From: an uncultured Tateyamaria sp.
GTDB taxonomy: Bacteria > Pseudomonadota > Alphaproteobacteria > Rhodobacterales > Rhodobacteraceae
Length of the DNA: 64,000 nucleotides
Reading direction: 5' to 3'
NCBI RefSeq assembly: GCF_947503705.1
Contig: NZ_CANNES010000002.1
Span: forward strand, 434,001 to 498,000
Shown: piece by piece, positions 1 through 64,000 of the stretch
Numbering within the stretch: position 1 is the first letter of the stretch
Layout: every line of letters starts with the position of its first letter
Program-made: the position numbers and the translations under genes
Notes under the pieces: generated by a model
Told to the model about the DNA's origin: nothing
The model's input: only the letters and a program-made list of their open reading frames with translations
Database searches by the model: none

Positions 1-90
1 CAAAAGCGTTAGATCGGCCCATTTTGGCCAACGACTGAGACAAACGAGTCGGTATGGCGTCAGATACAGTCACCTGAAACCCCACGCGTC
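1..90. other. Window edge, no gene seen
   Basis: Short non-coding edge lying 3' of the VOC-family gene. No open frame with a plausible start, no strong hairpin and no recognisable RNA was seen. Confidence 0.5.
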
Positions 91-474
91 TTAACCCGCG
101 TTCGCAAAATCCACATGGATATGGTTGCCGTCGGGATCCCGGATATTGAACGCGATCAGCCCCGTTTCCTGAGACTCGGAACGCCGAAATGGCGTGGCTG
201 TTTCGGTCAAACGTGCGGCAAACGCCTCGGGCACCCCAGAGGCGGTAAATGCAAAATGCTCAAGCTTGAGCGACAGCTCTGATCCTGCCCCGGGCGCGCC
301 GTCCACTTCGACCAGATGCACGGCTGCCGTGTCGCCTGCATACATCCAGGCCCCGCCAAAACCGAAATCGGGCCGTTCGCCGCGGCGCAGCCCTAGAATA
401 TCTCGGTACCATGCAATCATCGCGTCCAGCTGTGCGGTGCGCAGGTTCACATGATCCAGTTTTTCAATCTGCAT
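91..474 (-). CDS. VOC (glyoxalase/bleomycin resistance) family protein
   Basis: A 127-residue single-module protein of the vicinal oxygen chelate superfamily, whose members use a metal held by His/Glu side chains for isomerase, dioxygenase or lyase chemistry. The N-terminus carries the usual opening strand with His8 in KLDHVNL, then the helix WYRDILGL. The second half ends in RDPDGNHIHVDF, the typical closing motif. The stop lies 3 bases from the start side of the next reverse-strand gene, so it probably shares a transcript with the thioredoxin-like gene upstream. The substrate cannot be read from sequence. Confidence 0.85.
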   Translation of the reverse strand: MQIEKLDHVNLRTAQLDAMIAWYRDILGLRRGERPDFGFGGAWMYAGDTAAVHLVEVDGAPGAGSELSLKLEHFAFTASGVPEAFAARLTETATPFRRSESQETGLIAFNIRDPDGNHIHVDFANAG

Positions 475-477
475 CTC

Positions 478-1032
478 TTAAGTCTTCCATTTGATCGAAC
501 AGCCAATGGACGGCGTCTGTTCCCTTGGCCCCTGCTCCGTTTTCGCGATTTGCACCATCGCATCGTACAACTCGCGCGGTTGCCCATCCGGCGGTGGTTC
601 CAATTTGGATGCATCCAGACGGCCACGGTATTGCAGGCCCATATCCCGGCCAAAGCCAAAGAAATCCGGCGTACAAACGGCGCCATAGGCGTGCGCCACG
701 GATTGGTCGACATCATGCAGATAGGGAAAGGGGAAATCGCGCTCTTGCGCCATCTTGCCCATGTTCTCAAAACTGTCAGCCGGATAGGCTACCGGATCAT
801 TAGAGCAAATTGCGGCCACGCCGATTCCGTGCTCTTGAACGTCGCGCACGTCACGGATGAGCCGGTCGAGGATGGCAATCACGAAGGGGCAGTGATTGCA
901 GATGAACAGGATCAGCATTCCATTCGGCCCCGCCACGTCACCTCGCGAATAAGTCCGTCCATCGGTAGCCAGCAAGGCAAATTCCGGCGCGGGCCAGTCA
1001 CAGTCGCAGATCGGCGGGGTCAGTGCGGCCAT
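478..1032 (-). CDS. Thioredoxin-like (AhpC/TSA-type) protein
   Basis: A 184-residue cytoplasmic thioredoxin-fold protein. The motif CNHCPF with Cys45 and Cys48 marks the peroxiredoxin-like family 1 group, in which the CxxC is preceded by a strand (LILFI) and followed by VIAILDRL. Such proteins are predicted thiol-disulfide oxidoreductases or peroxidases, with no established substrate. No signal peptide is seen. The gene lies between carB and the VOC gene, all on the reverse strand, with 79 bases to carB. Confidence 0.85.
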   Translation of the reverse strand: MAALTPPICDCDWPAPEFALLATDGRTYSRGDVAGPNGMLILFICNHCPFVIAILDRLIRDVRDVQEHGIGVAAICSNDPVAYPADSFENMGKMAQERDFPFPYLHDVDQSVAHAYGAVCTPDFFGFGRDMGLQYRGRLDASKLEPPPDGQPRELYDAMVQIAKTEQGPREQTPSIGCSIKWKT

Positions 1033-1111
1033 GGCATGTCCTGTTACATGATGCGGATTGGGCTGAGGCCGTCACTGTGCCAAGCCGGGTCGCAACAATC
1101 AACGGGGCAGC

Positions 1112-4100
1112 CTAGCCCTGCAGCGCCTTGACACCCACATCGCCCTGTGCCTGTTCACGGATCGCAAGCGCTGCCGCATGGGCACCTGCGGCGGTGGTGA
1201 AGTAAGGGATCCGGTCATAGAGCGCGATAGAGCGGATGGATTTGCTGTCCTCGACGGCCTGCGCGCCCTCGGTGGTGTTGATCACAAGCTGCACGCCACC
1301 GTCCTTCATCGTGTCGGTGACATCGGGGCGTCCCTCATAGACCTTGTTGACGGTGCCGCAGGGCACATCATTTTCGATCAACCATTTGGCCGTGCCGCGC
1401 GTGGCAATCATGGTAAAGCCAAGCTCTGTCAGGATTTTCGTAGCATCCAGCAATTGCGGGGTCTTGTCCGCATCCTTGATCGACACGAATGCACAGCCTT
1501 CGCCGGGCAGGACCATTCCCGCCCCCATCTGCGCCTTGAGGAAGGCGCGGCCAAAAGTCCGGTCCCAGCCCATGACCTCACCTGTCGATCGCATTTCTGG
1601 CCCCAGGATCGTATCGACACCGGGGAAACGGGCAAAGGGCAGAACCGCCTCTTTGACCGAGAACCACGGCATATTCGGATCGGCCAGCGTCAGCGGGTCG
1701 GCCAGCGGTAAGGTGCTGTCATAGCTTGCATCGGCATCATAAGGCGCGCGCTGCGGGAAGTTGGTCAACGGCTCACCGGCCATGACCCGCGCTGCGATGG
1801 ATGCGATGGCGCTGTCGGTAGATTTGGCAACAAACGGCACCGTGCGCGAGGCGCGTGGGTTAACCTCGATCAGGAAAATCTCAGACCCTTGAATGGCAAA
1901 TTGCACGTTCATTAGGCCGACCACGTTCAGGGCTTTGGCCAAGGCGTGAGTCTGCACTTCGATCTCTGCGATCAGGTCCTTGCTGAGCGAATATGGCGGC
2001 AGCGAACAGGCGCTGTCGCCCGAGTGGACGCCCGCCTCTTCGATATGCTGCATGATGCCTGCCACGTGGACGTTGGTGCCGTCACAAAGCGCATCGACAT
2101 CCAACTCGACTGCACCCGCCAGATAGCTGTCAAGCAGCACGGGGCTGTCGCCCGACACCACAACCGCCTCGGAGATATAGCGGTTGAGCTGGGTCATATC
2201 CCGCACGATCTCCATCGCGCGACCGCCCAGAACGTAGGACGGACGAATGACGAGGGGGAAGCCGATATCTTCGGCGATCTCAAGCGCTTCGGCATCAGAA
2301 TGGGCGATGCCGTTCTTGGGTTGTTTCAAACCGAGGTCCTGCACCAGACGCTGGAACCGCTCGCGGTCTTCGGCCAGGTCAATGGCGTCGGGACTGGTGC
2401 CCAGGATCGGGATACCCGCATCATGCAACTGCTGCGCAATCTTCAATGGCGTCTGACCGCCGAATTGCACGATGACGCCGTGCAGGGTGCCGTTGTCCTG
2501 CTCGACCCGCATGATCTCCATCACATGCTCGAAGGTCAGCGGCTCAAAATACAGACGATCCGAAGTGTCATAATCCGTGCTCACCGTTTCCGGGTTGCAG
2601 TTGATCATGATCGTCTCATAGCCCGCATCGGTCAGCGCATAACAGGCGTGACAGCAGCAGTAATCAAACTCGATCCCCTGCCCGATCCGGTTCGGACCAC
2701 CACCCAGAATGACGACCTTTTTGCGGTCCGACGGGCGGGCCTCGCATTCTACGTCGCCGAACACGGGATGCTCGTAGGTCGAGTACATGTAAGGCGTTTG
2801 CGCCTCAAACTCGGCGGCGCAGGTGTCGATCCGTTTGAACACGGCGACAACGCCCAGGTTTTCACGGGCGCGGCGCACTTGCACTTCGTCCCGGCCCGTC
2901 AACGTGGCCAGACGGGCGTCGGAAAAGCCCATCATCTTCAGGGCGCGCAGGCCTTCTTCGGTCATGGGCAGGCCGTCCTTGCGAACCAGTGCCTCGGCAT
3001 CGACAATCTCGCGGATGCGGGACAAGAACCAAGGATCGAACATGGTCACGCCGTGGATTTCATCGTCCGACAGCCCGTGGCGCATAGCCTGGGCGATCAG
3101 GCGCAAACGGTCGGGCGTCTGAACAGAAATCGCTTTGACGATGGCCGCATGATCGGGCGCGCCGGGGATGTCGATATCGTCGAGACCGGTCAGGCCCGTT
3201 TCCATCGATGCCAACGCCTTTTGCAGGCTCTCGTGGAAAGTCCGGCCAATAGCCATGACTTCGCCCACCGACTTCATCGCGGTGGTCAAAGTCGCCTCGG
3301 CGCCGGGAAACTTCTCGAACGCGAAGCGCGGGATTTTGGTGACGACGTAGTCGATGCTGGGTTCAAAGGATGCAGGCGTGACGCCGGTAATGTCGTTGTC
3401 CAACTCGTCCAGCGTAAAGCCAACGGCCAGTTTTGCCGCGATCTTGGCGATGGGGAACCCCGTGGCCTTGGACGCCAGCGCAGAAGAGCGTGAGACCCGC
3501 GGGTTCATTTCGATCACGACCATGCGCCCGTCTTCGGGGTTGATCGCCCATTGCACGTTCGAGCCGCCCGTTTCCACGCCGATCTCGCGCAAAACGGCGA
3601 TCGAGTGGTTGCGCATGATCTGATATTCTTTGTCCGTGAGGGTCAGCGCGGGGGCGACGGTGATCGAATCGCCCGTGTGCACCCCCATCGGGTCCACGTT
3701 CTCGATCGAGCAGACGATGATGGCGTTGTCGGCAGTGTCGCGCACCACCTCCATCTCGTATTCTTTCCAGCCCAGCAGGCTCTCATCCACGAGGATTTGA
3801 CCGACGGGGCTGGCATCCATACCAGACTTGCAAATCGCCATGTAATCGTCGCGGTTATAGGCCACGCCGCCGCCTGTGCCGCCCAGGGTGAAGGCGGGAC
3901 GAATGATTGCAGGCAGACCGATGTCTTCAAGCGTCTCAAGCGCGATGGAAACGCCTGCGGCCAGGTCCTTGTTGCCGTTCTCATCCACCGGCGCGGTCAC
4001 GATTGTGGCCCGGGGATTTTCAATGCCCAACCGGTCCATCGCTTCACGGAAAAGTTTGCGATCTTCTGCCATTTCAATGGCTTCGCGTTTGGCGCCGATC

Positions 4101-4444
4101 ATTTCGACATTGTATTTGTCGAGCACGCCCATCTCTTCGAGCTGAAGGGAGGTGTTCAAACCGGTCTGACCACCCATGGTCGGCAACAGCGCGTCGGGCC
4201 GCTCCTTGGCGATGATCTTGGCGACGGTTTCTGGGGTGATCGGCTCGATATACGTGGCATCCGCCAGGCCCGGATCGGTCATGATCGTGGCCGGGTTCGA
4301 GTTCACCAGAATAACGCGGTACCCTTCCTCGCGCAGTGCCTTACAGGCCTGTGCACCCGAGTAGTCAAACTCGCAGGCTTGACCGATAACGATAGGACCC
4401 GCGCCGATGATCATGATCGACTGAATGTCGGTACGCTTTGGCAT
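1112..4444 (-). CDS. carB: Carbamoyl-phosphate synthase large subunit
   Basis: CarB makes carbamoyl phosphate from bicarbonate, ATP and ammonia delivered by the small subunit CarA, for pyrimidine and arginine synthesis. The 1110 residues match the usual length. Two tandem ATP-grasp halves are visible, each opened by a dinucleotide-like segment: [20 protein letters not shown] near residue 10 and [20 protein letters not shown] in the second half. A C-terminal MGS-like allosteric region ends the protein. The start at 4444 (MPKRTDIQS) was chosen over an upstream in-frame start because family members begin with this sequence. carA is not in the window, so the two genes are not adjacent here. Confidence 0.98.
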
Positions 4445-4628
4445 CGAAGGCCCCCCGGAATGTGCAAATTGTCCTGCGTTATAGGCATCGCGGGGGCAGG
4501 TGCAAGGGCGATAACGGGCGCATATTGCAGACATGCCACCATGCCCTCATGAACCGCGGGCGTTTTCGGCGGATTTATCGTGCGGCTCTTGATATGGTTG
4601 TGGTCATGCAAGGCAAAGGGCCGCGAAA

Positions 4629-5252
4629 ATGAGCGTAGAAAACATCAATTTGAACTTTATCAACAAGTCAGCCGATACTAACAATTCAGGGATTGTGATC
4701 TATCAGCAGAATGTCGCAGTTGACTTCGACGAACTGACAGTTGCCTGGCGCGTGATCCAGAATGTCGGACAGCTGGACAATCATCGCTTTGTCTACCCAA
4801 TCCTTTTCGATATGTCGGCGCGCGATTCCTATGGCAGCTATACGCCTCAGATCACGGCGGATAACGGAAACGCCTACGAAATGATCAATGATGGGTCGGG
4901 GGATATTTTGCGCCTTGCATCCAACACGGCGGCATCACCAAACGAGGTTCTTGCGCAAAACAACCTTCCGCAAGGGGCGATCGACATTTGTATTTACAGA
5001 GACGGCAAACTCTTGGCGCAAAAGACAGGCATCGCGCCATGCCAAAAGGCCGCGTTCCAATTTCAGCCGCGTCTCTATATCGGCGTTGCCTCTGGGGTTC
5101 AGGAAGGGGACGTGTTGAGCTCTGCCCTGCTCAGCCAGATCAACGGCCAGATCAACCTTTTTGGTATCAGCAGTGCAGACATTATCATGACCGGCGGGGG
5201 ACCAAATGGCACACCATTTGACTTTCATCTAGAGAATATCGCCCATGACTGA
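4629..5252 (+). CDS. Hypothetical protein, beta-rich, unknown function
   Basis: A 207-residue protein not recognised as a known family. It has no signal peptide and no membrane segment. The sequence is rich in alternating hydrophobic and polar residues and Asn/Gly turns, suggesting a soluble beta-sandwich. A Cys pair occurs at ICIYRDG and APCQKAAF. It stands alone between divergent carB and convergent cfa, and its codons look more AT-rich than those of its neighbours, so lateral origin is possible but not shown. Confidence 0.7.
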   Translation: MSVENINLNFINKSADTNNSGIVIYQQNVAVDFDELTVAWRVIQNVGQLDNHRFVYPILFDMSARDSYGSYTPQITADNGNAYEMINDGSGDILRLASNTAASPNEVLAQNNLPQGAIDICIYRDGKLLAQKTGIAPCQKAAFQFQPRLYIGVASGVQEGDVLSSALLSQINGQINLFGISSADIIMTGGGPNGTPFDFHLENIAHD

Positions 5253-5343
5253 CGTGCCTTAGGTTTAAGCGCCACCGACGATTTTTCACGCAATCTGGCC
5301 AAACCCCGCCCGAGGCCACGTATTGTCAAAGTAGGGTGCACCC

Positions 5344-6594
5344 CTATGACCCGGCCAGTGCCGCGCTGGGTGTCGTCTTTGCCTTGGGTGACAAAGGGTC
5401 AGCTGGATATAGGTAATCCCGCGTCAGCGGCACGGCGTCCCGTTTATGCGCCAGCTGGAAGTGGTACACACCCTGCATCTGGTGTTCGAACGCGAGGATA
5501 CAGACCGTCAGGTAATAGCGGAACATACGAATGAACCGGTCGTCATATATGGCACTTATCTCGTCGATGTGAGCGTCAAAGCGGTCGCGCCAATGGCGGA
5601 TCGTCTTGGCATAGTGCAACCGCCACACCTCGATATCGGTCTGCCACAGGCCGGATTTTTCCATCGTCGGCGCAAGTTCGGACAGCGAGGGCACATAGCC
5701 CCCGGGAAAGATGTATTTGTTGATCCACGAACTGTGTGCCTGCGGCGGACCAGAGCGACCAATAGTATGGATCAGAGCAACCCCATTGGGATCAAGCAAT
5801 TCGGCCACGCGCCCGAAATACTGACCGTAATTCGGCACCCCCACATGCTCCAGCATCCCCACTGACACGATGCGGTCAAAGGTACCTTGGGTGTGGCGAT
5901 AATCCTGCAAGCGGAACTCGATCTGATCAGCCAACCCTGCCGCCTCGGCGCGGCCCTGTGCAGTGGCAAGCTGGTTTTCACTCAGCGTCACACCGGTCAC
6001 TTGGCAGCCATAGTCTCGCGCCAATGTCAGCGCCATGCCCCCCCAGCCGCACCCGATATCGAGCACACGCATCCCCGGTTCAAGCCTCAGCTTGCCCGCG
6101 ATATGGGCCTTTTTGGCGATCTGCGCCTGCTCAAGCGTCATGTCAGGGTCCGAGAAATAGGCGCAGGAATACTGCATGTCCTCATCCAGGAACATCGCGT
6201 ATAGGTCATCCGAAATGTCGTAATGATGCGCCACATTTTTACGCGCAGTGCTGGGGGCGTTGTGCTGGATAAAGCGGCGCATATGAAACCGCGCGCGATT
6301 GGCCATCAGCATCCAAGGCGGCAGGCTACCCGCGTAACGGTTGCGAATGATGATCGCCAATGTGTCGTCCAGCGAACAGTTGAGGGGCGTGATCTTGCCG
6401 TCCATATATCCCTCGCCCAGACCCAGATCGGGGTTCAGGATCAGAGCACGCAAGGCCGCCGTTTCGGTAATCTGCAAATGGGCTTGAGCACCGGTATCGG
6501 GCCCATAGTCGCGTGTTGCACCATCAGGGTATGTTACCGATAGACGGTCTTGAACCATCATTCCGGTCAAGAAGCGATCCAGTAGCTTGTCCCA
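5344..6594 (-). CDS. Cyclopropane-fatty-acyl-phospholipid synthase family methyltransferase
   Basis: A 416-residue SAM-dependent methyltransferase that would methylenate double bonds of membrane phospholipid acyl chains or perform a related methyl transfer. The SAM-binding motif is VLDIGCGWGGMAL, preceded by HYDISDDLYAMFLDEDMQYSCAYF, the family hallmark before the Rossmann core. SVGMLEHVG and the C-terminal segments FPGGYVPSL and FRYYLTVC also match. The ATG at 6594 follows a GAGGA box by nine bases and is preferred to an in-frame GTG at 6612. Close homologues differ in lipid substrate, so the exact product is not certain. Confidence 0.9.
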   Translation of the reverse strand, partial: WDKLLDRFLTGMMVQDRLSVTYPDGATRDYGPDTGAQAHLQITETAALRALILNPDLGLGEGYMDGKITPLNCSLDDTLAIIIRNRYAGSLPPWMLMANRARFHMRRFIQHNAPSTARKNVAHHYDISDDLYAMFLDEDMQYSCAYFSDPDMTLEQAQIAKKAHIAGKLRLEPGMRVLDIGCGWGGMALTLARDYGCQVTGVTLSENQLATAQGRAEAAGLADQIEFRLQDYRHTQGTFDRIVSVGMLEHVGVPNYGQYFGRVAELLDPNGVALIHTIGRSGPPQAHSSWINKYIFPGGYVPSLSELAPTMEKSGLWQTDIEVWRLHYAKTIRHWRDRFDAHIDEISAIYDDRFIRMFRYYLTVCILAFEHQMQGVYHFQLAHKRDAVPLTRDYLYPADPLSPKAKTTPSAALAGS

Positions 6595-6661
6595 CATAAC
6601 ACCGATCCTCACACGTCGACTGAACGTAAAAATGGGGCAGTCACCGGGTTTGCGTCAAGTC

Positions 6662-7426
6662 TTAGACATCGGGTGCGTCCAGATATGCCCTCACGGTGCC
6701 TTCAAATTCGCGTGGAAATTCAGCATGCAGCCAATGTCCGGCCTTCGGGATCTTGGCGAAACGGGCATTGGGGAAGAGCCCGGTGATCGTAGGCCGATAA
6801 TCGCGCGCCACGTATTCGGACGCGCCCCCCGACAGAAACAGGACGGGGCCGTCATGACGGGTCTGCACTTCAGGAAAGCTCAATATCGCAGGCATATTCT
6901 GCGCCAAAGCATCCAGGTTGAACCGCCATTTCTTGCCCGCCACGTCCAGCGACTGGGTCAGAAAACTGCAAAGCGCCGGGTCGACGCCCAAATCGGCAAG
7001 TTGAGCATTGGCATCCGAACGCCGAGCAACCGCCCCAAGGTCAACGGCGCGCATGGCGTCAATAAACTGGATCTGGCTATGGCTGTAGGCAACGGGCGCA
7101 ATATCGCCAACCACAAGGCGGCGCAGCGTTTCGGGGCGGGTCAGCGCCAGCATCATTGCGGCCTTGCCCCCCATCGAATGGCCCACAACGTCCATCGGCG
7201 CGCCGATATGGTCGATGACTTCGGACAGGTCCAGTGCCAGGTCCTCATAGCCATGGGCGTCTGACCAGAAACTGTACCCGTGGTTGCGCATATCCACGGT
7301 GACAACCTTTCGCGTGTCAGACAACCGTTTGGCAATGACGCCCCAATTCCGGCCCGAGCCATAGAGGCCATGGGCAATCAACAGCGGTGTTCCCGTGGCG
7401 GAACCGAACTCTGAATAGGCTAGCAT
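6662..7426 (-). CDS. Alpha/beta-fold hydrolase (esterase YbfF-like)
   Basis: A 254-residue serine hydrolase. The oxyanion region LLIAHGLYGSGRNW, the nucleophile elbow VGHSMGGKAAM and the catalytic His in KAGHWLHAEFP are all present; the Asp is probably in VLFLSGGASEYV or its vicinity. The start at 7426 (MLAYSEFG) was chosen because homologues begin there, and the in-frame extension upstream would run into the divergent gene at 7504. No signal peptide is seen, so it should act in the cytoplasm on short acyl esters or thioesters. Confidence 0.88.
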   Translation of the reverse strand: MLAYSEFGSATGTPLLIAHGLYGSGRNWGVIAKRLSDTRKVVTVDMRNHGYSFWSDAHGYEDLALDLSEVIDHIGAPMDVVGHSMGGKAAMMLALTRPETLRRLVVGDIAPVAYSHSQIQFIDAMRAVDLGAVARRSDANAQLADLGVDPALCSFLTQSLDVAGKKWRFNLDALAQNMPAILSFPEVQTRHDGPVLFLSGGASEYVARDYRPTITGLFPNARFAKIPKAGHWLHAEFPREFEGTVRAYLDAPDV

Positions 7427-7503
7427 GGCCGGAGCCTTAGCCCGAAACGGGCCCCACGACCAGAGGGATTGAGGCGCAGCACAGTGCCGGATAAGAGTAT
7501 CCC

Positions 7504-7878
7504 ATGGAAACCCAACAAAGCATAGACGCCCGTGCCACCCGCGTCCTGCGCGGTTTGGAAACAGCCTATGGCGTAAGAGCGACAACTCTCGCCAAGGCGC
7601 TGCGCAAGACAGGGCGTCGTCTGCCCAAGCGGCTCCAAAACGAGGCGGAACGGATCGTCAAGGCGCAAGGCTTGGGCGGGCACCCAAAGCTGATGCAACA
7701 GGTGGATGGCGCGGCGCTGGACACGGCCGAAGCCAAAGTGGTCGCACATCTCAAGACCATCGACCGTGCCGATCAGCGCAAGGGCCGGATGATGGCCGTG
7801 GCGGGCGCCATCGTATTCAATTTGCTGCTGGTCGGCGCAGGCTTCGTCGCGTGGATGGTGTGGGCGGACATACTTTAG
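7504..7878 (+). CDS. Hypothetical protein with C-terminal membrane anchor
   Basis: A 124-residue protein of unknown function. The first ~95 residues are charged and helical (Arg/Lys rich, for example LRKTGRRLPKRLQNEAERIV). One hydrophobic helix follows near residues 98-121 (MMAVAGAIVFNLLLVGAGFVAWMVW), predicting a tail-anchored protein with a cytoplasmic domain. It starts 77 bases from the divergent hydrolase and ends two bases before the stop of the convergent desaturase gene. Confidence 0.75.
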   Translation: METQQSIDARATRVLRGLETAYGVRATTLAKALRKTGRRLPKRLQNEAERIVKAQGLGGHPKLMQQVDGAALDTAEAKVVAHLKTIDRADQRKGRMMAVAGAIVFNLLLVGAGFVAWMVWADIL

Positions 7879-7880
7879 AT

Positions 7881-8909
7881 CTACGTCGCCGCAAATCCGC
7901 GTGCTTTGCGAAATGATACCAGCTTGCGGCTTTTCTCGTCCCACAAGTCCAGACCGGCGCATTTGAAACTCTGCATCAGGGTCATGCGGCTGCACTCCAC
8001 CAGTTCCTCGTGGTCGCGCAGGACCTCTGGCAGACGGTAAAAGGGGATGCGGCTATACAGGTGATGGACGTGATGAATGCCGATATTGGCCGTGAACCAG
8101 GCCAGGATCGGCGGCAGATCAAAATGCGAGCTACCGTGCAGTGCGGCCTCGTGCAGTTGCCAATCTTCGCCCTGATCCCAATGCGTCTCTTCAAACTGGT
8201 GTTGGATGTAAAAGAGCCAAGTGCCAACGGACGCAGCAATCAGCGTGGTCGGAAGAAACACTAGAAACAGAGCCTGCAAGCCGCCAAAATAGACGATGGT
8301 GCCGAGGATCGCCGCAATGGCCGCGTTGGTGCCCATGGCACTGATCCAGTATTTGCGCCCCTGATCCATGAACCCCAAGGGTAACCGGTTCTGCAGGATA
8401 AACAGATATGTGGGGCCAAGGCCGAACATGATGATCGGATGCCGATAGGCGCGGTAAAGGAACCGGCCAAAGGCGGTTCGCTGGTGATATTCCGCAACGG
8501 TCAGCGTGATCACGTCCCCAATACCCCGGTGATCGAGGTCACCGGCATGGCTGTGATGGATCGAATGAGAGCGGCGCCACACATCGTAAGGGGTCAAAGT
8601 CACAACGCCTAACGCACGACCGATCCAATCGCTCAGGTTGCGGTTGTCATAGAATGATCCGTGGCCGCAATCGTGCTGAATACAAAACAGGCGCAAAAGA
8701 AAGCCGCCATTCACAGCCGAGATCAGGAAAGCCCCGAGATAGCTGTACTGCGCGACCCAACAGGCCAGCACCCAAAGGGCCACAAAAGGGATCAGGCTGA
8801 TGCCCAGCTCAAAGCTGCTGCGCAGCGTGTCGGGTTCGCGATACTTCGCCAGGACTTTCACCCAGTCGCGCGGCGCCATTGTCTGATTGGTATTGCTCAA
8901 GTCTGCCAT
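7881..8909 (-). CDS. Membrane fatty acid desaturase
   Basis: A 342-residue integral membrane di-iron desaturase. The three histidine boxes are visible: HDCGH near residue 80, HSIHHSH near residue 113 and HHVHH in the last quarter. Hydrophobic stretches such as ISLIPFVALWVLACWV flank them. Such enzymes put double bonds into acyl chains of membrane lipids using O2 and an electron donor. The start at 8909 (MADLSNTNQ) gives the normal family length; an upstream in-frame ATG is less likely. It is divergent from the glutamine-synthetase-like gene. Confidence 0.9.
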   Translation of the reverse strand: MADLSNTNQTMAPRDWVKVLAKYREPDTLRSSFELGISLIPFVALWVLACWVAQYSYLGAFLISAVNGGFLLRLFCIQHDCGHGSFYDNRNLSDWIGRALGVVTLTPYDVWRRSHSIHHSHAGDLDHRGIGDVITLTVAEYHQRTAFGRFLYRAYRHPIIMFGLGPTYLFILQNRLPLGFMDQGRKYWISAMGTNAAIAAILGTIVYFGGLQALFLVFLPTTLIAASVGTWLFYIQHQFEETHWDQGEDWQLHEAALHGSSHFDLPPILAWFTANIGIHHVHHLYSRIPFYRLPEVLRDHEELVECSRMTLMQSFKCAGLDLWDEKSRKLVSFRKARGFAAT

Positions 8910-9083
8910 GCCTGCGTCGCGTGATTTTGAGGAACCGCGATAAAGCATCCCGGCCACATAGCAAGCGATAAAGCGCCATGCGTCGAATTGACTGTTTTTT
9001 GTGATGCACCGTGATCAAAGGCGCAACAGGGGCGCGTGCAGGCTTGCCACGTGCCACGCCGCCCCCATAATGCCGAATGACCC

Positions 9084-9120
9084 GGCCATACTCATGGCCG
9101 CGTGCGGTCGCAAGCGACCG
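9084..9120 (+). promoter_or_regulatory. Two tandem small hairpins in the leader of the hydantoinase operon
   Basis: GGCCAT-ACTC-ATGGCC (9084-9099) and CGGTCGC-AA-GCGACCG (9105-9120) are perfect short palindromes lying 32-68 bases before the ATG of the first operon gene. They may be protein-binding sites or leader RNA structures; neither resembles a known riboswitch. Confidence 0.35.
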
Positions 9121-9151
9121 GGATACGCCTCGCCTCGGATTGGAACCAAAA

Positions 9152-10516
9152 ATGCCCTCCCCCATGACCTTTGATGATTTGAAAGCCGCCGTGCGCGACG
9201 GGCAGATCGATACTGTGCTTGTCTGTTTTGTCGACATGCAGGGCCGATTGATGGGCAAACGGTTCCACGCGGTGAACTTTGTCGAAACATCGCATCGCGA
9301 AACGCATTGCTGCAACTATCTGCTGGCTACGGATCTCGAAATGGCGACCCCCGAGGGCTATGCCGCCAGCAGTTGGGAAAAGGGCTATGGCGATTATGTG
9401 ATGCGGCCCGATCTGGGCACCATCCGACCCGTACCCTGGCTGGATGGCACCGCAATGGTTCTGTGCGACATCCTTGATCACCACACGCACGAACCCATCC
9501 CACATGCGCCCCGCCAGATCCTCAAGGAACAGATTGCGCGACTGAAAGCCCTGGGCTTTGACGCGATGATGGCGACGGAGTTGGAGTTCTTTCTGTTTGA
9601 GGGCAGTCTGGATCACATCCGCAAAAGCGGCTTTCGTGATCTGACGCCGATCAGCGGCTATAATGAAGACTACCACATCTTTCAGACCACCAAGGAGGAA
9701 GGGGTCATGCGCCCCATCCGCAACCATCTCTTTGCCGCCGGTCTGCCCGTCGAAAACACCAAGGGCGAGGCGGAAAGCGGACAGGAGGAACTGAACATCC
9801 GTTACGCTCCGGCGCTGGATTGCGCCGATCACCACAGCATCGCCAAACACGCGATCAAGGAGATCGCCTGGCAAAATGGCCATGCCGCGACATTCCTGCC
9901 CAAGTGGCATGCGGACAGGGTCGGCTCGTCCAGCCATGTGCATCAATCGCTCTGGACCGGGGAAACGCCCGCCTTTTACGACCCCGATCAGCCTTATGGC
10001 ATGTCCAGGCTGATGGGCCACTACATGGCGGGGCTGATCGCCTATGCCCCGGATTACACCTACTTCCTGGCCCCTTACGTCAACAGCTACAAACGGTTTG
10101 CCAAGGGCACCTTTGCCCCGACCAAAACCGTCTGGTCCGTCGACAACCGCACCGCAGGGTTCCGACTGTGCGGGGACGGAACCAAGGGGATCAGGGTCGA
10201 ATGCCGCATCGGTGGATCAGACCTTAATCCCTATCTGGCTCAGGCCGCGATGCTGGCTGCAGGGATCAAGGGGATCGAAGATCAGATGGAATTGGCGCCA
10301 CCGACCAAGGGCGACGTCTATGAGGATGCCAAGGCGGGCGACATTCCTCGCAGCCTGCGCGACGCAACTGAAACCCTGCGCAACTCCGCGTTCTTGCGCG
10401 CTGCCATGGGCGATGCCGTGATCGACCACTACACCCGCGCCGGCGAGTGGGAGCTTGAAGAGTTCGACCGCACCGTCACCGATTGGGAAATCGCCCGCGG
10501 ATTTGAACGGGCCTAA
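9152..10516 (+). CDS. Glutamine synthetase family ligase (gamma-glutamyl-amine synthetase type)
   Basis: A 454-residue member of the glutamine synthetase superfamily, resembling the group that includes PuuA and GlnT. ATP drives ligation of the glutamate gamma-carboxyl to ammonia or an amine. The metal/glutamate region ATELEFFLFEG, the ATP-site segment SSSHVHQSLW and the C-terminal RIGGSDLNPYLA are visible. Family context is catabolic rather than nitrogen assimilation: it opens a six-gene operon with an alcohol dehydrogenase and a hydantoinase. The ATG at 9152 was preferred; MTFDDL at 9164 is also possible. The amine substrate is unknown. Confidence 0.85.
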   Translation: MPSPMTFDDLKAAVRDGQIDTVLVCFVDMQGRLMGKRFHAVNFVETSHRETHCCNYLLATDLEMATPEGYAASSWEKGYGDYVMRPDLGTIRPVPWLDGTAMVLCDILDHHTHEPIPHAPRQILKEQIARLKALGFDAMMATELEFFLFEGSLDHIRKSGFRDLTPISGYNEDYHIFQTTKEEGVMRPIRNHLFAAGLPVENTKGEAESGQEELNIRYAPALDCADHHSIAKHAIKEIAWQNGHAATFLPKWHADRVGSSSHVHQSLWTGETPAFYDPDQPYGMSRLMGHYMAGLIAYAPDYTYFLAPYVNSYKRFAKGTFAPTKTVWSVDNRTAGFRLCGDGTKGIRVECRIGGSDLNPYLAQAAMLAAGIKGIEDQMELAPPTKGDVYEDAKAGDIPRSLRDATETLRNSAFLRAAMGDAVIDHYTRAGEWELEEFDRTVTDWEIARGFERA

Positions 10517-10546
10517 GCGCCCATTTTGCAGATAAAGGCCACCCTT

Positions 10547-11692
10547 ATGACCCTCACCGCCAATTGGTCCTACCCCACTGCAATCCGCTTTGGCGCGGGC
10601 CGGATCACTGAGATTGCCGAGGCCTGCACCGCTGCGGGCATCACCCGACCCTTGCTTGTCACCGACCGGGGCCTTGCCGGGATGGAGATTACGACACGCA
10701 CCCTCGACCTGCTGGAAGCGGCGGGGATGGGTCGCGCGATCTTTGCCGAGGTGGACCCAAACCCGACTGAAAAGAACGCCGCCGCCGGCGTCGCGGCCTA
10801 TCGCGACGGCGGGCATGACGGTGTGATCGCTTTTGGCGGCGGGTCGGGGTTGGACCTGGGCAAGGTGGTTGCTTTTATGGCTGGTCAGACCCGCCCGCTC
10901 TGGGATTTCGAGGATATTGGCGATTGGTGGACGCGCGCCGACGCGGATGCCATTGCGCCCATCGTTGCCGTACCCACCACCGCAGGCACCGGATCAGAGG
11001 TTGGCCGCGCCTCTGTCATCACCAATTCCGAAACGGCGCATAAAAAGATCATCTTTCACCCCAGGATCCTGCCCAGCGTCGTGATCTGTGACCCCGAACT
11101 GACTGTAGGTATGCCCAAATCGATCACGGCCGGCACGGGCCTTGATGCCTTTGCCCATTGTGTCGAGGCGTTCTGTTCACCCCACTACCACCCCATGTCG
11201 CACGGCATGGCGCTGGAAGGGATGCGGTTGGTCAAAGAGAACCTGCCCCGTGCCTATGCGGATGGCAGCGACCTCAAGGCGCGCGCGCACATGATGTCGG
11301 CGGCCGCGATGGGAGCCACCGCCTTTCAAAAGGGGCTGGGGGCGATCCATGCCCTGTCACATCCCATTGGCGCGATCTATCACACGCACCACGGTACAAC
11401 GAACGCGGTCTGCATGCCCGCCGTTTTGCAGTTTAACCGACCCGCAATTGAAGGGGTCATTGGGGACGCGGCACGCTATCTGGGGATCGACGGCGGCTTT
11501 GACGGTTTTTGCAGCTTTGTCGATAATCTGAATGTATCGCTTGGTATTCCGGCCTCGCTTACCGCCCTAGGGATTGAAAATCCCGACATTGACCGGATCG
11601 TTGCGGGCGCTTTGATCGACCCGAGCACCGGTGGCAATCCCGTGGAAATGACGGCTCAGAACACGCGCGAACTGCTGCTAAAGATCGTCTGA
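10547..11692 (+). CDS. Iron-containing alcohol dehydrogenase
   Basis: A 381-residue group III, NAD(P)-dependent dehydrogenase. The nucleotide-binding glycine stretch AFGGGSGLDLGKV, the region VPTTAGTGSEV and the metal ligands in GTGLDAFAHCVEAF and ALSHPIGAIYHTHHG are present. It would oxidise an alcohol to an aldehyde, or the reverse, for a pathway intermediate. It starts 30 bases after the ligase gene. Pairs of a glutamine-synthetase-like ligase with an iron alcohol dehydrogenase are seen in amine and amino-alcohol catabolism, which fits here, but the substrate is not determinable. Confidence 0.88.
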   Translation: MTLTANWSYPTAIRFGAGRITEIAEACTAAGITRPLLVTDRGLAGMEITTRTLDLLEAAGMGRAIFAEVDPNPTEKNAAAGVAAYRDGGHDGVIAFGGGSGLDLGKVVAFMAGQTRPLWDFEDIGDWWTRADADAIAPIVAVPTTAGTGSEVGRASVITNSETAHKKIIFHPRILPSVVICDPELTVGMPKSITAGTGLDAFAHCVEAFCSPHYHPMSHGMALEGMRLVKENLPRAYADGSDLKARAHMMSAAAMGATAFQKGLGAIHALSHPIGAIYHTHHGTTNAVCMPAVLQFNRPAIEGVIGDAARYLGIDGGFDGFCSFVDNLNVSLGIPASLTALGIENPDIDRIVAGALIDPSTGGNPVEMTAQNTRELLLKIV

Positions 11693-11745
11693 GGCGGGTT
11701 GCAGGGCCTCGAAATTCCGGCAAGCTGGCGTGGCGAAAGGTGGAT

Positions 11746-13158
11746 ATGACGACAGAGATTGATCTTGTTATACGCGGCGGCGAGGTCGTTACCCCATCGG
11801 GCATCGTTTCGGGCGATGTGGGGATCACAGCGGGCCGGATCGTATCGGTCGGCACACCCGTGCATGACGCCAGTTCAGTCATTGAGGCCAAAGGCAAATG
11901 GATCATGCCGGGCGGCGTCGACACCCACGCCCATATCGAACAGATGTCCGGCATGGGCCAGTGGAACGCTGACACGTTTGAAACGGCCACGCGCTCTGCT
12001 GCGATGGGCGGAACGACCAGCGTAATTTCTTTTGCGGCGCAAAACGCCGGCCAGACGCTGGCAGATACGGTGGCAGATTATGCAGCGCGCGCGCGGCGCG
12101 GGGCCATGATCGACTACGCCTTTCACATGACGATCACCGATACACAAGCTTCTGATTTCAAATCTGATCTGGGGCGGCTCATCGGATCCGGCCACCGCTC
12201 GATCAAGGTTTTCACCACCTACAACATCCAGCTGAGCGACGCCGAAATCCTCGATATCATGGCCCAAGCCAAGCGACATGGCGCGATGGTCTGTGTCCAT
12301 GCCGAAAACGATGCCATCATCGCCCAGGCCCGCAGCGCCCTGATCGCAGCGGGCCACACAGCACCGCGTGATCACGCCCGGTCGCGCCCCCGCATGGCAG
12401 AGATCGAGGCCATCGCACGTATGTGCCGCTTTGCCGAATATCTGGACCAGCCGGTGATGATCTTTCATGTCTCCACCGCGGAAGGCTGCGATGTCATACG
12501 TGCGGCCCGGGCCCGCGGCGCACCCGTTCAGGCCGAAACCTGTCCGCATTACCTTTTCATGACAGAGGATGTTTTGGACCGCCCCGGCACGGAAGGGGCG
12601 AAATGGATGTGCTCCCCACCCCAACGGACCGCAGCAGACCAACAAGCCCTTTGGGCGGCACTTGAGGACGAAACGCTATGTCTAGTGTCGTCGGATCACG
12701 CGCCATACCGCTATGACAAAACGGGCAAGATGTCCGCAGGTCCTGATGCATCCTTTGACAAAATCGCAAACGGCTTGCCCGGGCTCGAGACGCGGTTGAC
12801 CTTGATGTTCGACGCAATGGTGTCGCGTGGTGGTCAAGGACCTGAAGCCTTTGCCCGGATCACCGCAACTCAGCCTGCGCAGGCCTATGGTTTGTTGAAA
12901 AAAGGTGCCATCGAGGTCGGCAAGGACGCTGATCTGGTTCTGTGGGACCCGGAAAAGACGCTGACGTATGGGCCGAATGACCTGCACGACAATGTGGGCT
13001 ATAACCCTTGGGAGGGACACACCGTCACGGGCTGGCCCACAGACGTGATCCTGCGCGGTCAGCCGCTTGTCTCGGATGGCGTGTTTCTCGGCCCAGCCGG
13101 GCAGGGCAAGTGGATCGACCGGCCCGAAATGAAACAACCGCGAAAGACGCCCGCATGA
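11746..13158 (+). CDS. Dihydropyrimidinase / D-hydantoinase family hydrolase
   Basis: A 470-residue cyclic amidohydrolase. The metal ligands are readable: His61 and His63 in DTHAHIEQ, the lysine of SIKVFTTYN that would be carboxylated, the histidines in VCVHAEN and IFHVST, and the Asp in SSDHAPY. The family opens hydantoin, dihydropyrimidine or allantoin rings to N-carbamoyl acids. The ATG at 11746 follows AAGGTGG and is preferred to an in-frame GTG at 11740. The stop overlaps the next ATG by four bases. No N-carbamoylase or ureidopropionase lies nearby, so the open product must be handled by a gene outside the window. Confidence 0.9.
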   Translation: MTTEIDLVIRGGEVVTPSGIVSGDVGITAGRIVSVGTPVHDASSVIEAKGKWIMPGGVDTHAHIEQMSGMGQWNADTFETATRSAAMGGTTSVISFAAQNAGQTLADTVADYAARARRGAMIDYAFHMTITDTQASDFKSDLGRLIGSGHRSIKVFTTYNIQLSDAEILDIMAQAKRHGAMVCVHAENDAIIAQARSALIAAGHTAPRDHARSRPRMAEIEAIARMCRFAEYLDQPVMIFHVSTAEGCDVIRAARARGAPVQAETCPHYLFMTEDVLDRPGTEGAKWMCSPPQRTAADQQALWAALEDETLCLVSSDHAPYRYDKTGKMSAGPDASFDKIANGLPGLETRLTLMFDAMVSRGGQGPEAFARITATQPAQAYGLLKKGAIEVGKDADLVLWDPEKTLTYGPNDLHDNVGYNPWEGHTVTGWPTDVILRGQPLVSDGVFLGPAGQGKWIDRPEMKQPRKTPA

Positions 13159-13544
13159 AATGGCCCGACGCAGCAAACGACCTTGCCATCACGTTTTTCT
13201 ATTATCGGGACCTTCCCCGCGCAATGCGGTTTTACGAGGATATCCTTGGTCTGCCTTTGGCGATCGACCAGGGCTGGTCCAAGATTTATCGGATTTGCCC
13301 GGGCGCACATGTGGGATTGGTGGATGAAACCAAGGGGATGAACAAATGGGCGGCTGTCAAACCTGTCCAACTGTGCATTCGGGTGCCCCAGGTGGATGAC
13401 TGGTACGCCTACGCGCAAGCCAAGGCGGTGGACAATCTGTCAGAGCTTTTCGTCAACGATGCCTTGGGTATCCGCGCCTTTGTCTTTGACGATCCTGAAG
13501 GGTATCAGATCGAAATCCAATCTGCGACGCGGCCCGGCGCATGA
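13155..13544 (+). CDS. VOC (glyoxalase) family protein
   Basis: A 129-residue vicinal oxygen chelate protein with the opening pattern FFYYRDLPRAMRFYEDILGLPL and the closing motif FDDPEGYQIEIQ. It is embedded between the hydantoinase and racemase genes with four-base ATGA overlaps on both sides, so it should be translated with them. The family is used for epimerases, lyases and dioxygenases. Here a role in isomerising or cleaving a pathway intermediate is inferred from position only. Confidence 0.82.
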   Translation: MKWPDAANDLAITFFYYRDLPRAMRFYEDILGLPLAIDQGWSKIYRICPGAHVGLVDETKGMNKWAAVKPVQLCIRVPQVDDWYAYAQAKAVDNLSELFVNDALGIRAFVFDDPEGYQIEIQSATRPGA

Positions 13545-14224
13545 GCACGCTGATCATCATAAATCCAAACGCGTCACAAAAGGTCACGGACGGGATTGAC
13601 GCCGCCGTTGAACCATTGCGCCGCTTTGGCATACCGATCCGCTGCCTGACCCTGGCCGAGGGGCCACCCGGCATCGAAAGCCAGCGACAGGCCGACCAGA
13701 CCATTGCACCGATGCTGAGGCTCGCGGCGGCGCAAACGGATGCGGCAGGCTATGTCATCGCCTGCTTCGGCGATCCTGGGCTGCATGCGCTGCGCGACCA
13801 GACGTCCCTGCCCGTTCTGGGCATTCAAGAGGCGGCGGTGATGACTGCGCTGACGCTGGGCCAGCGTTTTGGTGTCATCGCGATCCTGCCCCCCTCAATC
13901 CCCCGGCATCTGAGGTCTTTTGGCGCGATGGGCGTGCTCGACCGATTGGCGGGCGACCGGGCCCTCGGCCTCGGCGTTGCCGATCTGGCCGACCCGGACC
14001 GCAGCCTCGCAGCGATGATCGCAACGGGCAAACGGCTGCGGGACGAGGACGGGGCCGACGTGCTCATCATGGGCTGTGCCGGCATGGCCCAATATCGCGA
14101 CCCTTTGTGCGATGCCACTGGTCTGCCGGTGGTCGAACCATGCCAAGCGGCGGTCAGTATGGCCATGGGCCACATTGCTCTTGGGCTGTCGCACTCTGTC
14201 GAAAGGTCTGATCATGCTGGATGA
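13541..14224 (+). CDS. Aspartate/glutamate (hydantoin) racemase family protein
   Basis: A 227-residue cofactor-independent racemase. The two catalytic cysteines of the family are in place: Cys75 in YVIACFGDPG and Cys179 in LIMGCAGM. The opening IIINPNAS is typical of hydantoin racemases, which equilibrate D- and L-5-substituted hydantoins so the hydantoinase can use both. Its place directly behind a hydantoinase supports this. Maleate isomerase or arylmalonate decarboxylase relatives remain possible. Its end overlaps the DapA-like gene by 11 bases. Confidence 0.85.
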   Translation: MSTLIIINPNASQKVTDGIDAAVEPLRRFGIPIRCLTLAEGPPGIESQRQADQTIAPMLRLAAAQTDAAGYVIACFGDPGLHALRDQTSLPVLGIQEAAVMTALTLGQRFGVIAILPPSIPRHLRSFGAMGVLDRLAGDRALGLGVADLADPDRSLAAMIATGKRLRDEDGADVLIMGCAGMAQYRDPLCDATGLPVVEPCQAAVSMAMGHIALGLSHSVERSDHAG

Positions 14225-15131
14225 AACCGCTAAAGGCGTCTTTACCATCGCGGTAACGCCGTTCCTGCCAAATGGCGATCTGGACTTGGACAGCATCGAC
14301 CGGATGGTCGACGCCTATATCGAAAGAGGGGCCACAGGGCTGACCATTCTGGGCATGATGGGCGAGGCGGGCAAGCTTTCTGCCGAGGAGTCGGTTACGG
14401 TCGTCGAACGGGTTGTCAGCCGTTGTTCTGTTCCGGTGGTCGTCGGCGTTTCTGCCCCCGGCTTTGCCGCCATGACCTCCCTCAGCGACGCGGCGATGGA
14501 TGCAGGTGCTGCTGGTGTTATGGTCGCCCCACCCGGGTCGCTACGCACCGACGCGCAAAGCCTGACCTACTACCACAACGCCGCAGATGCCTTGGGCAAC
14601 GCCCCTTTTGTCTTGCAGGATTTTCCACTGGCCACCGGCGTTGTCATCTCGACCGACGTGATCCTCAAGGTGGTTGAGGATTGCCCGACCTGCGTGATGC
14701 TCAAGCACGAGGATTGGCCAGGCCTTGAAAAGATCAGCGCTTTGCGTGCCGCATCAGACGCGGGCGCACGGCGGATTTCGATCCTGTGCGGCAATGGTGG
14801 GATGTACCTGCTGGAAGAAATGTTGCGCGGCGCGGATGGCGCCATGACGGGCTTTGGCTACCCCGAGATGATGGCGCAAGTGGTGGCCGCCTATCATGCC
14901 GACGATCTGGAGCAAGCGCGCGACATCTTTGACGCTTACATGCCCATGATCCGGTACGAAGCACAGCCGGGGCTTGGCCTTGCCATCCGCAAATATTCAC
15001 TGGCTAAACAGGGTGTTATCGCCCATCCGACGCTGCGCAAGCCCGGCGCGACCCTGTCACAGGCGGCGATGGCCGAAGTGGATACGCTGGCCAAACGACA
15101 AGCAAAACGCCTGGCTGATCTGGGCCTTTAG
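14214..15131 (+). CDS. DapA-family aldolase/dehydratase lacking the usual tyrosine
   Basis: A 305-residue TIM-barrel protein of the dihydrodipicolinate synthase / N-acetylneuraminate lyase superfamily. The Schiff-base lysine is Lys164 in CVMLKHED, and ILGMMGEAGKL matches the alpha-keto acid carboxylate loop. The canonical YNxP motif with the catalytic tyrosine (Tyr133 in E. coli DapA) reads LQDFP here, giving Gln135 at that place, so ordinary lysine biosynthesis is unlikely. As the last gene of the hydantoin operon it probably cleaves or dehydrates a 2-keto acid. Its end overlaps the convergent regulator gene by four bases. Confidence 0.85.
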   Translation: MLDETAKGVFTIAVTPFLPNGDLDLDSIDRMVDAYIERGATGLTILGMMGEAGKLSAEESVTVVERVVSRCSVPVVVGVSAPGFAAMTSLSDAAMDAGAAGVMVAPPGSLRTDAQSLTYYHNAADALGNAPFVLQDFPLATGVVISTDVILKVVEDCPTCVMLKHEDWPGLEKISALRAASDAGARRISILCGNGGMYLLEEMLRGADGAMTGFGYPEMMAQVVAAYHADDLEQARDIFDAYMPMIRYEAQPGLGLAIRKYSLAKQGVIAHPTLRKPGATLSQAAMAEVDTLAKRQAKRLADLGL

Positions 15132-16048
15132 AAGTTGGTCCGCAGATCACGCGGCGACATGCCAAAGAGCGCACGAAAGGCGCGGGCCATTGCGCTCGCG
15201 TTGTCGTAACCGCAGCGCTGCGCAATCTCGGCAACCGACAGGTCGGTATCCAGCACCAAGTGTCGCGCATGGATCAGGCGGGTCCGGCGATAGACAGCCT
15301 GCGGGGTTGCCTTGAGCGTGGCCTGCATACGCGTCTCCAGAGTCTTTTGCGTGCATCCAACCGAACGGGCCAGTGCCGGGATGCTTAACGGTGTTTCAAC
15401 GTTTTCCCGCATGATCGCCAACGCACGATTGACCAGACGCCCCACGCCGATGCCAGACCCAAGCCTATGATCCGTAACATCCCGTGACATGAAAAGCTGT
15501 GCCACATCCATTGCCAAGAGCGCGCCATGGTCCTGGTCAATCATGTGACAGACCAGATCAAAGGCGGCCATCGCGCCGGAACAGGTCACCCGATCCCGAT
15601 CCACAACAAAGCGTTCGCGCACTGTATCCACCTGTGGAAACTGTTCAGAGAACGCAGTCAACACGTCCCAATGGATCGTCGCGCAATACCCGTCCAACAG
15701 CCCCGCCTGCGCCAGCAACCAACTGCCGGTATCAAAGCCGGCCAAGGCGGCATAGCGGGGTGCCACTTGATGAAGCCTGCGTGCCAGGGGGCGTGGTTCA
15801 ATCTGGCGCACCGCATATGAGGGCATCAGGATCAGCATATCGCCCCGCCCCTCCGCCAAGGCCATATGGGGGGCCACCTGCAATCCGCTTGAGCTATGAA
15901 CTGCGCCGCCATCCAAGGTACAGAACCGCCACTCATAGAGCGCACCATTCGCAAGCGTATTGGCCGCGCGCAGGGGCTCGACAGTATTGGCCAGGCAATG
16001 GTTCGAAAACGCATCAAACAGAAGGATATCAAAGCGGCGCGGCAGCAT
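15128..16048 (-). CDS. GlxA-type AraC family transcriptional regulator
   Basis: A 306-residue regulator with an N-terminal DJ-1/PfpI-like sensor domain (FDILLFDAFSNHCLANTVEP through the GSWLLAQAG elbow) and a C-terminal AraC double helix-turn-helix (SVGCTQKTLETRMQATL; VAEIAQRCGYDNASAMARAFRALFG). The ATG at 16048 follows a perfect GGAGG, so the longer upstream starts were rejected. This architecture includes CdhR and GbdR, regulators of carnitine and glycine betaine catabolism in Pseudomonas. It is divergent from the CoA-thioester genes, which are its probable targets. Confidence 0.92.
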   Translation of the reverse strand: MLPRRFDILLFDAFSNHCLANTVEPLRAANTLANGALYEWRFCTLDGGAVHSSSGLQVAPHMALAEGRGDMLILMPSYAVRQIEPRPLARRLHQVAPRYAALAGFDTGSWLLAQAGLLDGYCATIHWDVLTAFSEQFPQVDTVRERFVVDRDRVTCSGAMAAFDLVCHMIDQDHGALLAMDVAQLFMSRDVTDHRLGSGIGVGRLVNRALAIMRENVETPLSIPALARSVGCTQKTLETRMQATLKATPQAVYRRTRLIHARHLVLDTDLSVAEIAQRCGYDNASAMARAFRALFGMSPRDLRTNF

Positions 16049-16079
16049 GTTTTCCTCCATTCCTGCACGATTAACATCC

Positions 16080-16113
16080 AACTCTGCACGCCATGGCAAA
16101 GCAAGGCAGAGTT
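16080..16113. promoter_or_regulatory. Inverted repeat, candidate operator of the GlxA-type regulator
   Basis: AACTCTGC (16080-16087) and GCAGAGTT (16106-16113) form a perfect 8-base inverted repeat spaced by 18 bases, in the only gap between the regulator and the divergent acyl-CoA dehydrogenase gene. Position and symmetry suggest the binding site. Confidence 0.45.
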
Positions 16114-16144
16114 TCATCGCGCTGACAATAGGGAGCACCGCGTC

Positions 16145-17305
16145 ATGCATTTTGGTCTGTCAGACGAACAAGAGATGATCGTTTCGACCGTTCGAAGCTT
16201 TGTGGAAAAGGAAATCTATCCCCACGAGGCCGAAGTCGAGCGTACTGGCGAAGTGCCATATGAGCTGGCGCAAGAGATCAAGCGCAAATGCATGGAACTT
16301 GGGTTCTACGCCTGCAACTTTCCCGAAGAGGTAGGCGGTGCGGGCCTGAGCCATGTGGATTTTACGTTGGTGGAACGGGAACTGGGGCGCGGTTCAATGG
16401 CGCTCACCCACTTCTTTGGCCGTCCGCAAAATATCCTGATGGCCTGCAATGACGATCAGCGCGAACGCTATCTCTTGCCCGCCGTGCGTGGCGAGCGGAT
16501 GGATGCGCTGGCGATGACGGAACCAGGTGCGGGGTCTGACGTGCGTGGCATGAAATGCCAGGCTGTGCGGGATGGGGGTGATTGGGTGATAAATGGCTCG
16601 AAACACTTCATATCGGGCGCCGATCACGCGGATTTCTTTATCGTTTTCATCGCCACGGGCGAAGACGCCACGCCCAAAGGACCCAAGAAACGGATCACCA
16701 CCTTCCTCGTGGATCGCGGCACCCCCGGCTTTACCGTGCGCGACGGCTATAACTCGGTCAGCCACAAAGGGTACAAGAACTGCATCCTCGATTTCGACGA
16801 TTGCCGCTTGCCTGACGCGCAGGTGCTGGGCGAGGTCGATGGCGGTTTCGCGGTGATGAACGAATGGCTGTATGCAACGCGGATCACGGTCGCCGCTTTC
16901 AGCGTTGGACGCGCGCGGCGCTGTTTTGACTACGCGCTAAACTATGCGGCGGAACGTCGACAGTTTGGCCAACCCATCGGCAAATTCCAGGGCGTGAGCT
17001 TTCAGATTGCAGACATGATCACCGAGATTGACGCCGCCGACTGGTTGACCCTGGCGGCCGCTTGGCGGCTGGACGAAGGACTACCCGCCAACCGCGAGAT
17101 CGCGTCGGCCAAGCTTTATGCCAGCGAGGCGCTTGCGCGGGTCACCGATGCTACCTTGCAGATCTTTGGCGGCATGGGCCTGATGGATGACTTCCCCATT
17201 GAACGGTTCTGGCGCGATGCGCGGGTCGAGCGGATCTGGGACGGCACGTCAGAGATCCAGCGCCACATCATTTCCCGGGATCTCCTGCGTCCTCTGGGGG
17301 CGTGA
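16145..17305 (+). CDS. Acyl-CoA dehydrogenase (CaiA-like)
   Basis: A 386-residue FAD flavoprotein that would oxidise or reduce the alpha-beta bond of an acyl-CoA. The ALAMTEPGAGSD flavin segment, INGSKHFISGA and AAERRQFGQPIGKFQ are standard. The usual catalytic glutamate of the C-terminal EGT motif reads Asp366 (IWDGTSEIQ), a conservative change. Followed without a gap by a CoA ligase and a CaiD-like hydratase, it fits a gamma-butyrobetainyl-CoA dehydrogenase or crotonobetainyl-CoA reductase. That assignment comes from context; the sequence alone supports only an acyl-CoA dehydrogenase. Confidence 0.88.
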   Translation: MHFGLSDEQEMIVSTVRSFVEKEIYPHEAEVERTGEVPYELAQEIKRKCMELGFYACNFPEEVGGAGLSHVDFTLVERELGRGSMALTHFFGRPQNILMACNDDQRERYLLPAVRGERMDALAMTEPGAGSDVRGMKCQAVRDGGDWVINGSKHFISGADHADFFIVFIATGEDATPKGPKKRITTFLVDRGTPGFTVRDGYNSVSHKGYKNCILDFDDCRLPDAQVLGEVDGGFAVMNEWLYATRITVAAFSVGRARRCFDYALNYAAERRQFGQPIGKFQGVSFQIADMITEIDAADWLTLAAAWRLDEGLPANREIASAKLYASEALARVTDATLQIFGGMGLMDDFPIERFWRDARVERIWDGTSEIQRHIISRDLLRPLGA

Positions 17306-19317
17306 AGATGCGCGACCTGAGCCGGTTGATACGCCCGCGTTCTGTCGCGGTGATCGGCGGCGGCGCGTGGTGTGCCGAAGTGGTACGCCAATCCGAGCGG
17401 ATGGGCTTTGCCGGGTCGATCTGGCCGGTTCACCCCAAGGCAAAAAGCGTCGCGGGCCGCCCAGCTTTTGCGTCGCTAGACGCCCTGCCCGCAGCGCCAG
17501 ATGCGACGTTTATCGGCGTGAACCGGCGCGCCACCGTCCAGATTACAGGCCAGTTGGCGGCCATGGGTGCAGGCGGCGCTGTGTGCTTTGCCTCGGGCTT
17601 TGCCGAAGCGCATGCGGAAGACGAGGAGGGCACGGCCCTACAAGCACAATTGATTGCCGCCGCGGGTGATATGCCGATCCTCGGCCCAAATTGCTATGGG
17701 TTCATCAATGCGCTGGATGGGGCGCTCTTGTGGCCGGACCAGCATGGATGTACCCGCGTTGACCGCGGTGTCGCCATTCTCACCCAAAGCTCCAACATTG
17801 CCATCAACCTGACCATGCAGCAACGCGCGCTGCCCATCGCCTATACGGTGACCTGTGGCAACATGGCCCAGACCGCACAGGCCGAGATCGCGAGCGCGCT
17901 GTTGGACGATCCGCGTGTCACAGCACTGGGTCTGCATGTCGAAGGATTTGGCAACATTCGCGCCTGGGAGGCACTGGCGGCCAAGGCCTATGCACAGGGC
18001 GTTCCGATTGTGGCGTTGAAAGTTGGCGCGTCAGATCAGGCACAGGCCGCGACGATCTCGCATACTGCATCCTTGGCGGGCAGTGATGCGGGCGCGGCGG
18101 CCCTGTTGAAGCGTCTGGGCATTGCCCGCGTGGCCGGTTTGCCCGAGCTGTTGGAGACCCTCAAACTGCTGCATTGCAACGGGCCGCTTGGTGGTCGAAA
18201 CGTTGCCTCAATCAGTTGTTCGGGGGGTGAAGCGAGCCTGATCGCGGATATGGCGTTGGGCAGCGGATTGCGTTTTCCCGCCTTGACCACATTGCAGAAA
18301 ACCACGTTACGCACCGCACTTGGGCCCATGGTGGCGCTAAGTAACCCATTGGATTATCATACCTATATCTGGCGCGACGGTGATGCCATGGCCCGCGCCT
18401 GGGCCGGTATGACAGGCGCAGAGATCGACATGACATTCTCCATTGTCGACTACCCGACGACCGACCCCGCCGATTGGATTTGCGCAACCGACGCGGCGCT
18501 AAAGGTGCGAGCCGATACCGGCGCGCCTTTTGCCATGGTCGCTTCCTTGCCCGAATTGATGCCCCCGGATGTGGCGCAGAGGTTGATAGACAACGGCGTC
18601 GTCCCGTTCATGGGCCTGCGAGAAGCGTTGGCCGCGACCCGGGCCGCAGGCGATATCAGACCGCCCTCCGCCATGCCGATATCTTTGCCCGGCGATCAAC
18701 CGGCCACAACCAGCTTGACGGAAGCAGAGGCAAAAGAAGCGCTAGCAGAATATGGGGTGCCAGTGCCGCACTCCTATTGCGGGCCGGTCAACACGCTGAT
18801 TTCTCGTGTAAAATCACTGTGCCCACCCTTCGCCGTGAAAGGCGTGGGTCTCGCGCACAAATCGGAACACGGTGCTGTGCGCCTGGGCGTTTTAACATCC
18901 GGGTTGGTCGAGGTTGCCCGGGACATCGGCACGGACAACATATTGGTCGAAGAGATGGTCCCTGACGCCGTCGCCGAATTGCTGGTCGGCGTAACGCGCG
19001 ATCCGGCCCATGGATTTGTGTTGACGCTTGGGGCGGGCGGCGTGCTGACCGAGGTACTGCGCGATACGATTTCGCTTTTGCTGCCCGTCACCGCGAACGA
19101 CATCAAAAACGCCTTGGGCACCTTGAACTGCGCTCCTTTACTGGACGGGTACCGGGGCAAACCCGCCGCGCATTTACCTGCGATCACCGATGCAGTTCTG
19201 GCAGTACAGGCTTACGTTCTTGCGCATCAGGACAGCGTCAGCGAAGTTGAAATCAATCCGTTGATGTGCACGCCCGACCGCGCCGTGGCCGTCGACGCCC
19301 TTATCAGAAAGGCCTGA
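17302..19317 (+). CDS. NDP-forming acyl-CoA synthetase (CoA-binding + ATP-grasp)
   Basis: A 671-residue fused CoA ligase of the acetyl-CoA synthetase (ADP/GDP-forming) type. The N-terminal CoA-binding Rossmann domain (SVAVIGGGAWCAEVV), succinyl-CoA-ligase-like middle domains with the phosphohistidine loop ISHTASLAG near residue 258, and a C-terminal ATP-grasp half (ALAEYGVPVPHSY onward) are visible. It would activate a carboxylate to its CoA thioester for its neighbours. The start is either GTG 17302, overlapping the previous stop, or ATG 17308. It stands where an AMP-forming CaiC or a CoA-transferase CaiB would be in enteric carnitine operons. Confidence 0.88.
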   Translation: MKMRDLSRLIRPRSVAVIGGGAWCAEVVRQSERMGFAGSIWPVHPKAKSVAGRPAFASLDALPAAPDATFIGVNRRATVQITGQLAAMGAGGAVCFASGFAEAHAEDEEGTALQAQLIAAAGDMPILGPNCYGFINALDGALLWPDQHGCTRVDRGVAILTQSSNIAINLTMQQRALPIAYTVTCGNMAQTAQAEIASALLDDPRVTALGLHVEGFGNIRAWEALAAKAYAQGVPIVALKVGASDQAQAATISHTASLAGSDAGAAALLKRLGIARVAGLPELLETLKLLHCNGPLGGRNVASISCSGGEASLIADMALGSGLRFPALTTLQKTTLRTALGPMVALSNPLDYHTYIWRDGDAMARAWAGMTGAEIDMTFSIVDYPTTDPADWICATDAALKVRADTGAPFAMVASLPELMPPDVAQRLIDNGVVPFMGLREALAATRAAGDIRPPSAMPISLPGDQPATTSLTEAEAKEALAEYGVPVPHSYCGPVNTLISRVKSLCPPFAVKGVGLAHKSEHGAVRLGVLTSGLVEVARDIGTDNILVEEMVPDAVAELLVGVTRDPAHGFVLTLGAGGVLTEVLRDTISLLLPVTANDIKNALGTLNCAPLLDGYRGKPAAHLPAITDAVLAVQAYVLAHQDSVSEVEINPLMCTPDRAVAVDALIRKA

Positions 19318-19320
19318 GAG

Positions 19321-20100
19321 ATGAGCCCGATCAAAACCCACCGCGAGGGTGCCATCCTGCAAGTCACGCTGGACCGGCCCAAGGCCAATGCCATCGACCT
19401 GGCCACCAGCCGGATCATGGGGGACGTGTTTCAGGACTTTCGCGACGATCCCGATCTGCGCGTGGCCATTGTAACCGGCGGAGGAGACAAGTTTTTTTGC
19501 CCAGGCTGGGACCTCAAGGCGGCGGCGGACGGCGACGCCGTGGATGGTGATTACGGCGTCGGCGGCTTTGGTGGATTGCAGGAAATGCGGGCCATGAACA
19601 AACCTGTCATTGCCGCTGTGAATGGCATTGCCTGCGGTGGCGGGCTGGAGCTTGCCCTGTCCGCCGACATCATTCTGGCGGCAGATCACGCCAGTTTTGC
19701 CCTGCCCGAAATACGCTCGGGGACGGTTGCGGATGCGGCCTCTGTCAAGCTGCCCAAACGGATTCCCTATCACATCGCGATGGAGCTTTTGCTGACCGGC
19801 CGATGGTTTGACGTGGAGGAGGCGCATCGCTGGGGGCTGGTCAATGAAATCGTGCCACAAGACCAGTTGAAGGACCGCGCCTGGGAGCTTGCGCGCCTGC
19901 TCGCCTCTGGCCCGCCGCTGGTTTACGCGGCGATCAAAGAGATCGTCCGGGACGCCGAGGACTCCAAGTTTCAGGACGCGATGAACCGGATTACCAAGAG
20001 CCAACTGGGGGCCGTCGAAACGCTCTATCGGTCAGAAGATCAGCTGGAAGGCGCGCGTGCATTTGCCGAGAAACGGGACCCAGTGTGGAAAGGGAAATGA
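19321..20100 (+). CDS. caiD: Enoyl-CoA hydratase, CaiD-like (carnitinyl-CoA dehydratase)
   Basis: A 259-residue crotonase. The opening ILQVTLDRPKANAIDLATS, the segment KFFCPGWDLKAAA and the ending FAEKRDPVWKGK closely resemble E. coli CaiD, which interconverts carnitinyl-CoA and crotonobetainyl-CoA. The oxyanion-hole motif is NGIACGGGLELALSAD. It follows the CoA ligase by three bases and closes the operon. The CaiD assignment is good by motif memory, but hydration of another gamma-substituted crotonyl-CoA cannot be excluded without a tree. Confidence 0.85.
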   Translation: MSPIKTHREGAILQVTLDRPKANAIDLATSRIMGDVFQDFRDDPDLRVAIVTGGGDKFFCPGWDLKAAADGDAVDGDYGVGGFGGLQEMRAMNKPVIAAVNGIACGGGLELALSADIILAADHASFALPEIRSGTVADAASVKLPKRIPYHIAMELLLTGRWFDVEEAHRWGLVNEIVPQDQLKDRAWELARLLASGPPLVYAAIKEIVRDAEDSKFQDAMNRITKSQLGAVETLYRSEDQLEGARAFAEKRDPVWKGK

Positions 20101-20138
20101 CGTTTTCTCTTCCCTAAAAACTGTTGAATGACAGTGTC

Positions 20139-21473
20139 TTAGTCTATTTTCTCCTGACTGACATCAACGGGCAAACCGCTTGGCACTGCGGCTGGAATTC
20201 CCAAGCGCCCGTCAACTGACGCAGTGCCTGTCAGCGCCTTGAGGAAGGCGACAACCGCCTCTTGATTACCGCTCGACATGGCACGCGGTTTAATCGAGAT
20301 GGCGGCACGCTGACGGGCCAGTTCGCGCGGGTCCTGCCACACCATAAAGTCGATTTGTTCAAGCCACGGTACCTCGGGCAACGCCGCCATATCAGGTGTC
20401 CAGGCATCCAATTTTCCCTGGGGGTTCAGATGGTGTTTCACGATCCCTGCCAGGGTCGGGTAAGCCCCGTTGTGACCATAGGGTGCCGTCAGTTCCACAT
20501 TGCGCAGCATGGGCGTTCGGAAGGCATAGGCATCGGCCAGATCATCGCTTTCGCCCATATGGCCCACGTCGCGGACCATGGGGTCAAAGCGACGGGTGCG
20601 CCCCGGGCCGAAAGGTGGCAGGCCGATCGCGTGAAAACCTTGATCCGACATCAGCGGACCGGCATGGCATGTAGCACAGCCACCAGACCCGTAAAACACT
20701 GACATTCCTTGCTTTTCCCGCCGAGAAAGAGCGTCGGTATCCCCGGCCAGATAGGCATCAAACGGGCTGTCGAAACTGGTCCATTCAAAGATCATGAAGG
20801 CGCTGAGCGCGTTGGCGATATCGGCGATGGTGATGTCGGTCGCTTTGGTGATGTGGGGGAAGGCGCCTGCGAACCCTTCGGCATAGGCGGGGATGTGGCG
20901 AACCCGGTCAGTGAGGATCGGCCAAGCGTAATCAATGCGTTTGTGAACCGCGCCCGCGACCTCGTTTTCCTTGGGGTTTCCGGCCATCTCAAACTGCGCC
21001 ACGAGAGGAAAAATTGCCTGTGCAGCCAATAGGTTAGCGAGGCCCTCGGGCAACCACTCCTCTGCTGGGGAGTTAAAGCCGTTCTCGTAAGTATCTGCCA
21101 CGCTGAGCCGCCCATCGTGGAACATAACGGTGAGGTCTTTAGCACCGAGGTTCCACAGCGCGGGCGCATTGCGCGGGATGCGTTTGCGGATGCGATCCTC
21201 GCCCGTACCAGCGGTGCGTTTGGGGCCAAGGCCCACGCCTCCTTCACCGATGCCGAGACTTAGCCCGTCGGCGGTGCCGAGGTCGGGGTGGTGGCAGGTC
21301 GAACAGGCGATGTTCTTGTTGCCCGACAGGATCGGATCATAGAACAAAAGCTGGCCCAGTTTGGCTTGCGCCGGGTCGGCTTGGATGAAATCATCCGCAG
21401 TCAAAGGACGCGGCAGATCATCCGCCCAGGCGGGTGCAGCACAGAGGAATAGCGCATGAAAAAGATAGCGATA
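20139..21473 (-). CDS. Di-haem cytochrome c peroxidase / MauG family protein
   Basis: A periplasmic protein with two c-type haem motifs, CSTCH (in NIACSTCHHPD) and CATCH (in GGCATCHAGP). The secretion signal is readable as LFHALFLCAAPAWA followed by DDLPRP. Such proteins reduce H2O2 with electrons from small cytochromes, or oxidise protein or small-molecule targets. The 5' end is a problem: no ATG, GTG or TTG lies in frame just before the signal peptide, and the next in-frame starts run antisense through the divergent Sel1 gene. The end coordinate given here is therefore approximate; an undetected base error or an unusual start codon may be involved. Confidence 0.8.
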   Translation of the reverse strand, partial: YRYLFHALFLCAAPAWADDLPRPLTADDFIQADPAQAKLGQLLFYDPILSGNKNIACSTCHHPDLGTADGLSLGIGEGGVGLGPKRTAGTGEDRIRKRIPRNAPALWNLGAKDLTVMFHDGRLSVADTYENGFNSPAEEWLPEGLANLLAAQAIFPLVAQFEMAGNPKENEVAGAVHKRIDYAWPILTDRVRHIPAYAEGFAGAFPHITKATDITIADIANALSAFMIFEWTSFDSPFDAYLAGDTDALSRREKQGMSVFYGSGGCATCHAGPLMSDQGFHAIGLPPFGPGRTRRFDPMVRDVGHMGESDDLADAYAFRTPMLRNVELTAPYGHNGAYPTLAGIVKHHLNPQGKLDAWTPDMAALPEVPWLEQIDFMVWQDPRELARQRAAISIKPRAMSSGNQEAVVAFLKALTGTASVDGRLGIPAAVPSGLPVDVSQEKID

Positions 21474-21926
21474 ACCCTTGTTTTTATGGCCTTTCCAGCG
21501 TTCGCCGAAATTGAGGCTGGCCGCGATTTTATGGAGGCCGGCGACTATAAGGCCGCCTATGACGCGCTGTGGCCCGCGGCCCGGTCGGGCAATGCAGATG
21601 CCGAGGAACTCATTGGCGTCATGTACGCCTTGGGCCTTGGGGTCGAGCGGGACGACGAGCGTGCCTTCGAGTGGTATTTGCGATCCTCGATGAAAGGGCA
21701 TCCGGGCGCGCAAAGCGGGGTTGGCTGGTATTATGAGGTCGGGCGCGGCATGCCTGCCCCGGACCTTGTGCGCGCCTATATGTGGTACACGCTGAGCGCG
21801 ATTGGCGGCGACCCGGATGCAGCGATTTCGCTGGAAGAGGTGGTCAAGAAAATGACGCAGGAAGAGATCAATCGGGCGCATGTTCTGGTCGCTGACTACA
21901 AGGTGTGGATGTATCCGTTCCGGTGA
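21456..21926 (+). CDS. Secreted Sel1-repeat protein
   Basis: A 156-residue exported protein. The signal peptide MKKIAITLVFMAFPAFA is followed by two or three Sel1/TPR-like repeats, for example AEELIGVMYALGLGVERDDERAFEWYLRSS and AQSGVGWYYEVGRGM. Sel1 proteins act as scaffolds in the periplasm or envelope. The start has an AGAGGA box. Its first bases overlap the signal-peptide region of the divergent peroxidase gene, so the two share a very compact promoter region. Confidence 0.88.
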   Translation: MKKIAITLVFMAFPAFAEIEAGRDFMEAGDYKAAYDALWPAARSGNADAEELIGVMYALGLGVERDDERAFEWYLRSSMKGHPGAQSGVGWYYEVGRGMPAPDLVRAYMWYTLSAIGGDPDAAISLEEVVKKMTQEEINRAHVLVADYKVWMYPFR

Positions 21927-22052
21927 GTTTGGCAGGGGTTTGAGGGCTTGGGAAGGGGGCTGACAGGCCCATCAGAAAATAGTCCCGACGCCATATGCAA
22001 GCCAGTTCTTACGATCTGTCGTGCGTTCCTATCATCGACCTAGACAGCCAGA

Positions 22053-22601
22053 TCAGTCAAAATAGATCAGCCGTACAGCAGCACCGGGGTCATCAAAGAA
22101 TGGAAACGTCTTTGTCGCAGAAATGAAAACGGTCCGGTCCAAGTCCTGACTTCGCCAAGCCTGAACAACACTTTTGGACAGCCCCTGCCCGTTTTCTGCA
22201 TTCGTAGTTGCCACGTATTGCCGAACCCATGGCTGGGCGAGGTCAAACGCCTGTTGCGGGGTCAGGTCTTCGACCCCAACCAGACAAACCCGTTCGCTGC
22301 GATTGCCCAACACAACAAGGACATCACCCTCTGAGTTCTGCATAACTGCAAACCGGGGCATCCTGTTTATACCTGCAAACTGACCTTCTGTCGTTTCTTT
22401 AAACCCGGCGGCACGAAGCGCTACCGCTGTTTTTTCAAGCTTTGGGAAGTTCTTGCCGCAGATCGTTACGGCTTTCTGCGCCTGAGCAAATGCGCGCGCG
22501 CTGGCAGGTGTTGCGCTGATCTGCTTGGGATCGACGGGTGTGTCGCAGCCGGCCAAGATCAGGGCTAATACCATAAATATCGATTTACGTTTTAACATCA
22601 T
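22053..22601 (-). CDS. Putative lipoprotein, unknown function
   Basis: A 182-residue protein with a lipoprotein signal: charged MMLKRKS, hydrophobic IFMVLALI, then the lipobox LAGC with the acylated Cys at about residue 19. The mature part contains Cys residues in TICGKNFP and RVCLVG that may pair. No family was recognised. It is a lone gene between the Sel1 gene and the terminator of the TRAP operon and is more AT-rich than its neighbours. Confidence 0.72.
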   Translation of the reverse strand: MMLKRKSIFMVLALILAGCDTPVDPKQISATPASARAFAQAQKAVTICGKNFPKLEKTAVALRAAGFKETTEGQFAGINRMPRFAVMQNSEGDVLVVLGNRSERVCLVGVEDLTPQQAFDLAQPWVRQYVATTNAENGQGLSKSVVQAWRSQDLDRTVFISATKTFPFFDDPGAAVRLIYFD

Positions 22602-22689
22602 TTTTCTGAAACTTTCGGAAACCCTGTTTGAACCGCGAGCCTATCTTTCAAAGCAAAGCATTCAACCCCAACATGTGTCATTGCGCACG

Positions 22690-22717
22690 AAAAAGCCGCC
22701 CCCATAGCAGGAGCGGC
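22690..22717 (-). terminator. Rho-independent terminator of the TRAP / monooxygenase operon
   Basis: Read on the reverse strand, GCCGCTCC and GGGGCGGC form an 8-base stem with one G-U pair and a 7-base loop, followed directly by TTTTT. It lies about 40 bases past the dctP stop. Confidence 0.8.
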
Positions 22718-22731
22718 CTAGTTTAGCGCAG

Positions 22732-22752
22732 GGTGCGCCTTCCTGGCGCACC
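22732..22752 (-). repeat. Palindrome GGTGCGCC-N5-GGCGCACC after dctP
   Basis: A perfect 8-base stem with a 5-base loop, six bases from the dctP stop and just before the terminator. It belongs to a set of similar GG(C/T)G(T/C)(A/G)CC palindromes in gene-end gaps of this window. Confidence 0.7.
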
Positions 22753-22758
22753 TCTCGC

Positions 22759-23817
22759 TTAGTTCAGGTCAGCCGCGCGGGCGGCGTTTACGTCCGCTTC
22801 GGCTGCTTCGACGGCCGAGACCAGCGCGTCAAAGATTTCGGGGCCGCGGGCCACGTTGTCTTTGAACCAGTCATAGACCGGTGTGGACGCTTCGGCGAAG
22901 GCGGCTTTTTGTGCTGGTGTGGGCACGTAAAGGTCACCACCACCGGCCACGAACTCTTCGTAAGCGGCGATGGATTTGCGCTTGGGCGACGCGAATGTCG
23001 CCTGTTGCAGCGCATAGAAGCCGTCAACCACGACACGACGCATGTCTTCGGGCATCGCCATGAAGTTGTTGTTCGACATCCACCACAGCGCGCCCATATA
23101 GGCGTGGCCGTCCAGCGTGACGTATTGCAGGCCCGCATCGGGGAATTTCATGCCCATGATGTCGGTGATGCCGTTCTTGGAGCCTTCGACAACACCGGTC
23201 TGGAACGAGGTGAACAGCTCGGGCCATGGGATCGGTGTCGGGGACGCGCCCAGCGCCTTGACCAGTTCCTGCGGCAGGTCGGCCACAACGGTCCGGATCT
23301 TCAGCCCTTCCATGTCGCCGGGCTCTGCCACGCGCCGCTTGGTGTTGGCAAAGTTGCGCCAGCCGCCGGTGTTGCCGATGGTCATCAGGCGGATGCTGTC
23401 GCCGCTGTCTTCCAGCGCCATATCGCGCATGGTGCGGGTGAAGTCGCCCGACAGCACGTGTTCGGCAATGCGGTCATCGGCCATCAGGTAAGGCAGATCG
23501 AGAACCTGCACATAAGGGAAGATGCCAGAAGCGCCACCCGAGGTGGAGATATAGACGTCGATGCTGCCATCGGCCACGCCTTGCAGGCATTCCGCACCGT
23601 TGGAGCAGAGCTGTGTCCCGATGAAAAGCTCCACGGCGATGGCACCGTTGGAAGCCGCCTCGACATAGTTCTTGAACACCACCAGACCGTCATAGTCTTC
23701 ATCATTGGTGTTGGAGTTGGCGGTGGCGCGGATTGTGTATTCCTGCGCCTGTGCCATGACGGCGGAACCGGCGACAAGCGCCGCCGCCGTAAGGGTTTTC
23801 AGGGTCGTTTTGAGCAT
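22759..23817 (-). CDS. TRAP transporter solute-binding protein (DctP type)
   Basis: A 352-residue periplasmic receptor with signal peptide MLKTTLKTLTAAALVAGSAVMAQA. The family core is seen in FKNYVEAASNGAIAVELFIGTQLCSN and in the LKIRTVVADLPQELVKALGASPTPIPWPELFTSFQ region, where the Arg of KIRT normally binds the substrate carboxylate or, here, possibly a sulfonate. It is the last gene of the operon and passes ligand to the DctQM membrane pair. The link to sulfoquinovose uptake is inference from the enzymes encoded upstream. Confidence 0.92.
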   Translation of the reverse strand: MLKTTLKTLTAAALVAGSAVMAQAQEYTIRATANSNTNDEDYDGLVVFKNYVEAASNGAIAVELFIGTQLCSNGAECLQGVADGSIDVYISTSGGASGIFPYVQVLDLPYLMADDRIAEHVLSGDFTRTMRDMALEDSGDSIRLMTIGNTGGWRNFANTKRRVAEPGDMEGLKIRTVVADLPQELVKALGASPTPIPWPELFTSFQTGVVEGSKNGITDIMGMKFPDAGLQYVTLDGHAYMGALWWMSNNNFMAMPEDMRRVVVDGFYALQQATFASPKRKSIAAYEEFVAGGGDLYVPTPAQKAAFAEASTPVYDWFKDNVARGPEIFDALVSAVEAAEADVNAARAADLN

Positions 23818-23853
23818 GTGGATAGATCCTCCCGTTTGAAACTCAATCTTATC

Positions 23854-25326
23854 TTAGTTGGCAAACCCCGTCAGGCGGGGAATGGTCATGGAAATGGCCG
23901 GAATGTAGGTGATCAGGAAAATCACTGCGATTTCGACCGCAAGAAAAGGCAGGATGGCCTTGGCGATGGTTTCGACCTTTTCCTTGCTCACCGCCGCCGC
24001 CACGAACAGGACCAGACCCATGGGCGGCGTTGCCAGCCCCACGGTCAGGTTCACACTCATGATGATGGCGAAATGGATGCTGTCGACGCCCAGATCGGTA
24101 AAGATCGGGGCAAGGATCGGCCCGAGGATGATGATCGCCGGCCCTGCGTCGAGGAACATGCCGACGATGAACAATAGCAGGTTGATCAGGAACAACAGGA
24201 TCAGCGGATTTTCCGACAGCGTCAGGATGTAATCGGCCAGGATTTGCGGTGCGTAGGACAGTGACACAACCGTTTTGAAGGCCATGGCCGCCCCCACCAG
24301 CAGCAACACAACGGCCGAAGTCAGCCCCGCCCTGCTGAGGATGTCGGGCAGGTCGCGCAGCGACATGGTGCGCAGCACGAAGAAGGCCACGAACAGGGCG
24401 TAGGCTACGGCGACAGCCGCCGCTTCGGTCGGGGTGAACACCCCGCCCAGGATGCCGCCCAGGATCAGCACCGGGGTTTGCAGCGGTACGATGGCCCGTT
24501 TGCAGATGGTGCGGAAATCCGAGCTGACCTGCGTCCGCAGGGCCAGCATCAGCGCATGCGCCACGGCGACCGCGCCAAGGAAGGTGACCCATGTCATCAG
24601 CCCCGACGTTTCGGGCAGTGGCGCCACGACCCAGATCAGCAAGCCGATGTTCAGCCGGACCAGCGCAAAGCTGACCCATCGTTCCAGCGGGCCCAGTTCA
24701 ACCCCGTCAAAGACGACCTTTTTGGCGGCGGGCAGATCATATTTGTCGGCTGTGAGCCGGATCATCACCATGAGGCCCACGCCGACCATGATCCCCGGCA
24801 CGATGCCTGCAAGGAACAACGCCGCAACGCTTTCGCCCATGACATAGGCGTAGATGATCATGATGCCCGAGGGCGGGATGATCGGCCCGATGACCGAGCT
24901 TGCCGCGGTGATGGCAGCGGCGTAGCGGCGGGTATAGCCCTCCTTCTCCATCGCGGGGACAAGCATGGAGCCAAGCGCTGACGTGTCGGCCACGGCAGAG
25001 CCCGACAAGCCCGCAAAGAGGATCGAGGACAGCACGTTCACCTGCGCCAGACCACCCCGAAGGTGGCCCATCAGCGCTTGGGAGAATTGGACGAGGCGTA
25101 TGGTGATCCCGCCTTTGTTCATCAGCTCACCGGCCAGCATGAAGAAGGGGATCGCCATCAGTGGGAAGCTGTCCATCCCATTGTAAACGTTACGATATAG
25201 AAGGGTGATGTCGCTTTCCTGCCCGTTCATCCAGAGCAGAAGACCAGGTGCGGCCAGAAGGCCAAAGAACACGGGCAGGCCGATCAGGAGAAACAGCAAG
25301 AAGAGGGGTAGGAACCATATCAGCAT
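23854..25326 (-). CDS. TRAP transporter large permease (DctM)
   Basis: A 490-residue membrane protein with about twelve predicted transmembrane helices, beginning LIWFLPLFLLFLLIGLPVFFGLL. It is the transport subunit that takes solute from the binding protein using a sodium gradient. Family signatures such as GSAVADTSALGSMLVPAMEKEGY and IGPIIPPSGIMIIYAYV are clear. It is somewhat longer than the common ~430 residues, with extra sequence around residues 190-260. It starts one base after the dctQ stop. Confidence 0.93.
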   Translation of the reverse strand: MLIWFLPLFLLFLLIGLPVFFGLLAAPGLLLWMNGQESDITLLYRNVYNGMDSFPLMAIPFFMLAGELMNKGGITIRLVQFSQALMGHLRGGLAQVNVLSSILFAGLSGSAVADTSALGSMLVPAMEKEGYTRRYAAAITAASSVIGPIIPPSGIMIIYAYVMGESVAALFLAGIVPGIMVGVGLMVMIRLTADKYDLPAAKKVVFDGVELGPLERWVSFALVRLNIGLLIWVVAPLPETSGLMTWVTFLGAVAVAHALMLALRTQVSSDFRTICKRAIVPLQTPVLILGGILGGVFTPTEAAAVAVAYALFVAFFVLRTMSLRDLPDILSRAGLTSAVVLLLVGAAMAFKTVVSLSYAPQILADYILTLSENPLILLFLINLLLFIVGMFLDAGPAIIILGPILAPIFTDLGVDSIHFAIIMSVNLTVGLATPPMGLVLFVAAAVSKEKVETIAKAILPFLAVEIAVIFLITYIPAISMTIPRLTGFAN

Positions 25327-25911
25327 CTATTCACTCCCCGCCGCCATGTCGCCCAGATCAAGGTCGGGCAATTTATCACCGCCGCCCAGCATCGTGACGA
25401 TGCTGCGCAGGATAAGCTCGATGTTCACCACCAACAGAAGGATCACGCCAACCAGCAGCGACAGCATCATCCAGCTGCGCGGCACCCGGAACCAGCCGTC
25501 AAATGTGGGGAGGTAAAGCGAGGCAGTGGCAAAGCGCCCGCCAAAGCCGGTGACTTCCTTGTATCCGATCTGGACCGCGACGATCAGGATCAAAAGCGAG
25601 ATGAGCAAGAGGACCAGCCCCAGCATCGCCGCCACCCGCTTGGACATAAAGCCAGAGATCATGTCGAGCGCCACAAAGCCGCCACGCCGGAAGGCGGTGG
25701 GGGCCATCAGCCCCGTCATCCACATCATGCAAAAGCGCGCAGCCTCATCCGGCCAGGGCAATGCGTTGTTGAAAACATAGCGTGCGACCACCTGAATCAG
25801 GATCGCCGCAACCATAAACGCGATGGCTATGATGCCGATGCCGCGCCCAAACCTGAGCACGAATGCGTTCACCGCGCTGATCGGTGCAAGCACCGTCAGT
25901 AATAAGCCCAT
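25327..25911 (-). CDS. TRAP transporter small permease (DctQ)
   Basis: A 194-residue protein with four predicted membrane helices (FMVAAILIQVVARYVF; the central MLGLVLLLISLLILIVAVQI; MMLSLLVGVILLLVV). It has the family feature LPWPDEAARFCMMWMTGLMAPTAFRRGGFVALD. It pairs with the following large permease gene, which it abuts. Confidence 0.92.
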   Translation of the reverse strand: MGLLLTVLAPISAVNAFVLRFGRGIGIIAIAFMVAAILIQVVARYVFNNALPWPDEAARFCMMWMTGLMAPTAFRRGGFVALDMISGFMSKRVAAMLGLVLLLISLLILIVAVQIGYKEVTGFGGRFATASLYLPTFDGWFRVPRSWMMLSLLVGVILLLVVNIELILRSIVTMLGGGDKLPDLDLGDMAAGSE

Positions 25912-26007
25912 AATGGGCCCTCCCTATGTTCGGTCGCCCGACAGTTTGTCCTGTCGTGGCCCATTTTCCGCTTTCACCCCGCGGGCGGGTCGTTTTGGCC
26001 CCTGTTG

Positions 26008-26029
26008 AGGCGTACCCAAAGGTACGCCT
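26008..26029. repeat. Palindrome AGGCGTACC-N4-GGTACGCCT
   Basis: A perfect 9-base stem with a CAAA loop between the flavin reductase stop and dctQ. It has no poly-T, so it is more likely a partial attenuator or an RNA-stabilising element than a full terminator. It is related to the palindromes at 22732 and 40417. Confidence 0.65.
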
Positions 26030-26042
26030 GACGGGCGGGGCC

Positions 26043-26561
26043 CTAGTCTTGTTTTATGCTTCCAAAGCCACCGCCAAAGAAGGTGAGCGGCGCGCCGGCG
26101 CGCATCTGGGTTCGTTGCACCTGACCCACGATGATCACGTGATCACCGGCATCATGTGCCGCCACCCTGCGACATTCGAACCGTGCAAGGCAATGATCAA
26201 TCAGCGGCACGCCGTCTGCGTTCAACTGGTGGGCCGTATCGTTCAGCGCGTGCGCGTTGCGCGCCACCTGGGTGCACAGGTCTTGTTGTTCCGCCGCCAG
26301 CACGTGGATGGCGTAGTGATCCGCCGCCTCGAAATAGGGGAAGCGTCGCGCGGAGCGGTCCACCGACCACAACACAAGCGCCGGGTCCAGCGACACGGAC
26401 GAAAAGCTGTTGGCCACGATGCTGATCGGGCCATCGGCGCTGGGCGCCGTGATCACCGTGATCCCGGTGGCGAATTTACCGAAGGCGTCGCGCAGTTGGC
26501 GCCCGCTGTCAGCGTCGGGGGTAAAAACTGTGGGTTGGTTGGGGTCCTGCATCGTCATCAT
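26043..26561 (-). CDS. NAD(P)H:flavin oxidoreductase (SmoA-like)
   Basis: A 172-residue flavin reductase with the split-barrel FMN-binding fold: LRDAFGKFATGITVITAPS, then IVANSFSSVSLDPALVLWSVDRSARRFPYF, then DHVIIVGQV. It would supply FMNH2 to the two-component monooxygenase two genes upstream in the same operon. It overlaps the aldo/keto reductase gene by four bases. In the sulfo-SMO pathway of Agrobacterium this job belongs to SmoA. The reductase family is certain; the partner is inferred from position. Confidence 0.9.
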   Translation of the reverse strand: MMTMQDPNQPTVFTPDADSGRQLRDAFGKFATGITVITAPSADGPISIVANSFSSVSLDPALVLWSVDRSARRFPYFEAADHYAIHVLAAEQQDLCTQVARNAHALNDTAHQLNADGVPLIDHCLARFECRRVAAHDAGDHVIIVGQVQRTQMRAGAPLTFFGGGFGSIKQD

Positions 26562-27448
26562 GCCACCTCGTGTCCAAGGGATGCCTCATAGAGGCGGAAC
26601 CATGTGGGCCGGTCGAGTGTGACGCGTGTTGCGTCGCTGATCCGCTTGATCCGGTCCAGGTTGTTGGTGCCCATCACGGGCAGGATGCCAGCGGGATGCG
26701 CCAGCAAAAACGCCACGGCCACGGCGGCGCGATCGACGCCCGCGCTGGCCGCGATTTCGTCCATTACCACGTGCAGCCGGTCATTGCCCGACATCAGCCC
26801 GCCACCGCCCAGCGGCGACCACGCCATCAGGTGGTGCCCGTGCCGCTGGTGAAAGGCCAGATCGCCATTGGTGAAAGGTTCGATCACTCCCAACGACATT
26901 TCGATCTGGTTCGTGACCATCGGCGTTTTCATCGCCGATTGCAGCAGTTCAAAGTCATAGGGCCGGAAATTCGACACACCCACGGCCCCCACCTTGCCCG
27001 AGGCCACCAGATCATCCAGTGCGCCGCCGGTTTCATGGTGGTCCATGAACGGGTCGGGCCGGTGGATCAGCAGCAGGTCGATATGATCAATCGCCATATC
27101 CCGCAGCGAGTTTTCCACCGATTGTTCGATATGGGCGCGGCTGGTGTCATAATATTTGACCGGTGCGTCTGCGTAGCGGCCCACGGGGGCCACGATGTCG
27201 CATTTGGTCACGATCTCCATCTTTGACCGCAGGCCGGTATCGGCCTTGAGCGCCTCACCGAGGATCGCCTCGGCGATATAGCCGCCATAGATGTCGGCCT
27301 GGTCAAAACTTGTGATCCCCTGGTCGATGCAGGCGTGAATTTTCGCCTGAACATGGGATACCGACGTGTCGGCATCATCGCCCAGCCGCCACATGCCATA
27401 GACGATGCGGGACATTTCGAGGGATTTAGATAGTTGGACGCGGTCCAT
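26558..27448 (-). CDS. Aldo/keto reductase (SmoB-like)
   Basis: A 296-residue TIM-barrel NAD(P)H-dependent reductase. The catalytic tetrad is readable: Asp49 (SFDQAD), Tyr54 (IYGGY), Lys82 (TKCDI) and His129 (LLIHRPD). The C-terminal cofactor-binding stretch is GILPVMGTNNLDRI. In the sulfo-SMO pathway SmoB reduces 6-oxo-glucose, the product of desulfonation, to glucose. Its place between the flavin reductase and the monooxygenase, with overlaps of four bases and one base, supports that role, but the substrate is not proven by sequence. Confidence 0.9.
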   Translation of the reverse strand: MDRVQLSKSLEMSRIVYGMWRLGDDADTSVSHVQAKIHACIDQGITSFDQADIYGGYIAEAILGEALKADTGLRSKMEIVTKCDIVAPVGRYADAPVKYYDTSRAHIEQSVENSLRDMAIDHIDLLLIHRPDPFMDHHETGGALDDLVASGKVGAVGVSNFRPYDFELLQSAMKTPMVTNQIEMSLGVIEPFTNGDLAFHQRHGHHLMAWSPLGGGGLMSGNDRLHVVMDEIAASAGVDRAAVAVAFLLAHPAGILPVMGTNNLDRIKRISDATRVTLDRPTWFRLYEASLGHEVA

Positions 27449-28602
27449 TAGCGGCGCACTCCTGCAGCAAGTGGGGTTGCGGGAGCCGATGCGGGCACCC
27501 GGCCATACACATGGGGCAAGGAACAGGTTTTCAAGTGCGGCATGACGCGGGCACCAAAGTGTTTCGCCTCGTCAATGTGCGGGTAGCCGGAGAAGATGAA
27601 GGCACGGATGCCCATTTTCTGATACTCTTCGATCTTGGACATGACCTGATCGGTGGAGCCGACAAGCGCCGCACCACAGCCTGACCGCGCCCGGCCCACG
27701 CCCGTCCAGAGGTTCGGTTCGACATAGCCGAACTTGTCCGCCAACTCGCGCGCCTTGGCCTGATGGGCCACGCCCAGCGAGGTTGAATCAAGCGCCCGGT
27801 CACGGATCAACTGCCCGTATTCGTCATCGAGTTTCGACACGATATAATCGGCATATTCACGCGCTTCGGCTTCGGTATCGCGCACAATCATGTGGACCCG
27901 TAGCCCGTAATCCAGCGTGCGGTCGTATTTTTCTGCGACCTTGTGCACATCCTGCATCCGGCCCTTGAGGTTTTCCGTCGGCTCGGGCCACATCAGATAG
28001 ACGTCGCAATGCTGGCCACACAATTCGAGAGCGGAGGGCGAATAACCTCCGAAATAGAGCAGCGGGCCACCAGTCTGGTAGGGCCGCGCGGGGTCTGTCG
28101 TGACCCCTTCGAAATTGTAGACCTCGCCCTTGTAGTTGATCTCGTCCTGCGTCCAGGCCTGTTTCAGGATCTCGACCACCTCGCGGGAGCGTTGATAGCG
28201 GAAATTGCTGTCCGCCTTTTCGCCGGGGAAGTCGGAGGAGATGATGTTGACCGTCAGCCGCCCCTCAAGCATGTGGTCGAGCGTCGCAATGGTGCGCGCC
28301 AGCATGATCGGCTGCATCTCGCCGCAGCGGACGGCAGCCAGCAGGTTGATCTGCGAGGTGATCGGCGCGCAACCGGCCACAAAAGACAGGGTGTCCTGGC
28401 CCACCTGGTAAGAAGACGGGCACAGGATGTTGCGGAACCCCTGCGTCTCAGCCTCGCGTACGATGTTCGAGCAATGCGCCCAGGAGGAGCGCAGATCGCC
28501 ATCGGGCACGCCAAGAAACTGATAGTCGTCCGAACACAGCGCCGAAAACCACGACACCTCGGCCGCGTCGAGATCGGGAGAGGTGATGGGGACGACGGTC
28601 AT
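27448..28602 (-). CDS. LLM-class FMNH2-dependent monooxygenase (SmoC/SsuD-like)
   Basis: A 384-residue luciferase-like flavin monooxygenase related to alkanesulfonate monooxygenase SsuD. Typical segments are NIISSDFPGEKADSNFRYQRSREVVEILKQAW, GPLLYFGGYSPSALELC and FIFSGYPHIDEA. Such enzymes use FMNH2 and O2 to split a C-S bond, releasing sulfite and an aldehyde. With a flavin reductase and an aldo/keto reductase in the same transcript, sulfoquinovose is the leading candidate substrate (SmoC role). The ATG at 28602 was chosen because the upstream in-frame ATG at 28650 lies inside the putative operator. Confidence 0.88.
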   Translation of the reverse strand: MTVVPITSPDLDAAEVSWFSALCSDDYQFLGVPDGDLRSSWAHCSNIVREAETQGFRNILCPSSYQVGQDTLSFVAGCAPITSQINLLAAVRCGEMQPIMLARTIATLDHMLEGRLTVNIISSDFPGEKADSNFRYQRSREVVEILKQAWTQDEINYKGEVYNFEGVTTDPARPYQTGGPLLYFGGYSPSALELCGQHCDVYLMWPEPTENLKGRMQDVHKVAEKYDRTLDYGLRVHMIVRDTEAEAREYADYIVSKLDDEYGQLIRDRALDSTSLGVAHQAKARELADKFGYVEPNLWTGVGRARSGCGAALVGSTDQVMSKIEEYQKMGIRAFIFSGYPHIDEAKHFGARVMPHLKTCSLPHVYGRVPASAPATPLAAGVRR

Positions 28603-28647
28603 GGCAGAACTTTCAGATGCTTGAACTTGCCCCTTGCGTAACACTGT

Positions 28648-28665
28648 CATTGATGTAGATCAATG
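28648..28665. promoter_or_regulatory. Palindrome CATTGAT-N4-ATCAATG, candidate GntR operator
   Basis: A perfect 7-base inverted repeat with a 4-base spacer in the gap between the monooxygenase and GntR genes. A further ATCAAT lies just downstream (28670-28675). AT-rich palindromes of this size are usual for GntR-family regulators. Confidence 0.6.
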
Positions 28666-28703
28666 GTGTATCAATTTTCTTTGCCCCGTGTCCTTGCCGC
28701 CTC

Positions 28704-29414
28704 ATGAACAGCCCGCGCCAATCCCCTCAATCGCTGCCGATCTATGTGCAGATCGCCGAGCTGTTGACCCGTGACATTGTTGCGGGCCGGTTGATCGACG
28801 GGGAGCGTTTGCCGCCCGAGCGGGACATGGCGACGGAGCTTGGCGTATCGGTGGGCACCCTACGCAAAGCCCTGCGGGATATGACCGAGAAGGGGTTGGT
28901 GGAGCGGGTTCAAGGCTCTGGCAACTACATCCGGGCGGGGGGCGACACCGGCACCGTTTATGCGATGTTTCGGCTGGAACTCCTGGCAGGCGGGGGCCTG
29001 CCCCGCGCCCAGGTGCTCAGCGTTGATCTGCTGGACAAGCCGGATGATCTACCTGCCTTTGGCACGTCGAACACAGGCACCCGGATCCGCCGTTTACGGT
29101 CGCTCAATGACACAATCATGGGCGTGGAAGAGATCTGGCTGGATGCGGATGCGGGTCTGGTGTCTGAGGCGACGATGTCCGAATCGCTATACGCCACCTA
29201 TCGCAAGGATCTGGGCATCTGGATTCAACGAGCCGAAGACCGGGTGAGCCTGGGGCCAGTGCCCGCGTGGGCGCCGGACGCCTTTCCCCTGCCCCTCGGC
29301 CATACGGCAGGGTATATTGAGCGGCTCAGCTGGTCTGACCCGCCTGCCCCGATCGAATTTTCGCGCACGTGGTTTGACCCCACCCGCGCGGTCTATGTGC
29401 AACGACTGAAATAA
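28704..29414 (+). CDS. GntR family (HutC/UTRA-type) transcriptional regulator
   Basis: A 236-residue regulator. Residues ~10-75 form the winged helix: PIYVQIAELLTRDIVAGRLIDGERLPPERDMATELGVSVGTLRKALRDMTEKGLVERVQGSGNYI. The rest is a UTRA-like ligand domain (TRIRRLRSLNDTIMGVEEIWLD, YIERLSW, FSRTWFDP). It is divergent from the monooxygenase operon and followed by the Gfo/Idh gene, so it probably controls both, responding to the substrate or a breakdown product. Confidence 0.92.
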   Translation: MNSPRQSPQSLPIYVQIAELLTRDIVAGRLIDGERLPPERDMATELGVSVGTLRKALRDMTEKGLVERVQGSGNYIRAGGDTGTVYAMFRLELLAGGGLPRAQVLSVDLLDKPDDLPAFGTSNTGTRIRRLRSLNDTIMGVEEIWLDADAGLVSEATMSESLYATYRKDLGIWIQRAEDRVSLGPVPAWAPDAFPLPLGHTAGYIERLSWSDPPAPIEFSRTWFDPTRAVYVQRLK

Positions 29415-29426
29415 GGAACGCCGCAA

Positions 29427-30533
29427 ATGGCTCAACACATACGCTATGGCATCATCGGGTGCGGGATGATGGGGCAGGAACATATGCGCAATATTGCGCT
29501 CTTGCCCGATGCCAGCGTGGCCGCGTTCTTTGAGCCGGATGCGGAGATGGCCGCGCGCGCCCTGGCCATCGCCCCGGCCGCCAAATCGGTGGAGAGCCTG
29601 GAGGCCCTGCTGGCCGAGCCAGAGCTGGACTGCCTGCTGATCGTCAGCCCGAACTTTCGCCATGTCGAGCAGATGACGGCGATCCTGGAGGCGCGGCCCC
29701 TGCCCCTGCTGGTGGAAAAGCCGCTGTTCACCGATCCGGCGGATGCGGTGCGGCTGGCAACGTTTCGGGATGCATACCCGGCCCCCGTCTGGGTCGCGAT
29801 GGAATACCGCTATATGCCGGTGATCTCTGAATTCCTGAACCGTGCGGAGGCCGCCACCGGCGGGATCAAGCAATTGTCGATCCGCGAGCACCGCTTTCCC
29901 TTTCTTGAAAAGGTGGGCGATTGGAACCGGTTCAATCGCTACACGGGCGGGACGTTTGTCGAAAAATGCTGCCACTTCTTTGATCTGATGCGCCTGACAC
30001 TGGGGGCCGAGCCGGTGCGCGTCATGGCCTCTGCCGCCCAAGCCGTGAACCATTTGGACGAAGCTTACGGCGGTGAGACGCCCGACATCATCGACAGCGG
30101 CTATGTCATTGTGGATTTCGACAGCGGGGCGCGGGCGATGCTGGAACTGTGCATGTTTGCCGAGGGCAGCGCCTATCAGGAAGAGCTGTCAGCCGTGGGC
30201 CCCGTGGGCAAGGTCGAAGCCTTTGTCCCCGGTCCGGGACGGTTCTGGCCTGCGCATCTGGGGGCCGCCCCGGTGGCCAAACTGGTGGAAAGCCCCCGCG
30301 CGCCGCAAGGGCCGGTGGTGCACGAAATCCCGGTAGATCCGACATTGCTGGACGCCGGCGATCACAACGGATCGACGTTCTATCAGCATCAGAAGTTCGT
30401 GGACCTGGTGCGCGGCGCGGCGGCGGCACCGGAGGTGTCGCTGGCCGATGGCTGGGCGGCCGTGGCGATGGGACTGGCCGCGCAGGAAAGCGCACGGACA
30501 GGTCAGGCGGTTGATCCACGGCGGTGGATGTGA
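29427..30533 (+). CDS. Gfo/Idh/MocA family NAD-dependent oxidoreductase, possible sulfoquinovosidase
   Basis: A 368-residue protein with an N-terminal Rossmann fold (YGIIGCGMMGQEHMRNI), the family lysine motif LLVEKPLF and a C-terminal alpha/beta domain with GGTFVEKCCHFFDLMRL. Members oxidise sugars or use NAD transiently in glycoside cleavage. NAD-dependent sulfoquinovosidases (family GH188) are known to belong to this fold. No GH31 sulfoquinovosidase is present near the monooxygenase operon, so this gene could fill that role. The start has an AAGGAA box 12 bases after gntR. Confidence 0.88.
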   Translation: MAQHIRYGIIGCGMMGQEHMRNIALLPDASVAAFFEPDAEMAARALAIAPAAKSVESLEALLAEPELDCLLIVSPNFRHVEQMTAILEARPLPLLVEKPLFTDPADAVRLATFRDAYPAPVWVAMEYRYMPVISEFLNRAEAATGGIKQLSIREHRFPFLEKVGDWNRFNRYTGGTFVEKCCHFFDLMRLTLGAEPVRVMASAAQAVNHLDEAYGGETPDIIDSGYVIVDFDSGARAMLELCMFAEGSAYQEELSAVGPVGKVEAFVPGPGRFWPAHLGAAPVAKLVESPRAPQGPVVHEIPVDPTLLDAGDHNGSTFYQHQKFVDLVRGAAAAPEVSLADGWAAVAMGLAAQESARTGQAVDPRRWM

Positions 30534-30601
30534 CGGAGGAACGACGGGTTTGAGTCCAAAGCTTCCTTGACCAGCGATGGCATAAGCGATCTCTTCTCCG
30601 T

Positions 30602-30931
30602 ATGGACGTATCAGCAATTTTTGAGAAAGACTTTCGCGGTGAAATCAATGGAGCCATTTGGCTTGTTGATACGCCCGAAAATAGAAGCCGGTTCGAAAAA
30701 GCATGTGGCCTTGATCCAAACAGCGCTCTATTTTCGATAAACGATTTCAATACCTTGCAATCAGGAGTGGTTGAAAAAGTTTGGAGCATCCACGATCACT
30801 ACCCTGATTTGGACAGCATTACTTTTATCGGTATCGAACTCAGTGCGTCGACCGCTAAGGAGTTGGAAGACGATTACGTTTTTGAGGAAATCAAGGACGG
30901 GTTCATTTGCCGCCCTGCGAATAGCAGCTAG
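30602..30931 (+). CDS. Small hypothetical protein
   Basis: A 109-residue acidic protein of unknown function with no signal or membrane segment. It contains PENRSRFEKACGLDPNSALFSINDF and DYVFEEIKDGFICRPANS. The codons are visibly more AT-rich than in flanking genes and the ribosome binding site is weak. It separates the sulfo-SMO-like region from the agl region and may be a recent insertion. Confidence 0.55.
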   Translation: MDVSAIFEKDFRGEINGAIWLVDTPENRSRFEKACGLDPNSALFSINDFNTLQSGVVEKVWSIHDHYPDLDSITFIGIELSASTAKELEDDYVFEEIKDGFICRPANSS

Positions 30932-30952
30932 GTCCGCAAAGCTGCATCACCG

Positions 30953-32275
30953 CTACCGCGCCAGCGCGTCCTTGAACGCGTGCCAGGACGCCTTTGGTGT
31001 CCGCTCCAGCGTGTCGAAATCCACGTATACCATGCCGAACCGTTTTTCGTAACCCAGCGCCCATTCGTAATTGTCCAAGAGCGACCAGGCCATGTAGCCT
31101 TGGATATTCGCCCCCTTGGCGATGGCGTCGCGGACTGCGCCGAGATGCTGGTTGAAATAGTCGATGCGGGCCGTGTCATTGACCGCGCCCCCCACGATCA
31201 CGTCCGGGTTCGCCATCCCGTTTTCCGTCACAAAGATCGGCAGATCGCCGGTATACTCTGCGCCCGTCCGCATCAGGAAATCGTGCAGGCCCTGGGGATA
31301 GATTTCCCAGCCCATCTGGGTTTTGGGCAGCGGCCCTTCGACCTCGTGATGGTGCGGCCAGGGGCCATTGTCGGGGCCGATCAGCTTGCGGGTATAGTAA
31401 TTCAAACCCACCCAATCCAGCGGGGCTTGAATCGTGGGGAAATCATCCTGCCAACCGTCGGGGAAGTGATCCCCAAGGTCTCGGACCAGCCGGTCGGGAT
31501 AGCGGCCATGGAACACGCCCGAGAGGTAGAAGCGGTTGTAATAGTCGTCATAGAGCGCCGCGGCCTCGGCGGCCTCCGGGCTGTCATCGGCGGGGGTGGC
31601 CCATTCCATGTTGAAGACGCAGCCAAGGTTTTCCATCCCCAGCCCCCGCATCCGTTGGATCGACGTCCCGTGTGCCAAGAGCACGTGGTGCATCGCGCGG
31701 GCGGCCGCGCGGATGTCGCGCAGGCCCGGGGCGTGATGGCCCAGAAAATGCGACAGAAAGGCGACGCACCAAGGCTCGTTGATGGGCGCGACGGAATACA
31801 TGCGATCCCCGATCCGACCCATCACCGTCTCGGTGAAATCACCAAACCAAGCCGCGATGTCGCGATTGCGCCAGCCCCCTTGATCGGCCAGCGCGCTGGG
31901 CAGTTCCCAATGATAGAGCGTGGCGCAGGGTTTCAGCCCGCGTTCCAGCATCGCGTCGGTAAGCCGGTCATAGAAATCGAGGCCCTGCGCGTTCACCGTC
32001 CGCCCGTCTGGCATCACTCGCGCCCAACTGGTGGAAAACCGGTAAGCGTCAAAGCCTGCCTCCTTGAGCAGGTCAAGATCGTCGCCAAACCGGTGGTAAT
32101 GGTCACAGGCTCGTGCACCATCTTCGGCCCGCACCACGTTGCCCGGCGTGGCGGCGAAATCGTCCCACATGGCGCGGCCTGCGCCGCCGAACTGGTGCCC
32201 TTCGATCTGGTAGGCGGAGGTCGCTGCCCCAAAGAGGAAACCGGGCGGAAAATCAGAGCGGGTGTATTTCAGCAT
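30953..32275 (-). CDS. GH1 beta-glucosidase/glycosidase
   Basis: A 440-residue retaining glycoside hydrolase of family 1. The acid/base is Glu167 (PINEPWC) and the nucleophile Glu351 (FVTENGMA); FLFGAATSAYQIEG opens the barrel. It has no signal peptide, so it acts in the cytoplasm on imported disaccharides or aryl glucosides, yielding glucose. The ATG at 32275 shares one base with the aglR stop, so the two are translationally coupled and the enzyme should be under AglR control. Confidence 0.94.
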   Translation of the reverse strand: MLKYTRSDFPPGFLFGAATSAYQIEGHQFGGAGRAMWDDFAATPGNVVRAEDGARACDHYHRFGDDLDLLKEAGFDAYRFSTSWARVMPDGRTVNAQGLDFYDRLTDAMLERGLKPCATLYHWELPSALADQGGWRNRDIAAWFGDFTETVMGRIGDRMYSVAPINEPWCVAFLSHFLGHHAPGLRDIRAAARAMHHVLLAHGTSIQRMRGLGMENLGCVFNMEWATPADDSPEAAEAAALYDDYYNRFYLSGVFHGRYPDRLVRDLGDHFPDGWQDDFPTIQAPLDWVGLNYYTRKLIGPDNGPWPHHHEVEGPLPKTQMGWEIYPQGLHDFLMRTGAEYTGDLPIFVTENGMANPDVIVGGAVNDTARIDYFNQHLGAVRDAIAKGANIQGYMAWSLLDNYEWALGYEKRFGMVYVDFDTLERTPKASWHAFKDALAR

Positions 32276-33306
32276 CAGGTGCCATCCTTGAGCGGGCCGC
32301 TGGAGGAGCCAACGACAAATTCGGTTTCCCAGAGCCTCTGGGCCAGCGGCATATCGGGGTTCTGAATGCGGTCGATCAACATCTGGGCCAGTGCCGCGCC
32401 TGCCTCGCGGACTGACGATTGCACGGCAGTGAACACAGGTGTGTCGACCCCGATCCGCAGATAGCTGAGACAATCGTCAAAGGTCACAATGCTGGTGTCA
32501 GCGCCCACGCGCAGACCGCGTTCTTCGGCGGCGCGGCGCACGCCCAGCGCGGAAATGATCGACGACACCACAAAAGCGGTGGGCGCCGGGTTACGTTCAA
32601 GCATGGCGCTGGCGCTGGCGTAACCGTGTCCTTCGGTCATGTCGTTGCTCGACATGCAGGCGGGGTCGAGGGTGAGGCCGTTATTGGCGATGGCCGCCTC
32701 GAACCCCATACGGCGACGCATGGCAAAGTCCAGCGCCTCGTCCCCGTTGATCAACGCCAGACGTTTGTGCCCCAGATCAATCAGGTGCTGCGTGGCCATT
32801 TCAAAGGCGCGGCGGTTGTTCACGTCCAGCCAGGAGTAATCGACGGTGCTGCCGCTGGCGCGCCCGTGCACCACGAAGGGCAGCCCAAGCTGATCCAGCA
32901 GCGGCAGCCGCGCGTCCCGTTGCCGTGGGGCGTGGATGATCACCCCGTCGACCGCGCCCCGTGCCTTGAGACTGCGATAGGCCTCGTCTTCGTCCTGTTC
33001 GTCCACGCGGGTCAGCATCATCTCATAGCCATGGGCGGCATAGGTCTCGCCCGCTCCCGCCATGAAGTCGCCAAAGATCGGGTTCACCATCTCACCCGAA
33101 TCGCGGACCGAGATCACATGACCGATACAGCGCGACCGCCCCATGGCCAGTCCCTGTGCACGGGCATTCGGACTGTAGGAATGTGCCTCGGCGGCCTTGA
33201 CCACACGCTGGCGTGTAGCCTCGGAAACCTCGGGGTACCCGTTGAGGGCCCGAGACACCGTTGTTTGGCTCAAATTAAGTAGTTTTGAGAGTTCTTTGAG
33301 GTTCAC
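32275..33306 (-). CDS. aglR: LacI family regulator of the alpha-glucoside genes
   Basis: A 343-residue repressor. The N-terminal helix-turn-helix and hinge are seen in MNLKELSKLLNLSQTTVSRALNGYPEVSEATRQRV; the rest is a periplasmic-binding-protein-like sugar domain. It is divergent from aglEFGAK and coupled to the GH1 gene. Two CAAAGCGCTT-type palindromes lie in the gap, one 12 bases before its own start and one before aglE, which predicts autoregulation as well as repression of the transporter. Confidence 0.93.
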   Translation of the reverse strand: MNLKELSKLLNLSQTTVSRALNGYPEVSEATRQRVVKAAEAHSYSPNARAQGLAMGRSRCIGHVISVRDSGEMVNPIFGDFMAGAGETYAAHGYEMMLTRVDEQDEDEAYRSLKARGAVDGVIIHAPRQRDARLPLLDQLGLPFVVHGRASGSTVDYSWLDVNNRRAFEMATQHLIDLGHKRLALINGDEALDFAMRRRMGFEAAIANNGLTLDPACMSSNDMTEGHGYASASAMLERNPAPTAFVVSSIISALGVRRAAEERGLRVGADTSIVTFDDCLSYLRIGVDTPVFTAVQSSVREAGAALAQMLIDRIQNPDMPLAQRLWETEFVVGSSSGPLKDGT

Positions 33307-33317
33307 GAGGGTCTTTC

Positions 33318-33329
33318 CAAAGCGCTTGC
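33318..33329. promoter_or_regulatory. AglR operator site 1 (imperfect)
   Basis: CAAAGCGCTTGC matches the LacI-family CAAAGCGCTTTG core except at the last positions. It sits 12 bases before the aglR start codon. Confidence 0.6.
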
Positions 33330-33429
33330 ACAGTCCGCGCGACGCTAACGAAAGCGATGTGGAAGGTCAAAACTTTCGATGGATTGCAAGCCTGATACAA
33401 AACTAATAGCGAATTGCGCATGACTTTGT

Positions 33430-33435
33430 TTGACA
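33430..33435 (+). promoter_or_regulatory. Possible -35 box of the aglE promoter
   Basis: TTGACA is an exact sigma-70 -35 hexamer, 34 bases before operator 2. The matching -10 is weak (AACGTT region at about 33453). Confidence 0.35.
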
Positions 33436-33468
33436 GCGGCCAAATTTTAGGCAACGTTCTGCGCATTC

Positions 33469-33480
33469 CAAAGCGCTTTG
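33469..33480. promoter_or_regulatory. AglR operator site 2 (perfect)
   Basis: CAAAGCGCTTTG is a perfect 12-base palindrome of the LacI-family type with the central CG, about 70 bases before the aglE ATG and just past a TTGACA box. Repressor bound here would block the aglE promoter. Confidence 0.75.
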
Positions 33481-33551
33481 ATTAAAACCAAGGCGCGAAG
33501 GCCGGTTCACAATACCGTTCCGACTTGGACACCTATGGGAGGAAGACCAAT

Positions 33552-34910
33552 ATGAAAACGACACTTCTGGCCAGCGCAGCAGCACTGGCTCTTACGGCAG
33601 CGACCGCATCGGCAGATGGCCATCTGGCCTTTGCCCCCGGCGAAGGGCCGTTCAGCTGGGACAGCTACAATGCATGGGCCGAAAACGCGCCTGACCTGAG
33701 CGGCCAGACCGTCACGGTCTATGGCCCCTGGCTGACGCCCGAGGATGGCTATTTCAACAACGCCATGGCCTATTTCGAAGCCGCCACAGGCGCTGACGTC
33801 ATTTACACAGGCTCCGATTCGTTCGAACAGCAAATCCTGATCGACGCCGAAGCCGGTTCCGCCCCCAACATCGCTGTGTTCCCACAGCCTGGCCTCGCCG
33901 CTGTAATGGCCGCCAAAGGTCAGTTGTACCCGCAGCCCGCGGGCATGGCCGATTGGGTCAAGGACAACTATGCCGCTGGTCAGTCCTGGGTTGATCTGGG
34001 CACGTACGCCGATGCCGATGGCAACGACCAGATGTACGGTTTCTTCTACAACGTGAACGTCAAGTCGCTGGTCTGGTACAACCCCGAAAACTTCGAGGAT
34101 GCAGGCTATGACATCCCCGAGACCATGGAAGAGCTGAAAGCGCTGACAGACCAGATCGTCGCCGATGGCGAAACGCCCTGGTGTATCGGTCTGGGTTCCG
34201 GTGCCGCCACAGGTTGGCCTGCGACCGACTGGGTCGAAGACATGATGCTGCGCACGGTTGAGCCATCGGTCTATGACCAGTGGACCACCAACGAGATCCC
34301 CTTTGACGACCCACGCGTTGTGGCCGCCATCGAGGAATTCGGCCACTTTGCCCGTGACGACGCCAAGGTGTCGGGTGGTGCAGGTGCCGTTGCATCGACA
34401 GACTTCCGCGACAGCCCCAAGGGTCTCTTCTCTTCGCCCCCACAGTGCTACATGCACCGTCAGGCGTCGTTTGTGCCGGCCTTCTTCCCTGAGGATGTAG
34501 AGTTTGGTGTCGACACCGGCTTCTTCTACTTCCCCTCCTATGCGTCCAAAGACCTGGGCAACCCGGTTCTGGGTGGCGGTACGCTGATGGCGATCACCAA
34601 CCCCTCTGATGCGGCCGGTGCTTTGATGGAATACTTCCAACTGCCCATCAGCCACGAAGTCATGATGGCCCAGACCGGTTTCCTGACACCCCATAAGGGC
34701 GTGAACACCGAAGCCTACAAGGACGACACGCTGCGCGCGCTGGGTGACGTTCTGCTGGGGGCCACAACCTTCCGCTTTGACGGGTCCGACCTTATGCCCG
34801 GTGGCGTCGGTGCCGGCACGTTCTGGACCGGTATGGTCGACTATACCGGTGGCAAGGATGCCGCGGCTGTGGCTGCCGATATCCAGGCCAGCTGGGACGC
34901 GTTGAAGTAA
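33552..34910 (+). CDS. aglE: Alpha-glucoside ABC transporter binding protein
   Basis: A 452-residue periplasmic receptor of the family 1 carbohydrate-binding type. The signal peptide is MKTTLLASAAALALTAATASA. Sequences such as QTVTVYGPWLTPEDGYFNNAMAYFEAATGADVIYTGSDSFEQQI and GFFYNVNVKSLVWYNPENFEDAGYDIPETMEELKAL match AglE, the sucrose/maltose/trehalose receptor described in Sinorhizobium. The ATG at 33552 after GGGAGGAAGACCAAT is the start. It heads aglEFGAK and is followed by a strong hairpin. Confidence 0.94.
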   Translation: MKTTLLASAAALALTAATASADGHLAFAPGEGPFSWDSYNAWAENAPDLSGQTVTVYGPWLTPEDGYFNNAMAYFEAATGADVIYTGSDSFEQQILIDAEAGSAPNIAVFPQPGLAAVMAAKGQLYPQPAGMADWVKDNYAAGQSWVDLGTYADADGNDQMYGFFYNVNVKSLVWYNPENFEDAGYDIPETMEELKALTDQIVADGETPWCIGLGSGAATGWPATDWVEDMMLRTVEPSVYDQWTTNEIPFDDPRVVAAIEEFGHFARDDAKVSGGAGAVASTDFRDSPKGLFSSPPQCYMHRQASFVPAFFPEDVEFGVDTGFFYFPSYASKDLGNPVLGGGTLMAITNPSDAAGALMEYFQLPISHEVMMAQTGFLTPHKGVNTEAYKDDTLRALGDVLLGATTFRFDGSDLMPGGVGAGTFWTGMVDYTGGKDAAAVAADIQASWDALK

Positions 34911-34929
34911 CTCAACCACTCGCGAAGCT

Positions 34930-34957
34930 GACCAGTCCGCCCTGTTGCGGGCTGGTC
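34930..34957 (+). promoter_or_regulatory. Hairpin between aglE and aglF
   Basis: GACCAGTCCGC and GCGGGCTGGTC form an 11-base stem with one G-T pair and loop CCTGTT. There is no T run, so it probably protects the aglE message or partly attenuates, keeping receptor levels above permease levels. Confidence 0.7.
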
Positions 34958-35070
34958 CAACAAGACCGCAAGGTCGCGATACGGCTGGCACACAGCCGCA
35001 ACAAGATGACCCACACACGGTTTCGGATTGACGACCGCAAGACGGTCAATGGTGGCTAGGGAGGCGACCC

Positions 35071-36306
35071 ATGAACCCCGCATTTCAAGGGCTAATCACG
35101 ATCATCATCGGCGTCGGTGGTTGCATCGGATATTTCTATCTTTCCAACCAGTTTCTGGACAAGGTTCTGTACCCCGCCAAGGGTCCGAATGCCGGGCGCA
35201 ACATCAACCGCGCCAATGTTGTCCGTCCCTGGCTGTTCCTGTTTCCCGCCATTTTCGCGCTGGGTCTGTACCTGGCCTATCCGGTGGTCGAGACGCTCCG
35301 CCTGTCATTTACCGATCGTGATCTGGACGGCGCTTTTGTGGGCTTTGCCAACTATCAGCAGATGTTTTCCGAGCCCAAGTTCTGGGAAGCCATGCGCAAC
35401 AACATGCTGTGGCTGATCGTGGTGCCCGCCGCCGCGACCGCCTTTGGCCTTTTGGCCGCCCAGCTGACCGACCGGATCAAATGGGGTGCGGTGGCCAAAT
35501 CCCTGATCTTCATGCCCATGGCGATTTCCTTTGTCGGGGCCGCCGTAATCTTCAAACTGGTCTATGATGCCCGCCCTGCGGATCAGAACCAGATCGGTAT
35601 TCTGAACGCCGTCTGGATGCAGTTCGAGGGTGGCTTTGGATCGGTCATCTTCCTGCAGATCCTGCCTGCGATCATCCTTGCGTGCTTTGCTGGGATTGTC
35701 GGTTACGTGGGCTGGATTTTCGTCCGTCCCATCGCGGAAAGCCGTGAGAACGGGGGCGGCGCTGGCTTTGTCCCCTTGCGCCTGCTGGTGGCTGTGGCCT
35801 CGCTCTACCTCGTTTACCTGTCACTGAATTCCATTGTCGGCGTCTTTACCGGCACCCTGCCTTATGGTGAGCCGCAGACCTGGCTGACCATTCCCTTCTG
35901 GAACAGCTTTTTCCTCATGGTCGTTCTGATCTGGATTCAAACCGGCTTTGCCATGGTGATCCTGTCCGCCGCCCTGCGCGGTATTCCAGAGGAAACAATC
36001 GAGGCCGCCATCGTGGACGGGGCGAACCCGCTCCAGGTGTTTTTCAAGATCAAGGTGCCGCAGATCATGGGCACCATCGTTGTGGTCTGGACCACCATCA
36101 CCCTCGTCGTTCTCAAGGTCTTTGACATCGTGTTCGCCATGTCCAACGGACAGTGGGAGACGCAAGTGCTGGCCAATTACATGTACGACAAGATGTTCCG
36201 CGCCAGTGAGTGGGGCGTGGGATCGGCATCGGCCATCATCATCATGCTGCTGGTGTCCCCGATCCTCGTCTGGAACGTCTACAACGCCCGCAAGGAGATG
36301 AAATAA
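35071..36306 (+). CDS. aglF: Alpha-glucoside ABC transporter permease
   Basis: A 411-residue MalF-like inner membrane protein with about eight hydrophobic helices, starting LITIIIGVGGCIGYFYLSNQF. The EAA loop that contacts the ATPase is IPEETIEAAIVDGANPLQVFFKIKVPQIMGTIV. The ATG at 35071 follows GGGAGG. It pairs with AglG to form the channel. Confidence 0.94.
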   Translation: MNPAFQGLITIIIGVGGCIGYFYLSNQFLDKVLYPAKGPNAGRNINRANVVRPWLFLFPAIFALGLYLAYPVVETLRLSFTDRDLDGAFVGFANYQQMFSEPKFWEAMRNNMLWLIVVPAAATAFGLLAAQLTDRIKWGAVAKSLIFMPMAISFVGAAVIFKLVYDARPADQNQIGILNAVWMQFEGGFGSVIFLQILPAIILACFAGIVGYVGWIFVRPIAESRENGGGAGFVPLRLLVAVASLYLVYLSLNSIVGVFTGTLPYGEPQTWLTIPFWNSFFLMVVLIWIQTGFAMVILSAALRGIPEETIEAAIVDGANPLQVFFKIKVPQIMGTIVVVWTTITLVVLKVFDIVFAMSNGQWETQVLANYMYDKMFRASEWGVGSASAIIIMLLVSPILVWNVYNARKEMK

Positions 36307-36333
36307 TGGCCCGCGACCAAAAGGAAGCTAATC

Positions 36334-37533
36334 ATGGATAACATTGCTGGTTCCAAATCCTCGCTGGGCTGGGCGGTCAATATCTCGGTTGTGGCCCTGG
36401 TGCTGCTGTGGATTTTCCCCACTGTCGGTCTGTTGGTGTCGTCCTTCCGGACCACCGACCAAATCTCCACCTCGGGCTGGTGGGCGGCCCTGTTCCCCTC
36501 GGAACAATCCCAACGTTTCCGTGTCGCGGACCCGGATGACAACCGGGTCGAGCGTGACGGGGTTTATGTCGTCGAAGGCAATTTCTTTACCGAAAACGGT
36601 GGCGGTGGTGACATCATCAGCTGGGGCACCTCGTCGCGCGATATAGCGGCCTATGCCCCCGGCGAGACCGCCGATATGGGCGACGGCGAAAGCATGAGCG
36701 TGGATGCCGAAGGCAACTATGTCTGGTCCGGCAATGACGAGCAGATCAGCGGGCGGGGCCAGCGCGCCTTTGTCACCGCCGTGTCGCCGCCCGAGTTCAC
36801 CCTGGACAACTATGACAACATCCTCTTTAGCGGGGGCCCCGGTGACAACATGGCCAAGGCGTTTTTCAACACGCTGACGGTCACGATCCCGGCGACGATC
36901 ATTCCCATCGTAATTGCGGCCTTTGCCGCCTATGCGCTGGCCTGGATGGACTTTCCCGGACGCGCCTTGCTTATCGCCTTTGTGGTGGGCCTGCTGGTGG
37001 TGCCACTGCAACTGGCGCTCATTCCACTGCTGTCTCTGCACAATGACTTTGCCAACGTGTTGAACGGGATACTTGGGTTGGAGGGCGCGGATGCGATATC
37101 AGGCAAAGGCTATTTCGGGGCGTGGTTTGCCCATATCGGATTTGGCCTGCCCCTCGCGATTTACCTGTTGCGCAACTACATGGTCGGGCTGCCGCGCGAC
37201 ATCATCGAGAACGCCAAGGTCGATGGGGCGACAGACTTTCAGATCTTTACCAAGATCATCCTCCCGCTGTCGTTCCCGGCCCTGGCGTCTTTTGCCATCT
37301 TCCAGTTCCTGTGGACATGGAATGACCTGCTGGTGGCCAAAGTGTTCCTGATCGACTCGACTGGGCAAACGACCGTTATGACCGACCAGATCGTGAACCT
37401 GCTGGGTACTCGGGGCGGCAATTGGGAAATCCTGGCGACGGCGGCGTTCGTGTCGATTGCGGTGCCGCTGCTCGTCTTCTTCACCATGCAGAAATACCTG
37501 GTGCGTGGCCTCTTGGCCGGCTCCGTCAAGTAA
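36334..37533 (+). CDS. aglG: Alpha-glucoside ABC transporter permease
   Basis: A 399-residue MalG-like permease. The EAA loop reads LPRDIIENAKVDGATDFQIFTKIILPLSFPAL. Between the first helix (SVVALVLLWIFPTVGLLVSSF) and the next (TVTIPATIIPIVIAAFAAYAL) lies a long periplasmic stretch of roughly 140 residues, as is usual for AglG. It follows aglF by 27 bases with an AAAGGAAG binding site. Confidence 0.94.
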   Translation: MDNIAGSKSSLGWAVNISVVALVLLWIFPTVGLLVSSFRTTDQISTSGWWAALFPSEQSQRFRVADPDDNRVERDGVYVVEGNFFTENGGGGDIISWGTSSRDIAAYAPGETADMGDGESMSVDAEGNYVWSGNDEQISGRGQRAFVTAVSPPEFTLDNYDNILFSGGPGDNMAKAFFNTLTVTIPATIIPIVIAAFAAYALAWMDFPGRALLIAFVVGLLVVPLQLALIPLLSLHNDFANVLNGILGLEGADAISGKGYFGAWFAHIGFGLPLAIYLLRNYMVGLPRDIIENAKVDGATDFQIFTKIILPLSFPALASFAIFQFLWTWNDLLVAKVFLIDSTGQTTVMTDQIVNLLGTRGGNWEILATAAFVSIAVPLLVFFTMQKYLVRGLLAGSVK

Positions 37534-37559
37534 ACGCGTTCAAACAAGGGCATTCGGCC

Positions 37560-39212
37560 ATGAACCAAATCCTTTCCAAATCCGCCACGGTGGCAGGCGT
37601 TGACATCGACTGGTGGCGCGGGGCTGTGATCTATCAGATCTATCCCCGCAGCTTTCAGGACAGCAACGGCAATGGCATCGGCGACCTGCTGGGCATCGTG
37701 GGCCGGATGCCGCATATCGCGTCGCTTGGCGTGGATGCGATCTGGATCTCGCCCTTCTTTACCTCGCCGATGAAAGACTTTGGCTATGACGTCAGCAACT
37801 ATTGCGACGTGGACCCGATGTTCGGCACCCTCAGCGATTTTGACGCGCTGGTGGAGACGGCCCATGGATATGGTATCAAGGTGATGATTGATCTGGTGCT
37901 GAGCCATACCAGCGACCAGCATCCGTGGTATCAGACCTCCAAGCAAGATCGCGACAATGACAAGGCCGACTGGTATGTCTGGTCTGACCCCAAGGAAGAC
38001 GGCACGCCGCCCAACAACTGGCTGTCGATCTTTGGCGGCCCAGCCTGGACTTGGGAGCCCGCTCGCGAGCAGTATTATCTGCACAACTTCCTCGGCAGCC
38101 AGCCGGACCTGAACTTTCACAATATGGATGTGCAGGATGCCCTGCTGGATGTGACCCGCTTCTGGCTGGAGCGTGGGGTGGATGGTTTCCGCCTGGACAC
38201 CATCAACTTCTACTTTGCCGACAAAGAGCTGCGCAGCAATCCGGCGCTGCCCAAGGAAAAACGTAACGCCAATATCGCGCCGTCGGTGAACCCCTATAAC
38301 CATCAGGAACATATCTATTCCAAGAACCAGCCCGAGAACCTGGAATTTCTGGGCCGATTCCGCGCCCTTCTCGAAGAGTTCCCCGGCACAGCCGCCGTGG
38401 GCGAGGTCGGTGATGCGCAGCGGGGTCTGGAACTGCTGGGCCAATACACCAAGGGCAATGAGGGCGTGCAGATGTGCTATGCCTTTGAGTTCCTGTCCAA
38501 GGAAACGCCGACAGCGGCCCGCTTTGCCGAGGTCTTTGCCGATCTGGATCGGGTGGCCGCCGAAGGCTGGGCCTGCTGGGCGTTTTCCAACCATGACGTG
38601 ATGCGCCACGTAACCCGCTGGGACCTGAACCCGGCTGCGGCGCGCGCCTATGCGACGCTGATCATGTGCCTGCGCGGCTCGGTCTGTATCTATCAGGGTG
38701 AAGAGCTGGGCCTGGCCGAAGCCGATGTCGCCTTTGAGGACCTGCAAGACCCCTACGGGATCGAGTTCTGGCCCGAATTCAAGGGCCGTGATGGGTGCCG
38801 CACGCCGATGGTGTGGGAGCCTTCGAACCGCAATGGCGGCTTTACCACCGGCGATCCGTGGTTGCCCGTCAGTCCCGAACACCTGCACCGCTCTGTCGCG
38901 GATCAGGAAAGTGAACCGGGGGCGTTGCTGCACCACTATCGCCGCGCAATCTCGTTCCGGCACAGCCACAAGGCGATCCGGCGGGGCAGCCATGGGGGCG
39001 TCTTTGCCTATGGCAATGTGCTGCACTTCACCCGCGAACATGAAGGCCAGGAGATCTTTTGCGCCTTCAACCTGAGCGACATGCCCGTCACCCACGCGCT
39101 TCCTGCTGGGGATTGGGTCACGATCGGGGCCGAACTGGGCAGCACCGCGCCCGGACCCGACGGCAATCTGCATCTTGGGCCCTGGCAATGTGCCTTGGCG
39201 CTGAAACAATAA
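37560..39212 (+). CDS. aglA: Alpha-glucosidase, GH13
   Basis: A 550-residue cytoplasmic alpha-amylase-family enzyme that hydrolyses imported alpha-glucosides to glucose. Catalytic residues are readable: nucleophile Asp213 (GFRLDTINF), acid/base Glu282 (AVGEVGD) and transition-state Asp346 (SNHDVMRH). The start of the barrel WWRGAVIYQIYPRSFQDSNGNGIGDLLGI is typical of the subfamily acting on short alpha-glucosides. Position between aglG and aglK is the standard order. Confidence 0.95.
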   Translation: MNQILSKSATVAGVDIDWWRGAVIYQIYPRSFQDSNGNGIGDLLGIVGRMPHIASLGVDAIWISPFFTSPMKDFGYDVSNYCDVDPMFGTLSDFDALVETAHGYGIKVMIDLVLSHTSDQHPWYQTSKQDRDNDKADWYVWSDPKEDGTPPNNWLSIFGGPAWTWEPAREQYYLHNFLGSQPDLNFHNMDVQDALLDVTRFWLERGVDGFRLDTINFYFADKELRSNPALPKEKRNANIAPSVNPYNHQEHIYSKNQPENLEFLGRFRALLEEFPGTAAVGEVGDAQRGLELLGQYTKGNEGVQMCYAFEFLSKETPTAARFAEVFADLDRVAAEGWACWAFSNHDVMRHVTRWDLNPAAARAYATLIMCLRGSVCIYQGEELGLAEADVAFEDLQDPYGIEFWPEFKGRDGCRTPMVWEPSNRNGGFTTGDPWLPVSPEHLHRSVADQESEPGALLHHYRRAISFRHSHKAIRRGSHGGVFAYGNVLHFTREHEGQEIFCAFNLSDMPVTHALPAGDWVTIGAELGSTAPGPDGNLHLGPWQCALALKQ

Positions 39213-39220
39213 ACACCAAG

Positions 39221-39241
39221 CGCCCGGACCTTGCGGGCGCG
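39221..39241 (+). promoter_or_regulatory. Hairpin between aglA and aglK
   Basis: GCGCCCG and CGGGCGC form a 7-base GC stem with a 7-base loop, nine bases after the aglA stop; no T run follows. Likely an mRNA-processing or attenuation element. Confidence 0.55.
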
Positions 39242-39260
39242 TCCACGGGAGGGGACGACC

Positions 39261-40352
39261 ATGGCTGATTTGAAACTGACGGATGTGGCCAAGACCTATG
39301 GCGGGACCGTCAATGTCTTGAACAACATCAACCTCGACATCGAAAAGGGCGAGTTGATCGTTTTTGTGGGCCCGTCGGGCTGTGGCAAATCCACCTTGCT
39401 GCGGATGATTGCGGGACTTGAGAAGATTTCCGACGGCACTTTGGAAATTGACGGCACCGTCGTGAACGATGTGCCCCCCGCTCAGCGCGGCATCGCGATG
39501 GTATTTCAGTCCTACGCCCTATATCCGCACATGACCGTGCGGGACAACATGACCTTCGCGTTGAAACTGGCCAAGAAATCCCAGGCCGAGATCGACGCCG
39601 CCGTGGAAAAGGCCGCCCGTATCCTTCAGCTTGAACCCTATCTGGACCGCCTGCCCAAAGCCCTGTCGGGCGGTCAGCGCCAGCGGGTCGCCATTGGCCG
39701 GTCGATTGTGCGGGACCCCAAGGTCTATCTCTTTGACGAGCCCCTGTCGAACCTCGACGCGGCGTTGCGCGTTGCCACCCGGATCGAGATTGCGCAGCTG
39801 AAAGAGTCCATGCCCGACAGCACGATGATCTATGTGACCCACGACCAGGTCGAGGCGATGACGCTGGCCTCGCGGATCGTGGTTCTGGCCAACAAGGGCA
39901 TCGCCCAGGTGGGCAGCCCCCTTGAGCTTTACGAGCGCCCCGAAAACGAATTTGTGGCCCAGTTCATCGGCTCGCCGTCGATGAACCTGCTGCCCGGCGA
40001 GATTGTAGAGACGGGTGCTGTGACCAAGGTCAAGATGGATGCCAGCGGCTATGTGGTTGAATCTGCCGTGCCCACGACCGAGGCCGACAAGGGCCTCAAG
40101 GTCAATGTGGGTGTGCGCCCCGAGGACATGACCGTAACCGAAGGCGAAGCCGTCTACGAAGGCGTGGTGGATTTCACCGAAGCCCTGGGCGAGGTCACGA
40201 TCCTGTATTTCAAAGCCGAGGGCGAGGCCGCGGCGGTGCTGGCCAAGATGCCCGGCATTCACAAGGATCTGCGCGGCAAGACGGTCAAGGTAACGGCCGT
40301 GCCCGGCAAGGTACAGCTCTTCTCCAACGGGCAGTCGCTGTACTACCGGTGA
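39261..40352 (+). CDS. aglK: Alpha-glucoside ABC transporter ATP-binding protein
   Basis: A 363-residue MalK/UgpC-type ATPase. Walker A is VGPSGCGKSTLLRM, the signature LSGGQRQRVAIGRSIVRDP, Walker B VYLFDEPLSNLDA and the switch THDQVEAM. The C-terminal TOBE-like regulatory domain follows from about residue 235. It energises AglF/AglG. The ATG at 39261 follows GGGAGGGGAC. The operon ends in a large hairpin cluster. Confidence 0.95.
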   Translation: MADLKLTDVAKTYGGTVNVLNNINLDIEKGELIVFVGPSGCGKSTLLRMIAGLEKISDGTLEIDGTVVNDVPPAQRGIAMVFQSYALYPHMTVRDNMTFALKLAKKSQAEIDAAVEKAARILQLEPYLDRLPKALSGGQRQRVAIGRSIVRDPKVYLFDEPLSNLDAALRVATRIEIAQLKESMPDSTMIYVTHDQVEAMTLASRIVVLANKGIAQVGSPLELYERPENEFVAQFIGSPSMNLLPGEIVETGAVTKVKMDASGYVVESAVPTTEADKGLKVNVGVRPEDMTVTEGEAVYEGVVDFTEALGEVTILYFKAEGEAAAVLAKMPGIHKDLRGKTVKVTAVPGKVQLFSNGQSLYYR

Positions 40353-40360
40353 GCGCCAGT

Positions 40361-40435
40361 GGCGGATCAAGATCCGCCTTACGGGGATGAGCGTACCGTT
40401 TGTCTCATCCCCGTAAGGCGTACCTGTGGTGCGCC
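40361..40435. terminator. Composite bidirectional terminator / palindromic repeat cluster
   Basis: Three stems are packed between the convergent aglK and ROK stops: GGCGGATC-AA-GATCCGCC (40361-40378); a 16-base perfect stem GCCTTACGGGGATGAG with a 12-base loop (40376-40419); and GGCGTACC-TGT-GGTGCGCC (40417-40435) with one G-U pair. The large stem is able to stop transcription from both sides. Confidence 0.8.
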
Positions 40436-41638
40436 CTAACCGTGGCCCAAAAGGGCTGCGGATCGGTTCAGCAGAACCTGGCTGATAATCGGCCCTGCCG
40501 CAGCCCCGATGCCTCGCGCATTGTTGCCCACGCGCCCTTCGATGATTTCTGGTGCGATCACGCCGCGCAGGTCCTGATCTGACAGACGAGTCCGCGTCAT
40601 CTCCACCAGTCGCGCCCGGCAGGTCGCGGGCATCGCCCCGTCAATCACCACCGCCTCAAAGTCGATGACGGCACAGGACGCCACGCTGGCGATGGCCAGC
40701 GCATCCGCCGTCTGTTCCAGCCAGGGCTGCACATAGGCTTCCAGATGCGACCAGTCCTGCGGGGTTTGCCACAGTTGGCGCGGGTCCAACCCATCGGCTT
40801 CCAGCCGCACCTCCAGCGCACGGATCGAGGCCAGATCAATCAGTTGCGCCGGTTTGCCCTGCACGTCCGGCACCGGAAGCGGCCCGAAGGCCCCGGCGTT
40901 CTTCTGATTTCCCTCAAAGACCGCATGATCCAGCACGATGCCTCCCCCGATGAAGGCCCCGATAAAGAAATAAACATAATCCCGATATTCGCGACCCATC
41001 CCGAACACATGCTCGGCCCGACAGGCCGCAGTCGCATCGTTGACCTGATGCACCGGCAGATCGGTGATCCGCGCCGCCTCTGCGCTGAAGTCGATGTCGC
41101 GCCAGGCGGCAAATTCGGCCGGCGGGGCACCCACCAGCTCGTGCCAGTTCCACAGCTCGAACGGGGCGGCGATGCCCAGGCCGCACATACGGGATCGCAT
41201 GTCGATGGAAAGGGCGGACATCAGGTCTTCGTAACCTCGCTCCAGAAAGCCGAAAACAGTGTCGGGCATCGGATAATCATAGGTCTCGCGCAGCTGCATC
41301 CGAACCTCGCCCTTGAGGTCGAGCACCAACAGGTCTGCACTGCGCCGCCCGATCTTGAGGCCCATGGAAAACAGCCCATCCGCCTCGATGTCAAAGGGCA
41401 CCGAAGGCTTGCCCACCTTGCCCTTGACTGGCGCACCCTTGTGCAAGAGGCCGTCCTGTTCCAGCTTGCGCAGAATGACCGAGGTGGTTTGGGGCGACAG
41501 CCCGGTACGGCGCGCCAGCTCACCCCCCGGCAAGGCGCCATTGCGCTGCAACACCGACAAGAGGAGCCGTTCGTTATACGCGCGCACACCTGTCTGGTTG
41601 ATGCCACTCGACAGGCTGCGCACGTGGTCCACGGTCAT
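40436..41638 (-). CDS. ROK family transcriptional regulator of the frc operon
   Basis: A 400-residue ROK repressor: an N-terminal winged helix (LLLSVLQRNGALPGGELARRTGLSPQTTSVILRKLEQDGLL) and a C-terminal sugar-kinase-like ligand domain. The zinc-binding CxCGxxGC motif of many ROK proteins is not seen, and the kinase motif DxGxT is degenerate, as expected for a regulator. ATG 41638 after GGGAG is preferred to GTG 41641. It is divergent from frcB with a long palindrome in the gap. Confidence 0.9.
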   Translation of the reverse strand: MTVDHVRSLSSGINQTGVRAYNERLLLSVLQRNGALPGGELARRTGLSPQTTSVILRKLEQDGLLHKGAPVKGKVGKPSVPFDIEADGLFSMGLKIGRRSADLLVLDLKGEVRMQLRETYDYPMPDTVFGFLERGYEDLMSALSIDMRSRMCGLGIAAPFELWNWHELVGAPPAEFAAWRDIDFSAEAARITDLPVHQVNDATAACRAEHVFGMGREYRDYVYFFIGAFIGGGIVLDHAVFEGNQKNAGAFGPLPVPDVQGKPAQLIDLASIRALEVRLEADGLDPRQLWQTPQDWSHLEAYVQPWLEQTADALAIASVASCAVIDFEAVVIDGAMPATCRARLVEMTRTRLSDQDLRGVIAPEIIEGRVGNNARGIGAAAGPIISQVLLNRSAALLGHG

Positions 41639-41674
41639 CACAAACTTCTCCCTGCGGCCATCATGGCGCCTCTT

Positions 41675-41701
41675 ATTAATAAATCAAGTTGATTTATTAA
41701 T
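41675..41701. promoter_or_regulatory. Long AT-rich palindrome, candidate ROK operator
   Basis: A perfect 13-base inverted repeat (half-site ATTAATAAATCAA) around a single central G, lying between the ROK gene and frcB. Its right edge runs into a TTGACA -35-like box (41701-41706), so a bound repressor would cover the frcB promoter. Confidence 0.75.
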
Positions 41702-41786
41702 TGACACTGATACAGAATCGCGTTTCCCTAGGGGCAGTTGAACCCGGGCGTATGCGCGGGACAGCCTAATGTCTTGGGAGGACATC

Positions 41787-42806
41787 ATGAAAAAACTGCT
41801 ATTGGGCTCTGCCCTTGCCTTGTCGTCTGTTGCAGGTACTGCCTATGCTGACGGCCATTCGGTATCAGCCTGCCTGATCACGAAAACCGACACCAACCCC
41901 TTCTTTGTGAAGATGAAGGAAGGCGCCACCGCAAAGGCGGAAGAGCTTGGTATTACACTGAAATCCTATGCCGGTAAGGTCGATGGTGACCACGAAACCC
42001 AGGTGCAGGCGATCGAGACCTGCATCGCAGACGGGGCCAAGGGCATCCTGCTCACCGCCTCTGACACATCGTCGATCACCACATCGGTGCAGCAAGCACG
42101 CGATGCGGGCCTGTTGGTCATCGCGCTCGACACGCCGCTTGAACCCATTGACGCGGCCGATGCCACATTTGCCACTGATAACTTTTTGGCAGGAGAATTG
42201 ATCGGTAAATGGGCCGCGGGCCAGTTGGGTGACGCCGCCGCAGACGCCAAGATCGCCATGCTCGACCTTGCCATCAGCCAGCCATCTGTCGGCGTATTGC
42301 GCGACCAGGGCTTTATGACCGGCTTTGGCATCGACATCAAAGACCCCAACAAATGGGGGGACGAAGACGATCCACGTATCGTCGGCCATGACGTGACTGC
42401 GGGCAACGAAGAAGGCGGCCGCCGCGCCATGGAAAACCTGCTGGCCAAGGACCCGTTCATCAACGTGGTCTATACCATCAACGAACCAGCGGCTGCCGGT
42501 GCCTATGAGGCGCTGAAATCCATTGGCCGCGAAAACGACGTTCTGATCGTGTCCGTCGATGGCGGTTGCCCCGGCGTGCAAAACGTCGCCGACGGTGTGA
42601 TCGGTGCCACCAGCCAGCAATATCCGCTGCTGATGGCGTCGCTGGGCGTCGAGGCGATTGCCGCATGGGCCAAGGACGGCACCAAGCCTGAAAACACACC
42701 CGGCAAGTCGTTCTTTGACACAGGCGTGTCCCTGGTCACTGACCAGCCGGTTGACGGCGTTGACAGCATCTCGGTCGCCGAAGGCACCGACCGCTGCTGG
42801 GGCTAA
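41787..42806 (+). CDS. frcB: Sugar ABC transporter binding protein (fructose type)
   Basis: A 339-residue periplasmic receptor of the ribose/galactose-binding family. Signal peptide [21 protein letters not shown], then [68 protein letters not shown]. The four following genes match the frcCAK set of Sinorhizobium meliloti, a high-affinity fructose transporter that also takes ribose and mannose. The ATG at 41787 follows GGGAGGACATC. A hairpin follows the stop. Confidence 0.92.
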
Positions 42807-42828
42807 ACCACCCAGGCTGAATAAGACA

Positions 42829-42848
42829 GGGGCGGTGCAAGCCGCCCC
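42829..42848 (+). promoter_or_regulatory. Hairpin between frcB and frcC
   Basis: GGGGCGG-TGCAAG-CCGCCCC, a perfect GC stem followed by TTC only. Same position relative to the receptor gene as the hairpins after aglE and xylF. Confidence 0.65.
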
Positions 42849-42925
42849 TTCACCGTAGACGGAAGATGGCAGGACCGCCTACGCTCAAACACATCTGCCA
42901 CAGCCATTCAGATCGGGACCCACCC

Positions 42926-44005
42926 ATGTCAGAGACCTCGCCCAAGGGGCAGGATTTCGAATCCTCCCTGACCAAAGCCACCGACAGCGTCGCCGATTTC
43001 GACAGTGACCGGCGCAGCTTCGTCAGCAAGGTACAGCATGTGCTGCACGAGAACCCGGCCATGGTGCCGCTCATCGTTCTGGTGCTTTCGCTGCTGGTCT
43101 TTGCGGTGCTTGTCGGTTCAAAATTCTTTTCGCCTTTTGCCCTCACCCTGATCCTGCAACAGGTCCAGATCGTGGGCGTGCTGGCCGCCGCCCAAAGCCT
43201 GATCATCCTGACCGCTGGCATTGATCTGAGCGTCGGCGCCATTGCGGTCCTCAGTTCGGTGGTGATGGGCCAGTTCACCTTTCGCTATGGCCTGCCCCCC
43301 GCTGTTGCCGTCTCTGCCGGTCTGCTGGCGGGCACGCTGATCGGAGCCGCAAGCGGCTGGCTGGTCGCACGGGTCAAACTGCCCCCCTTTATCGTGACGC
43401 TGGGTATGTGGCAGATCGTGCTGGCCGCCAACTATATCTATTCGGCCAACGAAACGATCCGGTCCCAGGATATCGAGGCGCAAGCCCCCCTCCTCCAGAT
43501 CTTTGGCAGCAATGTGAAGTTTGCGGGGGCCACGTTTACCTTTGGCGTGATTTTTATGGTCGGGCTGTTCATCCTTTTGGCCTATGTCCTCAAACACACG
43601 GCCTGGGGGCGACACGTTTATGCGGTGGGGGACGACCCCGAGGCCGCAGAGTTGGCGGGTGTCAACGTCAGCCGCACCATCATTTCGGTCTATGCCGTTG
43701 TGGGCCTCATCTGTGGCTTTGCGGCCTGGGTGATGATCGGGCGATTTGGCTCCGTTTCTCCTTCGGCCACCACTGGTGTGATCGGCAATATCCAGTCCAT
43801 TACCGCCGTTGTGATCGGCGGCATCTCCCTCTTTGGCGGTCGCGGCTCGATCATGGGGGCGCTCTTTGGCGCGCTTATCGTGGGCGTGTTTGAACTGGGC
43901 CTGCGCATGTACGGGGCCGACCCCCAATGGACGTTCCTGTTGATCGGTGTGCTGATCATCGGCGCAACCACCGTGGATCAATGGATCAGAAAGGCAGCCG
44001 CATAG
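42926..44005 (+). CDS. frcC: Sugar ABC transporter permease (fructose type)
   Basis: A 359-residue BPD_transp_2 family permease (ribose RbsC type) with about ten helices. Typical stretches are LIILTAGIDLSVGAIAVLSSVVMG, VTLGMWQIVLAANYIYS and AVVIGGISLFGGRGSIMGALFGALIVG. The first ~50 residues are a charged cytoplasmic extension before VPLIVLVLSLLVFAVLVG. Its stop abuts the frcA start. Confidence 0.93.
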   Translation: MSETSPKGQDFESSLTKATDSVADFDSDRRSFVSKVQHVLHENPAMVPLIVLVLSLLVFAVLVGSKFFSPFALTLILQQVQIVGVLAAAQSLIILTAGIDLSVGAIAVLSSVVMGQFTFRYGLPPAVAVSAGLLAGTLIGAASGWLVARVKLPPFIVTLGMWQIVLAANYIYSANETIRSQDIEAQAPLLQIFGSNVKFAGATFTFGVIFMVGLFILLAYVLKHTAWGRHVYAVGDDPEAAELAGVNVSRTIISVYAVVGLICGFAAWVMIGRFGSVSPSATTGVIGNIQSITAVVIGGISLFGGRGSIMGALFGALIVGVFELGLRMYGADPQWTFLLIGVLIIGATTVDQWIRKAAA

Positions 44006-44773
44006 ATGGAACCTATTCTCAAAGCCAAGAACCTGGTCAAGCGCTATGGCCGCGTGACCGCACTCGACCACTGCGACTTTGAACTTTATCCCGGTGAAAT
44101 CCTCGGCGTGATCGGGGACAACGGGGCCGGCAAATCGACCCTGATCAAAGCCGTGTCGGGGGCCGTGATCCCCGACGAGGGCGAGGTGTATCTGGACGGG
44201 CAACGGGTGAATTTCACCTCTCCCATCCACGCCCGCGAACATGGGATCGAAACGGTCTATCAGACGCTGGCCATGTCACCGGCCCTGTCGATTGCCGACA
44301 ATATGTTCATGGGGCGGGAGATCCGCAAACCAGGCTTTCGCGGCAAGGTCTTGCGCCAGCTTGACCGCCCCGCGATGGAGAAGTTCGCCCGCGACAAGCT
44401 GTCGGAACTGGGGCTGATGACGATTCAGAACATCAAACAGGCGGTCGAAACCCTGTCTGGTGGGCAACGCCAGGGGGTGGCCGTGGCACGCGCAGCCGCC
44501 TTTGGCTCCAAAGTCATCATTCTGGATGAACCGACAGCGGCCCTTGGCGTCAAGGAAAGCCGCCGGGTTCTGGAACTGATCCAGGACGTGAAGTCGCGCG
44601 GCATTCCGATCATCCTGATCAGTCACAACATGCCCCACGTCTTCGAAGTGGCCGACCGTATTCACGTGCACCGGCTGGGCAAACGGCTGACTGTGATCGA
44701 CCCAAAGGAACATTCGATGTCCGACGCGGTGGCCTATATGACGGGTGCTGCGGTGCCTGAGGCGGCGGCCTGA
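44006..44773 (+). CDS. frcA: Sugar ABC transporter ATP-binding protein (fructose type)
   Basis: A 255-residue single-domain ATPase. Walker [13 protein letters not shown], signature LSGGQRQGVAVARAAAFG and Walker [13 protein letters not shown] are present. Most ATPases of the ribose class have two fused domains; FrcA-type proteins have one, as here. Translation starts directly at the frcC stop. Confidence 0.93.
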   Translation: MEPILKAKNLVKRYGRVTALDHCDFELYPGEILGVIGDNGAGKSTLIKAVSGAVIPDEGEVYLDGQRVNFTSPIHAREHGIETVYQTLAMSPALSIADNMFMGREIRKPGFRGKVLRQLDRPAMEKFARDKLSELGLMTIQNIKQAVETLSGGQRQGVAVARAAAFGSKVIILDEPTAALGVKESRRVLELIQDVKSRGIPIILISHNMPHVFEVADRIHVHRLGKRLTVIDPKEHSMSDAVAYMTGAAVPEAAA

Positions 44774-44774
44774 G

Positions 44775-45392
44775 ATGACCCTCGATCAGATCTGTGCGCA
44801 GATTCTGGATCGCCCGGCCACACCGCATCGGCGGCTTGTGGCCGTGACTGGCCCGCCCGCCAGCGGCAAGAGCACGCTGGCCACGACCCTCGCCGCACAT
44901 CTGAATGCGGCGGGCGAACCGGCGACAGTGGTGCCCATGGACGGCTTTCACCTCGATGACCGGCTGTTGGCCGAGGACGGCACTGCCGCCCGCAAGGGCG
45001 CGCCACACACCTTTGACACGGGCGGTTTCCTGCGGCTGGTCACGGCCCTGCAATCGCCCGATCCGGTTGTCTTTCCCATCTTTGACCGCAGCCGCGAGAT
45101 TGCCATTGCCGGTGCGGGGCGCGTGCCCGCAAGCTGCCGCACCGTTCTGGTCGAAGGCAATTACCTGCTGCTGCGAAAGGCCCCTTGGGATGCGCTGCAT
45201 AACGCATGGGCCTTTTCCATCGCCTTGCACCCGCCCCAGGACGAAATTGTGGCCCGGCTGCGCGCCCGCTGGGCAGACCATGGCAAAGCGGACGCAATGG
45301 CTTGGATCGAAAGCAATGATGTGCCAAATGCAGCAACTGTACTGACCGGGTCGATACCGGCTGATGTGACCCTGATGGAGACCCCCTTATGA
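44775..45392 (+). CDS. frcK: P-loop sugar/nucleoside kinase of the frc operon
   Basis: A 205-residue P-loop kinase of the phosphoribulokinase/uridine kinase-like family. Walker A is VTGPPASGKSTLA; PMDGFHLDDRLLA and LVEGNYLLLRKAPWD are the family substrate and Walker B regions. FrcK accompanies the fructose transporter in rhizobia as a kinase of unsettled substrate. It starts one base after the frcA stop and overlaps the PfkB gene by four bases. Confidence 0.88.
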   Translation: MTLDQICAQILDRPATPHRRLVAVTGPPASGKSTLATTLAAHLNAAGEPATVVPMDGFHLDDRLLAEDGTAARKGAPHTFDTGGFLRLVTALQSPDPVVFPIFDRSREIAIAGAGRVPASCRTVLVEGNYLLLRKAPWDALHNAWAFSIALHPPQDEIVARLRARWADHGKADAMAWIESNDVPNAATVLTGSIPADVTLMETPL

Positions 45393-46306
45393 TCCTTTGC
45401 GCGGGCGAAGCCCTGATCGACATGATCCCCAATGCCGACGGGGCCTTTGTCCCCCATGTGGGGGGGGCTGTGCTGAACACTTCGGTGGCCCTGGGCCGTT
45501 TGGGCGTGCCCACCGGGCTGGTCACGGGCCTGTCTTCTGACCCTTTTGGGCAGCTGATAGAGGCAGCACTTGACGCAAGCCAAGTCAGCACCGCCCATGC
45601 TGTGCGCAGCGACCGCAACACCACGCTGGCCTTTGTGCACCTCGAACAGGGCCAGGCGACCTATACCTTCTATGACGACAATACCGCGACGCGGGCGATC
45701 AACTCGGCTGACATGCCGACCCTGCCCGACGATACCGAAGCGGTGTTTTTCGGCGGCATCAGCCTGTGCAACCCTCCGGTGGCCGACAGCCTGTTGGATG
45801 TGGCGTTGGCGCAATCGGCAAGCCGCGTGGTGATGGCCGACCCCAATATCAGGCCCAGCTTTGTCTCGGACCACGATGGCTACCGGACGCGGCTGACGGC
45901 GCTGATGGGCCGGGCCGACATCGTGAAGCTGTCGGATGACGATATCCACTGGGTGATCCCCGGCGATATGGACCTGCACGACAAGGGGCGCGCGGTGCTC
46001 GACATGGGCCCCAAGCTGCTCTTGCTCACCGAAGGCAGCAAGGGCGCAACGGCGCTTTGCGCCAACGGCACACGGGTCTTTGTCGCCGCCCAAAAGGCCG
46101 AAATGGTCGACACCGTGGGCGCAGGCGACACGTTCAACGCAGGTGCGCTGGCTGCCCTGCGCGCCGCCGGGGCCCTGACCCCCACCGCCCTGGCCACGCT
46201 GGACGAGGCGACGCTGACAGATATGCTCGGCCTCGCCGCCCGCGCGGCCGCCGTTACCGTATCGCGCGCCGGAGCCAATCCGCCCTGGGCATCCGAACTG
46301 GAGTAA
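45389..46306 (+). CDS. PfkB family sugar kinase (fructokinase-like)
   Basis: A 305-residue ribokinase-family enzyme. The N-terminal ILCAGEALIDMIPNADG and HVGGAVLNTSVALGRLGVP are typical of fructokinases, and the anion hole with catalytic Asp is VDTVGAGDTFNAG. It would phosphorylate the fructose brought in by FrcBCA. ATGA overlap with frcK supports one transcript. The exact sugar is not fixed by sequence. Confidence 0.9.
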   Translation: MILCAGEALIDMIPNADGAFVPHVGGAVLNTSVALGRLGVPTGLVTGLSSDPFGQLIEAALDASQVSTAHAVRSDRNTTLAFVHLEQGQATYTFYDDNTATRAINSADMPTLPDDTEAVFFGGISLCNPPVADSLLDVALAQSASRVVMADPNIRPSFVSDHDGYRTRLTALMGRADIVKLSDDDIHWVIPGDMDLHDKGRAVLDMGPKLLLLTEGSKGATALCANGTRVFVAAQKAEMVDTVGAGDTFNAGALAALRAAGALTPTALATLDEATLTDMLGLAARAAAVTVSRAGANPPWASELE

Positions 46307-46311
46307 CCGCC

Positions 46312-46980
46312 ATGAAACGTTCCCGCGTCAATGACATTCTGGCCGAGGGGGCCGACTTTTTCGCCAAACACGGCTGGTCCCTGCCGCCCTTTGCGCAATG
46401 GTCCGCCGAAAAGCTGCAAGGGTCGGACGGGACGTACATACGAGATCGTAGGTTGGGCTGGGACATCACCGATTACGGCCAGGGTCGCTTTGACGAGATG
46501 GGGTTGTTCCTGTTTACCATGCGCAATGGCGACATGACCGAGATGGGCCAACAGGGCGCAATGCTGTATGCCGAAAAGCTGATGATTTCGCGCCAGGATC
46601 AACTGTCACCGATGCACCGCCATGTGCTCAAGACCGAGGACATCATCAATCGCGGTGGTGCGACTTTGGTGATGGAACTGTTCACCTGCGACGCCGAGGG
46701 TCAGATCGACCGCGCGGCGGACGTGCACGTCCTGTCCGACGGCGCGCCCGTGACCCTACCCGCAGGGGGCCACCTGAAACTGCCCGTGGGCGCGTCCGTG
46801 ACGCTGACCCCGACCACCTGGCACGCGTTCTGGGGCGAGGGAGGCGATTGCCTGATCCACGAGGTGTCTACCGTGAACGATGACCTGACCGATAACATCT
46901 TTGCCGAACCCATCGGGCGGTTTTCCGACATCGAAGAAGATGTGGCACCCACGCATCTGTTGGTTTCGGACTACGCTTGA
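46312..46980 (+). CDS. D-lyxose/D-mannose isomerase family protein
   Basis: A 222-residue cupin-fold sugar isomerase of the D-lyxose ketol-isomerase family. The metal site is suggested by QLSPMHRHVLKTEDIINRGG (two His and a Glu) and by TPTTWHAFWGEGGDCLIHEVS. Such enzymes convert D-lyxose to D-xylulose and D-mannose to D-fructose. As the last gene of the frc operon it would feed mannose into the fructose branch. The stop overlaps the convergent IclR gene by ten bases. Confidence 0.87.
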   Translation: MKRSRVNDILAEGADFFAKHGWSLPPFAQWSAEKLQGSDGTYIRDRRLGWDITDYGQGRFDEMGLFLFTMRNGDMTEMGQQGAMLYAEKLMISRQDQLSPMHRHVLKTEDIINRGGATLVMELFTCDAEGQIDRAADVHVLSDGAPVTLPAGGHLKLPVGASVTLTPTTWHAFWGEGGDCLIHEVSTVNDDLTDNIFAEPIGRFSDIEEDVAPTHLLVSDYA

Positions 46981-47783
46981 TCCGCCATCTTGGTCGAATT
47001 ACCTTGCGCTGCCCAGATTTTCTGGACCCGGGCGGGAACCACGCCGCCCATCGCCACAGTCATCTTGGGTGCAAAGGCCATCAGATGCCGGGCCAGCCTG
47101 TCACGGAAATCCGCACCACCCCGCCCCGTCGGATAGGCGATTGAACAGGTCGCCACCGGCGTGCCGTCTGCATCAAAGACGGGGATCGCCACCGACGACA
47201 CCCCAAGCCTTAACGTATCGCGATTGTAGGCAAAGCCGTGCGCGGCAATTGTGGCCAGCGTCTCACGTACCGCAACGCCATCCGGGGCCGCGTCTTTGCG
47301 GTCCCAGGTGCCCGGATCGGCCAAGGCCGCCGCCACGACTTCCGGCGCGGAGAACGCCAGAAAGGCACGCCCTGACGCCGTGGCCAGAACCGGCGGTCGC
47401 TCTGTTGCGTCGAAACTGACCCGTACGGGATGGTTGTGATGTTCTGCGTGACACAGATGGATCAGGTCAAACCCGTGCAACCGGTTCACGTGGACCAATT
47501 CGCCCACAACCCGGCTCAGATCGTCGATCAAAGCCCCGACCATCTCGATCTCTGGCACGGTGTGCCGCCGCATGTCCGCCAGCCGCGTGAGCGCGGGGCC
47601 CAGCCGATAGGCGCGCGTGTCCGGTGCCTGTTCAAGGTATCCCGCCTGCACCAGCGCCGTCAGGTGTCGGTGCACCGTGGCCTTGTCTCGCCCGCTCAGG
47701 CGCATCATCTCTGTCAGGCCCAAACGCGGGTGGTCTGGTGAAAAATGGTCCAGTAGGGCCAAGGCTCTGGCAATTGTTGACAT
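46971..47783 (-). CDS. IclR family transcriptional regulator
   Basis: A 270-residue regulator. The N-terminal winged helix reads MSTIARALALLDHFSPDHPRLGLTEMMRLSGRDKATVHRHLTALVQAGYLEQ. The C-terminal GAF-like effector domain contains ASGRAFLAF and the ending motif VSSVAIPVFDADGTPVATCSIAYP. It is divergent from the aldehyde dehydrogenase gene, with a palindrome in the gap, and is probably its regulator. Confidence 0.93.
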   Translation of the reverse strand: MSTIARALALLDHFSPDHPRLGLTEMMRLSGRDKATVHRHLTALVQAGYLEQAPDTRAYRLGPALTRLADMRRHTVPEIEMVGALIDDLSRVVGELVHVNRLHGFDLIHLCHAEHHNHPVRVSFDATERPPVLATASGRAFLAFSAPEVVAAALADPGTWDRKDAAPDGVAVRETLATIAAHGFAYNRDTLRLGVSSVAIPVFDADGTPVATCSIAYPTGRGGADFRDRLARHLMAFAPKMTVAMGGVVPARVQKIWAAQGNSTKMADQA

Positions 47784-47836
47784 GGGGGCAGGTTGACGAG
47801 GTCATCCGAAGCTTGCAATATATTTTTGCGACCATC

Positions 47837-47853
47837 GGTTCAATTATTGAACC
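47837..47853. promoter_or_regulatory. Palindrome GGTTCAAT-T-ATTGAACC, candidate IclR operator
   Basis: A perfect 8-base inverted repeat with one central base, 18 bases before the aldehyde dehydrogenase start. IclR-type sites are often GGTTC-rich palindromes of this length, and the position suggests repression of the dehydrogenase. Confidence 0.7.
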
Positions 47854-47870
47854 ATTGTAACAGGGCCACA

Positions 47871-49382
47871 ATGTCAGATCTGGATCATAACCTGCGCATC
47901 CTGCGCCCCTTTCTGGATCGCATCGCCCAAAGCGGTATCCAGAATCATATCGGCGGAGCGCCGCAACCCGCGGCGTCCGGGGCCTGGTTTGACACCCGCG
48001 CCCCGTTTGATGACAGCGTGATCGCCCGCGTGGCCCGCAGTGACAGCACCGACATTGATCGCGCGGCCCAAGTGGCCAAGACCGCCTTTCCCGCATGGCG
48101 GGACACGCCCGCCACCGAGCGCAAGCGTATCCTGCACGCCATTGCCGACGGGATTGAGGCCCGTGCCGAGGAAATCGCCCTGTGCGAATGCTGGGACACC
48201 GGCCAGGCCCTGCGCTATATGTCGAAGGCGGCGCTGCGCGGAGCGGAAAACTTTCGCTTTTTCGCGGACCGCGCAGAAAGTGCGCGGGATGGTCAGACCC
48301 TGCCCTCTCCCCGCCTGATGAACATCACCACACGGGTGCCCATCGGCCCGGTGGGCATCATCACGCCCTGGAACACACCCTTCATGCTCTCGACCTGGAA
48401 GATCGCACCGGCGCTGGCCGCAGGCTGCACCGTCGTCCACAAACCGGCCGAGTTAAGCCCCTGGACCGCACGCATCCTGATCGAGATTGCCGAGGCCGCA
48501 GGCCTGCCCCCCGGCGTCTGGAACCTGGTGAACGGCTATGGCGCAGAGGCGGGCCGCGCCCTGACCGAACACCCCGACATCCGCGCCATCGCCTTTGTGG
48601 GCGAAGGGCAGACCGGCGCGGCCATCATGGCACAAGGCGCGCCGACGCTGAAACGGCTCCACTTTGAGCTGGGCGGCAAGAACCCCATCATCGTCTTTGA
48701 CGATGCGGACCTCGACACCGCACTTGATGCGGTGATGTTCATGGCCTTCTCGCTGAACGGAGAGCGTTGCACCGCCGCCTCGCGGCTTTTGGTACAAGAG
48801 AGCATCGCCGATGCGTTCGAGGCGGCGTTGGTCAAACGCACGCAAGCCCTGAAGGTCGGCCATCCGCTTGACCCGCAAACCGAGGTCGGCCCGCTGATCA
48901 GCGCGGCGCATCAGGCGAAAGTCATGCAGAGCGTTGAGATCGCCCGAACCGAAGGGGCCACCATCGCCGTCGGTGGCACGTCCGGCACGGGCAAGGGTCA
49001 CTGGGTCGCGCCCACCGTCTTTACCCAAGCCGCCCCCGACATGACGGTTTCGCAAGCGGAGATTTTCGGGCCCACACTGACCTCCATCCGCTTTGGTACC
49101 GAGGACGAGGCCCTCGCAATCGCCAATGATACGCCCTACGGGCTGACTGCTTTTCTGTGGACCGCGAACATCACCCGTGCCATGCGGATGACCGAGGCGC
49201 TTGAGGCGGGCATGGTCTGGGTCAACACGGCCAATGTGCGCCACCTGCCCACGCCCTTCGGCGGCATGAAGTCCAGCGGCATCGGGCGCGACGGCGGCGA
49301 CTGGTCCTTTGATGTCTATATGGAGCAAAAGCATATCGGCCTCGGCACCGCCGACCCGAACATCCCCCGCCTTGGGGTATGA
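47871..49382 (+). CDS. NAD-dependent aldehyde dehydrogenase
   Basis: A 503-residue ALDH superfamily enzyme. Catalytic Cys300 (NGERCTAAS) and general base Glu266 (HFELGGKNP) are in place, with the cofactor segment PWNTPFMLSTWKIAPALAAGCTVVHKPAE. Overall it resembles the hydroxymuconic semialdehyde / betaine aldehyde dehydrogenase group. It is divergent from iclR and ends in a short terminator-like hairpin. The aldehyde may come from the amine products of the following decarboxylase, but that is only a guess from neighbourhood. Confidence 0.92.
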   Translation: MSDLDHNLRILRPFLDRIAQSGIQNHIGGAPQPAASGAWFDTRAPFDDSVIARVARSDSTDIDRAAQVAKTAFPAWRDTPATERKRILHAIADGIEARAEEIALCECWDTGQALRYMSKAALRGAENFRFFADRAESARDGQTLPSPRLMNITTRVPIGPVGIITPWNTPFMLSTWKIAPALAAGCTVVHKPAELSPWTARILIEIAEAAGLPPGVWNLVNGYGAEAGRALTEHPDIRAIAFVGEGQTGAAIMAQGAPTLKRLHFELGGKNPIIVFDDADLDTALDAVMFMAFSLNGERCTAASRLLVQESIADAFEAALVKRTQALKVGHPLDPQTEVGPLISAAHQAKVMQSVEIARTEGATIAVGGTSGTGKGHWVAPTVFTQAAPDMTVSQAEIFGPTLTSIRFGTEDEALAIANDTPYGLTAFLWTANITRAMRMTEALEAGMVWVNTANVRHLPTPFGGMKSSGIGRDGGDWSFDVYMEQKHIGLGTADPNIPRLGV

Positions 49383-49423
49383 CCTTCCTTTGGTCAGAAA
49401 TATTCCGGGGGAGGCCGCAGGCC

Positions 49424-49437
49424 GGGGCCAGCGCCCC
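49424..49437 (+). terminator. Terminator-like hairpin after the aldehyde dehydrogenase
   Basis: GGGGC-CAGC-GCCCC followed by TTT, preceded by GAAATATTCCGGGGG. This arrangement resembles motifs seen at gene ends in many Rhodobacterales genomes and suggests the decarboxylase gene downstream has its own promoter. Confidence 0.6.
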
Positions 49438-49559
49438 TTTGTGACCACCAGCCACGGTGGACACTTGCACCTTGCGGGACCAACGGACCCGTTCCGCCCT
49501 ATACAAAGGGCCGCCGCCACGAAACACTGCGCCAACCTCACGGTGCGGAAAGGACCAAG

Positions 49560-50957
49560 ATGAGCTGGGACGATTTTGCGAAACATGCCAAGGACGCCGC
49601 CGATTGGGGGGCTGCCTATCACAAGACCATCCGCGACCGTCCGGTGCGCGCCCAAACCGCCCCCGGAGAGATTGCGGCCCAGCTTGCCGATGGCCCGCCC
49701 GAGGACGGCACCGACCTGGGCACCCTCATGCAGGATTTCGAGGATATCGTGATGCCCGGCATCACCCATTGGCAGCACCCCCGCTTTTTCGCCTATTTCA
49801 GCTCCAATGCCGCCCCCGCCTCGGTGCTGGCCGAATTCCTCGCCTCGATCATCGCGCCGCAATGCATGCTGTGGCAGACCTCGCCCGCCGCCACGGAAAT
49901 GGAAACGCGGATGATGGATTGGCTGCGCCAGGGGCTTGGCCTGTCGGCCGTCTTCCAGGGCGTCATTCAGGACAGTGCCTCGTCGGCGACGCTGGCCGCC
50001 GTGCTGACGATGCGCGAACGGGCGCTGGCCTGGTCAGGCAATCAGGAGGGCCTTGCGGGTCAGGCGACCTTGCGCATCTACTGTTCGGATCAGGTGCACA
50101 GCTCCATCGACCGGGCCATTTGGATTGCGGGGATCGGGCAGGACAACCTGGTCAAAATCCCCACCAAAGGGCCGATGAAGGCGATGGACCCTGACGCCTT
50201 GCAAGCGGCCATCACGGCGGACCGGGCGGCAGGGCACCGCCCCGCAGGCATCATTGCGGCGACCGGGGCCACAGGCATGGGGGCCTGCGATGACATGCAA
50301 GCCGTGGCCGCGATCGCGAGGGCCGAAGACCTTTATACGCATCTCGATGCGGCCTGGGCCGGGACGGCCATGATCTGCCCCGAGTTCCGCACACTTTGGG
50401 ACGGGGCCGAGCAGTTCGACAGCATCGTCTTCAACCCGCACAAATGGCTGGGGGCGCAGTTTGACTGCGCCGCCCACTTCCTGCGCGACCCGGATCAGTT
50501 ACGGCAAACGCTGGCCATTCGGCCCGAATACCTGAAAACCCACGCCCAGGGGGACATCATCGACTATTCGGAATGGTCGGTGCCCTTGGGGCGGCGGTTT
50601 CGCGCGCTCAAGCTATGGTTCCTGATGCGCCATTACGGGATGGACGGGCTGCGCACCCGCATCCGCAACCATGTGAAATGGAGTGTCGCACTCTGCGAAA
50701 GGCTGCGGGCCGTGCCGGGGTTCGAGATTGTCACCGATCCGATCCTGTCGCTCTGGACATTCAAACAGGTCGGCGCGTCAGACGATCAGACTCAGATGCT
50801 GGTGGATGCGATCAATGATGATGGGCGGATTTACCTGACACAAACGCTTGTCGATGGGGTCAAGGTGATCCGGTTTACCGCCGGTCAGTTCGATTGCGAG
50901 GAACGGGATTTCGACACCGCCTTCGACACGATCACCGAGATTGCCGCGCGCGCATAG
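49560..50957 (+). CDS. PLP-dependent aromatic/amino acid decarboxylase
   Basis: A 465-residue group II decarboxylase. The PLP lysine is Lys295 in FNPHKWLG; His180 (QVHSSIDRA) would stack on the ring and Asp263 (HLDAAWAG) binds the pyridine nitrogen. The opening WQHPRFFAYFSSNAAPASVLAEFLAS is that of DOPA/tryptophan decarboxylases. It would release CO2 from an aromatic L-amino acid to give an amine. There is no clear partner gene other than the aldehyde dehydrogenase upstream, which lies 177 bases away. Confidence 0.9.
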   Translation: MSWDDFAKHAKDAADWGAAYHKTIRDRPVRAQTAPGEIAAQLADGPPEDGTDLGTLMQDFEDIVMPGITHWQHPRFFAYFSSNAAPASVLAEFLASIIAPQCMLWQTSPAATEMETRMMDWLRQGLGLSAVFQGVIQDSASSATLAAVLTMRERALAWSGNQEGLAGQATLRIYCSDQVHSSIDRAIWIAGIGQDNLVKIPTKGPMKAMDPDALQAAITADRAAGHRPAGIIAATGATGMGACDDMQAVAAIARAEDLYTHLDAAWAGTAMICPEFRTLWDGAEQFDSIVFNPHKWLGAQFDCAAHFLRDPDQLRQTLAIRPEYLKTHAQGDIIDYSEWSVPLGRRFRALKLWFLMRHYGMDGLRTRIRNHVKWSVALCERLRAVPGFEIVTDPILSLWTFKQVGASDDQTQMLVDAINDDGRIYLTQTLVDGVKVIRFTAGQFDCEERDFDTAFDTITEIAARA

Positions 50958-50964
50958 CGTGACA

Positions 50965-51018
50965 CCGTAAGGCATAGACCTTGGTGCGCGATGACGACGG
51001 CGGATCACGGGTCGCCCC
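50965..51018. repeat. Degenerate copy of the composite palindromic repeat
   Basis: CCGTAAGGC, then a GGTGCGC element, then GGCGGATC-AC-GGGTCGCC appear in the gap between the decarboxylase and glucokinase stops. The same three modules occur intact at 40361-40435, so this looks like a decayed relative. It may still act as a weak two-way terminator. Confidence 0.5.
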
Positions 51019-51042
51019 ATGAGGATGGTCGGGGTGTAGCGC

Positions 51043-51957
51043 TTAGATATGTACCGAAAGATAGCGGGCGCAGCCATGCAGCGCCGAGGCGTCATCGGTC
51101 AGCAAATACATCGGCATACGCGCCATCCGCCCGTGAAAGCTGTCGTCATTCTGCAAGGGCGCCAGCACCAGATCGGTCGTCTCGGGCGTCAGAAGGGTAC
51201 GCGCCAGGCTGCCGTTAAAGTAAATCCCGCCCTCGGGCAGATAAAGGTACGCGACCTCACGCACCAGCGCACCCAAAGCTCGCGCCATGATGGCTTGCGT
51301 CTCGGCTCCGCCTGTTGCGTCTGCCACTTCCTCGGGTTTGCAAACGTGGCCCGTGCGAGCCTGATGCAGCCGCGCAAGGCCACTGCCCGATAACAGGTGC
51401 TCCACCGTGTCAAAACCGCTCATATCAGACACTTCGTGCCGGATGATCGAGGCCACAGGTTGCGGCAGGGCTGCATGGCCCATTTCCGCAGCAAAGACTA
51501 CGCCCGACGGCCCATGCGCCACACTGACGTTAAAGCCGGTGCCCAGGCCAATGACCACCGATTGCGGTTCATCCTCTGCCGCCGTGCCGCTGAGAAAGCG
51601 CAGGGACGCCTCGGGCAGAACGGCAATGGCGTGGCCCAAGGCTTCCAGATCGTTGAGCAGATGAACCGCGTCCAACGACAGCGCGCCCGCCAACTCATCC
51701 GCATCGAAATGCCAGTCCCGGTTGGTCAACCGACCCCAACCCTTGCCCACAGGCCCCGCAATCGCCACGGCGGCGGACGACACCAGCGGCTGATCGGCAA
51801 GATAGATCCGGGCCAGTTCGGCAAAGCTGCCATGATCGTCATTGCGAAAACGGCGCCAGGTCTCGACCTGAACGCCGTTTGTATCCGCCAGGGCAAGGCG
51901 GCAATTGGTGCCGCCCACATCTGCCACAAGGTGCAGCTTTGCCGCCTCGTCCTGCAT
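51043..51957 (-). CDS. glk: Glucokinase
   Basis: A 304-residue Glk-type (non-ROK) glucokinase. The ATP phosphate loop is [16 protein letters not shown], the sugar-binding catalytic Asp lies in [12 protein letters not shown] and [12 protein letters not shown] is the second phosphate loop. It phosphorylates glucose to glucose 6-phosphate in the cytoplasm. It directly follows xylG with no gap, so import and phosphorylation are co-expressed, favouring glucose as a main substrate of this transporter. Confidence 0.93.
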
Positions 51958-52719
51958 TTACGCCTCGCCCGGTTGCTTGCCTAAAATGATCATCCCAAGC
52001 AGGTCATCGTCGGTTACGTCATCAACGTCAACCGTGCCGACCAATTTGCCGTTCTTCATGACCGACGCGCGATCACACAGCTCCATCACATCGTGGATGT
52101 CATGGCTGATCAAAAAGATGCCGATCCCTTCGGCCTTGAGCTGGGTGATCAGCTCCGACACCATCTGGGTCTCGTGGGGGCCAAGAGCGGCGGTGGGTTC
52201 GTCCATGATCAGGATGCGCGCGTTGAAATAGACGGCGCGCGCAATGGCCACGGATTGGCGTTGACCGCCCGACAGGGCCGACACGGGGTCTTTGAACTTC
52301 TGAAAGTTCGGATTGAGACGCGCCATGATCTTGCGCGTCTCGGCCTCCATCGCATCGTCATTGACGAAACCGATGGGCGACACCAATTCGCGCCCCAAAA
52401 ACAGGTTCGACGCCGCATCGAGGTTATCGGCCAGCGCAAGGGTCTGGTAAATTGTCTCGATGTTGTACGAGCGCGCGTCGCGAGGATTGTTGATGGTGGC
52501 CTTTTCGCCATCCACGTAAATCTCGCCCTCGTCCATGGCATAAGCGCCCGACAGGATCTTGATCAGGGTCGATTTGCCAGCCCCGTTATGGCCCAAAAGG
52601 CCCACAACTTCGCCCGGATAAAGGTCGACAGACACGTGGTCGACGGCATGCACCCCACCAAAGGAAATGCAGATGTCGCGCATGTCGACAAGGGGTGTTC
52701 CAGTACGATCAATGCTCAT
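51958..52719 (-). CDS. xylG: Xylose/glucose-type ABC transporter ATP-binding protein
   Basis: A 253-residue single-domain ATPase of the sugar class. Walker [13 protein letters not shown], signature [19 protein letters not shown] and Walker [13 protein letters not shown] are clear. It is half the length of E. coli XylG, which has two ATPase domains; single-domain forms are frequent in alphaproteobacteria. It overlaps the permease gene by four bases. Confidence 0.9.
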
Positions 52720-54041
52720 TTCGAGGACCTCCGATACAGGTTATCCAGATAAACGGCCAGAACCAGAACCGAACCAACGACGATCTGTTGAATGGCGGCA
52801 TCAAAGCCGATCAGAACCATGCCGGTCTGCAAGGATTGCATGACCACGGCACCCAGGATGGCCCCATAGATCGTGCCAACCCCACCGGCCAGCGACGTGC
52901 CGCCGATAACGGCAGCGGCGATGACATAAAGCTCGTCCAGGGTGCCCAGCGCGTTGGTGGCCGACCCCAGACGGGCCGAGGCGACAGCCGCCGAAAGACC
53001 CGCAAGAAAGCCCATGAGGGCAAAGATCTTGACCGTCATCCACTTGGTGTTGATACCCGCGAGGGCCGCCGCCTCCGGGTTGCCCCCAATGGCATAGACA
53101 TAGCGGCCAAAGCGGGTGCGCGACATGATGAGCGTCATAATGATGCCCACGGCCAGCAGGATGAGAACCGGGATGGCAAAGCCATAGCTGATGAACAGGC
53201 CCTCCGGCGGAATCTCGATCCCTTCGGCGGCGGCATAGCGACGGACAATACCGCGCGGCCAGTAATAGGCGTTGACGAGCAGTACCGCCCCGATCATGGC
53301 CGCAGAACCCGCCACCGCGATGAACCAATCGGCCCAGAGGGGGCGCAGGGCAAAGCCGTGGGTGACACGCTGGCGACGGCCCATCACGACGGAGGCCAGA
53401 ACAGCCGCCACACCGATCAGACCCACAACCCACGACCCCGTGGCCCCGATGGCACCCTCGGCGGTGCCGCCCAGAAGGCGAAAGGTGCTGTCCACGGGCG
53501 AGATCGTCTCGCCCCGCGCCACAAGGAACCCCGCACCGCGCCAGGCAAGCAGGCCACCCAGGGTCACGATAAAGGCAGGGATGGAAAGGTAGGCAATCAG
53601 ATAACCGTGAAAGGCCCCGATCAATGTCCCGGTGATCAGGCCGACGAAGACGGTAATGATCCAGATGGCCCAATGCTCAAGACCCAGCAACTGGGGCAAA
53701 AGCCACACCTGGGTCACGCCCATGATAATGGCGCAAAAGCCCAGGACGGACCCAACGGACAGGTCAATATGGCGGGTCACGATGACCAGGACCATGCCGC
53801 AGGCCATGATGCCGATGGAAGAAGTCTGAACACTCAGGTTCCACAGGTTGCGGGGGGTCAGGAAGGCCCCAAAGCCATTGACCAAAGCGCCATACATATG
53901 AAAGCCGACCCAGATCAGGGCCAGCGCCCCCAACATGCCCAATAGGCGGGTATCAAGCTCGGTCGCCTGAATGAAACGGGCCACGGGGCCTTTGGCGGCG
54001 GGGGCGGCAGGACCGCCCGATTGAGATGTATCTGTCATCAC
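52716..54041 (-). CDS. xylH: Xylose/glucose-type ABC transporter permease
   Basis: A 441-residue BPD_transp_2 permease with about ten to twelve helices; the typical core is [47 protein letters not shown] and [26 protein letters not shown]. XylH proteins are longer than RbsC-type permeases, as here. It is separated from the receptor gene by a hairpin-bearing gap of 146 bases. Confidence 0.91.
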
Positions 54042-54129
54042 GAAATCCCGGATATAGGGCGACCGGGCACCTCAAGACGAGTCTTGGGCAAGCGGACGCG
54101 CACAGGTGATGTAAGAAAAAAGTCGAATG

Positions 54130-54167
54130 GCACCGGCGACGCCCAGGAACATTGGGGCCGCCGGTGC
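54130..54167 (-). promoter_or_regulatory. Hairpin between xylF and xylH
   Basis: On the transcribed strand GCACCGGCG and CGCCGGTGC form a perfect 9-base stem around a 20-base loop that can itself pair partly; a run of six T follows eight bases later. Probably an attenuator or stabiliser that keeps receptor mRNA in excess. Confidence 0.65.
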
Positions 54168-54187
54168 AACAGGGCCTCAGCCCTTAC

Positions 54188-55219
54188 TTAGCAGCCGTCA
54201 ACACCGGCAACGGCACCGGCACACACTTTGTCTTTGGCGATGTGGCCAGCGTCGATCACGGCGCTGATGTTGGCTTGGGTCACGGGCGTTGGGTCAAGGA
54301 AGATGGCGTTCATCTCGACACCGTTCTCACCACCGGACCACTGCACGGCACCGTCGATGTCAGCCAAAGCTGTGCCGCCGGCCAGAGCCACGGCAATCTC
54401 GGCAGCTTTGGAACCGAGGTCCAGGGCGTTCTTCCAGACCGACACGGTCTGCTCGCCACGGGCAACACGGTTCAGAGCGGCATGGTCGCCGTCTTGACCA
54501 CCAACAGGCACAGCCAGACCCTGAGCTTGCAGAGCGGCGATTGCGCCACCGGCCATGCCGTCGTTCTGGGCCAGAACCGCGTCAACGTCGTTGTTGGCGG
54601 CGGTCAGGATCTGCTCCATGTTGCGCTGCGCGTTGTCAGGCTTCCAACCATCGGTGAAGGCTTCGCCAACGATGTTGATGTCGCCGGACGCCACGGCGTC
54701 ACCGATCACTTCCATCATGCCTTCCAGCAGGAAACCGGCATTCGGGTCACCCTTGTCACCCTTGATGATGGCAAAGTTGCCTGTGGGCTGGGCAGCTGTC
54801 ACGGCTTGCGCGATGATGCGGCCAACACCCTTGTTGTCAAAGGTCAGATAAAAGGTCCGGTTGTCTTCGATCAGACGGTCATAACCAACCACCGGAATAC
54901 CTTCGTTTTCGGCCTGATCCACGGCGGGGCCAATGGCGTCCTTGTCCATCGCCAGGATGATCAGGGCATCGGCACCCTGGGCAATCAGCGATTCAACGTC
55001 TGTCAGCTGCTTGGCAGCAGAGGCTTGCGCGTCGGACGAGATATAGGTTGCGCCCAGTTCTTCCAGCTTGGCCTTGATGGCCGCTTCGTCTGTTTTCCAG
55101 CGCTCTTCCTGAAAGTTGGACCAGCTCACGCCAACGGTCAGGTCCTGAGCCTGGGCCACCATCGGCGAAGTCATCATCGTGGCAGCCGCAAGGGCGCCAA
55201 GTAGCGTGCGTCGTTTCAT
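54188..55219 (-). CDS. xylF: Xylose/glucose-type ABC transporter binding protein
   Basis: A 343-residue periplasmic receptor. Signal peptide MKRRTLLGALAAATMMTSPMVAQA. VGVSWSNFQEERWKTDEAAIKAKLEELGATYISSDAQ, IPVVGYDRLIEDNRTFYLTFDNKGVGRIIA and DGWKPDNAQRNMEQILTA align well with E. coli XylF. The ATG at 55219 (GGAGG nine bases away) is preferred to TTG 55222. Co-transcription with glucokinase suggests glucose as well as xylose. Confidence 0.92.
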   Translation of the reverse strand: MKRRTLLGALAAATMMTSPMVAQAQDLTVGVSWSNFQEERWKTDEAAIKAKLEELGATYISSDAQASAAKQLTDVESLIAQGADALIILAMDKDAIGPAVDQAENEGIPVVGYDRLIEDNRTFYLTFDNKGVGRIIAQAVTAAQPTGNFAIIKGDKGDPNAGFLLEGMMEVIGDAVASGDINIVGEAFTDGWKPDNAQRNMEQILTAANNDVDAVLAQNDGMAGGAIAALQAQGLAVPVGGQDGDHAALNRVARGEQTVSVWKNALDLGSKAAEIAVALAGGTALADIDGAVQWSGGENGVEMNAIFLDPTPVTQANISAVIDAGHIAKDKVCAGAVAGVDGC

Positions 55220-55281
55220 CAAAAGTGTCCTCCCAAAGACTACTGCCCGCCGTGTTAGATTTTGGCGGGTTCCTCATTGTT

Positions 55282-55320
55282 AGCTGTTTTAATTTGAAAA
55301 GCAAATTAAATTGGACAGCT
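55282..55320. promoter_or_regulatory. Nested palindrome, candidate ROK operator for xylF
   Basis: Inner TTTAATTTG-AAAAG-CAAATTAAA (55288-55310) is a perfect 9-base inverted repeat; outer arms AGCTGT (55282-55287) and ACAGCT (55315-55320) extend it with a four-base offset. It lies between xylF and the divergent ROK gene. Confidence 0.75.
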
Positions 55321-55396
55321 TCTTGAAAAAGAGCCATCATGCCCAAAGGAGCGCCCCGGCGACAGCAGGGGCGGGAGGAGAAAAGAGAGTAATATC

Positions 55397-56599
55397 ATGG
55401 CGTTCGGTCACCAAAAGGTCGAAAGCAGGCGGCTGTTGTTGCGCGAGATCGCGAGCCACGGGCCCCTGCCCCGCATTGATTTGGCCGAACGCACAGGCAT
55501 CAGCCGGGCGACCGTCACCTCTGTGACGGCCGATCTTTTGCGCGGCGGGTTGATCGCCGAAGTACCCCGCGAATCACATCCCGACGGCAGCGCACGGGGC
55601 CGCCCGCGCGTCGATCTCAAGATCGCCGGAGGGGCGCATTTGGTGGCGGGGCTGAAGGTGTCGGATGCCTCGATCTCGCTGGTTTTGATCGACTTTGAGG
55701 GGGCCCATCTGGCCGATCACGAACGCCCCATGGTGCGGGGCCGTCAACCGGCGGCTGACCTCGCCGCCGAGATACTGGCGGGATTAAAGGCGCTTGTGGC
55801 CGAAGCAGGCCGTGACCTGTCCGACATCTCGGGCGTGGGCGTGGGCATTTCAGGCGTGGTCGATGCCGATCACGGGCTGGTTTACTGGTCGCCCTCGCTT
55901 GATCAGCGCAACATGCCTTTGGGCACGCTCTTGTCCCAGCATTTGGGCATTCCGGCCTTTGTGGACAATGACGCCAACCTTGTGGCCATGGCCGAGTTGA
56001 CGTTCGGGCTGGGCAAGGACCATTCCGATTTCATCGTTATCACCATCGAAAGCGGTGTGGGCATGGGCATGGTGCTGGGTGGCCAGATCTATCGCGGCAC
56101 GCGCGGTTGTGGCGCGGAATTTGGCCACACCAAGGTACATTTCGAGGGCGCGCTGTGCCGCTGCGGCCAACGCGGCTGTCTTGAGGCCTATGTGGCCGAT
56201 TACGCCCTGGTCCGCGAGGCCACCAGCGTGGGCGGGGTGGGGGCGACCTCGTCGACCTCGCAAGCGGTCACAACGATCCTCACCGCGGCCCGGGCGGGCG
56301 ATGCCACCGCCAAGACCGTGGTGGACCGGGCGGGGCGAATGTTTTCCATGGGGCTTGCCAATCTGGTCAACATCTTTGACCCCGAACTGATCATTCTGGC
56401 CGGCGAGCAGATGGAATTTGACCACCTTTATGCCGACGCGGTGATCGAAGAGATGCGCAAATCCATTGTCGAGATCGACAAGCCCGCCCCGGAGGTTGTC
56501 GTGCACAAGTGGAACAACCTGATGTGGGCACGGGGTGCTGCGGCCTATGCGCTGGAATTCGTGCAGGATCGCGCGGTGGAGGCGTTGGAAGATGTATAA
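55397..56599 (+). CDS. ROK family transcriptional regulator (XylR-like)
   Basis: A 400-residue ROK protein. The winged helix is LLLREIASHGPLPRIDLAERTGISRATVTSVTADLLRGGLIAEV; the sugar domain contains GVGVGISGVVDADHG, PAFVDNDANLVAMAELTFG and the zinc motif CRCGQRGCLEAY. It is divergent from xylF and should repress the transporter-glucokinase operon until sugar binds. Its last eight bases overlap the next gene. Confidence 0.92.
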   Translation: MAFGHQKVESRRLLLREIASHGPLPRIDLAERTGISRATVTSVTADLLRGGLIAEVPRESHPDGSARGRPRVDLKIAGGAHLVAGLKVSDASISLVLIDFEGAHLADHERPMVRGRQPAADLAAEILAGLKALVAEAGRDLSDISGVGVGISGVVDADHGLVYWSPSLDQRNMPLGTLLSQHLGIPAFVDNDANLVAMAELTFGLGKDHSDFIVITIESGVGMGMVLGGQIYRGTRGCGAEFGHTKVHFEGALCRCGQRGCLEAYVADYALVREATSVGGVGATSSTSQAVTTILTAARAGDATAKTVVDRAGRMFSMGLANLVNIFDPELIILAGEQMEFDHLYADAVIEEMRKSIVEIDKPAPEVVVHKWNNLMWARGAAAYALEFVQDRAVEALEDV

Positions 56600-58160
56600 G
56601 GGGCCCGGATTTTGTGAAAAACCCGACGCGGCGCGTGGGCAGCGCGCTGTTGGGCACCTCACGGCCACTGTTGCCGCTCTTCTGGCGACCGTCGGGCAGG
56701 CCGATACACCGATGGAACCGCGTTTTGCCCCGGTTCCCGTCTCGCATCACGTCTACGATGGCGGGTGGGAGCATTTCGTTGGTGGCGGCCTTGCGGTGTT
56801 GGATTGCGATGGTGACACCCGCCCCGATCTGGTGGCGGCAGGGGGCAGCAACCCGCCCATCCTGCTCCGCAATACCTCGGACGTCGGCCGCCCAATCACC
56901 TTTGTCGACGCCACGCCCCCTGCCCTCGACCTGACCGCCACCACCGGTGCCTACCCCTTTGATGCCAATAATGACGGCCATCTCGACTTGATGATCCTGC
57001 GCGTCGGCCCTGATGTGCTCTTGAACGGGAAGGGCGATTGCACCTTTGCCCCCGCCCCGCTGGACACCGGCGATCACTGGTCCACCGCCTTTTCCGCCAC
57101 CTGGGAGGCAGGCCAGTCAGAGCCGACATTCGCCATCGGCCACTATGTCGACCGCGCCGATCCCGAAGGCCCGTTCGAGGCCTGCGACACCAACAGCCTT
57201 TGGCGGCCCACGCCAATGGGCCATGCGGAAACCGTACTGGAACCCGGGCATTGCGCCCTGTCGATCCTGTTCACCGACTGGGCCCGCAACGGCCGCCCCG
57301 ACCTGCGCATGTCTAACGACCGGCACTATTACATCCGCGACGGGCAGGAACAACTGTGGGCGATGGAAGCCACCCCGCGCCTTTACACCCAAGACGACGG
57401 CTGGGCCCGCCATACCCTGTGGGGCATGGGCATCGCCACCCGCGATCTGGACCGCGACGGGCGGGACGAGGTGTACCTCAGCTCCATGGGCGATCAGCGC
57501 CTGATGGAACAGCAAGGCGACGGCCCGGCCTACAAGGACGTGCCGTTCGCACGCGGCACCGCTGCCCAACGCCCGTATATCGGCGACGATGGCCGCCCCT
57601 CGACCGGCTGGCACATCGCCTTTGGCGACGTGCAGAACGACGGGCGCGATGATGCCTTCATCGCCAAGGGCAATGTGCAGCAAATGCCCGGCAACGCCAT
57701 GGAAGACCCCAACAACCTGCTGATCGGGATGGCCGATGGCAGCTTTGCGGAACGGGGCGACGTGGCGGGCGTCGCCTCTATGCACCGCAGCCGGGGCGCG
57801 GCCCTGGTGGACCTGAATGGCGACGGTTTGCTTGATCTGGCGGTGGTGAACAGGCGGGCCCCGCTCGAAGTCTGGCAAAACGTCACGGCGAACCCCGGCA
57901 CCTGGCTCAGCGTCGCGCTGACCCAACCCCGGACCAACACCCAGGCCGTCGGCGCCTGGATCGAGGTGGATGACGGCACCGCCATTCAGGCCCGCGAAGT
58001 AACGGTGGGCGGCGGGCACGCAGGCGGCGTCGCCGGGCCACAGCATTTCGGGCTGGGCACGGCCCAAACCATCAAACTGCGCATTCGCTGGCCCCATGGC
58101 GACTGGACCGACTGGCAAACCGTCCCCACGAACCAAAACCTATCCCTCACCCGACCTTGA
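56592..58160 (+). CDS. Secreted CRTAC1-type FG-GAP/ASPIC repeat protein
   Basis: A 522-residue exported protein. Residues ~20-38 (VGHLTATVAALLATVGQA) resemble a signal sequence. FG-GAP-like calcium-binding repeats follow: VLDCDGDTRPDLVAAGG, DANNDGHLDLMILR, DLDRDGRDEVYLS, DVQNDGRDDAFIAKG and DLNGDGLLDLAVVN, forming a predicted beta-propeller. The C-terminus, with AVGAWIEVDDG and LRIRWPHGDWTDW, matches the ASPIC/UnbV module. Its function is unknown. The start overlaps the end of the ROK gene, so it may be expressed with the regulator. Confidence 0.85.
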   Translation: MYKGPGFCEKPDAARGQRAVGHLTATVAALLATVGQADTPMEPRFAPVPVSHHVYDGGWEHFVGGGLAVLDCDGDTRPDLVAAGGSNPPILLRNTSDVGRPITFVDATPPALDLTATTGAYPFDANNDGHLDLMILRVGPDVLLNGKGDCTFAPAPLDTGDHWSTAFSATWEAGQSEPTFAIGHYVDRADPEGPFEACDTNSLWRPTPMGHAETVLEPGHCALSILFTDWARNGRPDLRMSNDRHYYIRDGQEQLWAMEATPRLYTQDDGWARHTLWGMGIATRDLDRDGRDEVYLSSMGDQRLMEQQGDGPAYKDVPFARGTAAQRPYIGDDGRPSTGWHIAFGDVQNDGRDDAFIAKGNVQQMPGNAMEDPNNLLIGMADGSFAERGDVAGVASMHRSRGAALVDLNGDGLLDLAVVNRRAPLEVWQNVTANPGTWLSVALTQPRTNTQAVGAWIEVDDGTAIQAREVTVGGGHAGGVAGPQHFGLGTAQTIKLRIRWPHGDWTDWQTVPTNQNLSLTRP

Positions 58161-58212
58161 GGACCCCGGCCCGCCCCGCTATGTCCCAGCGGGACACATA
58201 AAGGATGGGCCG

Positions 58213-59514
58213 ATGCCTCAGTTTCTGGACTACAGCGACGCGGATTTTGACGCGCGGTTCGACGCGCTCTTGAATGCCAAGCGCGAGGACAGCCCTGACG
58301 TGGACGCCACCGTGGCCGGGATCATCGCCGATGTGCGACAACGCGGCGACGCCGCCGTCATTGAACTTACCGAAAAATTCGACCGGATCAGCGTGACACC
58401 CGACACGCTGCGGATCACGGGCCAAGACGTCGATACCGCCATCGCCCAAGTCTCGCCCGAAGACCGCGCAGCGCTGGAACTGGCCGCCGACCGGATCGCC
58501 GCCTATCACGCACGGCAAATGCCCGAGGACGCGGAATGGACGGACGGTGCAGGCGCGACGCTCGGCTGGCGGTGGACGCCTGTTTCGGCGGCAGGGCTCT
58601 ATGTGCCGGGTGGGCTGGCAAGCTATCCATCCTCCGTCCTGATGAACGCGATCCCGGCCAAGGTCGCGGGGGTCAGCCGGCTCGCCATCACCGTGCCGAC
58701 ACCAGACGGCGTGCTGAACCCGCTGGTCCTGCTGGCCGCGAAACTCGCCGGCGTGGACGAGATTTACCGGATCGGCGGCGCACAGGCGGTGGCGGCGCTG
58801 GCTTATGGCACCGAAACAATTGCGCCCGTGGACAAGATCACCGGCCCCGGCAACGCTTTTGTCGCCGCCGCGAAACGGCGGGTGTTCGGCAAGGTCGGCA
58901 TCGACATGATTGCAGGCCCGTCAGAGATTCTGGTGATCGCGGACGCGGACAATGACCCCGACTGGATCGCCCTCGACCTGCTCAGTCAGGCCGAGCATGA
59001 CGAAAGCGCGCAATCTCTGTTGATCACAACCGATGCAAATTTCGGCCAGCAAGTGGCCAAAGCTGTCGAAAAACGGCTCGAAACCCTGCAACGGCGTGCC
59101 ATTGCCGGGGCCAGTTGGCGGGACTATGGCGCCGTGATCACGGTGCCCGATTTCGACACCGCCGCCGCACTGTCGGACAGGATCGCCCCCGAACACCTCG
59201 AACTCTGTGTCGCCGATCCCAAGGGGCTCTCCCAAAAAATCACTCATGCAGGTGCGATATTTCTGGGCCAATGGACGCCCGAGGCCATCGGCGACTATAT
59301 CGGCGGGCCAAACCACGTCCTGCCCACCGCCCGGTCTGCCCGGTTCTCATCCGGCCTTTCGGTCATGGATTTCGTCAAACGGACCACATTGGCGCAAATG
59401 ACACCCGAAGCCCTGCGCGCCATCGGCCCCGGCGCAGAACGGCTGGCGGCGTCCGAAAGCCTAGAGGCACACGGGCTGTCGGTGACGGCCCGCTTGCGCA
59501 AGCTTAACGACTAG
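58213..59514 (+). CDS. hisD: Histidinol dehydrogenase
   Basis: A 433-residue zinc enzyme oxidising histidinol to histidine in two NAD-dependent steps. AGLYVPGGLASYPSSVLMNAIPAKVAGV, YRIGGAQAVAALAYGT, the zinc/active-site segment SQAEHDESAQ and APEHLEL are standard. The sulfopropanediol dehydrogenase HpsN is a relative, but the UPF0262 and phosphatase genes downstream are the usual hisD neighbours in Rhodobacterales. The stop overlaps the convergent hydrolase gene by 11 bases. Confidence 0.93.
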   Translation: MPQFLDYSDADFDARFDALLNAKREDSPDVDATVAGIIADVRQRGDAAVIELTEKFDRISVTPDTLRITGQDVDTAIAQVSPEDRAALELAADRIAAYHARQMPEDAEWTDGAGATLGWRWTPVSAAGLYVPGGLASYPSSVLMNAIPAKVAGVSRLAITVPTPDGVLNPLVLLAAKLAGVDEIYRIGGAQAVAALAYGTETIAPVDKITGPGNAFVAAAKRRVFGKVGIDMIAGPSEILVIADADNDPDWIALDLLSQAEHDESAQSLLITTDANFGQQVAKAVEKRLETLQRRAIAGASWRDYGAVITVPDFDTAAALSDRIAPEHLELCVADPKGLSQKITHAGAIFLGQWTPEAIGDYIGGPNHVLPTARSARFSSGLSVMDFVKRTTLAQMTPEALRAIGPGAERLAASESLEAHGLSVTARLRKLND

Positions 59515-60682
59515 GGTCAGTCGGCGGGGCCAGATGAGGCAGCTGCTCCAACGGTTCCACCAGCATCAACATTGCCTTTTCACAGCGGAAATAGGCCATA
59601 TGCATCTGCTGATAGGCAAAGGCAGAGCGCTTGGGCATCGGCGGCACAATCGTGTCTGGGAACTTGGCATCGTAAAGCGCCTTGGTCCGCTTGGGCCCGT
59701 CATATTTGCGCGGCACGGGCCGGGGGCTGGCCATCACATCCTTGGCAAAGACCACGTCGACCCATGTGTTCAACGGCGTTTGCGCGTCATACAACTTGGC
59801 AATCTCCAACTCGACCAGCGCCTCCTGCTGAACCAAAAGGCCCATGGCCGACCCCCAGGTGTGCAACACCGTCTTGGGCAAGGTTGACCCGTATTCGGCC
59901 AGCGCATCCACGGCAATGGCCCCGCCCAGCGAATGGGCGACCACATGCACCTCATCATAATTCTGCCCCTCGCCATTCACGTGATCCAGCATGTTGAGAA
60001 CGCGCAGCCGGGCCTTGGCCCGCAGGCCCACATCATCGTCACTGGTGGGATCATCGCGCAGGTAAGCTTTGACAAAACTGGATATGTTCGCCATCCCCTC
60101 CAGCTTGCCCAGACCAATAAGGCCGATCAGAAACAGGATCAGAGGCAAGTCGCTGAAGGACCCCGCCCAATCCAGGGTCGCACGGGTCCAGGCATAGTCG
60201 TTCAGCACGTCCTGCAAGACTGTGGGCACACCGGATTCGGTCGATCCAATGGCCTGGATCAGCACACTGATCACGCTGGTATACCACAACAGCAACATCA
60301 GCGCCGCGATGATCATGGCCACAACGGTACGGGTGGGCATCTCGCCCCGACCAATGGATTTGACCAGACCACCGCCCGCCCAATACCAGATCAAGAGCAG
60401 ACCGCGCTTGAACCGCTGCCAGGGGCTTTCCTGGCTCCAGTCGGGCACAAGGTCGCCCCAATAGGCCTCATAGACATCCAGGGTCGCAGCATAATCGGAT
60501 TGACGATCCTGCACCTCGACGGTCACGCGGTTGGCCCCGTTTTCGGTCACCCCGTCAGACACAGAGGTCTTGTAACCATCGGTATAGTGCACAATCGACG
60601 ACACCAAATGATCGCGAACGGCCAGCTGCTCGCGCCTCTCAAAACCGGGAACAAAAACAATCGCGCGCTTAATCTTGGTCAT
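59504..60682 (-). CDS. Membrane-anchored alpha/beta hydrolase-like protein
   Basis: A 392-residue protein of unknown function. Two hydrophobic helices (VVAMIIAALMLLLWYTSVISVLIQ and LPLILFLIGLIGL) lie mid-protein, and a lipase-like elbow VVAHSLGGAIAVDALAEYG follows. The N-terminus KRAIVFVPGFERREQL is typical of the first strand and oxyanion loop of serine esterases. Homologous hydrolases sense or cut acyl lipids. It sits on the opposite strand within the conserved hisD-UPF0262 block, so it looks like an insertion into that order. ATG 60682 was chosen over an upstream in-frame start. Confidence 0.78.
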   Translation of the reverse strand: MTKIKRAIVFVPGFERREQLAVRDHLVSSIVHYTDGYKTSVSDGVTENGANRVTVEVQDRQSDYAATLDVYEAYWGDLVPDWSQESPWQRFKRGLLLIWYWAGGGLVKSIGRGEMPTRTVVAMIIAALMLLLWYTSVISVLIQAIGSTESGVPTVLQDVLNDYAWTRATLDWAGSFSDLPLILFLIGLIGLGKLEGMANISSFVKAYLRDDPTSDDDVGLRAKARLRVLNMLDHVNGEGQNYDEVHVVAHSLGGAIAVDALAEYGSTLPKTVLHTWGSAMGLLVQQEALVELEIAKLYDAQTPLNTWVDVVFAKDVMASPRPVPRKYDGPKRTKALYDAKFPDTIVPPMPKRSAFAYQQMHMAYFRCEKAMLMLVEPLEQLPHLAPPTDPSR

Positions 60683-60823
60683 GGACAAAAACCTTCTCTG
60701 AATAGGAGCACCGTACTGCTTGAGGTTGGATTTGCAATAAAGCACAGTGAAGGACGTGGCATTGCCCAGGGTGCCGACCTGCGATACCCAGTTTTAAATT
60801 GATTGCCTGAAAGTGCCGGACCC

Positions 60824-61303
60824 ATGACCCGCATCACCAATATCACGCTCGACGACGCGAACCTGCCCCCGCCCACGCCCGAGATCGAGCAAGAGCGCAA
60901 GGTCGCCGTCTTTGACCTGCTCGAAGACAACGTCTTTGTCCTGCCCGAGCGCGATGGGCGCGCGGTACCTGCGGGGCCTTATCATGTGGGCTTGTCGATC
61001 CGGGAAAAGCGGCTGGTGTTCAACGTCCAGACCGAAGGCGCCGAACCGGCGGCCGAGTTCCACTTGTCGCTGGGCCCGTTTCGCCAGGTGGTCAAAGACT
61101 ACTTCCAGATCTGCGAAAGCTATTTCGACGCGGTCAAGAAACTGCCCCCCTCCCAAATCGAAACCATCGACATGGCCCGGCGCGGCATCCACAACGAAGG
61201 CAGCCGGGTGCTCCAGGAACGGCTGGAGGGCAAGGTCGAGGTCGATACCGACACCGCCCGGAGGCTCTTTACCCTGATCTGTGTCCTGCATTTCGGCGGA
61301 TAA
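60824..61303 (+). CDS. UPF0262 family protein
   Basis: A 159-residue alphaproteobacterial protein of unknown function (UPF0262). Conserved stretches are ERKVAVFDLLEDNVFVL, PYHVGLSIREKRLVFNV, GPFRQVVKDYFQICESYFDAV and MARRGIHNEGSRVLQERL. It abuts the phosphatase gene and commonly lies behind hisD in Rhodobacterales. No enzymatic motif is seen. Confidence 0.92.
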   Translation: MTRITNITLDDANLPPPTPEIEQERKVAVFDLLEDNVFVLPERDGRAVPAGPYHVGLSIREKRLVFNVQTEGAEPAAEFHLSLGPFRQVVKDYFQICESYFDAVKKLPPSQIETIDMARRGIHNEGSRVLQERLEGKVEVDTDTARRLFTLICVLHFGG

Positions 61304-61765
61304 ATGACCCAACCCCTGCCCCAGTCCGTGCTGTTTTGCTGTGACCACAACGCAGTGCGCTCGCCCATGGCCGAGGGGCTGATGAAAAAGTTCTACGGTA
61401 CAGGGACTTACGTCCAATCGGTGGGCGTGACCAACGACATGGAAATTGATGGGTTTTCCATCGCCGTCTGTCAGGAAATGGGGGTCGAGCTCAGCCGCCA
61501 CCGCTCGAGGAGCTTTGACGAGATGGAGGATTGGGGCGACGATCTCAGCTCGTTCGATCTGGTCATCGCGCTGTCGCCGGCCAGCCAGCGGCGGGCGCTG
61601 GAACTGACACGATATTACCACCTCGACGTGGAATACTGGCCGATCCTTGACCCCACGGGACTGGGCGAAACCCGAGAGGCCAAGCTTGAAAGCTACCGCG
61701 CCGCCCGCGACCAGATCATCAACCGCCTCACCAACCGCTGGGGCGACGCAACCGGAGGGTCATGA
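61304..61765 (+). CDS. Low-molecular-weight protein tyrosine phosphatase / arsenate reductase-like
   Basis: A 153-residue protein of the LMW phosphatase superfamily. The P-loop is VLFCCDHNAVRSPMAEG, a CX5R(S) motif in which the second cysteine is the nucleophile. The general acid Asp is probably in WPILDPTG. It starts directly after the UPF0262 stop and overlaps the next gene by four bases. Members dephosphorylate tyrosine or reduce arsenate; nothing here distinguishes them. Confidence 0.9.
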   Translation: MTQPLPQSVLFCCDHNAVRSPMAEGLMKKFYGTGTYVQSVGVTNDMEIDGFSIAVCQEMGVELSRHRSRSFDEMEDWGDDLSSFDLVIALSPASQRRALELTRYYHLDVEYWPILDPTGLGETREAKLESYRAARDQIINRLTNRWGDATGGS

Positions 61766-62154
61766 TGGAGATCATCAACCGCTATTTCGACGCCTTCAAC
61801 GCAGGCGACGTGCCGGGCATGCTCGATTGTCTGACGGCAGATGTGGCTCACCACGTGAACGAAGGACAGGTGCGCACAGGCATCGACGCCTTCGACGCCT
61901 TTTGCACCCATATGAATGCCTGCTACGCCGAGAACCTGACGGATATGGTGGTGCTGGCCAGCGACGATGGCACACGGGCGGCTGCCGAATACACCGTGAA
62001 CGGCACCTATCTGGCGACGGATACCGGCCTGCCCGAAGCGCGGGGGCAACGCTACTGCCTGCCCGCCGGGTCGTTCTTTACCCTGCGGGACGGCAAAATC
62101 GCCCGAGTGACCACCTATTATAACCTCGCCGACTGGCTGCGGCAGGTCGCGTGA
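61762..62154 (+). CDS. NTF2-like / ketosteroid isomerase-related protein
   Basis: A 130-residue cone-fold protein of the SnoaL/NTF2 class: IINRYFDAFNAGDVPGMLDCLTADVAHHVNEG opens it and GSFFTLRDGKIARVTTYYNLADWLRQV closes it. Two adjacent ATGs occur (61762, 61765); the second is better spaced from the GGAGG box. The substrate is unknown. Overlaps on both sides put it in one transcript with the phosphatase and acetyltransferase. Confidence 0.85.
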   Translation: MMEIINRYFDAFNAGDVPGMLDCLTADVAHHVNEGQVRTGIDAFDAFCTHMNACYAENLTDMVVLASDDGTRAAAEYTVNGTYLATDTGLPEARGQRYCLPAGSFFTLRDGKIARVTTYYNLADWLRQVA

Positions 62155-62735
62155 TCCGCCTTGAAAACCTGACGGGCGCCGATCTCAGCGACGCCATCGA
62201 AGACATCGCGCGGCTGCGCATCGCTGTGTTCCGGGATTGGCCATACCTCTATGACGGCGATCTGGAGTATGAACGGCGCTATCTGCAAAGCTATGAACTC
62301 AGCGACGCGGCCATCGTGATCGGAGTCTATGACGGGGATTGGCTGGTGGGGGCCTCTACAGGTGCGCCTCTGGCCGACCACGCAGGCGACTTCCAAGAGG
62401 CGTTCGAGAGCTCGGGGATCGACCTGAAAACCACCTATTATTGCGGCGAAAGCGTTCTGTTGCCACGCTACAGGGGGCGCGGGATCGGGCAGGAGTTCTT
62501 TGACCGGCGCGAGGCCTATGCCCGCGGTCTGGGATATCGCAACATCTGCTTTTGCGCGGTGATCCGACCGCCAGACCACCCACTGCGGCCCTCGCAATAC
62601 CGCCCGCTCGAAGGGTTCTGGGAAGGGCGCGGCTACGCCCGGCTGCCCGGCGTCGTGGCGCATTTCAGCTGGAAAGATGTGGATCAGGCTGGCGAAACGG
62701 TCAAACCGCTGCAATTCTGGCTGCGGAGCCTCTAG
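62151..62735 (+). CDS. GNAT family acetyltransferase
   Basis: A 194-residue N-acetyltransferase using acetyl-CoA. The pyrophosphate-binding loop is LLPRYRGRGIGQEFFDRREAYARGLG. The protein starts with a GTG overlapping the previous stop by four bases. The N-terminal half (IARLRIAVFRDWPYLYDGDLEYERRYLQSYE) is typical of a roseobacter family often seen in this place. The acceptor is unknown. Confidence 0.87.
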   Translation: MIRLENLTGADLSDAIEDIARLRIAVFRDWPYLYDGDLEYERRYLQSYELSDAAIVIGVYDGDWLVGASTGAPLADHAGDFQEAFESSGIDLKTTYYCGESVLLPRYRGRGIGQEFFDRREAYARGLGYRNICFCAVIRPPDHPLRPSQYRPLEGFWEGRGYARLPGVVAHFSWKDVDQAGETVKPLQFWLRSL

Positions 62736-62747
62736 GCACCCGTCCGA

Positions 62748-63110
62748 TCAGGTGCACATGCGCGCCGCATCCGAACTATAGGCCTTCCATTTGGTCCAAA
62801 ACCGCTCATCGGCGCTGCGATCCGACTGGCGGACCTCCTGGGCGCGATGGGGGTCCTCAAAGAAACTGGCCCCGCGCCGCTGATCGTCGGTGTTCAGACT
62901 CTGATCCGCGACGGCCTGGACACAGCCACATCGGGCCCGGCTGGCCTGCTTGCGCCCCGCCTTTTGACACGCGGAATAGATCGGACCGGTGGCAAACAGG
63001 ACCGTGGGCGTGGTGCCACGGACCGCGTTGTAGCTGGAATAGCGGGTGCCGCCGCAAGCGGTCAGGGCAAAGGCCGCCACAGCCGCGATCAGGATCTTGG
63101 ATACCATCAT
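62748..63110 (-). CDS. Small conserved lipoprotein of Rhodobacterales, unknown function
   Basis: A 120-residue lipoprotein: MMVSKILIAAVAAFALTAC with lipobox LTAC. Mature Cys pairs occur in YSACQKA and RARCGCVQAV, and KWKAYSSDAARMC ends the chain, suggesting disulfides. Similar proteins in this order carry the label 'arginine transporter' in databases, which the sequence does not support, as there is no transport domain. Confidence 0.82.
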   Translation of the reverse strand: MMVSKILIAAVAAFALTACGGTRYSSYNAVRGTTPTVLFATGPIYSACQKAGRKQASRARCGCVQAVADQSLNTDDQRRGASFFEDPHRAQEVRQSDRSADERFWTKWKAYSSDAARMCT

Positions 63111-63387
63111 GGGTTACTCTCTGCTCCGGCGGATTTGCCCGCTCTGATAGGGGCGAGTATGCCGGAATTGAAGGGCAAGAGCAATTCACGAACCAGCGTG
63201 CCGCCCTTGGGCGGTGCGCGTCGCCCGGCAGTGTATCGCAAAGCGATGCACGAGAGGGCCTCACCTCACAAGCAATCCCCTAAGGCACTGTTCAGCCCGC
63301 CAACGCAACACATTGTGCACAACCCAATAAATTGACGGCCCACCGCCCAAAGGCTATGTCCAGCACAGAACAAAACACAGAGGTCCC

Positions 63388-63513
63388 ATGCCCCGCACCC
63401 GCCTGATCCTGCTGGCGATCATCGCCGCCACGGCACTCGCCGCCTGCGAAACCGCCAAAGGCGTCGGCCGCGACATCACCCGCGCCGCCGAAGCTGTAGA
63501 CCGGGCCATCTAA
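63388..63513 (+). CDS. Entericidin-like small lipoprotein
   Basis: A 41-residue peptide: MPRTRLILLAIIAATALAAC is a lipoprotein signal with lipobox LAAC, and the mature tail ETAKGVGRDITRAAEAVDRAI matches the entericidin A/B pattern (ETxKGxGxDI). These are small membrane lipoproteins associated with stationary phase and envelope stress. The ATG follows an AGAGG box. The gene is short but the match is strong. Confidence 0.88.
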   Translation: MPRTRLILLAIIAATALAACETAKGVGRDITRAAEAVDRAI

Positions 63514-63890
63514 GCAACGCACCAACCACCGCAGGGCGAGGTTCACCCCGCCGGCACCACGGCGTTCAACCAACACCGCCGCAGCGCATGCAAGGCCGAA
63601 AGCGCCAGCACTATACCCGGCATCGCCCGGCTGGGCGAATGCAACCTCATTTCCTACATCGAAGCTGTTTTGCCCGGCGGCACCACCGGGCCGCGCCCGC
63701 CCCTCCCCCCCTGGAGGGCGCAGTGGTGAAGTCACGCCCCGAACTCCTGTGTTGAGCGCAATAACGCCGCAACCTCAGACTATTCAGTTTCCGAATTTCG
63801 CGAGCAGAGGATAGCGCCACAATGCGATTCAAAGACCGTGGCAAATCACGGGGGGCGAAGGTGTTTTCTTAGACCGGATGGAGGGACGAC
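63514..63890. other. Gene-poor stretch at the window end
   Basis: No convincing gene was seen. The frame of the entericidin gene stays open past its TAA for about 70 codons, but without a start or recognisable sequence. A small hairpin GCCCGG-N8-CCGGGC occurs at 63672-63691. A reverse-strand open frame near 63647-63844 has no recognisable product. Confidence 0.5.
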
Positions 63891-63989
63891 ATGGCGAAGC
63901 CGTATCACTTTTTGGTAGTCACAAAACCCGCAATCGAATTTCTGCATAGAAACCCTAAGCCTATGAATCCTGTGAAAAGATACTCCTGA
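63891..63989 (+). CDS. Possible very small protein
   Basis: A 32-codon frame preceded by a strong GGAGGGACGAC ribosome binding site. The peptide begins MAKPYHFLVVTKPAIEFL and is basic at the end. It is too short to assign. The good binding site is the only support; it could also be the remnant of a truncated gene. Confidence 0.3.
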   Translation: MAKPYHFLVVTKPAIEFLHRNPKPMNPVKRYS

Positions 63990-64000
63990 AAACCTAGCAT

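Follow-up and report, generated by a model that had tools for sequence, protein, structure and literature searches.

We identified a gene cluster at positions 22759-30533 of the 64,000-nt window (the whole stretch of DNA analysed) that is, in all likelihood, a complete sulfo-SMO operon, in which TRAP import of sulfoquinovose (SQ) or sulfoquinovosyl glycerol (SQGro) is combined with a GH188 sulfoquinovosidase, the monooxygenase SmoC, the aldo/keto reductase SmoB, and control by a GntR regulator. In this marine-type bacterium the gene set very probably imports sulfoquinovose, a sulfosugar of plants and algae, removes its sulfur, and yields glucose. The identities of SmoC, SmoB, and the GH188 enzyme, the conserved gene order, an upstream element, and the recurrence of the importer beside a second predicted SQ pathway are all read from sequence, and the last of these, as evidence on the importer, is what is new here; the enzymes are of a known kind, and GH188-bearing Roseobacter sulfo-SMO clusters have already been published (PMC10755693, in its available text).

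Every gene was found where an earlier note on this DNA had placed it, and the gene order, overlaps, and divergent GntR and Gfo/Idh genes that it described were likewise recovered. The monooxygenase, aldo/keto reductase, flavin reductase, dctQ, dctM, and dctP genes lie on the minus strand, and the GntR/UTRA and Gfo/Idh genes diverge from them on the plus strand. All family names within the cluster are backed by Pfam, with every match over its cut-off. The features are as follows.

27448..28602, minus strand: smoC, predicted FMNH2-dependent sulfoquinovose monooxygenase (302 of 383 aligned residues, 78.9%, identical to 7OH2; PF00296)
26558..27448, minus strand: smoB, predicted aldo/keto reductase converting 6-dehydroglucose to glucose (195 of 296 residues, 65.9%, identical to 7BBY)
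26043..26561, minus strand: predicted smoA-type flavin reductase, FMNH2 supply (PF01613, 112.8 bits)
25327..25911, minus strand: dctQ, TRAP small membrane subunit (PF04290)
23854..25326, minus strand: dctM, TRAP large membrane subunit (PF06808, 371 bits; TIGR00786 above cut-off)
22759..23817, minus strand: dctP, TRAP solute-binding protein, proposed SQ/SQGro binder (PF03480; orthologues in two different SQ pathways)
28704..29414, plus strand: GntR/UTRA (HutC-type) regulator (PF00392 and PF07702)
29427..30533, plus strand: sqgA, predicted GH188 NAD+-dependent sulfoquinovosidase of Gfo/Idh fold (8ZN9, 560 bits; 8QC2/8QC3, 341 bits)
28655..28676, minus strand: direct-repeat element AATTGATACACYATTGATCTAC, candidate GntR operator, conserved upstream in relatives
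21456..21926, plus strand: Sel1-repeat protein, often accompanying the same TRAP transporter (PF08238)
20139..21422, minus strand: di-haem cytochrome c peroxidase (CCP_MauG), often accompanying the same TRAP transporter, start uncertain (PF03150, 117.9 bits)

The monooxygenase and aldo/keto reductase reading frames overlap by 1 base, and those of the aldo/keto reductase and flavin reductase by 4 bases. The listed monooxygenase frame runs from 28650 to 27448, but its true start is probably 28602, Met17 of that frame, because solved relatives align from this residue; 101 bases would therefore separate the divergent genes. When the region was scanned for promoters and terminators, 4 promoter-like sites were obtained (2.8 expected), and none lies at the divergent promoter. 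We surveyed gene order in the best 80 of 579 public-genome loci. Within these 80, smoB follows smoC and the GntR gene is divergent in every case, the GH188 gene occurs in 76 (two of the four exceptions being contig ends), the flavin reductase gene in 75, and the TRAP genes come next in 63, with 16 lacking them and one contig stopping before that point. Given this conservation, the gene order is not due to chance.

The identity of the two core enzymes is indicated by their closest structures. In a PDB search the monooxygenase scored 707-708 bits against 7OH2 and 7OLF (78.3% identity to the latter), and SmoB scored 411 bits against 7BBY, with the next family at 198 bits. We take 7OH2 to be SmoC and 7BBY to be SmoB; the PDB files label them alkanesulfonate monooxygenase and aryl-alcohol dehydrogenase, and a literature search found no paper under the codes 7OH2, 7OLF, 8ZN9, or 7BBY. 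The flavin reductase, whose gene overlaps smoB and encodes a PF01613 protein, has FerA as its best NCBIfam model (187.6 bits, under the cut-off of 260), and no chain named SmoA is among its 20 PDB matches listed. The available text of PMC13372026 takes SmoC and SmoB in one cluster as the mark of the sulfo-SMO (or sulfo-ASMO) pathway, and here the two genes are adjacent. TRAP genes occupy the place of the ABC importer SmoEFGH, which we do not regard as defining the pathway, since importers differ between clusters and the mark given in that text includes none.

Agrobacterium sulfo-SMO, which yields sulfite and glucose (PMC9594981, PMC13372026, available text), likewise has SmoC, SmoB, and a flavin reductase, and the SmoC and SmoB matches support the earlier proposal of the same chemistry here. 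It differs in its transporter, an ABC system for SQGro, and in its sulfoquinovosidase (PMC9594981), in place of which we found a TRAP transporter and GH188. The closest counterpart in enzymes and glycosidase is the Roseobacter-clade sulfo-SMO with GH188 SqgA (Kaur 2023, PMC10755693), in whose clusters GH188 is described as near-universal; the available main text does not discuss their importer, although its Figure 5c/S17 and tables may show it. Novosphingobium-type sulfo-ASMO (SquD/SquF) has the same two-step chemistry (PMC9594981), but SmoC relatives on a Novosphingobium plasmid are only about 48-51% identical to the protein here, and the N. aromaticivorans cluster is described in the available text as being without the SsuE-type flavin reductase, whereas a flavin reductase gene is present here.

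The earlier note had left the glycosidase unnamed. The Gfo/Idh protein aligns over nearly its full length with 8ZN9 (residues 1-362; 68.8% identity), 8QC2 (2-363), and 8QC3 (4-362), and is 48.3% identical to ArSqgA. Its residues K98, Y127, R156, L160, K162, E179, H183, and H313 correspond to K107, Y136, R166, L170, K172, E189, H193, and H321 of ArSqgA, identical at all eight positions; R166, L170, and K172 form the sulfonate triad of ArSqgA and the other five lie in its active site (PMC10755693, available text). The protein is not the Tyr variant described in the available text of PMC11465081. By eye, no signal peptide was seen. With full-length similarity and all eight checked residues, it is predicted to be a GH188 NAD+-dependent sulfoquinovosidase. 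It would replace the enzyme of Agrobacterium, which we take to be a GH31 glycosidase; the GH31 domain PF01055 was found zero times in the organism's own genome by a profile that detects it in 6 of 14 control genomes.

Two other readings of these enzymes were weighed. The monooxygenase could be a general SsuD-like alkanesulfonate monooxygenase for sulfur scavenging that the sugar genes adjoin by accident, and the NCBIfam alkanesulfonate monooxygenase model does score 246.7 bits on it, yet this is under the cut-off of 518.2. A grouping with SsuD had been set beforehand as the result that would count against sulfo-SMO, and the comparison came out clearly the other way: SsuD and 7JV3 reach only 183-191 bits where the SmoC-type chains reach 708, and SmoB and GH188 accompany the gene in 80 and 76 of the best 80 of 579 loci. 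We therefore rejected SsuD-type scavenging on the PDB scores and consider it very improbable. Similarly, the Gfo/Idh protein could be an ordinary inositol-type dehydrogenase, with the neighbouring GH1 gene (30953-32473, minus strand) as the real glycosidase, a view favoured by the closeness of that gene to the cluster and by Pfam and NCBIfam giving the Gfo/Idh protein oxidoreductase superfamily names only. The inositol dehydrogenase match, at 54 bits, is set against 341 bits for the GH188 structures and 560 for 8ZN9, alongside the complete set of GH188 residues. The GH1 protein itself passes the cut-off of the NCBIfam beta-glucosidase model, its gene is grouped with those for LacI and a sugar ABC system, and only 12 of the best 80 of 579 loci, five of them the nearest relatives (L003-L007), have a relative within the fetched stretch, the other 68 having none. 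On these grounds GH1 was rejected as the sulfoquinovosidase, and there is very little chance that this reading is right; the expectation of a glycosidase different from that of Agrobacterium is supported, with GH188 SqgA rather than GH1 as the predicted enzyme.

Evidence on the importer comes from its distribution. All three subunits of a DctP/DctQ/DctM-type TRAP transporter are present, each of the right family, in agreement with the earlier suggestion, also made from sequence, of a TRAP rather than an ABC importer. In a first sample of 198 genomes of the family, from 198 genera and with counts uncorrected for shared ancestry, DctP orthologues were found in 72. For 50 of these, SmoC is no more than 8 kb away, and a further 12 belong to a sulfo-EMP-type cluster, unrelated to sulfo-SMO, that encodes a PfkB kinase (best PDB match 7AG6, sulfofructose kinase), a LacD-type aldolase, and a PF02952 isomerase. 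Both cluster types contain the TRAP genes and GH188, and in most cases the di-haem cytochrome c peroxidase too. The remaining 10 orthologues lie outside any complete SQ pathway cluster: four on a different contig from SmoC, four in sulfo-SMO-like clusters without SmoC, and two (L093 and L098) elsewhere. A GH188 relative (43%) is near the L098 gene. No recognisable SmoC remnant was found in L095, L096, L102, or L104 (best E 0.17). The transporter is not obligatory for SmoC clusters, since 34 of 88 genomes have such clusters without it. We extended the comparison class-wide with a second sample of 385 genomes. There, all three SmoC-negative genomes with the same DctP have the sulfo-EMP-type cluster; in one genome (G506) SmoC is on a different contig from the TRAP genes, and the 17 kb fetched for the latter contain no SQ enzyme. 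Mapped onto the DctP tree, the sulfo-EMP label requires five changes, at least four of them forced by supported branches, so the pathway context of the importer has changed several times. A search of the organism's own genome for the sulfo-EMP-type isomerase, run without a positive control, found nothing.

Because DctP occurs in two chemically unrelated SQ clusters, the most likely substrate of the TRAP importer is sulfoquinovose or its glycerol glycoside. Alternatively, the enzymes may be sulfo-SMO while the transporter carries another compound, such as a sugar acid or a short sulfonate, with SQ entering through an unlinked ABC importer. Ligands named among the sequence and fold matches of DctP are organic acids, ectoine, and isethionate, and in some sulfo-SMO clusters the place of TRAP is taken by ABC importer genes (SBP_bac_1 proteins). 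Nevertheless, all 12 sulfo-EMP-type loci of the first sample, and all 3 of the second, have the same orthologue inside the second SQ operon together with GH188. Moreover, in 2 of 20 fetched TRAP-less clusters (L116 and L121) the position held here by the TRAP genes, next after the flavin reductase gene, is occupied by a gene for a sugar-ABC binding protein, and in four more (L111, L112, L119, and L126) a relative of such a protein is found within the fetched stretch; this fits a single role filled by either importer type. We thus consider the alternative unlikely. The fold is uninformative on the ligand, since the nearest-fold TRAP binding proteins are varied (including uncharacterised proteins and ectoine, sugar-acid, and isethionate binders) at 14-24% identity; the predicted structure has a mean pLDDT of 73, with residues 199-224 below 50 and a poorly modelled pocket. 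The isethionate-binding protein IseP (8T9T, 8TE9) is about 20% identical to DctP, and its ligand is a C2 sulfonate rather than a sugar. The N-terminus of DctP is signal-peptide-like by eye. No text linking a TRAP transporter to sulfoquinovose was found in the literature searched, including the available text of PMC12421959, although an earlier mention of TRAP genes in primary papers is possible.

We propose that DctPQM takes up SQ and/or SQGro and that cytoplasmic SqgA would release SQ through a transient NAD+-dependent oxidation at C3. With FMNH2 produced by the flavin reductase and with O2, SmoC would cleave the C-S bond to give sulfite and 6-dehydroglucose, which SmoB would convert to glucose, the expected end of the flux. 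As for the sulfite, neither a PF03601 exporter nor a PF00174 sulfite oxidase was found in the organism's own genome, by profiles positive in 6 and 9 of 14 control genomes, respectively. An exporter annotated as PF03601 type is near the cluster in relatives L083, L084, and L086.

Both divergent units may be governed by GntR, responding to SQ as inducer, through the direct repeat AATTGATACACYATTGATCTAC between them, which is a probable GntR operator. With up to 5 mismatches allowed, 80 of 82 upstream regions contain the repeat and none of 1640 shuffles does; with up to 3, the organism's own genome has this single site. The element follows GntR: it is retained in L095 (1 mismatch) and L104 (5 mismatches), both with GntR and without SmoC, and at up to 6 mismatches it is found in none of the 12 sulfo-EMP-type loci. 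FNR-type control was considered for the palindrome TTGATGTAGATCAA (plus strand, 28650-28663) and rejected; the palindrome is probably incidental, as it occurs in only 39 of 82 upstream regions as compared with 80 for the direct repeat.

We also tentatively suggest that dctQMP, the Sel1 protein, and the peroxidase make up a single, portable module for sulfosugar uptake that has become attached to two or more unrelated SQ pathways (sulfo-SMO and a sulfo-EMP type). Within it, the peroxidase might have a genuine function in the periplasm during SQ use, for instance in binding-protein maturation or in acting on a periplasmic redox partner. This rests on three observations. The peroxidase and Sel1 genes are close downstream of 11 of 11 DctP orthologues from six families in the class-wide sample; peroxidase relatives of at least 52% identity occur, among the matches listed, in 52 of 72 DctP-positive against 4 of 126 DctP-negative family genomes, a threshold picked after viewing matches whose identities run on without a gap (54, 53, 52, 51, 50); and the peroxidase and kinase frames overlap by 1 or 4 bases in 7 of 12 sulfo-EMP-type loci. 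At 54% or above, 52 of 53 genomes have DctP (counted by hand among the matches listed). Ten of the 52 relatives in DctP-positive genomes are not within 10 kb, and among the 78 TRAP loci that have 3.5 kb or more of downstream sequence, near relatives included, 22 lack the peroxidase within 6 kb, with 13 more loci incomplete downstream. By eye, copies away from TRAP often adjoin an ABC/SelD-like gene block (L134, L135, L137, L138, and L141), so that a shared insertion site is possible. A role as guard against hydrogen peroxide leaked by SmoC is weakened, since the peroxidase gene is linked to the sulfo-EMP-type operon as well, where no oxygenase was seen. A literature search found no on-topic paper joining sulfoquinovose and cytochrome c peroxidase.

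Annual SQ production is put at 10 billion tons, and bacteria of the Roseobacter clade are believed to account for part of its use at sea (PMC10755693, available text). The peroxidase link offers a lead to an unrecognised periplasmic step. If the identity of the importer is as proposed, a sulfosugar would join the substrates of TRAP transporters, and sea-water data could be searched for SQ and SQGro uptake with a marker gene valid across two pathways.

The earlier note on this DNA, made from the sequence alone, had proposed a sulfo-SMO-like cluster for sulfoquinovose (SQ) desulfonation served by a TRAP transporter, and the gene set it described was borne out, with gene positions as described and each family backed by Pfam. 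The closest named relatives of this 4.43 Mb genome, in which the window is C2:434001-498000, are Tateyamaria (SmoC identity 90-93% among the best 80 of 579 matches), and the cluster comprises two divergent units flanking a repeat element:

from 28602, leftward: the monooxygenase gene smoC, the aldo/keto reductase gene smoB (1-base overlap), a flavin reductase gene (4-base overlap), then dctQ, dctM and dctP of the TRAP importer
28655-28676, minus strand: direct-repeat element
from 28704, rightward: a GntR/UTRA regulator gene, then a Gfo/Idh protein gene

A separate sugar locus adjoins the cluster at 30953-36306, with a GH1 beta-glucosidase (TIGR03356 above cut-off), a LacI regulator and genes that by eye encode a sugar ABC transporter. 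On the other side, a short lipoprotein-like gene lacking a Pfam match (22053-22601) has a relative (61%) only in L058 (Roseibium marinum) among 80 fetched loci, about 2.7 kb past the SmoC start of a cluster without TRAP genes, and a gene pair at 17302-20100 resembles, by eye, an NDP-forming acyl-CoA synthetase and an enoyl-CoA hydratase.

SmoC scored highest in the PDB against 7OH2 (708 bits; 302/383 residues identical) and 7OLF (707 bits), followed by 7JV3 (191) and SsuD (1NQK/1M41; 183), and SmoB against 7BBY (411 bits; 195/296 identical), followed by YdhF (198). We take 7OH2, 7OLF and 7BBY, whose PDB names are generic, to be sulfo-SMO enzymes. In an alignment to 7JV3 read by eye, SmoC retains residues W, R, H, R and Y, which act in catalysis or binding in SsuD. 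The flavin reductase belongs to PF01613, its top NCBIfam model, FerA, falling below cut-off.

The Gfo/Idh protein matched 8ZN9 (560 bits) and then 8QC2 and 8QC3 (341 bits), the best inositol dehydrogenase reaching 54 bits. According to the available text of Kaur et al. 2023 (PMC10755693), 8QC2 and 8QC3 are structures of SqgA, a GH188 sulfoquinovosidase, whose SQ-contact and catalytic residues include K107, Y136, R166, L170, K172, E189, H193 and H321; the window protein is identical at all eight, in a comparison that left out Glu163. A PF01055 search of the window's own genome found no GH31 domain. Since the same portion of that paper describes GH188 as near-universal among Roseobacter sulfo-SMO clusters, this part of the finding is already known.

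Among the best 80 of 579 SmoC loci, every one had SmoB and GntR, 76 had GH188, 75 the flavin reductase and 63 TRAP genes; 16 loci lacked TRAP genes and one contig stops short of their position. Seven of 29 plasmid matches to SmoC were inspected, and five carried the full set, including that of Rhizobium sp. SL42, which is outside Rhodobacterales. The Qingshengfaniella plasmid locus lacked smoB, flavin reductase and GH188 genes, and the seventh held a more distant SmoC relative (51%) with sugar ABC genes close by and no smoB. A putative sulfate/sulfite exporter gene lies beside or near the cluster in L083 (the SL42 plasmid), L084, L086, L116 and L121; a PF03601 profile search for such an exporter had no match in the window's own genome.

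Across a family sample of 198 genomes from 198 genera, SmoC occurred in 88 and an orthologue of the solute-binding protein DctP (at least 68% identity; next match 48%) in 72; the two co-occurred in 54, no more than 8 kb apart in 50 and on separate contigs in four. The 18 DctP-only loci were fetched and their genes called by a purpose-written script. In twelve, dctQMP was accompanied by GH188 (49-55% identity), a kinase of the PfkB type, an aldolase of the LacD type and an isomerase of PF02952; each of the twelve also had one or more of three further enzymes (hydroxyacid dehydrogenase, aldose epimerase, aldehyde dehydrogenase), and 11 had a DeoR regulator. The top PDB match of the kinase was sulfofructose kinase (7AG6, 204 bits) and that of the aldolase 8TNF (335 bits), well ahead of sulfofructosephosphate aldolase (60 bits). 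The PDB search gave no match for the isomerase; the SQ isomerase SqvD belongs to PF02952 according to the accessible part of PMC9594981. From these similarities we read the loci as a putative sulfo-EMP-type cluster of mixed parts. Such an operon was seen in relatives at L091, L092, L094, L097, L099-L101, L103, L105-L108 and L178-L180. Four other DctP-only loci (L095, L096, L102 and L104) resemble sulfo-SMO clusters that kept the TRAP genes, with no recognisable SmoC remnant, and may use a different C-S cleaving enzyme in its stead. The context of the last two (L093, L098) was neither sulfo-EMP-type nor sulfo-SMO-like.

Should the importer carry SQ, genomes lacking SmoC would be expected to have their DctP orthologue inside another SQ operon. 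In a class-wide sample of 385 genomes, which shares at least G000, G055 and G075 with the family sample, DctP (at least 80%; a single 49% match excluded) occurred in 11, eight of them with SmoC, and all three SmoC-negative genomes (G219, G314 and G418, the latter two of one genus) had a sulfo-EMP-type cluster with GH188. The SmoC-positive G506 does not fit neatly: no SQ enzyme lay within the 17 kb fetched around its TRAP genes, and its SmoC is on a separate contig. On the DctP tree, the EMP label requires five changes, at least four forced by supported branches. This DctP is missing from 34 SmoC genomes; loci from 20 of them were also fetched, one of which (L120) yielded no gene calls. In L116 and L121 the gene next after the flavin reductase encodes a sugar-ABC binding protein; a relative of such a protein lies at a greater distance within the stretch in L111, L112 and L119, and on the far side of the cluster in L126. 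In L113, smoB is followed by an ABC set that includes a binding-protein-like gene without a Pfam family match, and in L115 and L128 different ABC sets are visible by eye close by. The other fetched loci were given no importer assignment.

Downstream of dctP, at 20139-21926, lie a Sel1-repeat gene and a gene for a di-haem cytochrome c peroxidase (CCP_MauG), and both were found shortly downstream of all 11 class-wide DctP orthologues. Peroxidase relatives (at least 52%) occurred in 56 family genomes, 52 of them with DctP (Fisher p 3e-26, uncorrected for ancestry), and within 10 kb of DctP in 42 of those 52. Where TRAP loci had enough sequence (n=78), the peroxidase was present in 56 and absent from 22, and in 7/12 sulfo-EMP-type loci the peroxidase and kinase frames share 1 or 4 bases, with starts set by the script. 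The two genes often trail this transporter in sulfo-SMO and sulfo-EMP-type clusters alike (L178-L181, L183-L185, L091-L108).

The direct repeat, AATTGATACACYATTGATCTAC, probably serves as the operator for GntR, because it is conserved upstream of smoC (at most 5 mismatches in 80 of the 82 upstream regions, out of 88, readable by script, versus 0/1640 shuffles), has a single site at up to 3 mismatches in its own genome, is retained alongside GntR with 1 mismatch in L095 and 5 in L104, and is absent at up to 6 mismatches from the 12 sulfo-EMP-type loci. It starts 72-78 bases ahead of smoC in 68/82 regions. An FNR-box-like palindrome, TTGAT-N4-ATCAA, overlaps the element at 28650-28663, and the same form occurs in 39/82 regions.

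The available text of Kaur et al. 2023 (PMC10755693) already treats the sulfo-SMO enzymes and GH188, and TRAP goes unmentioned in the available portions of the 2022 and 2026 reviews and an ISME J 2026 survey, a scope outside which the 2023 Roseobacter and 2022 PNAS papers fall. Within that coverage, we therefore class the locus with the sulfo-SMO clusters, in a variant with a TRAP importer and GH188, and provisionally regard as new only the evidence for the importer drawn from across pathways and the peroxidase link.
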